Shown here one piece after another: positions 1 through 20,773 of a DNA stretch of 20,773 nt. Position 1 is the stretch's first letter. Every line of letters begins with the position of its first letter. The translations under genes and the position numbers were made by a program. This DNA comes from a virus, in IMG/VR virus record IMGVR_UViG_3300049825_000409, positions 1 through 20,773 of that record; one strand, given 5' to 3'. Below the pieces are notes generated by a model. It did no database searches, was not told where the DNA came from, and saw only the letters and a program-made list of their open reading frames with translations.

Positions 1-364
1 CCGTGTCCGCGTCCGAGAACGGCGCGAACGATTGGCGCAGGTGCCCGGTATCCTGCAGGATCTTGAAGCTCGCCCCGGACAGACCGACATTGCCGGCGGT
101 CAGCGCGGCCTTCACGCTCGCTCGCTTCTTGGCTCCATCTTTCTTGCGGTAGCGCGCGAGGATTGTCGACGGCGCCAGCTCCCGCCAGCGCCCCTCCGCC
201 GTCATACCTCCCTCAGTCTCGAAGTTCTTGATGACGAACTCGTACAATTGCGCCGCCACCGCGCGGTTCGGCGTGCGTGTGTCGGCGAGCTGCTGGCCGA
301 GCCGCCGCAGGTTCGCCGAGACGACCTCGACGCCCGTCACCTCGATGAGGCCGTCAGTCGTCAT
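1..364 (-). CDS. Phage virion morphogenesis / tail completion protein, Mu gpG-like (3' end outside window)
   Basis: About 121 residues are visible; the frame is open to the left edge, so the C-terminus is missing. It starts at ATG 362-364 with MTTDGLIEVTGVEVVSANLR and overlaps the stop of the upstream gene by 11 bases. A Trp-Arg-Glu-Leu-Ala-Pro-Ser-Thr-Ile segment (WRELAPSTI), a basic stretch (RYRKKDGAKKR) and KILQDTGHLRQSF follow in order. This series is typical of the Mu gpG / P2 gpS 'virion morphogenesis' family, which acts at the head-tail junction when tails are completed. Its place directly after a gp36/DUF1320-like connector supports that. Family assignment is by recognition of the motif order. 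It could also be a HK97 gp10-like neck protein, which would have nearly the same role. Confidence 0.75.
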   Translation of the reverse strand, partial: MTTDGLIEVTGVEVVSANLRRLGQQLADTRTPNRAVAAQLYEFVIKNFETEGGMTAEGRWRELAPSTILARYRKKDGAKKRASVKAALTAGNVGLSGASFKILQDTGHLRQSFAPFSDADT

Positions 365-800
365 TGGTGAGGTACCCCGGCCAGCCGCTGGAGGGAGACC
401 AGCTCTCTGGGTCGTTGACACCGAACGACGAACGCAGACCCGGGACCGAGATCGTCGAATCCTCAGAACTGCCCATCTGGCCCGCGCTGTTGGTCAGCAC
501 CATCGTGCCGTCGGCCAGCTTCTCAAGCAGGTCGTCGATCCGGTCGCGGAACTTCTCGGCCCAGTCCTGACGTCGGTTCATCATCCAGTAGGCGATGTCG
601 ATCGACAGGCTGCGCACCAGTTGCGGAGCATCGGTCGGCGTCGTGACCACGAACGGCGCATCGTAGCGCGCGGCGAGGCAGGCGTCGACCTCGGCCTCGG
701 CCTGCGGGATGAACACCAGCTCCGCGTTCGGCGCGTCTGACGCCTTCGGCGTGTCCGAGTAGCGCGCCGAGATGTCGCCCCAATTGATGTAGCGCCCCAT
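354..800 (-). CDS. Head-tail connector protein, Mu gp36-like (DUF1320)
   Basis: A 148-residue soluble protein. The N-terminus has the pattern of the DUF1320/Mu gp36 family: GRYINWGDI, a helical acidic segment with IPQAEAEVDACLAARYDAPF, then LVRSLSIDIAYWMMNRRQ and a final amphipathic helix DRIDDLLEKLADG. Members sit between the capsid genes and the tail genes and are thought to form part of the neck that joins head and tail. The length is close to the usual 130-150 residues. The gene starts at ATG 798-800, one base after the stop of the upstream gene, and its stop lies inside the start region of the gpG-like gene. The last 45 residues (SSEDSTISVPGLRS onward) are low in recognisable features and probably flexible. 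Confidence 0.8.
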   Translation of the reverse strand: MGRYINWGDISARYSDTPKASDAPNAELVFIPQAEAEVDACLAARYDAPFVVTTPTDAPQLVRSLSIDIAYWMMNRRQDWAEKFRDRIDDLLEKLADGTMVLTNSAGQMGSSEDSTISVPGLRSSFGVNDPESWSPSSGWPGYLTNDD

Positions 801-801
801 G

Positions 802-1086
802 TCAGTCGGCCTCGTAGCGCGTCGCGCGTATGTACTGTGGAGTCACGTAGGTGTTGCCGTTGATCACGGAGAACCACTTGTTGACGAACACCCCGGCCGA
901 GTTAGGTATCAGCAGCGGGGCGTAGTAGAACCCGTTGCCGCTCGAGACACCGGCGACGGAGCCAACCAGCGTCTCAGTCTTATCGTACAGGTTGCACTGG
1001 ATGCCTGACGGCGTGATGCCGGAGTTGACCCACGTCAGCTTCATGGTGGCTCCGACGATCGTGTCCAGGACCTTGAGCGGCTTCAT
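802..1086 (-). CDS. Small beta-sandwich-like virion protein
   Basis: 94 residues, beginning MKPLKVLDTIVGATMKLTWV directly at the stop codon of the repeat-protein gene (TAG then ATG with no spacer). Alternating hydrophobic and polar residues, with turns such as NSGITPSG and SSGNGFYYAP, suggest an all-beta, immunoglobulin-like fold. Similar short proteins with a 'SSGNG-Y-A ... N-WF-VINGNTYV' pattern are common beside phage connector genes. There is no signal peptide, transmembrane segment or catalytic motif. The likely role is a minor virion or neck decoration protein. Function is inferred from position and predicted fold only. Confidence 0.6.
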   Translation of the reverse strand: MKPLKVLDTIVGATMKLTWVNSGITPSGIQCNLYDKTETLVGSVAGVSSGNGFYYAPLLIPNSAGVFVNKWFSVINGNTYVTPQYIRATRYEAD

Positions 1087-2376
1087 CTAGTGGTAGCCTC
1101 CTACAGTGATGAACGAGGCGTCCTCGCCGACGACCGGCATGCCGTCGAGCGTCGCGCCGACGCGGATGCGGTCCTCAAGCCCTATGACTATGCGCACGTC
1201 GAACGTGAGTGACGCGAACAGTTGCTTGATCGTCTCGTCCGTGATCTGCAGCAGGTCGGTCAGCGCTCGGGTCTTCAGGAACGCCGTCACCGTGCCGTCG
1301 ATCAGGGTCAGCGAGTCGGTGGCGGCGATCACGCGGAGCAGCGTGCGGATCGTCTGGTCTGAGACGACGAGGTTGTCCGACGTCACGCGCCCGCGCGCGA
1401 CGCCCTTGACGCTGGCGTCCACGATCTGCGCCACGAGGTCGTCGAACCGTCGGTTGCGCACCGCGCCCGACACGCGCTCGTCAACGATCGTCAGCGACTC
1501 GTCCAACGAGCGGCGGCGCAGCATGTAGGTCGTCGTGCCGTCGCCGATAGTTAGAGTGTCCGAGGCGGTGCGGACGTAGATCGCCCCTGCACCCGTGATC
1601 TGAGAGAGCATGCCGTCGATGACCGTGATCGCATCGCCAAGGGCGCGCGTCAGCAGGCGCGAGAACACGTAGCCGTCGGAGACCGTGAGACTGTCGGAAG
1701 CCACCTTGTAGAGCTGACGGAAGAACGGGTCCGAGACGCTGACGGTGTCCACCTGCGTGCGCCCGCGCGTGACTCCAGAGACAAAGCCGTCGACCAGGAG
1801 CGTGTTGTCCGACGTGACGCGCCCGCGCACCACGCCGTCGAAGAGCTGGTCCGACACGAGCGTCGTGTCCGAGCCCTGCCGCTGGCGCAGGAGCCAGTCG
1901 AACAACTGGTCTAGGACGGTCAGGTTATCGACCATGTCCTTCGTGTAGACGGTTCCAGTGCCGCCCGGGATGAATATGCTAACGAGCTGATCGAACGCCG
2001 TAAGCAGGTCGCTGGTCACCCTGCCACGCACGATGCCGGAGATACGCTCGTCGATTACGGCGGCGCTGTCGGCGCGCAGCTTCAGCGCGATCTTGTTGGC
2101 TGAGTCGCTCACCGCCAGCGCGTCCGTCAGCAGCCGCGTGTCGCGCAGCCAGCGTGTGAGCTGGTCGAACGTGGTCAGCAGCTCCTGCACGTCCACCGTC
2201 CAGTAGAGCATGCGCCCCGTGTCCGTCATCGTGAGCGAATCCTGCCGGAGCTTCAGCGCGATCTTGTTGGCCGAGTCGCCGAGCACGAGTGAGTCGCTGT
2301 TGGTCTTGAGCACGATCGCCGCCGTGCCCTCATTCAGGCCAAAGCCCCCGTTGATGTCGTCTGCGTTGAACCGCAT
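1087..2376 (-). CDS. Repeat-rich fibre-like virion protein
   Basis: 429 residues from ATG 2374-2376, two bases after the upstream stop; an upstream TTG (2397) was not used because it lies inside the previous gene. Residues 26-392 are about 18 imperfect copies of a unit near 20 residues. The unit begins Asp-x-Leu-Thr-Val-x-Asp, then about seven variable residues, then often Leu-x-Arg-x-Arg (for example DSLTLIDGTVTAFLKTRALT and DNTLLVDGFVSGVTRGRTQV). The regular spacing of hydrophobic beta strands and Asp turns suggests an elongated, possibly trimeric or solenoid shaft. The last 37 residues (DVRIVIGLEDRIRVG onward) differ and look like a C-terminal cap. No enzyme motif is visible. Flanking fibre-like genes suggest a virion appendage. 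It lies between capsid and connector genes, so a head-attached fibre is as possible as a tail fibre. Confidence 0.65.
   Translation of the reverse strand: MRFNADDINGGFGLNEGTAAIVLKTNSDSLVLGDSANKIALKLRQDSLTMTDTGRMLYWTVDVQELLTTFDQLTRWLRDTRLLTDALAVSDSANKIALKLRADSAAVIDERISGIVRGRVTSDLLTAFDQLVSIFIPGGTGTVYTKDMVDNLTVLDQLFDWLLRQRQGSDTTLVSDQLFDGVVRGRVTSDNTLLVDGFVSGVTRGRTQVDTVSVSDPFFRQLYKVASDSLTVSDGYVFSRLLTRALGDAITVIDGMLSQITGAGAIYVRTASDTLTIGDGTTTYMLRRRSLDESLTIVDERVSGAVRNRRFDDLVAQIVDASVKGVARGRVTSDNLVVSDQTIRTLLRVIAATDSLTLIDGTVTAFLKTRALTDLLQITDETIKQLFASLTFDVRIVIGLEDRIRVGATLDGMPVVGEDASFITVGGYH
1201..2301 (-). repeat. About 18 tandem ~60-bp coding repeats
   Basis: This region encodes the ~20-residue Asp-x-Leu-Thr-Val-x-Asp repeats. 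Most units have diverged at DNA level, but some stretches remain nearly identical. One 23-base match is at 2078-2100 and 2249-2271. A second, 25-base match with one mismatch is at 1372-1396 and 1804-1828. This points to expansion by unequal recombination with some recent exchange. Unit limits are approximate because spacing varies from 18 to 27 residues. Confidence 0.7.
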
Positions 2377-2378
2377 GG

Positions 2379-3368
2379 TCAGGTGTCCACGATCCAACCA
2401 CCGTAGTCAATGCTCACGATGGAGTCAGTGAGTGTCGAGGCATAGAGCGCCGGGGCCAGCATCGCCGAGTTCGGCGGGATGTCAGTGGTGAAGAAGCTCG
2501 CAGCGTCGGCGATTGACGATATGTCCAGACGTCGCACGCGATAGTCGACCCTAGCTGCGGCGGGCGCTGCGCTCAACTCGAACATGTACCACGCCCCCGA
2601 CTGCACCGCGAAGAAACTGCCGAGCGACAGCTGCACGGCGGCGCCCGCGCCGTCGTTGCGCCAGATGCTCATCTCACGGCCGAACCCGCCCGACGTCGCC
2701 TGACCAACAGCGATGCCAGAGATTAGCGAGGATGGCGGGTGTACTGAATTCATGGCGCCCGTTGTGTTGACCAGCCCGACGAAGAAGTTGCCAGAGTTCG
2801 GCATAAATTCGAATCCGAACATTGTCAAGAACCGGAAACCTGCCTGCATAGTCGCCTGAAAGTTTGGCGAGAACAGCTTCACCGGAGCGTTCCCGGACAG
2901 CGCGCTCGTGAAGCGCGTGCGGTTCGCCATGGTGCGGGCCGATGAGTTCGAGAGCGTCACGGCCGCCTGCGTCGCGCCGGCAAATGTCGGCAGCGCCGTG
3001 CCCATCAGCTGGAACGACGTCGTGTTAAACGACGGGAGCACGTGCTGCCTGAACATCTTGTTATACTGCGCGAACTGCAGTGAGTCCGCCGTCAGTCTCA
3101 GCTCTACACGCGTGCCGGTGGCGAAGTTCGTCTGCGCCGTCGTGTTCTCCTGCCCCCGCAGAACGGTGAGCGTATCAGTCGAGATCGCGACAACCTTGCA
3201 CACCTCGACGTTCGTGCCGTCGTCCATCGTAACCATGTAGAAGTCCGGGGCGAGCGGCGTCGGGAACCGTGCGCCGTGCCCTGTCTGCAGCACGAGCGAC
3301 GCCGTGGCCGCCGACGAGATGGCCGTCGAGAGGGTGGACTTCGCGTTGTTCTTGAACAGCTGGAACAC
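2379..3368 (-). CDS. Fibre-like virion protein with conserved phage fibre N-terminal domain
   Basis: 329 residues from GTG 3366-3368, one base after the upstream stop. Residues 1-105 form a recognisable domain found at the start of many phage fibre or baseplate-wedge proteins. It runs MFQLFKNNAKSTLSTAISSA, a beta segment ending YMVTMDDGTNVEVCKVV, the signature LTVLRGQENTTA, then GTRVELRLTADSL. This domain usually anchors a fibre to the virion. The remaining 220 residues are beta-rich, with FGFEFMPNSGNFFVGLVNTTG and a C-terminal SIVSIDYGGWIVDT, and resemble a jelly-roll-like receptor- or glycan-binding head, though no specific family is certain. It is translationally coupled to the neighbouring fibre-like genes. 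It could decorate the head instead of the tail. Confidence 0.65.
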   Translation of the reverse strand: MFQLFKNNAKSTLSTAISSAATASLVLQTGHGARFPTPLAPDFYMVTMDDGTNVEVCKVVAISTDTLTVLRGQENTTAQTNFATGTRVELRLTADSLQFAQYNKMFRQHVLPSFNTTSFQLMGTALPTFAGATQAAVTLSNSSARTMANRTRFTSALSGNAPVKLFSPNFQATMQAGFRFLTMFGFEFMPNSGNFFVGLVNTTGAMNSVHPPSSLISGIAVGQATSGGFGREMSIWRNDGAGAAVQLSLGSFFAVQSGAWYMFELSAAPAAARVDYRVRRLDISSIADAASFFTTDIPPNSAMLAPALYASTLTDSIVSIDYGGWIVDT

Positions 3369-3369
3369 G

Positions 3370-4833
3370 TCAGTTCACCTTCTGTATGGTGCGGAAGCGA
3401 CGCGCGACCAGCCCGTGGTTGTCGACGATGCCGCCACCTCCGGCGTTCGGCTTGAATACGAGCATCTGCAGCGTGTGATCCCGGCCGACGTTTGAGGTAA
3501 TCCCGAAGGCCTGTGAGGCGGCGGTCGACTGATCGTAAGTGCCGAGCCACTGGTTGCCGGGGCCGCCCGGTGGAACTCCCACATGATTCTCACGCTGCGT
3601 GAACGGCGTGAAGGCCGTGAACCACGTGCCCGGCTGCGGATCGACCGGGGCGTCGCACTCCGCCACGTAGGCAGAGAAGTGGCACCCATTCACGGAGGGC
3701 GTCACGGCGGGCGTGATCATCGCCTCAGGGTTGAACCCGTCGATCTGCTGCCAGTCGACGCCATCGTACACATCGAGGCGGTCCGTGCCCGCCACCTCCT
3801 CCATCGCCATGTCCTGCTCGATCGACGTCGCGCTGATCGTGAGCGTGAGCGTGATCGGCGCGTTCGTGATGTTGTGCTTGACGAACGACGACAGGCAGGT
3901 ATCGAGCGGCTGATTGCTGATCCGCTGGACTTCGATATATTCATTCCCCTTGTCATCGACTAGGCTCGTCGGGTAGACACCGCCAAAGTCCTCCCAGAAG
4001 CAGAACGCGGCGACGCTGTTGCCAGAAGTAACCGTCGCGCTGAAACTCAGTGACTCGGTCGTGTCGGATGCGTTCGTTCCGCCGAGCTTGCTCTGCACGT
4101 AGCGTGCGCCCGAGCCGTCTCCGCCACCCGTCGCGATCGTGCACTGCGTAAACACCGTGAGCGTCGTCGCACCGGAGTCACCGCCGAGTGTAGCCTGATT
4201 CATCGAGACGTTGTTAGTCGCGCCACTCGCCGACTGAATCTGGTACGTCAGAGCCAGTGACATCTGCGAGCCGGACAGGTTCCGGTACTGTGCCGAGAGC
4301 CCGCTCTGAGTCCAGTTGGCGCCGGTCAGAGTGTCCCAGGTATTGTCGTCGCCACTCGCGAAGTCGCCCTCGATGACGTGCGAGTTCGAGCTGTGCTTCG
4401 TCGCCGTCGTGACGCCGGTGATCGTCTTGGTGAAAGGCGTTGTGCCCGCGACGAACGTCGCGACGTTCGGGCCGATCGAGGCGACCCAGTGATTGCCGGC
4501 GTCCGGCGTGTAGACACGCATGATGGCGCTTAGCGCGAGCGTGCCGCCCGCGTGTTCGATGAACGTCGGGTTCGCCGACCACGTCCCGTTGAACACGCAC
4601 CAGAACTTCTTGAGCGTGACGGTGGCGCCGATGATCACCTTGCCCTGCGACCAGCGCTGCCCTCCGTGCTCGCCGACGCGAAGATTCCCGCCCCCCGCGC
4701 CGCGATAGGCCACCGCGACCGTGACGAGCTGCCCGGCCGTCATGCTCGCCGGGGGCGTGATCGTCGCGGTCGGCCCCGCAGCGGTACCATTGTCCGCTAC
4801 GCTCGCCGCTACGCCGAAGAACGCAATCGTCAC
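3370..4833 (-). CDS. Two-domain beta-sandwich virion (fibre or adhesin) protein
   Basis: 487 residues from GTG 4831-4833, which overlaps the upstream stop as GTGA. It is Gly/Thr/Ser-rich and predicted all-beta. Two halves share an order of features. Residues ~20-235 run from GQLVTVAVAYRG to SLALTYQIQ. Residues ~255-470 run from GNSVAAFCFWEDFGG to HTLQMLVFKPN. This suggests an internal duplication of a ~215-residue beta-sandwich domain. The pattern 'ADxGTAAGPTATITPPASMTAGQLVTV' at the start is typical of phage fibre and adhesin modules. No signal peptide or catalytic motif is seen. The short tail GLVARRFRTIQKVN is basic. A role in host-surface or glycan binding is likely. The exact structure it belongs to is not determined. 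Confidence 0.6.
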   Translation of the reverse strand: MTIAFFGVAASVADNGTAAGPTATITPPASMTAGQLVTVAVAYRGAGGGNLRVGEHGGQRWSQGKVIIGATVTLKKFWCVFNGTWSANPTFIEHAGGTLALSAIMRVYTPDAGNHWVASIGPNVATFVAGTTPFTKTITGVTTATKHSSNSHVIEGDFASGDDNTWDTLTGANWTQSGLSAQYRNLSGSQMSLALTYQIQSASGATNNVSMNQATLGGDSGATTLTVFTQCTIATGGGDGSGARYVQSKLGGTNASDTTESLSFSATVTSGNSVAAFCFWEDFGGVYPTSLVDDKGNEYIEVQRISNQPLDTCLSSFVKHNITNAPITLTLTISATSIEQDMAMEEVAGTDRLDVYDGVDWQQIDGFNPEAMITPAVTPSVNGCHFSAYVAECDAPVDPQPGTWFTAFTPFTQRENHVGVPPGGPGNQWLGTYDQSTAASQAFGITSNVGRDHTLQMLVFKPNAGGGGIVDNHGLVARRFRTIQKVN

Positions 4834-5021
4834 TTGAATCTATCTCCGAATGACCGCGACCCGATTCTGTGGTCCTTCGCTTCACTTGCGGTTCGTGCCA
4901 ACCGCCCTTCCGCTTGAGTTACCACGTGCGCAACCTTGCGATTGCTGGAGCCCAAGGTCATAACGCTCACGTGCAGATCTCTGACGAGTGCGGAACAGCC
5001 CGTCGGATCGCGGTCAATCAT
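4830..5021 (-). CDS. Small protein of unknown function (63 aa)
   Basis: ATG 5019-5021 overlaps the stop of the secreted-protein gene as ATGA, and the stop overlaps the GTG of the next gene, so it sits in an unbroken coupled chain. The product begins MIDRDPTGCSALVRDLHVSV and ends with a basic stretch KDHRIGSRSFGDRFK. A helical middle (NRKVAHVVTQAEGRLARTAS) is amphipathic. I recognise no family. The double overlap is the main evidence that it is a real gene. It may be a short assembly or chaperone factor for the neighbouring fibre-like proteins, but that is only a guess. Confidence 0.55.
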   Translation of the reverse strand: MIDRDPTGCSALVRDLHVSVMTLGSSNRKVAHVVTQAEGRLARTASEAKDHRIGSRSFGDRFK

Positions 5022-6163
5022 GGGTGCGCCGCCAGCCACGCGGCGCGCACCGTCTTGGCGTAGGCGTCTTCCGTCGCGTTGAGTGCGACCGAGTCCCACG
5101 GCAGCGCGTCGTTCGTGGGATTGCCTGTGACTTTGGGCTCCGCCTTCACCCAGTCAAAGAAGTACGAGTGCACCTGCCGCGTGCCACCAGCGATCGTGCA
5201 GTCCCAGACGCCGATTTTCTTCCAGCGCACGCCGAGCGCTAACTGCGCCTCTGGCACGTCACCGATATAGCCACCGGTCGCATGGAGTGGCGAGCACTGA
5301 GGTTGCCATGGTGGGGGAGGTGGCGGCGGCAGGAGGACCACGTCCACCGATTTTTGATCCCACCAGTCGGGGCGCCCGCAAATCAGACTGATCTTCCAAG
5401 AGTTCTTGTAGAGAGGGGGTGACCTCAGAATGAGAAGTCCACTCAACGGTACGCTGCCCGCGACTTCGGATAGCACGCAGGTTTCCGCGTTCGCACTCGT
5501 CCATCTCACCGAGACGTCGAACGGGACAACGCCTGAGGTCGGAGTCGCTGTCAGGCTGGTGATCGTCGGATTGGGCGGAGGCGGAACCGCGCAGGCGCCG
5601 GCCGGTTCAGTCGCGGGGCTCCATGCCCCACACGTCCACGTCGTCGGCCCGCCGGCCACCGGACAGGCGCTCTCAGTGCACGCACGCGTCTGCGTCCACG
5701 AACCCGTGGTCGGCGCAGCGCACTGCACGGTCTGCGACTCAGCCGGGCGGGCGGGGTGCGTGCACGCTGGCGGTGGCGGCGTCGCGCCGCTCAGCGTGAT
5801 CTGCGTCTTCAGCAACAGCGGCGCGTTCGCGCAGGAGAACCACGGCCCCGGCGCCTTCGTCGTCACACAGGCGTAGACGAAATCCGTGTCCTTGACGTTC
5901 GCCCAGCGCGTCCACTTCGTATTCTTGTAGTAATTGCAGCCCGTGCACGAGGCGACGAGCAAGGCCGTGTCTCCGTAGTCGTACCGCTCGAGCGGGCAAC
6001 TGGTACCGCCCGCCTTGCCCTCGGCCGCTGCCGTGGCGCAGGAGTAGGCAAGATTCTTCGTAACCGTCTGCGCGTCTGCCTGACGAGCACCGAGCGCGTA
6101 GCCGAGCACCGCCGAACAGACGTACAACGCCCAGTTGCGCCGCCAATTGAAGTACAAGTTCAC
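5018..6163 (-). CDS. Secreted Cys-rich protein with TSP1-like and PKD-like modules
   Basis: 381 residues. I chose GTG 6161-6163 because GGGAGG lies 4 bases upstream (6168-6173); the outer GTG at 6175 would overlap that site. Residues 1-31 form a Sec signal peptide: a short n-region with two Arg, a hydrophobic core (WALYVCSAVLGYALGA) and an Ala-Asp-Ala cleavage site. The mature chain has 16 Cys, an even number that suits disulfides. A Cys/Trp module (GSWTQTRACTESACP ... WTCGAWSP) resembles thrombospondin type-1-like units seen in some phage and bacterial surface proteins. A PKD/Ig-like strand set follows (PTITSLTATPTSGVVPFDVS), with proline-rich linkers of four and seven Pro. The C-terminus is Trp-rich. 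Export and disulfides point to the periplasm or cell surface, odd for a gene among virion genes. Alternatively the hydrophobic start may be a virion-embedded segment. Confidence 0.6.
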   Translation of the reverse strand: MNLYFNWRRNWALYVCSAVLGYALGARQADAQTVTKNLAYSCATAAAEGKAGGTSCPLERYDYGDTALLVASCTGCNYYKNTKWTRWANVKDTDFVYACVTTKAPGPWFSCANAPLLLKTQITLSGATPPPPACTHPARPAESQTVQCAAPTTGSWTQTRACTESACPVAGGPTTWTCGAWSPATEPAGACAVPPPPNPTITSLTATPTSGVVPFDVSVRWTSANAETCVLSEVAGSVPLSGLLILRSPPLYKNSWKISLICGRPDWWDQKSVDVVLLPPPPPPPWQPQCSPLHATGGYIGDVPEAQLALGVRWKKIGVWDCTIAGGTRQVHSYFFDWVKAEPKVTGNPTNDALPWDSVALNATEDAYAKTVRAAWLAAHP

Positions 6164-6175
6164 ATCGCCTCCCAC

Positions 6176-6739
6176 TTATCCCGTGTGCTGAATGTCGTGC
6201 GACCCTACCCGGATGCGCACGGTGAGGTTGAGCATGTCGGAAGCCTGAAGCGTGACGCCGAGGCCGTTCACGTGGTTACCGACGATGCCCGTGGTCGCGT
6301 GCGAGTTGGCGAAGTCGTGGATGGCCGCCGAGTCGAGCGCAACGCCCGTCAACGAGTCCGCTGCGCCGCCGAAGGTCGCAGTCAGCGCGATCCACTCCCG
6401 CGACTGGATGCCCGTGATGGCCGAGCTGGCGGGGTTCGCGATCGACGCGCGGCGTATCACCTCGCCGAGCGACGACTGCACCGAGTTGAGCGACCCCGCC
6501 TGCGTCGCCGTCCCGACGATGATGTAGTTGAACGGCGTCGTGCCCGTCGCCTGGATGGCGCGGTTCGCGATGCGGTTCAACCCACGGTCGGTGACGACGT
6601 TGCGGAGTACCTTCGACTCGATCGTCCCGTCAGCCCTGTGCACCTCGGCGATCCACTCCCCGTAGGGGAAGCTGAGGATCGTGTCATTGACTTTGTCGGG
6701 CCGGTGGTGCAACGGCGCGTCAGGCATACGGTGATTCAT
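6176..6739 (-). CDS. Putative virion (tail or fibre-associated) protein, 187 aa
   Basis: It starts at ATG 6737-6739, inside the last 20 bases of the glycosyltransferase fusion gene; AGGAGA lies about 12 bases upstream. The product has a short variable N-terminus, then beta-rich segments: GEWIAEVHRADGTIESKVLRN, VVTDRGLNRIANRAIQATG, NYIIVGTATQAGSLNSVQSS and a C-terminal LNLTVRIRVGS. The 'TDRGLNRIANRAI ... IVGTA' pattern recurs in phage structural proteins near fibre genes. I know no enzyme motif in it. Its place directly after the glycosyltransferase gene makes it a candidate target for glycosylation; many Ser/Thr residues fit, but that is inference. A second in-frame ATG at 6727 is possible but has a poorer context. 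Confidence 0.55.
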   Translation of the reverse strand: MNHRMPDAPLHHRPDKVNDTILSFPYGEWIAEVHRADGTIESKVLRNVVTDRGLNRIANRAIQATGTTPFNYIIVGTATQAGSLNSVQSSLGEVIRRASIANPASSAITGIQSREWIALTATFGGAADSLTGVALDSAAIHDFANSHATTGIVGNHVNGLGVTLQASDMLNLTVRIRVGSHDIQHTG

Positions 6740-9700
6740 AAAATTTGGTCGTCTCCTCTTGAAGTTTCCGGATCACGTGAAAGTAGAACTCCCGGCTGTG
6801 CCAGCGACCTTTGATCTCCAGGTCCTGCCCTAGCGCCGGAGCGTCGGGCTTCTGCGTCCGCATCTTGATCTCCGCGTCGAACCCGCCGTAGGCCATCTCG
6901 ACGCACAGCGAGTAGTACTGGCAGCCCTCGATGATCATGCGCGGCACGTTCCAGTCCACAATCTCCTCGTAGAGCTTGATGCCCTGCAACGCCTGCTCGC
7001 GCTGTCCGGGCACCAGCATGAAACCCGAGCGCTCCAGCTGGAACATCGCGCCCTGCGCGAGGTCCCTCAGGTACAGGAACTTGTTGAGCCTGCGCGTCGG
7101 GTTCTCCTGCAGGTCCTTTACGATCAGCGGGTAGTTGCGCGTGAAGCGCTTGCGTCGCGTAGGCTCGTCGACGTACCCAGCGTGGAGCAACTGCGCGTCG
7201 CCTCGCACCAGCGCGTGCTCGATACCGACGCCCATCTTGGTCTCTGGGTGCTCGTGCACGTAGCCGAAGAACTCGGCCTCGATGTCGCCGCGGAACAGTC
7301 GCGTCGGCATGTCGATGGTGAGCACCTGAGCGGGGAACGCTGAGTAGTGCACTTGAGGCATGCCCACGCCGTTGATGCCGCTGTTGCGCAGATGCTTCCA
7401 CAGCCCGAACGCGGGGCGCAGTTCCTCGTCGGCGTCGCACCAGAAACGCCAATCGCCGCAGGCGGGCTCCATCGAGCGGTTGCGTGCGGCCGCGAAGCCG
7501 CCCGTATCGACGTCGAGCGCCTTGAGCCCCTTGACCGCGCGGATCGGCCGGTACCAGAACTCCTCCTGCAACCGCTCTATCACCTCGGAAGTGCGGTCTG
7601 TCGTCGTTGGGTCGATGGCGATGATCAACTCGTCGACCGCGCGCACGAACGTCGAGACGCAGCGACGCAGCGTGTCCTCTCCGTCCTTCACGATCATACA
7701 GGCCGACACAGTCTGCCTCGGCGCCGTGTACTTGAACTTGCGGGCGTAGTCGATCTTGCCGATCTTCACCGGCTTGCCAATGGAGACGAGCTGATCATTG
7801 ACGACATCTGGCACGCGCTCTGGCTTCCAGAATGTGATCCAGGAGCCAAGCTGCCCGCCCGACGCGTCCTGCCCGGCGGGGGCGTAGCAGAGCTGAGCCT
7901 CCTTGCCGAACAAGTCACGCAGGTCAAAGTACTCGAAGTGGTGCACGTGCTCGCGCCCGCCCCAGTACGACTCGCCCTCGATGCCGTTCCACTCCCAGCG
8001 CCCGCACGGCGTGGTGAGCAGAAACGAGCCGTCGACGGCGAGCTTCGTGGCCAATTTCTGGAGCAGGTTCTTGTAGTCCCAGACGTGCTCGACGATCTCG
8101 GCGGCGATGATGAGATCGAACTCACCCACCAGTTCCGAGATGTCGGCCTGCGTGCCGATGGCGAAGTTCGCATTCTCCAGCTTCTCGCGCGTGCGCCAAC
8201 GCTCGGCCGCGTTGATCGCCTGCGGCGAGATATCCATACCGACGAACTCGACGTTCTGGAACATCGACGCGAGCGGAATGGTGTAGTGACCATGCGCGCA
8301 GCCGAAGTCGAGCACGCGCATGCGACGCGGGATGAACTGACCCGGGTCTTCCAGCTCTTCAAAATCAACTACCGGCGGACTTGCGTCAGCGGCAGCCAGC
8401 GCGTCCTGATAGACCTCGATCTTCTTCTCATGCTCCTGCTGCCGTTTGTCCTCACTGACCTGAAACAGCTGCACCGCCTCGTCCACGAACTGGTGGGCAC
8501 CGCGGAAGCGCGACGTGCCGGTGCAGTCCTCGCCCTGCGTCGCGAGCGCCGGGTTCGAGTCGTAGTACTTCTTCTGGTGAAACGCGTAGTGCTCGGCGTA
8601 GGCGGCTGGGTCCTCGATGAAACCGTAGAGCTTGGCGCGTTCCTGCTGCGCGGCGTGCGCGATATCGTCGTCACCCCAGACCTCCCCCTTGCTGTTCTTG
8701 TGGTCTTTTCTGTACTCATCGAACGCGCTCACGTCGCTGTGGTCGAGCAGGTGCCGCAGCATGTTCGCCGTCGTCTTGCGCCGGGCGAACAGGTCGTCGA
8801 CCACCGACTCGAACTCGTCAGCTGCGTTGGCCCAGCCGCGCGTCTTCGCCGACTCCAGCTGCCGCGCCGACTTCTTCGCCCACCACTCATCGGTCGGCGA
8901 CGACTTGGTGCGCTTCTCGACCCAGCGCACGAACGCCTTCTCGTCGGCCTTGCCGCCCGCGAGCGGTAGCAGCGTCACGCCGGAGCCCTCGCAGGTCTCG
9001 CTGAGCGCGCCGACGTCGGACGCCAGCATCGGCAGGCCAGCGTGCATCGCCTCCATCGCCGTGATGCACGACACCTCCTCGAACTCCGATGGGTAGATCA
9101 ACAGGTCGAGCGACATCTGCAACTGCGCGAGCGCGGCCTTGTCCAGCGCCCCGAGCAACGTCACGTTCGGCAGCGCGCGGGCCTGCTCGTACAGCGACTC
9201 GTAGAACGCGCGCATCTGGTCGACCGTGTTGTCGTAGCCGCAGACGAAGAGCCGCGCGTTCGGCGCCGACTTCGCGAGCTGCGCCATGATGCCGCCGGGC
9301 CGCACGAGGTGCTCCAGGCCGCGCTCGGGTCGCGACTGGTAGAGCATGTTGAACTCGGTCGCCGCGATCACGATCCCGGGCTTCCCCTCCTTGTCGACGT
9401 AGAACCCGGCCTTCTCGCCCTTCGCCACGAGGTCGGTGCGGTTGGCGTACAGCGCTGGGTCCACGCCGTTGCGCACCACGCGCACCGAATCCGGGTTGAA
9501 CCCATGCACGCCGAGAAACTGCTTCTTGTGCCACTCCGAGACGCAGGTGAAGGCCCCGACCTGCCACGACCCCTCAGCCAGCATCGGACCGTTGCGGTGG
9601 AGGGCGAGGTCGTGCATCTGGTGGACGCAGACCTTCGACGCCCAGCGCTTGTGGAACCCCATCGGGTGGCGCTGCACGAGCAGCACGTCGTGAGGGGTCG

Positions 9701-9944
9701 AGGTCGCGTAGAACTCGAACTTCTCGCCCATCGGGTGCTGCTGCGAGGCCGGCCCCGCCCAACAGTACTGAACACCGTCGAACGCGCCCTCCTTCTGCTC
9801 GTTCGTGAACACCGAGACGCGGTGCCCGCGCCGCGCCATCTCGAGCGCGAGGTAGTAGGCGGCCGACTCCGAGCCGCCGAGCGAGCGCTTCTTGATCGTG
9901 TCGCCGTTGAACGGCATGCCCATCGAGTGTATGACGAGTTCCAT
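6720..9944 (-). CDS. Three-enzyme fusion: GT4 glycosyltransferase - SAM methyltransferase - GT2 glycosyltransferase
   Basis: 1074 residues from ATG 9942-9944, one base after the upstream stop. The longer open frame to 10304 was rejected because it overlaps the previous gene. Residues 1-385 are a GT-B, GT4-like transferase: GGSESAAYYLALEMARRGH near the start and EEVSCITAMEAMHAGLPML (E-x7-E type) near 287-308. Residues ~400-535 are helical and unassigned. Residues ~540-700 are a class I methyltransferase: VLDFGCAHGHYT (SAM-binding), FVGMDIS, then FDLIIAAEIVEHVWDY. Residues ~744-900 are a GT-A, GT2-like transferase: VSACMIVKDGEDTLRRC, GGFAAARNRSM, and a DxD-type WCDADEEL. The C-terminal ~170 residues are helical (perhaps TPR-like). 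It probably builds and methylates a short glycan on an unknown acceptor. All three active-site motif sets look intact. No signal peptide or membrane span is seen, so it is probably cytoplasmic. Confidence 0.9.
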   Translation of the reverse strand: MELVIHSMGMPFNGDTIKKRSLGGSESAAYYLALEMARRGHRVSVFTNEQKEGAFDGVQYCWAGPASQQHPMGEKFEFYATSTPHDVLLVQRHPMGFHKRWASKVCVHQMHDLALHRNGPMLAEGSWQVGAFTCVSEWHKKQFLGVHGFNPDSVRVVRNGVDPALYANRTDLVAKGEKAGFYVDKEGKPGIVIAATEFNMLYQSRPERGLEHLVRPGGIMAQLAKSAPNARLFVCGYDNTVDQMRAFYESLYEQARALPNVTLLGALDKAALAQLQMSLDLLIYPSEFEEVSCITAMEAMHAGLPMLASDVGALSETCEGSGVTLLPLAGGKADEKAFVRWVEKRTKSSPTDEWWAKKSARQLESAKTRGWANAADEFESVVDDLFARRKTTANMLRHLLDHSDVSAFDEYRKDHKNSKGEVWGDDDIAHAAQQERAKLYGFIEDPAAYAEHYAFHQKKYYDSNPALATQGEDCTGTSRFRGAHQFVDEAVQLFQVSEDKRQQEHEKKIEVYQDALAAADASPPVVDFEELEDPGQFIPRRMRVLDFGCAHGHYTIPLASMFQNVEFVGMDISPQAINAAERWRTREKLENANFAIGTQADISELVGEFDLIIAAEIVEHVWDYKNLLQKLATKLAVDGSFLLTTPCGRWEWNGIEGESYWGGREHVHHFEYFDLRDLFGKEAQLCYAPAGQDASGGQLGSWITFWKPERVPDVVNDQLVSIGKPVKIGKIDYARKFKYTAPRQTVSACMIVKDGEDTLRRCVSTFVRAVDELIIAIDPTTTDRTSEVIERLQEEFWYRPIRAVKGLKALDVDTGGFAAARNRSMEPACGDWRFWCDADEELRPAFGLWKHLRNSGINGVGMPQVHYSAFPAQVLTIDMPTRLFRGDIEAEFFGYVHEHPETKMGVGIEHALVRGDAQLLHAGYVDEPTRRKRFTRNYPLIVKDLQENPTRRLNKFLYLRDLAQGAMFQLERSGFMLVPGQREQALQGIKLYEEIVDWNVPRMIIEGCQYYSLCVEMAYGGFDAEIKMRTQKPDAPALGQDLEIKGRWHSREFYFHVIRKLQEETTKFYESPYA

Positions 9945-9945
9945 G

Positions 9946-10374
9946 TCAGTACCCCCTCTCGAGCATGCGGCGCAGCTCAGGGTCGCGGTAAGCGCCAAGC
10001 AAGCTACCAACTTCGGCCTCAGCATGCTTGTGGAGTTGCGCCCCCAGAAAGTACTGCGCAATAGCGATCGCACGCGCAATGTCCACGGTCCCGGCCATGT
10101 GCGGATATATGCATCCATTCGGGTACGCGACGAAAACCGCCAAGCCATTCGGAACCAGCCCGAGGTTGTTGCCGTTGCTGAAGAGGTTAGGAAGCTCCTC
10201 GTTGACGAACTTGCGCAGCGCCTTGGCTGAGGCCACGTGCTGCGCGAGGGGGTCGACGGGCTGCGCCGCCCGCTTGTCCTGTTCACGGTAGTTGAGTTCG
10301 GCATTCGCCTTGCTCAGCTCCCCCTCGAGTTCCTGGACGCGCTTCTGCAGAGTCTGTTTTGTATCACTGCTCAC
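9946..10374 (-). CDS. Coiled-coil phage protein of unknown function (142 aa)
   Basis: It starts at GTG 10372-10374 with a strong AGGAGG (10380-10385) 5 bases upstream. Residues 1-33 (SDTKQTLQKRVQELEGELSK onward) form a charged coiled coil. The remainder includes HVASAKALRKFVNEELPNLF, a Gly/Asn-rich turn SNGNNLGLVPNG, and a helical IARAIAIAQYFLGAQLHKHA. I do not recognise the family. Its place between capsid and glycosyltransferase genes suggests a virion assembly or minor structural role. The hydrophobic stretches are too short or too polar for membrane spans. Confidence 0.6.
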   Translation of the reverse strand: MSSDTKQTLQKRVQELEGELSKANAELNYREQDKRAAQPVDPLAQHVASAKALRKFVNEELPNLFSNGNNLGLVPNGLAVFVAYPNGCIYPHMAGTVDIARAIAIAQYFLGAQLHKHAEAEVGSLLGAYRDPELRRMLERGY

Positions 10375-10409
10375 TTGAGCCTCCTGTCAGACTGCGGTAA
10401 CTACGTTGA

Positions 10410-10646
10410 TCAGATGCCCTTTGCGGACGGCGCGAAGTCGTCGAAGAAGCTCTCGCGGCCCTTCACGCCCTTCAGCAGTCGCTTGCCGAGCTCGATCGCC
10501 TTCGCGTCGATCTTCTGCCCGCGCTGCGCGTTCGCCGTCTGGTCGCGCTCGATGTCCTCGGCCATCCGGAGCTTCTCGTCCTCGGACAACTCTGCCTCAG
10601 CCTTCTTCAACCCGCTCGCCTTGTGCACTGGCCATAGAAAACCCAT
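10410..10646 (-). CDS. Small helical protein, paralogue of the adjacent 61-aa protein
   Basis: 78 residues. I chose ATG 10644-10646 over ATG 10652 because GGAG (10653-10656) lies 6 bases before it and directly abuts the other. The sequence begins GFLWPVHKASGLKKAEAELS and continues as a charged helix with EKLRMAEDIERDQ, then KAIELGKRLLKGVKGRESFF. The first 20 residues match the neighbour's GLRPLHKATGRTKQPAELS, so the two genes look like products of a tandem duplication. Function is unknown. Position after the capsid gene suggests head or neck assembly. Confidence 0.6.
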   Translation of the reverse strand: MGFLWPVHKASGLKKAEAELSEDEKLRMAEDIERDQTANAQRGQKIDAKAIELGKRLLKGVKGRESFFDDFAPSAKGI

Positions 10647-10648
10647 TG

Positions 10649-10834
10649 TCATCTCCTCTTATCGTTTCCGAGCATTGTGTTCACGTAGCCCTTCGCCCTC
10701 GCCTCGCGCCGCTCGCGGTGCTCCCGCTCGCTAGACGCCTGCGCCCTCTGCTCCCGCCGGCTCAGCTCCGCCGGCTGCTTGGTCCGCCCCGTCGCCTTGT
10801 GCAGCGGCCGCAGCCCCGTCGTCGACTCCGCCAT
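10649..10834 (-). CDS. Small basic protein (61 aa), overlaps the upstream gene in another frame
   Basis: It starts at ATG 10832-10834 with AAGGAG (10842-10847) 7 bases upstream. It begins AESTTGLRPLHKATGRTKQP and continues as a highly charged Arg/Glu helix (RREQRAQASSEREHRERREA). The N-terminal 'G-x-P-x-HKA-T/S-G' motif is shared with the next gene downstream, which is strong evidence that this frame is used. Its first 104 bases overlap the end of the 79-aa gene in a different frame, unusual in this compact operon. Function is unknown; it may bind nucleic acid or act in assembly. Confidence 0.55.
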   Translation of the reverse strand: MAESTTGLRPLHKATGRTKQPAELSRREQRAQASSEREHRERREARAKGYVNTMLGNDKRR

Positions 10835-10970
10835 CTCCCGTCTCCTTCGCGGTCGTCAGACCGCTCGCGTGAAGGTTCTTGACCTGCTTCGTCCCGTCGT
10901 CGTGCGTCACCGTGATCTCCTCGACCACCGGGTCCGTCACCACCGCGTTGTCCGGCATGTACTTCGTCAT
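10731..10970 (-). CDS. Small acidic protein (79 aa) after the major capsid gene
   Basis: It starts at ATG 10968-10970 with a strong GGAGGAGG (10980-10987) 9 bases upstream. Residues 1-45 look like normal coding sequence (DNAVVTDPVVEEITVTHDDG, then KQVKNLHASGL). The last 30 residues are low-complexity Ala/Gly/Glu/Asp, exactly where the gene overlaps the 61-aa gene, so the tail may be a by-product of that frame. It may be a short head-completion or decoration factor. No family recognised. A +1 frameshift would join its N-terminus to the 61-aa frame; I see no clear slippery site. Confidence 0.5.
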   Translation of the reverse strand: MTKYMPDNAVVTDPVVEEITVTHDDGTKQVKNLHASGLTTAKETGDGGVDDGAAAAAQGDGADQAAGGAEPAGAEGAGV

Positions 10971-10996
10971 CGCGCTCGCCCTCCTCCGTTAAGTTA

Positions 10997-11022
10997 CGGC
11001 GGCCCCTGCGCGCGGGCCGCCG
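10997..11022 (-). other. Strong stem-loop after the major capsid gene
   Basis: A perfect 9-bp stem (CGGCGGCCC with GGGCCGCCG) closes an 8-base loop, between the capsid stop (11037-11039) and the next ribosome-binding site. No U-run follows on the transcript, so it is not a classical intrinsic terminator. It may protect the 3' end of processed capsid mRNA or reduce read-through into later genes. Confidence 0.55.
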
Positions 11023-11036
11023 CCACTGTCACTCCG

Positions 11037-11996
11037 TTACTGGCTGGAGTTCACCGCCACGATCAGGAACCCGTACTCGGGCGCCGTGACCTTCTCGTCC
11101 TGGTAGTACCCGACCTCGGCCTTCTCGGACTTGGTCTCGCTGTTGCGCGGGTGGATCTCACCCTGCATGTTGGCGAGCCCCGGCCGCTGCCAGCGGAACG
11201 AGTACGCGAAGGACGGGTCCTCGATCGTCGGCGAGGGCGGTGCGTAGTACACCAGCACGTTGTGTGCCCAGACTGGCGTCACCGCCTCGGCCTGCGCCTC
11301 GTTGGCGTTCGAGAAGAACGACTCACCGACCAGGATCTGGTCGACCTCGAACAGCGCCGCCACCTGCTGACGGCTCACGTAGCCGCCGCCGTTGTTGACG
11401 CCGTAGATGAGGTTGCGCACGTTCGCCGTACGGCGGAACGAGTCCCACGCCCGCGCCCCGAACACGATCCTGTTCGGCCTGTACCCCGTGCGGTAGAGCA
11501 CGTTGTCGATGGCCGCGTTGACCGAGTTGAGGGGCGTGTCCGCGGTGCCCGCGCCGTTCCAGGCCGAGCTGACCGTCGCCGAGGACCCGACGTTCGCCGT
11601 CGAGTTCACGGTGAGCGAGATGCGCTGGTCCCAGTCCAGCATCAGCTTGCCGGTGAGGTACTGCGTGCGGCCTGTGACCAGCTGCATGTAGTACGACTCG
11701 TCCATGTTCGCGAGGTCCTCGTCCGTGATCGCTGTCGACAGGGCGTAGTTCTTCGCGTAGTAGGAACCGCTCGAGACCGAGCGGGTGATCTGGCGCGCGT
11801 ACGTGCCCGGCGCGCGGCTCGTCTCCTCGACGTTGAGAGCCTCCTGCCTCGACCAGATGTTGTAGAGATCCGACTGCTTGGCGACAGTGACGATCGGGAA
11901 GATTTGATCGGCAATGGCGCCGCGCGGGCGGTACCCGATGGCCATCTGCGTGATGACCTTGTTGATGTGGAGATCTTGACCGACTGAAGTACCCAT
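11037..11996 (-). CDS. Major capsid protein
   Basis: 319 residues from ATG 11994-11996, with GGGAGG 11 bases upstream. The N-terminus (INKVITQMAIGYRPRGAIAD then QIFPIVTVAKQSDLYNIW) and the later NRIVFGARAWDSFRRTANVR, VSRQQVAALFEVDQILVGES and WAHNVLVYYAPP are typical of one large group of HK97-fold capsid proteins often labelled 'major capsid protein' or 'DUF5309/Mu gpT-like'. The length fits. It follows protease/scaffold and decoration genes, the standard order. It forms the shell that holds the genome. No long N-terminal delta domain is visible, consistent with a separate scaffold. The stem-loop after the gene suggests its message is handled specially, fitting a protein needed in hundreds of copies. 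Confidence 0.9.
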   Translation of the reverse strand: MGTSVGQDLHINKVITQMAIGYRPRGAIADQIFPIVTVAKQSDLYNIWSRQEALNVEETSRAPGTYARQITRSVSSGSYYAKNYALSTAITDEDLANMDESYYMQLVTGRTQYLTGKLMLDWDQRISLTVNSTANVGSSATVSSAWNGAGTADTPLNSVNAAIDNVLYRTGYRPNRIVFGARAWDSFRRTANVRNLIYGVNNGGGYVSRQQVAALFEVDQILVGESFFSNANEAQAEAVTPVWAHNVLVYYAPPSPTIEDPSFAYSFRWQRPGLANMQGEIHPRNSETKSEKAEVGYYQDEKVTAPEYGFLIVAVNSSQ

Positions 11997-12007
11997 TGAT
12001 GCTTGCG

Positions 12008-12013
12008 CCTCCC
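12008..12013 (-). promoter_or_regulatory. Ribosome-binding site of the capsid gene
   Basis: GGGAGG on the minus strand begins directly after the decoration-gene stop TAA (12015-12017) and lies 11 bases before the capsid ATG. It supports that start over alternatives inside the gene. Confidence 0.6.
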
Positions 12014-12014
12014 G

Positions 12015-12380
12015 TTAGAATGACAATGTGCCCTGAGGCGCAAAGCTGAACATGCCCGCGAAGAGGTCGCCAGAGTTGGCCGCCTCCAGCGCCCTGCCGC
12101 ACCCGGTGTGGCCCGAGGTCGCGGAGATCATGTACCCGGACGTGGTCGTCATGACCCTCGCCCCGATCGCGATCGACGCACCCGCCCACGCCTTCATGTA
12201 GCCGGAGATGCCCATGGAGACGCCGGCACCGATGGGGCCGCGCGACTTCAGGAGGCCTGCCGCCAGCACGTCTGTCGACGCGATGGTCCCGTTGACGTTG
12301 ATCGCCCGGTGGAGTGGAATGGCCGACAAGTCGACCGTGGTCTCGACCGGGACTGCTACGTATTCGCCTTCTGTTGCCAT
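12015..12380 (-). CDS. Head decoration / capsid cement protein (DUF2190-like)
   Basis: 121 residues from ATG 12378-12380, three bases after the protease stop. The sequence is Gly/Ala-rich and beta-predicted. It has an N-terminal EGEYVAVPVETTVDLSA, a middle run of Gly-rich strands (GVSMGISGYMKAWAGAS) and a C-terminal CGRALEAANSGDLFAGMFSF. The last motif (G-R-A-L-E-A-A) is characteristic of DUF2190-type proteins, which bind the outside of phage capsids and stabilise them. Position between protease/scaffold and major capsid protein is the usual one for decoration genes. It is therefore expected on the capsid surface. Confidence 0.75.
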   Translation of the reverse strand: MATEGEYVAVPVETTVDLSAIPLHRAINVNGTIASTDVLAAGLLKSRGPIGAGVSMGISGYMKAWAGASIAIGARVMTTTSGYMISATSGHTGCGRALEAANSGDLFAGMFSFAPQGTLSF

Positions 12381-12383
12381 GGC

Positions 12384-12932
12384 TCAGCGGCCTCCCGGGA
12401 TCGAATCCATCCACGCTCGGACCGAGGCTCGGTTGGCGCGCGCGAACTTCGCTGCGTCCTCCGGACCCCAGACCTTGCCCTTGTCCTCGAACTCCTTCTG
12501 CTGCTCCGCGATGGCCTCAGCGAGCTCGTCGCCCGGCGTCGACTCCGCCTGACGCTCCTCCTGTGACCCGCCGCGAGTGAACGCCGCCCGACTCGCCGCG
12601 CCGCGCTTCCCGGCCATCGCCGAGATCGCCTCGTCGACGTCCGCGCTCGTCACGCCCAGCACTGCGGCGTCGTCGCCGAAGCGCAGAAGCTTCTCGCCCG
12701 TGTCGCGCTGAGCCGACGTGATCCGGCCCTCCTTCACGGCGCGGTCGAACTGCGCCTTGCGCTCGTCGCGGTGCTTGTTGATCGTCGCGCGCTTCTCGGC
12801 GGCCGCTGCGGCCTCCTGCGAGCGCTTGAACTCGGCCTTCTCGGCGTCGAGAGCCTTGCGCTCGGCTTCGATCTTGACCTCCGCGACCGTCAGATCGCGC
12901 AATTTGTCGTTATCCGTCTTTTCCTCTGCCAT
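12384..12932 (-). CDS. Nested scaffold protein from an internal start (182 aa)
   Basis: ATG 12930-12932 lies in frame inside the protease gene at Met169, with AGGAGA (12943-12948) 10 bases upstream. The product starts MAEEKTDNDKLRDLTVAEVK and is almost entirely coiled coil, ending with DSIPGGR. The arrangement is like Mu gpI/gpZ and lambda C/Nu3, where the scaffold is made in excess of the protease from the same frame. The scaffold would organise capsid subunits and then be degraded. Use of this start is inferred from the ribosome-binding site and the family precedent. Confidence 0.6.
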   Translation of the reverse strand: MAEEKTDNDKLRDLTVAEVKIEAERKALDAEKAEFKRSQEAAAAAEKRATINKHRDERKAQFDRAVKEGRITSAQRDTGEKLLRFGDDAAVLGVTSADVDEAISAMAGKRGAASRAAFTRGGSQEERQAESTPGDELAEAIAEQQKEFEDKGKVWGPEDAAKFARANRASVRAWMDSIPGGR

Positions 12933-13436
12933 GACTTTCTTGTCTCCTGTCGGTGATTCCCGCCGGCTGAAGACCACGCGCTGCGCGAAGGTGATGCCTT
13001 CCAAGCGCCGCGCCATGGTCAACGACTGTAGGTCTTTCAGGTTGCTGACGGCGGGTATGTCAGCTCCCAGTAGCGCCACTGCGTCAAGAACCGCGGCGAA
13101 TGACTCGCCGCCGACCTTGCTGTCCAGCAACACCTCGGAAGAAACGAACTTGTAGAGCCCCTTTCGGATCGCCTCGTAGACGATCGTTGGGATGTCGGTG
13201 AAGTCGGCGAGCAGCCTCTGCCCGTCGCGCCACACGCGCTGCACCCAGCCGAGCGCGGGGTGCCCATCGGTCACGGACTGCTCGGCGTTGTGCCCGAGCT
13301 TGAGCGGCACGCGCCCGGCCTGATTGAGCGCGGCGAAGGCGCGCACCATGTCGTCGAGCGTCGACTCGTCGAACGTGACGACCTGCGACCCCTCCCAGGT
13401 GCCGACCGCGAGGATCTCTGCGTTCTTGAGGTCCAT
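12384..13436 (-). CDS. Mu gpI-like head maturation protease with C-terminal scaffold
   Basis: 350 residues from ATG 13434-13436, whose A is shared with the upstream stop; a GTG one codon earlier is also possible. Residues 1-165 form the protease: LKLGHNAEQS with candidate catalytic His49, then GHPALGWVQRVW, and VSSEVLL with a Ser99-Ser100-Glu101 motif as likely nucleophile region. This matches the Mu gpI-like family that cleaves scaffold during head maturation. Residues ~169-350 are a charged coiled coil rich in Glu, Lys and Ala (EAERKALDAEKAEFKRSQEA), as in scaffold proteins. Protease and scaffold are encoded in one frame, and the scaffold probably is also made alone from an internal start at 12932. 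The product acts inside the prohead and is removed before DNA packaging. Confidence 0.85.
   Translation of the reverse strand: MDLKNAEILAVGTWEGSQVVTFDESTLDDMVRAFAALNQAGRVPLKLGHNAEQSVTDGHPALGWVQRVWRDGQRLLADFTDIPTIVYEAIRKGLYKFVSSEVLLDSKVGGESFAAVLDAVALLGADIPAVSNLKDLQSLTMARRLEGITFAQRVVFSRRESPTGDKKVMAEEKTDNDKLRDLTVAEVKIEAERKALDAEKAEFKRSQEAAAAAEKRATINKHRDERKAQFDRAVKEGRITSAQRDTGEKLLRFGDDAAVLGVTSADVDEAISAMAGKRGAASRAAFTRGGSQEERQAESTPGDELAEAIAEQQKEFEDKGKVWGPEDAAKFARANRASVRAWMDSIPGGR
12943..12948 (-). promoter_or_regulatory. Internal ribosome-binding site for scaffold
   Basis: AGGAGA within the protease coding sequence, 10 bases before an in-frame ATG at the junction between protease and coiled-coil parts. 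It falls where a separate scaffold product should begin. Confidence 0.55.
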
Positions 13437-13693
13437 CACGCACCTCCCGGGCCGAGCTTGAACATGGCCAGCGCGTGCGCGATCGACGCCTCGGGGTGGT
13501 TCTGGCGGAACCGCGTGATGAACGCCTCCTGCGTCTCGTAGACCTTCGGGCGCCGCTTGCGCTCCAGGGTCGCGCGGTCCCACATGGCGTAGCACACGGC
13601 GGACGCTTGGTCCTGCTCGCGACCCCTGCCCACCTCGTGCTCGATGCAGCGCGAGATGAAAGCCTTCTCGCCCTCGGCGTCGCTTGGATTCAT
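13436..13693 (-). CDS. Small phage protein with PDQ/DQ-type Cys motif (85 aa)
   Basis: ATG 13691-13693 overlaps the upstream stop as ATGA. The product begins MNPSDAEGEKAFISRCIEHE and has the arrangement FISRC ... DQASAVCYAMWDRA, close to a short motif (ISRC-x-DQ-x-AVCY-x-W) seen beside or fused to phage head proteases. The last part, YETQEAFITRFRQNHPEASI, resembles a helix pair. It directly precedes the protease gene, as such proteins often do. It may help prohead maturation; the biochemical role is unknown. Confidence 0.6.
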   Translation of the reverse strand: MNPSDAEGEKAFISRCIEHEVGRGREQDQASAVCYAMWDRATLERKRRPKVYETQEAFITRFRQNHPEASIAHALAMFKLGPGGA

Positions 13694-13881
13694 TGGCACG
13701 TCGTAGCTTGTGCCTCCTGTTTCAGTAAGTAAGCCTGTTCGATCGCCTGACGGATGGCGGGCTGCTCCCACTCCGCCCAGTTCTCACTGTTGAACACGAG
13801 CGCGCCGCTCGCCCTGGCCTGTTCGACCAGCGCCCGCACTAACATGCCGAACTGCACCATGTCGGTGGACTTCAGGTTCAT
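13690..13881 (-). CDS. Small helical protein (63 aa), unknown
   Basis: ATG 13879-13881 overlaps the stop of the previous gene (ATGA), and its own stop overlaps the next start in the same way. The product is MNLKSTDMVQFGMLVRALVE followed by a short turn and a second helix (QPAIRQAIEQAYLLKQEAQA). I recognise no family. The tight coupling on both sides is the reason to accept it. It is soluble, with no Cys motif apart from one Cys near the C-terminus. Confidence 0.55.
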   Translation of the reverse strand: MNLKSTDMVQFGMLVRALVEQARASGALVFNSENWAEWEQPAIRQAIEQAYLLKQEAQATTCQ

Positions 13882-14138
13882 CCGGCGTAGTCCCGCGTCG
13901 CCAGCTGCTCGCTCGCCGTGAGCTCGACCACGCGCGGCGTGCCGTTGATCGACCAGAGCAGCGCGTCCTCGTCCCGCAGGCAGAGCACCGTCGCGAGCGC
14001 GAGCGCGTGCTCCGAGACGACGGAGGCCGGCGCCCGCTCCATCTCCTGTAGCATCTTCAGCGCGTGCCGCGATATGTCCTCCTGAGGCCACGCGCGCAGC
14101 CGCGCCTGGATCGCTTCGAGCACTGTCTTATCAGTCAT
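13878..14138 (-). CDS. Small helical protein (86 aa), unknown
   Basis: ATG 14136-14138 overlaps the preceding stop as ATGA. The product starts MTDKTVLEAIQARLRAWPQE and is mostly helical, with HALKMLQEMERAPAS and HALALATVLCLRDEDALLW, then a short strand region NGTPRVVELTAS. There is no membrane span or catalytic motif. It lies in a chain of four small coupled genes between the radical SAM enzyme and the protease. A longer frame upstream was discarded because it runs through the neighbouring gene. Confidence 0.55.
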   Translation of the reverse strand: MTDKTVLEAIQARLRAWPQEDISRHALKMLQEMERAPASVVSEHALALATVLCLRDEDALLWSINGTPRVVELTASEQLATRDYAG

Positions 14139-14296
14139 GACTGCACACTCGCTCCTACGAACACGAAGCCCGGCCGCGTCTGCACCCATATCAGCACGCG
14201 CCCTGCGATCAGCAGCACGCCGTTGTCGCCGAAGTCGATGATGGTGTGGCCCCACTCGTCCACCCGCTTGGAGACAGCTTTGAGCTTGATTCTCAC
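14135..14296 (-). CDS. Tiny beta-rich protein (53 aa), unknown
   Basis: GTG 14294-14296 overlaps the radical SAM stop as GTGA and its stop overlaps the next ATG. The product, VRIKLKAVSKRVDEWGHTII and onward, is short, beta-predicted and ends FVFVGASVQS. It is the first gene after the radical SAM enzyme and could be its substrate or partner, since such peptides are often encoded beside these enzymes. I see no leader-peptide signature or conserved Cys, so this remains open. Confidence 0.5.
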   Translation of the reverse strand: MRIKLKAVSKRVDEWGHTIIDFGDNGVLLIAGRVLIWVQTRPGFVFVGASVQS

Positions 14297-15075
14297 GCCG
14301 CCACCACCTTGATTCGGCGCAGTTCGCGGTCGCGCAGCGCGTGCTCCTTCAGCGTTCCCGCCTCGGGGCGCGGCACGTCGGCGAGCGGGAAGCCCACGGC
14401 TTGATCGCAGCCGTGGCACAGCTCGTAGGGCGAGACGTACAGCTCCTCCAGCGGCTGGTCGACGTGCCCCACCACGCCGACGCCCGAGGCGTCGAAGCTG
14501 CACGTGGTCAGGCGGCCGTCGGCCATCGCCATCACCCAGCCGCTCTTCACCCAGTCGCACTCGCGGCGCCCGAACCTGTTCTGCGCCGTCACGCGCCACG
14601 CGACCTGCCCAGCCCAGTCCGTCGAGGAGAGCACCGCGTCGTTCGAGTAGCCGGCGAGCAGCCCGCAGTCCATGAAGAGGTCGTACGCGACCTTCGCACG
14701 CTCGGGGCGGTGGAGCGAGACGAACACGCGCGGGCGCAGGGGGAGCAGCGCGCGCACCATCGCCTCGTCCACCGCCACGCCGTTGGTCGCGAACACTAGG
14801 TCGAAGCCCTCGCCCAACGCCTCGCGCGCCATCGCCACGTACTCCACGAACCGGGGGTGGATCGTCGACTCCCCGATGCCGGCGAGGTTCAGCGAGCGCT
14901 GCCCGTGCTCGTCCCGGCACTCCAGCGCGAGGTCCAGGGCGCGCGCGAAGTGCTCCGGCGTCATGTCCACCTTCGGCCGCGCGAGGTACGGCGACGCGCA
15001 GTAGGAGCAGCGCAGGTTGCACCTCGAGGTGATCTCGATCTGGTGCACGGCGCGGACAGGCTCGCGGTGGATCAC
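14293..15075 (-). CDS. Radical SAM enzyme with SPASM/twitch-like C-terminus
   Basis: 260 residues from GTG 15073-15075, one base after the upstream stop. Residues ~17-24 hold the radical SAM motif C-x3-C-x2-C (CNLRCSYC) that binds the [4Fe-4S] cluster, near the N-terminus as usual. GIGESTIHPRF follows, matching the 'GGEP' position of the family, then the SAM barrel strands (FDLVFATNGVAV, PRVFVSLHRP). Near the C-terminus a Cys (TTCSFDASG) and a CHGC pair form a reduced SPASM/twitch arrangement that may bind an auxiliary cluster. Relatives modify peptides, proteins or sugars by radical chemistry. Its substrate is unknown. It sits inside a head operon, between a Cys-rich phage protein and tiny genes. 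The core is shorter than a full SPASM enzyme, so a single auxiliary cluster is more likely than two. Confidence 0.85.
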   Translation of the reverse strand: MIHREPVRAVHQIEITSRCNLRCSYCASPYLARPKVDMTPEHFARALDLALECRDEHGQRSLNLAGIGESTIHPRFVEYVAMAREALGEGFDLVFATNGVAVDEAMVRALLPLRPRVFVSLHRPERAKVAYDLFMDCGLLAGYSNDAVLSSTDWAGQVAWRVTAQNRFGRRECDWVKSGWVMAMADGRLTTCSFDASGVGVVGHVDQPLEELYVSPYELCHGCDQAVGFPLADVPRPEAGTLKEHALRDRELRRIKVVAA

Positions 15076-15076
15076 G

Positions 15077-15322
15077 TCAGAAACTCCCCTTGCGGACTCG
15101 CGTCAGCAGATCATCCTGCACCTCGGTCGTCGTGCCCGGCCAGTGCGTCAGCTTCGCCGACTCGATGCTGTTGCCGTTGCGCTTCAGCTCGTCGACGAGC
15201 GCCCGCGCCGCGCAGTCCGGGCAACCCCGGTGGCCACATCCGTACACGGTCTGCCCGTCCTTCAGCTCACGCTGGCACCCGTGCCCGCCCACCGCCACGA
15301 TCTCGATTCTGTACTGTCCCAT
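15077..15322 (-). CDS. Conserved small Cys-rich phage protein
   Basis: 81 residues from ATG 15320-15322, with AGGAGA (15328-15333) 5 bases upstream. It begins MGQYRIEIVAVGGHGCQREL and has a compact cluster, CGHRGCPDCAARALVDELK, then LTHWPG and a basic C-terminus VRKGSF. The set of four Cys and two His suggests a zinc-binding or metal-binding fold. Very similar proteins (MGQYRIEI-x-AVGGHGCQR ... GCPDC ... LTHWPG) are common in diverse phages and carry no known function. It lies directly upstream of the radical SAM gene, one base apart, and may be co-translated with it. Confidence 0.7.
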   Translation of the reverse strand: MGQYRIEIVAVGGHGCQRELKDGQTVYGCGHRGCPDCAARALVDELKRNGNSIESAKLTHWPGTTTEVQDDLLTRVRKGSF

Positions 15323-15384
15323 GTCAATCTCCTAGTCTGCTATAGCCACTGCACAGGGACGAGGTACCGCCGCGCCCCCACCAC

Positions 15385-15498
15385 TCAACCGAACACCACG
15401 ACGAGCGCGAGCGCGACGTTGAGCGCGACGCTCAGCGTCAGCGCCTTCTGCGCGCGGGTCTGCGCCTGCCACCAGGACTTCACGAATGCCAGATCCAT
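15385..15498 (-). CDS. Single-span membrane microprotein (37 aa)
   Basis: ATG 15496-15498 lies two bases after the stop of the Tat-signal gene. The product begins MDLAFVKSWWQAQTRAQKAL and continues into a hydrophobic span (LTLSVALNVALALVVVFG) that runs to the C-terminus. A charged, Trp-containing N-terminus with the span at the end suggests a tail-anchored inner-membrane protein. It is too short for a classical holin, but single-span phage microproteins of this kind can act in lysis, exclusion or membrane signalling. No family is recognised. A 62-base gap follows before the next gene, the largest but one in the window. Confidence 0.55.
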   Translation of the reverse strand: MDLAFVKSWWQAQTRAQKALTLSVALNVALALVVVFG

Positions 15499-15500
15499 GC

Positions 15501-15947
15501 TCACGCCCTCCTCTTGATCACGCTGCCGTCGGTGAACTCGACATCGAGCGACTGCATCGGCGGCATCGAGGAGTAGTCTTTGTTCAGGAGCCGCGCGATG
15601 TCGATCTGTATGCGCTGCCCGACGCGAAACTCGGGCACAGCCTTCGACAGCACCGTCTCAAACCGCACGCGCACGTTGCGCACGGCGCGGGCGACGCCCG
15701 TCGCCTCCACGAGCGCGCTGTGGTAGACGCCCGGCTGCGCCCTGATCGTCACGGCGTCGACAACGAACTCGTTGCGGCCGACCTCTGGGTAGCCCATGGC
15801 GCCACGCGGGTAGACCACGCCCTCGAAGTTCGGGACGTTGCCCTCGTGGATAAGCACTTTCGATTTCTTCAGCGCCTCGGCCGCGAGCGGCAGAGCCACC
15901 GCAGCGCCCACCACGCCCGTCAGCAGTTGTCTCCTGTTCATCTTCAC
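15501..15947 (-). CDS. Exported protein with Tat-like signal peptide (148 aa)
   Basis: It starts at GTG 15945-15947, overlapping the upstream stop (GTGA), or at ATG 15941 two codons later. The N-terminus has Asn-Arg-Arg-Gln-Leu-Leu-Thr-Gly, close to the twin-arginine pattern, followed by an Ala/Val-rich core and an Ala-x-Ala-like end near LAAEA. The mature part is beta-rich (YPRGAMGYPEVGRNEFVVDA, then VRNVRVRFETVLSKAVPEFR) and has no Cys. Its C-terminus is DVEFTDGSVIKRRA. I do not recognise a fold. A Tat-type signal suggests folding in the cytoplasm and export to the periplasm. Export of a head-operon product is odd, so the signal may instead be a membrane anchor. Confidence 0.55.
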   Translation of the reverse strand: MKMNRRQLLTGVVGAAVALPLAAEALKKSKVLIHEGNVPNFEGVVYPRGAMGYPEVGRNEFVVDAVTIRAQPGVYHSALVEATGVARAVRNVRVRFETVLSKAVPEFRVGQRIQIDIARLLNKDYSSMPPMQSLDVEFTDGSVIKRRA

Positions 15948-16210
15948 GCAAACCCCCATCGCGCACGCTGCGCGGTCAGTATCTCTCTCAGCTGCCTTCC
16001 CAGGTCGGCGCGTATGACGCCGTCGTCCCGGACGTACTTCTCGACCGTGACCGTGTCGCGCTTGCCGGCGACGAAGTTGATCGCGCTCTGCACCTCGAAC
16101 TGGTGGTCGCGGCACACCGAGGCGAAGCTCGGCTTGCGCGTGACGTGCGCCCTGCGCAGCATCGCAGCCACCTCAGGCGTCGGAACGACGTGCTCGTAGA
16201 CCCTCTTCAC
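15944..16210 (-). CDS. Small basic protein after the portal-MuF gene (88 aa)
   Basis: GTG 16208-16210 overlaps the portal stop as GTGA, which fixes this start over the longer open frame that runs into the portal gene. The product begins VKRVYEHVVPTPEVAAMLRR and is rich in Arg and Lys (RAHVTRKPSFASVCRDHQF, KRDTVTVEKYVRDDGVIRAD). The last third is helical (LGRQLREILTAQRARWGF). It could bind nucleic acid or be a small assembly factor. I recognise no family. Confidence 0.6.
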   Translation of the reverse strand: MKRVYEHVVPTPEVAAMLRRAHVTRKPSFASVCRDHQFEVQSAINFVAGKRDTVTVEKYVRDDGVIRADLGRQLREILTAQRARWGFA

Positions 16211-18921
16211 TGCGCGCCACCCCCGAACCCGTCCTGTGGCTGCACGCCGGGGTCCGGCGACTCCTGTCCGTCCCAGCCGTCGACGGCCGTGATGGGGACG
16301 AGCAGCGAACGGCAGTTGTAGTGGTTCGGCGGCCGGTACGTGTCCCACATCTCGGAGTCCGTCGCCCACGTCGCGTCGCTCAGCGCCGAGCAGATCTCAG
16401 TGGTGCGGTCGTCGAGGATCGCGCTATAGCGCAGCGCCACGACGAAGTCGCCGAGCGCCGGGTCGGTGAACTCCTGGTAGCGCGCCTCGTTCATCGCCTC
16501 GAACGTGTTGGTGCGCACGAGCGTGTTGAGGTACGCCGCCGCGCCCTCGACCGTGTCGACCCAGAGCGCGTCGAGCACGGCGTTGACGGCCGCGTCCGTC
16601 TCGACGGCCTGCACCGCGCCGCGCGTGAGGATGCCCTTCGACACGAGCCGGTCCCAGATGTTGGCGCGCGTCTGCTTCGGGCTCATGCCGTTCTTCACGG
16701 CGCTCAGCAGCTCCTGCTGGATGATCGCCTTCGTGGCGTCGCTCGCGTTGCCAGCCATGCGGAAGCCGTTGGCCGAGAGGAACTCGGCGGCGCGGTCGCG
16801 CAGCGCCTCCAGCTGCGCCCGACTGGTGAAGTGCCCGCCGCGCGCTCGCTCCAGCTCGTTCTTGGCCATCGAGGAGCCGACGTCCCAGGAAGTGCGAAGG
16901 GCGTCCACGAACACCGAGCGCAGCTTGCCGATGGTGGGTCCGTCCAGCGCGACGTCTGCGATCTGGGCCACGTTGGCGTCCGTGTACTCCGAGACGTCGG
17001 TCGCGCCGGTCGCCTTCTTCACGCCGCGCGCGATCACGTCCGCGGCCGACGGCACCGTGCGCTGAAGGATGGACTCCTCGCGGGCCGCGATGACGGCGAA
17101 GTTCACGCGCTGCACGGCGCGGGAGAAGGAGGCGCGCTTTGACAACCCCGCCTTACGACGACCAACCTCTTTAGCGCTCTTCCAAAGCATGTGGCTGATA
17201 CCACTAATGTCAGACTCCAGCCTAGGACCGACGTTGGCTGATCCTGAATTCCAGATGCCGTCACCTGGCTTGGAGCCTACGTTCCAAACGTCGTCGCCAG
17301 CCTGTTGCAAAACATTAGCTATTTCCTTTGGGCTCAACTCGCCCCCGCTTAGCCGATCATGCAACCCGGTGAGAATACCAGCCACCTTTGAGGCAGCTTC
17401 TGTTGGTACTTTAGAAACATCGCCCGCGGTACGCTCCGCAAAGGCATGCATGGAATCAATGTGTCCCGCTATCTCAGTCAACACGCCACTATCTGTGCCT
17501 GACTCGCCAAATCGTCCGCGCTCATCCCGCGGATGCTTCGACTCATCGAACTCGAACGTGGCGCGCGAGTACGTCGCAGCGGCCTTCGCCTTGTCCTGCG
17601 GGGACTGGGGCTTCTGACCCTGCCCGAACGGGTTGCCCTTCGCCGCCACCTCGATCGCCTTGGCGTGAGCCTCGTCCTGCGCGGCCTGGATCTCCTCGGG
17701 CGTCTTGGCCGGCATCTCGAGTATCTGCCGCAGCCGCTCCTCGTCTTCTGGCGTGGTCGTCACGGCCTTCTTGCCGACGAGGTCGCTCCACGCGGTCACG
17801 ATCCACTTCACGTGCTCCAGGCTCGCGGGCTTGAAGCAGAACTCGGGCACCCGCCCGTCCGGGAACAGCGCCTCGCCCGCGTCCTTCAACACCTGCTCGG
17901 TCATGACGGACGAGAGCCGCCGCGACGTCGCGTTCAGCGTCCAGAAGAACGCCTCCAGCTGCGTCTGGCTCTGCGCGTAGGCGCCGGTTTGCCCCGCGAC
18001 GCTGACGCCGAGCAGGTTCGGCACGAGCATCGACTTGGCGATGGCGAGGTCGTGGAACTGGATGGCCTTCTCGAAGCCGTCGCCCGAGGGCGGCTGGATC
18101 ATCTCGAGGTCGATGCCCACCGGGAGCAGGATGGAGCCCACCGTCTTGATCTGCGAGAGCGCCGTCTGCAGCTTGTCCCACGCGGGGGTGTTCGGCTGCA
18201 CCTGCGCCTCGGCCGTGCGCGTCGCCTTCACGAACCCGCCCGCCGCGCGCTCGCCCCATATGAGCCAGTACTTGATCAGCAGGTCCTTCGCGTAGTACGA
18301 GCGGTAGGCGGCGCGCAGCTCGCTGGTCCCGTACCACTCGTCCTCCTCCGGGGCGTGGACGTAGTGCACGAACTTGCCGAGGTCGAGCGACTGCTCCTTG
18401 CCCGAGACCTTCTGCTTGAAGTCGATCAGCTGGCCGTAGTCGTCGGTGTAGAACCAGAACGTGGAGCAGTCCTTGGGGAGCAGCGCCACGATGCCCGACT
18501 GCGGGCGGCCCTCGAACTCGAAGAGCCCGTAGGCTTTCTCCGTGATCGAGTAGCCGTAGGTGAGCCCGGACAGAATCGCGTTCAGCTTGTCGACGAGCGC
18601 GCCCTTCATAGAGTTGAGCATGCGCGTCAGCATCGCCGCGCGCTTCTGCTTCTCAGCGTCGCTCAGCTTCGAGTCCGTCGGCCAGTCGAGCACCCAGTCG
18701 CGGCTCGTCACCGCGTCGCGCTTGAACGTGACCGCCGCCTTCACCTGCTCGTCGATCATCATCTTCTGGTAGATGCGCAGCCCGTGCCGCTGCACCAGCG
18801 AGTCGGGGTTGTAGCGCGGGAAGTCGGCCGAGGAGAACAGCGCCGTGTTCTCCCACGCGACGACCGCGTCGTCCGCGCGGTTGGCGGGGAACGCCTGGAC
18901 CTTGAGCTTGCCGTTTGCCAA
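16207..18921 (-). CDS. Portal protein (DUF935-like) fused to MuF head-morphogenesis protein
   Basis: 904 residues from TTG 18919-18921, two codons after the upstream TAG in the same frame; GGGGAGG lies about 11 bases upstream. Residues 1-455 are the portal: RHGLRIYQKMMIDEQVKAAV, AVTSRDWVLDW and DLAIAKSMLVPNLLGVSVAG are typical of the DUF935/Mu gp29 group, which forms the ring for DNA entry. Residues ~453-470 hold a linker motif, DESKHPRDERGRFGESG, of a kind seen at domain borders in phage head proteins. Residues ~469-594 are an insert of lower GC. Residues ~595-904 are MuF: LVRTNTFEAMNEARYQEF, LDDRTTEICSALSDATW, and YRPPNHYNCRSLLVPI. In Mu these are two genes, gp29 and gpF. The C-terminus is Gly/Gln-rich. 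Confidence 0.9.
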   Translation of the reverse strand: MANGKLKVQAFPANRADDAVVAWENTALFSSADFPRYNPDSLVQRHGLRIYQKMMIDEQVKAAVTFKRDAVTSRDWVLDWPTDSKLSDAEKQKRAAMLTRMLNSMKGALVDKLNAILSGLTYGYSITEKAYGLFEFEGRPQSGIVALLPKDCSTFWFYTDDYGQLIDFKQKVSGKEQSLDLGKFVHYVHAPEEDEWYGTSELRAAYRSYYAKDLLIKYWLIWGERAAGGFVKATRTAEAQVQPNTPAWDKLQTALSQIKTVGSILLPVGIDLEMIQPPSGDGFEKAIQFHDLAIAKSMLVPNLLGVSVAGQTGAYAQSQTQLEAFFWTLNATSRRLSSVMTEQVLKDAGEALFPDGRVPEFCFKPASLEHVKWIVTAWSDLVGKKAVTTTPEDEERLRQILEMPAKTPEEIQAAQDEAHAKAIEVAAKGNPFGQGQKPQSPQDKAKAAATYSRATFEFDESKHPRDERGRFGESGTDSGVLTEIAGHIDSMHAFAERTAGDVSKVPTEAASKVAGILTGLHDRLSGGELSPKEIANVLQQAGDDVWNVGSKPGDGIWNSGSANVGPRLESDISGISHMLWKSAKEVGRRKAGLSKRASFSRAVQRVNFAVIAAREESILQRTVPSAADVIARGVKKATGATDVSEYTDANVAQIADVALDGPTIGKLRSVFVDALRTSWDVGSSMAKNELERARGGHFTSRAQLEALRDRAAEFLSANGFRMAGNASDATKAIIQQELLSAVKNGMSPKQTRANIWDRLVSKGILTRGAVQAVETDAAVNAVLDALWVDTVEGAAAYLNTLVRTNTFEAMNEARYQEFTDPALGDFVVALRYSAILDDRTTEICSALSDATWATDSEMWDTYRPPNHYNCRSLLVPITAVDGWDGQESPDPGVQPQDGFGGGAQ
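17140..17515 (-). other. Low-GC insert within the portal-MuF gene
   Basis: By counting, 17161-17220 and 17281-17340 each have 29 G+C in 60 bases, against 46 in 60 for 16561-16620. The insert lies between portal and MuF parts, keeps the frame, and encodes about 125 residues (IDSMHAFAERTAGDVSKVPT, LSPKEIANVLQQAGDDVWNV) of mostly helical and Gly/Trp-containing sequence. Base use suggests separate ancestry from the flanks. Confidence 0.6.
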
Positions 18922-18924
18922 CGT

Positions 18925-19221
18925 CTACCCAGCCTCCCCAGTTGAAAGTCCGTGACCGCGGACGCCGGGCGCCGTCGCATCCGGTGCCGGTGCATTGTGC
19001 GAGTGGGCCGGGGTACTGTCGCCCCCGACGCCCGCAGTCACGGGGCTGATCGCCGCCCTGAGCAACGCAATCTGCGCTTTGCTCAAGACAATCGTGGTGC
19101 TCTCGTCGTACTCGTACCGCTGGCAACAGCCGGGGCACTTGCCCGCGCCATAGGGACGAAGGTAAAACTTGGTGTCACAGATCTCACAGTCGAACTCATC
19201 ACCTTTTCGCTTAGTCACCAC
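18925..19221 (-). CDS. Zinc-ribbon protein between terminase and portal genes
   Basis: 98 residues from GTG 19219-19221, overlapping the terminase stop by 7 bases. Residues ~9-40 are a zinc ribbon: FDCEICDTKFYLRPYGAGKC with a following CPGC, so two Cys-x2-Cys pairs. The rest is a Thr/Leu helix (SKAQIALLRAAISPVTAGV) and a flexible, Ala/Pro/His-rich tail. Its stop (TAG) is in the same frame as the portal gene and only one codon ahead of the portal TTG, so the two may once have been, or be read through as, one protein. Small zinc-binding proteins near terminase genes can act in packaging, but its role is unknown. Confidence 0.65.
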   Translation of the reverse strand: MVTKRKGDEFDCEICDTKFYLRPYGAGKCPGCCQRYEYDESTTIVLSKAQIALLRAAISPVTAGVGGDSTPAHSHNAPAPDATAPGVRGHGLSTGEAG

Positions 19222-20773
19222 GCCTTCTCCAGGTCAGCGCCCACGCCGCCGATCGTCATGATCTCGTCCGCCCGCCCGCCCTGCACCTGCGCGCCGGTGA
19301 TCAGAGCCGGGGCCATGGACGACCACTGCATGGAGAGCGAGTCGGCCATGTCCGGGCTGAAGCCGAGGCGCAGCACCAGCTCGTCCTTCGTCTCGAGGTC
19401 CTCCACCCGGTCGCCGTTGTCCTTGGTGCGGATGGCGCACAGCTGCGCCTCGAGGTCGTCCCAGTCGGCCTCGTCCTCCAGGAACTTGTCGTCGAACTCC
19501 AGCAGCCCGTCGCGCAGCACGTTGCGCAGGGACATGTACGACTGCACGCGCTGGTTGCGCCACCTGGCAGGGACCGCGCTCTTCGCCCCGCCCTGGTGGA
19601 ACACCACGGGGTACTCGCGCTTCAGCAGCTCGCCCGCCGCGCCGAGGCCGACGCCGATCGCGTCCACGACGAACGTGTCGCCGTTCGCCGCACTGCACCC
19701 CATGTCCTTCCACATCATCACCGCCGCGTCGGCCGTCTGCTGCGTGGCGCGCTCCAGCTCAAAGCTGAATCGGCGCATGCGCCGCGCGACGACCTTCGAC
19801 TGGTGATGGTCGCAGAGCGTGACGATGGTCTCGGCGCTGCCGCCGCCCGCGCAGTCGACGCTGACCTTCCGGCGGGGGATCGAGCCGTCGGCGAGCCCGT
19901 CCTTGTTGCGCGCGTTGTTGACCCACTGCAGCGCCAGGAGCTGCCCCGGCTCGTCCGACGCGAACTCCCCGAACACGCGCACCTTCACGACGGGGGAGTT
20001 GCGCCCGTACTTGTCGATGAGGCGCTGCGCCCACCTGCGCGACACGCGCCGCGACTGCTCGAAGCCGATCTTGTAGGTGAAGTAGTTCCTGGACTCCTTC
20101 GCCTTGAGGTGCGAGTCGGCGAACGTGCCCGTGCGCTGCGTGGGGTTGGAGATCATCACGAGGATCTGCACCACGCCGGTCGAGAGCGCGCCGAAGATCA
20201 CGGGGAACAGCGCCTCGGGGACGCCGGTGGCCTCCTCCACGATCACAAGCTGGTAGGTCTCGTGGTGGCCCGCGAGGTTCTCCGGGGTCTTGGCCGTCTC
20301 CCCCAGGATGCAGTAGTTGCGGTCGCGGCTGCCGTCCTCGTTGAACCAGTAGCAGGTGGTGTCGCCCATCTCGTGCGTCGCCCGGTACCAAGGCTCCGCG
20401 CGCTGATCGATCTTGTGGATAGCCGCGAAGAGGCGCGTCTTGACCTGGTCGAACTTCGGGGCGGTGACGATGACGCGCCCCGGAAAACACGCTTGGAACA
20501 CGTGCGCGATGAGCGCGGCGGTGTGCGTCTTGCCAGGGCCGTGGCCCGAGCAGACGCTGATCTGCGTCTTGCGCTCGTGGTTGATGCGGGTCTTCGCGCG
20601 CCACACGTCGGCGACCGCGTCGACTAGGTCCACCTGCAGCTGGTCGAGCTCCCAGGAGCGGCCGGGGTCCTGCTCGAGCGTCGGCTCGCCCTTGAGCGCC
20701 CGGTGCCGCAGCGCCTGCCGGCAGACCACCTCGACCGGGTCCTCGCGGCGCGCGAGGATCCAGCGCTCGAGGA
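19215..20773 (-). CDS. Terminase large subunit (5' end outside window)
   Basis: The frame is open to the right edge, so the N-terminus is missing; a GTG at 20729 is only an internal codon. It has a Walker A (SGHGPGKTHTA), a Walker B with the catalytic acid (LVIVEEATGV), and a coupling motif (ISNPTQRTGTF), the ATPase part. The nuclease half has three acidic sites: VSVDCAGGG, FVVDAIGVGLG and SPDMADSL. This is the standard large terminase that packages DNA into proheads and cuts concatemers. The order fits other phage packaging modules. The small terminase gene should lie further to the right. About 518 residues are visible, near full length for this family. Confidence 0.9.
   Translation of the reverse strand, partial: LERWILARREDPVEVVCRQALRHRALKGEPTLEQDPGRSWELDQLQVDLVDAVADVWRAKTRINHERKTQISVCSGHGPGKTHTAALIAHVFQACFPGRVIVTAPKFDQVKTRLFAAIHKIDQRAEPWYRATHEMGDTTCYWFNEDGSRDRNYCILGETAKTPENLAGHHETYQLVIVEEATGVPEALFPVIFGALSTGVVQILVMISNPTQRTGTFADSHLKAKESRNYFTYKIGFEQSRRVSRRWAQRLIDKYGRNSPVVKVRVFGEFASDEPGQLLALQWVNNARNKDGLADGSIPRRKVSVDCAGGGSAETIVTLCDHHQSKVVARRMRRFSFELERATQQTADAAVMMWKDMGCSAANGDTFVVDAIGVGLGAAGELLKREYPVVFHQGGAKSAVPARWRNQRVQSYMSLRNVLRDGLLEFDDKFLEDEADWDDLEAQLCAIRTKDNGDRVEDLETKDELVLRLGFSPDMADSLSMQWSSMAPALITGAQVQGGRADEIMTIGGVGADLEKAW

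Follow-up and report, generated by a model that had tools for sequence, protein, structure and literature searches.

A putative virion glycan synthase of three fused enzymes in the structural operon of an environmental phage lineage

What is a single chain of three glycan-building enzymes doing among the genes for a phage particle? The question arises from a viral stretch of 20,773 nt (the window; IMG/VR record IMGVR_UViG_3300049825_000409), for which a preliminary description had reported one 1074-residue frame with a GT4-like glycosyltransferase, a class I methyltransferase and a GT2-like glycosyltransferase, each with intact motifs. We found this frame on the minus strand (Table 1): its translation runs for 1074 residues to a stop, and the plus-strand reading of the same positions contains 4 stops in that frame. 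The ATG lies one base past the stop of the upstream gene, is preceded by a purine-rich sequence (gagaggggg), and corresponds to the residue at which homologues of the fusion also start. Pfam assigned residues 23-325 to Glyco_transf_4/Glycos_transf_1 (1.4e-12 / 7.1e-12), residues 538-678 to Methyltransf_23 (3.3e-19) and residues 747-845 to Glycos_transf_2 (9.1e-9), and AlphaFold2 placed the three enzymes in a single high-confidence fold of the whole chain (mean pLDDT 91.4, pTM 0.89). The best Foldseek matches of the GT4 domain were PimA (1.1e-16) and MshA; profile matches of the methyltransferase domain cover many substrates, a D-glucose O-methyltransferase (6uv6) among them. Taken over frame, domains, motifs and phage structural neighbourhood, the observation is far above chance.

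Table 1. Features of the window, in order of position
Feature	Position	Strand	Evidence or details
Tail-fibre-like gene o8	6176..6739	-	phrog_4176 1.1e-5, phrog_5417
GT4-methyltransferase-GT2 fusion gene	6720..9944	-	ATG at 9944, 1074 aa
Fusion, C-terminal helical and beta region, residues 966-1074	6723..7049	-	AlphaFold2 secondary structure
Fusion, GT2 (GT-A) domain, ~residues 742-965	7050..7721	-	Pfam; DXD = D837-A-D839-E840; VHEHPE 896-901; HxGY 921-924
Fusion, class I SAM methyltransferase domain, ~residues 536-690	7875..8339	-	Pfam Methyltransf_23; motif I LDFGCAHG (545-552)
Fusion, GT4 (GT-B) domain, residues 1-395	8760..9944	-	Pfam; EX7E = E290/E298; RPERGL 205-210
Small gene immediately 5' of the fusion	9946..10374	-	no family match
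Major capsid protein	11037..11996	-	phrog_1005 2.2e-60; Pfam Phage_cap_E
Small conserved gene between protease and capsid genes	12015..12380	-	tblastn homologues in 18 loci
Head maturation protease/scaffold, approximate start	12384..13445	-	phrog_976 1.5e-28
BtrN-like radical SAM enzyme	14293..15075	-	Pfam 5.9e-13; CX3CX2C (C19, C23, C26) + C173, C192, C220, C223
Mu-type portal fused to Mu F-like head morphogenesis domain	16207..18921	-	Pfam 1.4e-36, 3.6e-13
Terminase large subunit, runs off contig	19215..20771	-	phrog_2 2.4e-26

In 64 diverse homologues, which share 29-51% identity, the three-enzyme chain keeps its motifs intact, and its catalytic residues are invariant. The GT4 domain combines a GT-B fold with the EX7E motif of retaining GT-B enzymes, in which E298 is invariant and position 290 is E or D. 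The methyltransferase domain is a class I SAM enzyme with a Rossmann fold, motif I and an acidic residue after strand 2 (G548 and G552 invariant, D546 and D571 conserved in at least 90%), and the GT2 domain retains D837-x-D839-E840 and H897-E898. The fusion gene has a dN/dS of 0.055-0.155. As to its distribution, a scan of IMG/VR with the single fusion sequence gave no matches, and a profile built from an alignment of relatives first fetched via portal and capsid queries identified 325 IMG/VR contigs that encode relatives. The claim that such an architecture is rare in phage genomes is thus true of GenBank phages, with no full-length match in 50,697 records, but fails for environmental phages. 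Far from being an oddity of one contig, the fusion is fixed in a large environmental phage lineage; this lineage is also present in metagenome-assembled genomes (MAGs) of several phyla. No description of a GT4-methyltransferase-GT2 fusion was found in the literature collection searched.

The neighbourhood is, as first proposed, a phage structural operon, with portal, head protease and major head protein genes beside the fusion. All 87 inspected loci that show both genes (80 distinct contigs) have the fusion on the strand of the major capsid gene, 13-1735 bases downstream of it, and every contig retrieved by a portal or capsid query that reached far enough contained the fusion. Between the protease and capsid genes, a small conserved gene may encode a capsid decoration-like product, a name given from its position and size. 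At the other end, o8 overlaps the end of the fusion by 20 bases and follows it in many, not all, relatives. Homologous fusions in bacterial cell-wall loci, which would have spoken for another role, were not found among GTDB genomes: six of the eight fusion loci there lie within phage structural gene clusters and two stand alone next to an HTH-type repressor.

The GT2 domain points to the kind of acceptor. Among the best 60 matches of a PDB profile search, the only GT2 structures were GmaR (2.4e-27), SunS (1e-22) and ThuS (3.1e-18); GmaR was also matched with a single sequence (7.7e-13), and SunS and ThuS were matched by fold (Foldseek). With its GT-A fold, its DXD motif and these nearest solved relatives, the domain belongs to the SunS/GmaR type of GT2. 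It is not SunS itself, scoring 27.5 bits with TIGR04195 against the NCBI SunS equivalog cut-off of 350. GmaR transfers GlcNAc to flagellin (PMC9638930). Among solved structures, then, the domain is closest to protein-acceptor glycosyltransferases, which supports a predicted transfer to protein; this match may be biased, as equally close lipid- or sugar-acceptor GT2s may lack solved structures.

Based on these results, we consider that the fusion is probably a phage-encoded glycan synthase making a methylated glycan for a virion protein, the acceptor being putative. The kinship of the GT2 domain and the virion-gene context make this the best reading, as the preliminary description had suggested in proposing a methylated glycan built on a virion protein in a set order. 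In our scheme, whose acceptor, sugars, order, methyl position and benefit are all predictions, the fusion would act in the host cytoplasm during assembly. The GT2 domain would attach a first sugar to a side chain of the virion protein, the GT4 domain would add a second sugar to the first, and the methyltransferase would cap or tailor the glycan by O-methylation, while the joining of three enzymes in one chain would hold the intermediates together. The likely acceptor is one of the conserved head or neck proteins, for instance the major capsid protein, and the glycan may shield the particle or serve adsorption. The fibre-like product of o8 is a less likely acceptor because the gene is not universal (missing in 11 of 29 long loci), and the small ORFs between the capsid gene and the fusion were rejected as acceptors, being mostly not Ser/Thr-rich and poorly conserved. 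A comparison of protein distances did not help to name the acceptor: the fusion was no more closely tied to the capsid protein (partial r 0.06) than to other head proteins, and its highest partial correlation was with the portal (0.47).

We weighed four alternatives (a host envelope glycan, a host protein, a small molecule and modified DNA), each of which is weaker than a virion glycan synthase. The fusion might alter an envelope glycan of the host (LPS or exopolysaccharide), causing superinfection exclusion or a receptor change and owing its place in the late operon to timing only. Phages are well known to carry seroconversion genes, GT4 domains like this one are frequent in loci for LPS and exopolysaccharide, and profile matches include LPS and EPS families. 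However, we noticed no flippase or polymerase gene nearby, the place of the fusion is strictly capsid-linked, its GT2 domain is nearest to protein glycosyltransferases, and it is retained with structural cassettes that show no nearby integrase; we therefore regard this alternative as unlikely. That the host supplies the acceptor, as a protein or surface appendage (such as flagellin or pilin) modified in the course of infection in the way GmaR modifies flagellin (PMC9638930), seems to us quite improbable, since conservation across the lineage in MAGs of several phyla and a location in the late head operon are more readily explained by an acceptor that the phage itself carries.

The window also contains a radical SAM gene that had been overlooked in the preliminary description. 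Its product is of the BtrN-like twitch type, with a CX3CX2C motif and four further cysteines for one auxiliary 4Fe-4S cluster, and all the cysteines listed in Table 1 are invariant in 41 sequences. BtrN was the best match in a PDB profile search (6.6e-17) and the first in Foldseek (4.3e-11), and the protein had no match in GenBank phages. PADLOC matches to anti-phage defence systems (viperin, MADS) reflect only shared radical SAM and methyltransferase folds, and the radical SAM protein scores better with BtrN than with viperin. Such genes occur in many fusion loci in 1 to 3 copies, and FkbM methyltransferase, class I methyltransferase and Sulfotransfer_3 genes are found at the same places in some relatives. 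In the proposed virion glycan pathway, the one to three BtrN-like enzymes of many relatives would oxidise or epimerise a sugar, and the FkbM or class I methyltransferases, or the sulfotransferases, would decorate the glycan further. BtrN is an enzyme of aminoglycoside (butirosin) synthesis (PMC10991966) and SunS produces glycocins, so that the fusion and the radical SAM enzymes could together make a small molecule or glycopeptide of aminoglycoside-like or glycocin-like type. Yet we noticed no gene for an aminocyclitol synthase, a precursor peptide or an exporter, and the fusion is constant whereas the radical SAM genes are optional, which leaves this alternative with very little probability. 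Some pathways of base hypermodification also use radical SAM enzymes. Glycosylation of hypermodified phage DNA, for which the phage glycosyltransferases acting on modified bases in T-even phages are the classic case (PMC9614988), is the least probable of the four, as the base-modification genes searched for, those of the thymidylate synthase type, turned up in only 2 of 18 large records, the gene sits in the head operon rather than a nucleotide module, and the GT2 domain groups with protein glycosyltransferases.

A further lead is offered by putative GTA-like structural cassettes in bacterial chromosomes that come with the same fusion enzyme. In one deltaproteobacterial MAG (G024) the fusion lies in trans to a compact structural cassette from which it is missing, and in another MAG (G019) it lies inside such a cassette, an arrangement that we count in favour of a virion glycan synthase. 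Counted against this reading are the lack of the radical SAM gene in 6 of 18 large records, two MAG contigs with the fusion outside any structural cluster, and the protein distances and possible bias of the GT2 match described above. We offer only as a doubtful conjecture the joint picture in which an uncultured, widespread phage lineage has its own virion-protein glycan pathway (three-enzyme synthase, BtrN-like radical SAM tailoring, sulfation and methylation) and its particle was domesticated as a gene-transfer-agent-like element by Deltaproteobacteria and perhaps by SAR324, with the synthase moved in one genome to a separate locus beside an HTH-type repressor.

Few phage systems, those of mycobacteriophages, have been shown to glycosylate their virions. 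Here nearly all members of a large environmental lineage appear to carry a putative glycan synthase at a fixed place behind the capsid gene, joined in some of them by radical SAM, sulfotransferase or methyltransferase genes. Phage particles bearing glycans may thus be widespread in nature, and because the three enzymes form one chain, the proposal can be put to a direct test without a cultured phage. Individual parts of the locus resemble known enzymes. The GT2 domain is nearest to GmaR, SunS and ThuS by profile, single sequence and fold, and its DADE, HE and HxGY motifs have aligned counterparts in GmaR; these enzymes, however, lack a fused GT4 and methyltransferase, and their acceptors are flagellin and bacteriocin peptides. 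The radical SAM enzyme resembles BtrN (2-deoxy-scyllo-inosamine dehydrogenase) in profile, fold and a single set of four extra cysteines for the auxiliary cluster, but shares just ~19% identity with it and is phage-borne. Among phages, the mycobacteriophages Che8, Corndog and Myrna encode glycosyltransferases that add sugars to capsid and tail tube proteins (PMC12363180, PMC11256854); these are described as glycosyltransferases, not as a three-enzyme fusion. The metagenomic podovirus ctKR88 (MW202524) likewise has glycosyltransferase and methyltransferase genes behind its capsid gene, but as a GT2-TPR-GT4 protein plus separate genes, with 27% identity to the fusion over the GT4 only. The closest parallel in design comes from the chlorovirus PBCV-1, whose A064R (GT-GT-methyltransferase) makes part of the capsid glycan (PMC7826918, PMC9614988) and whose A111/114R is a GT-GT-GT chain. 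As in these proteins, several transferases are joined in one virus-encoded chain, and the fusion would be a phage analogue of A064R, with a predicted product site on the capsid. A064R differs in belonging to a eukaryotic virus, in its size (638 aa), in its GT-GT-MT order as against GT4-MT-GT2, and in its N-linked glycan; the likeness is one of design, and suggests that phages and algal giant viruses have come to comparable multi-enzyme architectures.

The preliminary description had placed a three-enzyme frame at 6720-9944 with no strand given; the frame is real and translates to 1074 aa, but on the minus strand, the plus strand being interrupted by stops. Within this 20,773-base IMG/VR virus record (class linear), the surrounding open frame is 1194 aa and extends further at the upstream side; the alignment of homologues begins at the ATG at 9944, which lies one base past the upstream gene's stop codon and is preceded by a purine-rich stretch. 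Pfam bore out the presence of three enzyme domains in one chain, in the order GT4 (GT-B), class I methyltransferase and GT2, and AlphaFold2, run with a 64-sequence alignment, modeled the whole protein as one confident chain (pLDDT 91.4, pTM 0.89). The same strand also carries, in the neighbourhood, a terminase, a Mu-type portal with a Mu F domain, a head protease, the capsid gene and, past the fusion, a tail-fibre-like gene.

A single-query search of IMG/VR with the fusion alone gave no match. Portal and capsid queries recovered 37 loci, many with full-length fusions of 33-46% identity, and in this set the fusion is found in every contig extending far enough beyond the capsid gene; locus L012 stops within the radical SAM gene that precedes the fusion position. 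A profile built from these fusions identified 325 relatives in IMG/VR, of which 80 were retained, and 8 loci in GTDB genomes. Both genes were called in 87 loci (80 distinct contigs), and in every one of these the fusion follows the capsid gene at 13-1735 bases downstream, in the same orientation; the contigs are fragments and the gene calls come from simple scripts. The catalytic columns do not vary across 64 diverse members, and close pairs have dN/dS values of 0.055-0.155. The full chain was absent from all GenBank phage records searched. The fusion is thus a feature of a lineage and not an oddity of one record.

Coordinates and loci of the features discussed
Feature	Locus or record	Position	Strand
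Ser/Thr-rich repeat protein	window	1087-2397	minus
Tail-fibre-like gene	window	6176-6739	minus
GT4-methyltransferase-GT2 fusion	window	6720-9944	minus
Small gene between protease and capsid gene	window	12015-12380
BtrN-like radical SAM gene	window	14293-15075
Twin-arginine motif protein	window	15501-16115	minus
Sulfotransferase-like P-loop gene	L113	9318-9977
Sulfotransferase-like P-loop gene	L037	12070-12669
Sulfotransferase-like P-loop gene	L088	16082-16669
Sulfotransferase-like P-loop gene	L097	946-1617
Sulfotransferase-like P-loop gene	L101	11995-12588
Glycosyltransferase/methyltransferase array, podovirus ctKR88	L126 (MW202524.1)	1656-11978
Cassette with fusion, MAG G019	L128 (C4); flanks L127, L129
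Cassette and separate fusion, MAG G024	L134 (C189), L046 (C285), L135 (C296)
Stand-alone fusion, MAG G023	L040	3790-8377

Three bacterial MAGs with the fusion deserve mention; bin errors are possible in them. In the deltaproteobacterial G019, phage structural homology is confined to ~384-402 kb of a 982-kb contig, where a roughly 20-kb cassette running from terminase to tail genes, fusion included, has host-like genes on both sides (argF, bioD, transketolase and nuoF/G by reading of translations; the Mrr gene alone was checked by Pfam). No integrase was found within 90 kb, and a GTA-like element or a prophage remnant is suggested. The G024 cassette is collinear with this one (capsid 75% identical) and its end adjoins genes reading as atpB and hemL; it has no fusion between the capsid gene and the next gene, and the G024 fusion lies in two pieces on other contigs, where genes for an HTH-type repressor and a uracil-DNA glycosylase are close by. 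In G023 (SAR324), where no capsid gene was found, a stand-alone fusion adjoins an S24/HTH repressor, 62% identical to that of G024, among TauD, GntR and GFA genes. These cases look like a gene-transfer-agent-like or degraded state.

Against solved structures, a profile search with the GT2 domain gave GmaR (2.4e-27), SunS (1e-22) and ThuS (3.1e-18) as best matches; a single-sequence search again gave GmaR (7.7e-13), and the GT2 matches by fold were SunS and ThuS. This placement relies on the PDB, and the selection of GT2 enzymes with a solved structure may bias it. The acceptor of GmaR is flagellin, to which it adds N-acetylglucosamine (PMC9638930). By fold the GT4 domain is most like PimA and MshA, which are ordinary retaining sugar transferases; matches to the methyltransferase domain indicate no single substrate. 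Because the fusion falls short of the SunS equivalog cut-off, we place it outside any named family.

The radical SAM gene of the window had been left out of the preliminary description. Its family has seven invariant cysteines and is best matched, by profile and by fold, by BtrN, which acts in butirosin synthesis as a cyclitol dehydrogenase. Present in 12 of 18 large records, it occupies the portal/protease gap, the capsid gene/fusion gap or a site past the tail-fibre-like gene. Other loci carry in the same region an FkbM methyltransferase, a class I methyltransferase, a sulfotransferase or a short-chain dehydrogenase. Among five P-loop genes near the fusion, only that of L037 passed the Pfam cut-off (Sulfotransfer_3, 9.8e-10); the remaining four, with no family match, look like sulfotransferases on reading. 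A protein encoded between the window's portal and radical SAM genes bears a twin-arginine motif, RRQLLTGVVGAAVALPLAA, and has a weak Pfam match to TAT_signal.

All functions here are inferred from sequence and predicted structure. In the model we propose, the GT2 domain would prime a virion protein, the GT4 domain would extend the sugar and the methyltransferase would cap the glycan, an order suggested by the domain families alone, while the radical SAM and other enzymes would tailor the sugars. The genomic place and the relatives of the GT2 domain favour a virion protein as acceptor, and the optional tailoring genes favour a sugar product; the base-modification marker examined was thymidylate synthase only. 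The acceptor should be the product of a gene common to all members, namely the portal, protease, capsid or small protein upstream of the capsid gene; a few apparent absences come from the simple gene caller, as these genes are recovered by tblastn. The tail-fibre-like gene is not common to all members, and protein-distance correlation picked out no one acceptor. Two further proteins were observed. A long protein built of repeated DSLTVSD-like units, rich in Ser/Thr, belongs to cluster 12 (33 loci) and is a possible fibre and a possible glycan acceptor. In many loci the capsid gene/fusion gap encodes short charged proteins, often with a start like M-L-T-P-x-x-x-D-P-N-R/Y, putatively a recurring small head gene.

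Virion glycosylation is known in mycobacteriophages (PMC12363180; PMC11256854). Judging by BFVD matches, environmental phages seem to carry multi-domain glycosyltransferase/methyltransferase proteins of other layouts; the glycosyltransferase/methyltransferase array of the metagenomic podovirus ctKR88, past its capsid gene, includes a GT2-TPR-GT4 protein. Chlorovirus A064R, with its GT-GT-methyltransferase layout, makes the terminal part of the capsid glycan; A111/114R comprises three GTs (PMC7826918; PMC9614988). The phage fusion matches the A064R design, with several transferases in one chain, and by its predicted domains is a new version of such viral multi-transferase proteins, outside the named families.

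Follow-up and report, generated by a model that had tools for sequence, protein, structure and literature searches.

The window analysed here (the whole stretch of 20,773 bases, an IMG/VR virus record with its genes on the minus strand) encodes a member of a new radical SAM family. By fold the family is of the BtrN type, and it is an optional component of an operon which also encodes a protein-glycosylation fusion. We give a probability of about 45% to the reading that this BtrN-type twitch radical SAM oxidoreductase is an optional tailoring enzyme in a phage protein-glycosylation module. The radical SAM core, the twitch cysteines, BtrN as the nearest fold, the position in the operon, the co-residence with the fusion and the protein-glycosyltransferase character of its GT2 part were read from sequence or from models. 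We infer a sugar substrate, a virion glycan and, as the probable reaction, two-electron oxidation or epimerisation of the sugar. No paper on the combination of a radical SAM enzyme with a phage glycosylation fusion was found among open-access papers.

Organisation of the head operon

The minus-strand gene order in the window is terminase, Mu portal-MuF, small ORFs, a Cys-rich protein, the radical SAM gene, a 53-aa ORF, three small ORFs, protease, cement-like protein, major head protein, small ORFs, the glycosyltransferase fusion, a 187-aa protein and tail-side genes, one of which is Mu gp36-like. The features are as follows.

19215..20729, minus strand: terminase large subunit (TerL); phrog_2, E 2.4e-26
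16207..18921, minus strand: Mu-type portal fused to a MuF minor head protein; PF06074, E 1.4e-36, and PF04233
15077..15322, minus strand: neighbouring Cys-rich (zinc-finger-like) protein of 81 aa; motif CGHRGCPDC
14293..15075, minus strand: BtrN-like twitch radical SAM enzyme, 260 aa, GTG start; PF04055, E 5.9e-13; BtrN profile, E 2e-12; structural model
14998..15021, minus strand: core motif CNLRCSYC, residues 19-26, predicted site of the SAM-cleaving [4Fe-4S] cluster; from sequence, three Cys invariant in 55/55 members
14407..14559, minus strand: twitch domain cysteines C173, C192, C220 and C223 (CX13GX4C-27-CX2C); spacing found in 55/55 members
14135..14296, minus strand: 53-aa ORF overlapping the radical SAM stop codon (GTGA); no homologue at other radical SAM loci
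12384..13436, minus strand: head maturation protease; phrog_976, E 2.6e-28
12015..12380, minus strand: cement/decoration-like protein; PF09956, E 3.8e-4 (below the Pfam cut-off), and synteny
11037..11996, minus strand: major head protein (MCP); phrog_1005, E 2.2e-60
6720..9992, minus strand: GT4-methyltransferase-GT2 (SunS/GmaR-like, TPR) fusion; Pfam, GmaR and SunS profiles; true start at 9992 or about 9944
6176..6739, minus strand: conserved 187-aa protein (family c7) directly after the fusion; synteny at many loci
1087..2397, minus strand: Ser/Asp-rich protein with repeats of about 30 aa (REP), candidate glycosylation target; repeats and synteny

Conservation across relatives is strong for the order TerL, portal-MuF, protease, cement, MCP, fusion, c7, REP, c9 and tail genes. 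The initial annotation had placed the radical SAM gene in a head operon, and the surrounding TerL, portal-MuF, protease, cement-like and MCP genes confirm this. The REP repeats (SDsLtvsDg...) are about 30 aa long, and in other phages, too, REP follows the fusion, whether the radical SAM gene is present or absent. Two further small genes lie on the minus strand of this region. A 146-aa protein within the head operon (15501-15941) weakly resembles a TAT signal at its N-terminus (a PF10518 match below cut-off), and a 98-aa protein between terminase and portal (18925-19221) has zinc-ribbon-like cysteines and chance-level family matches only.

A virus family of twitch radical SAM enzymes

Membership of the radical SAM superfamily, defined by a CxxxCxxC cluster-binding motif in a partial TIM barrel, is supported for the window protein by the CNLRCSYC motif, a score of 49.8 bits against PF04055 (cut-off 29.5) and the structural model. 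An exact-peptide search returned one relative, and an alignment of three sequences then found relatives on at least 41 uncultured virus contigs. Six-frame extraction from 41 contigs and the window gave 66 members, 55 of which were aligned. They split into the clade of the window and other clades. A second copy (a paralogue, often in tandem with the first) is present at 36 loci, a number that includes some overlapping stretches of a single contig; in roughly half of the 36, the profile matches of the pair share 4-32 bases.

Every one of the 55 aligned members has all seven Fe-S cysteines; together with the number of members, this goes far beyond chance. The invariant positions are E14, C19, C23, Y25, C26, G66, G68, E69, N98, G99, H122, W154, C173, G187, C192, D195, C220 and C223. 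The CNLRCSYC core and the C-terminal cysteine cluster described earlier are thus real features of the protein, at residues 19-26 and at Cys 173, 192, 220 and 223. The BtrN-type twitch motif (CX9-15GX4C and CX2C, four cysteines and no further SPASM cysteines; PMC6231123) is present in the family: CX13GX4C spacing occurs in 55/55 members, the gap to CX2C is 27-29 residues, and later cysteines are absent in 53/55 and conserved in none. This pattern fits the first four cysteines of the SPASM motif as defined in PMC6231123. The rest are absent, and with only four conserved C-terminal cysteines the family lacks the seven-cysteine SPASM motif of enzymes with two auxiliary clusters.

The family has no match at E 1e-5 among 50,697 named phage records, and so lies outside the named phages searched. 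Matches in NCBIfam fall far below every curated cut-off, which places the protein in no named equivalog there. A search for cellular homologues gave a single match, a contig of a Zixibacteria MAG whose length equals that of viral contig L039, so that it offers no cellular gene neighbourhood for comparison.

Similarity to BtrN

BtrN is the best solved match to the family by sequence and by structure. A profile of the 55 members aligns with BtrN over positions 10-210 of 238 (E 2e-12), and H122, D195 and the first two cysteines of the twitch domain are paired in this alignment; the remaining profile matches at E<=1e-8 reach the core only. The model of the window protein (mean pLDDT 91, pTM 0.87) retrieves BtrN first in Foldseek (E 4.8e-9; next family 8.1e-7). 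VIA likewise aligns 213 residues with the 246-residue BtrN chain at 3.2 A (Z 17.3; next family 15.5), so that, together with the profile, the similarity to BtrN covers the whole-chain fold. The twitch-type half of the earlier SPASM/twitch assignment is accordingly supported by profile, cysteine pattern and fold.

BtrN (PDB 4M7T) is the 2-deoxy-scyllo-inosamine dehydrogenase of the butirosin pathway and acts on an aminocyclitol. It carries out a two-electron oxidation in which the four-Cys auxiliary cluster is the likely electron acceptor (PMC9012708). The phage enzyme has the same small radical SAM core and four-Cys twitch domain. It differs in its low identity to BtrN (about 16-20%), in its location in a head operon of a phage and in its frequent occurrence as two tandem paralogues. 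The twitch radical SAM dehydrogenase SpeY (PDB 7WZV, a dehydrogenase by its entry title) is less similar than BtrN, with Z 11.8 and a sequence match to the core only. As a caution against a functional assignment, PMC6231123 warns that relatedness in sequence is a poor guide to function in this radical SAM subfamily.

A glycosyltransferase fusion in the same operon

The initial annotation overlooked the partner of the radical SAM enzyme, which is the GT4-methyltransferase-GT2 fusion. The C-terminal third of the fusion, its GT2-TPR part, matches the GmaR profile at E 4.5e-27 and the SunS profile at 4e-20. In VIA its model is closest to SunS (Z 23.0, 274 aligned) and ThuS (21.6), followed by a next match at 17.1. 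The S-glycosyltransferases SunS and ThuS and Listeria GmaR consist of a GT-A domain and a helical TPR-like part; the phage GT2 part has both, in this order, together with the sequence match. Its difference from these enzymes is that the counterpart in phages is one third of a larger fusion. By sequence and predicted fold, this third is a protein glycosyltransferase. The matches of the fusion on plasmids in tblastn include the glycosyltransferase of pA1_ASM1, a glycocin plasmid.

GmaR adds N-acetylglucosamine to flagellin (PMC9638930). This role, the likeness of the GT2 part to GmaR and SunS and the plasmid matches make protein glycosylation by the fusion likely. According to excerpted text of PMC11256854 (citing Freeman 2023), the major capsid proteins of the mycobacteriophages Che8 and Rita are glycosylated and the phages encode glycosyltransferases; no radical SAM enzyme is described there in that text. 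Since capsid glycans are known in mycobacteriophages, a virion protein is, by analogy, a plausible target of the fusion. The fusion genes of two records have in-frame stops: two TAA in G031 (32896-35934) and one TAG in G036 (2338-5259), which may reflect a broken gene, recoding or an error of sequencing.

Position of the radical SAM gene in relatives

In nearly all relatives, the gene-neighbourhood comparison proposed in the initial annotation finds the homologue inside the head operon, and its strand is always that of the head genes. It usually occupies one of three slots: the interval from portal to protease, that from MCP to fusion, or a site after the fusion and c7. The gene adjoins the fusion or its follower c7 at 29 loci. 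It lies in the portal-protease slot at 22 loci, sometimes directly abutting both genes, and at one locus (L034) it is just upstream of the portal. At two loci (L013 and L040) it is found among replication-type genes; both records carry the fusion and the family portal, which is distant in L013.

The portal-protease slot could also mean that the enzyme acts on a virion protein itself and alters a side chain independently of glycosylation, for instance by anSME-like oxidation, epimerisation or cross-linking. We regard this as unlikely, though it is the likeliest of the alternatives. The next structural neighbours after BtrN are peptide-acting enzymes, namely ChlB (Z 15.5), anSME (Z 15.2) and SuiB; the first two lie about 2 Z units under BtrN. 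The anSME and RiPP SPASM/twitch enzymes (ChlB, SuiB, SkfB, CteB) share the superfamily and a similar fold (Z 13-15.5), but the phage enzyme is without their further SPASM cysteines. Neither is a RiPP recognition domain found: the PqqD profile PF05402 matches 0/19 records, a search of moderate sensitivity given that the control was positive in 3/14 genomes. No conserved small precursor adjoins the gene, and an RRE-guided RiPP maturase was rejected on these two grounds. Nor does any residue of portal, protease, cement or MCP mark the phages that have the enzyme (best enrichment about 0.5, in groups uncorrected for relatedness), and in L013 and L040 the gene is away from the head genes altogether.

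Co-occurrence with the fusion and gene trees

Records collected by the radical SAM gene alone, without reference to the fusion, number 36. The fusion is present in 27 of these, including all 14 of at least 20 kb (L013 and L040 among them); the nine without it are all shorter than 20 kb. As every long record has the fusion, the substrate is no less likely to be a glycan than a protein side chain. In reverse, a search with the fusion gave 40 records, 12 of which have the radical SAM gene. The general PF04055 profile has no match in 20 of 21 fusion records, among which L044 holds a damaged copy of the family. A different radical SAM protein (PF04055) is encoded at 25334-25567 of G055, a fusion phage without the BtrN-like family.

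The link could be lineage background, because a search with the portal alone gave three long records and all of them have the fusion. The fusion seems to be common to this head lineage in general; among these three portal-only records there was no fusion-less phage of the lineage for comparison. On the tree of the fusion, the presence of the radical SAM gene requires at least 12 gains or losses (rows with known state). Its tree agreement (Spearman) is 0.58 with portal, 0.52 with protease, 0.46 with fusion and 0.43 with MCP, well below the 0.76-0.85 of the operon genes among themselves. These low and about equal values indicate that it behaves as an accessory gene, and the mirror-tree comparison finds it co-evolving no more closely with the fusion than with the head genes.

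The gains and losses, the three different slots and the lower agreement with all operon genes would suit a freely moving accessory gene in a tolerated slot, with its substrate elsewhere and its link to glycosylation due to lineage background. We find this improbable: the gene never departs from the strand of the operon, it often overlaps or touches the genes beside it, and the fusion accompanies it in all 14 long records.

The two loci among replication-type genes raise the possibility of auxiliary metabolism or of nucleotide or DNA modification (QueE-like, viperin-like or DNA hypermodification) unrelated to the virion. The gene is beside a DnaE-like polymerase in L013 and a primase/helicase-like gene in L040, viperin-like structures reach Z of about 13.6 with the model, and record G031 has a thymidylate synthase. 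Such a role is quite improbable, as almost every copy belongs to the late head operon. The protein shows no clear match to any nucleotide-modifying subgroup. QueE and queuosine (7-deazaguanine) were rejected on QueC in 0/19 records and a QueE-like PHROG match of E 0.015 to the core only; DNA hypermodification was rejected on the thymidylate-synthase family in 1/19 records.

Small neighbours of the radical SAM gene

The initial annotation paired the enzyme with the Cys-rich protein as a conserved partner and suggested the 53-aa protein as a possible substrate. The ORF coordinates bear out the arrangement: the 81-aa ORF is one base upstream of the radical SAM gene, and the 53-aa ORF begins in a GTGA overlap with its stop codon. 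Neither the pairing nor the substrate is supported, because both proteins are private to the window among radical SAM loci. At three loci (L018, L038 and L045) the gene abuts portal and protease and leaves no space for a small peptide. The one relative of the Cys-rich protein (69% identical, L003 795-1058) is on a stretch of an unrelated phage contig, and this stretch is without the radical SAM family; a 15-aa match on L004 was taken as chance. Despite the immediate adjacency, a role for either neighbour as substrate or partner is largely refuted by this missing conservation and is very improbable.

Proposed role and significance

If the radical SAM enzyme is a tailoring enzyme of the glycosylation module, the GT2-TPR part of the fusion would attach the first sugar to a virion protein; the GT4 part would then extend it, and the methyltransferase part would cap the glycan. 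The radical SAM enzyme, single or as a tandem pair of paralogues, would cleave SAM and remove a hydrogen from a carbon of the sugar or of its nucleotide-sugar precursor. The second electron would pass to the fully cysteine-ligated auxiliary [4Fe-4S] cluster, and the product would be a keto or epimerised sugar. That a virus-restricted BtrN-type family, often a tandem pair, oxidises or epimerises the glycan which the SunS/GmaR-like fusion attaches to head or fibre proteins is a serious possibility, which we advance tentatively.

If this is true, phages would alter the sugar chemistry on their own particles by radical enzymes. Virion glycosylation, already known in mycobacteriophages, would thereby gain a further level, and small twitch radical SAM enzymes could be studied together with a defined glycosyltransferase partner.
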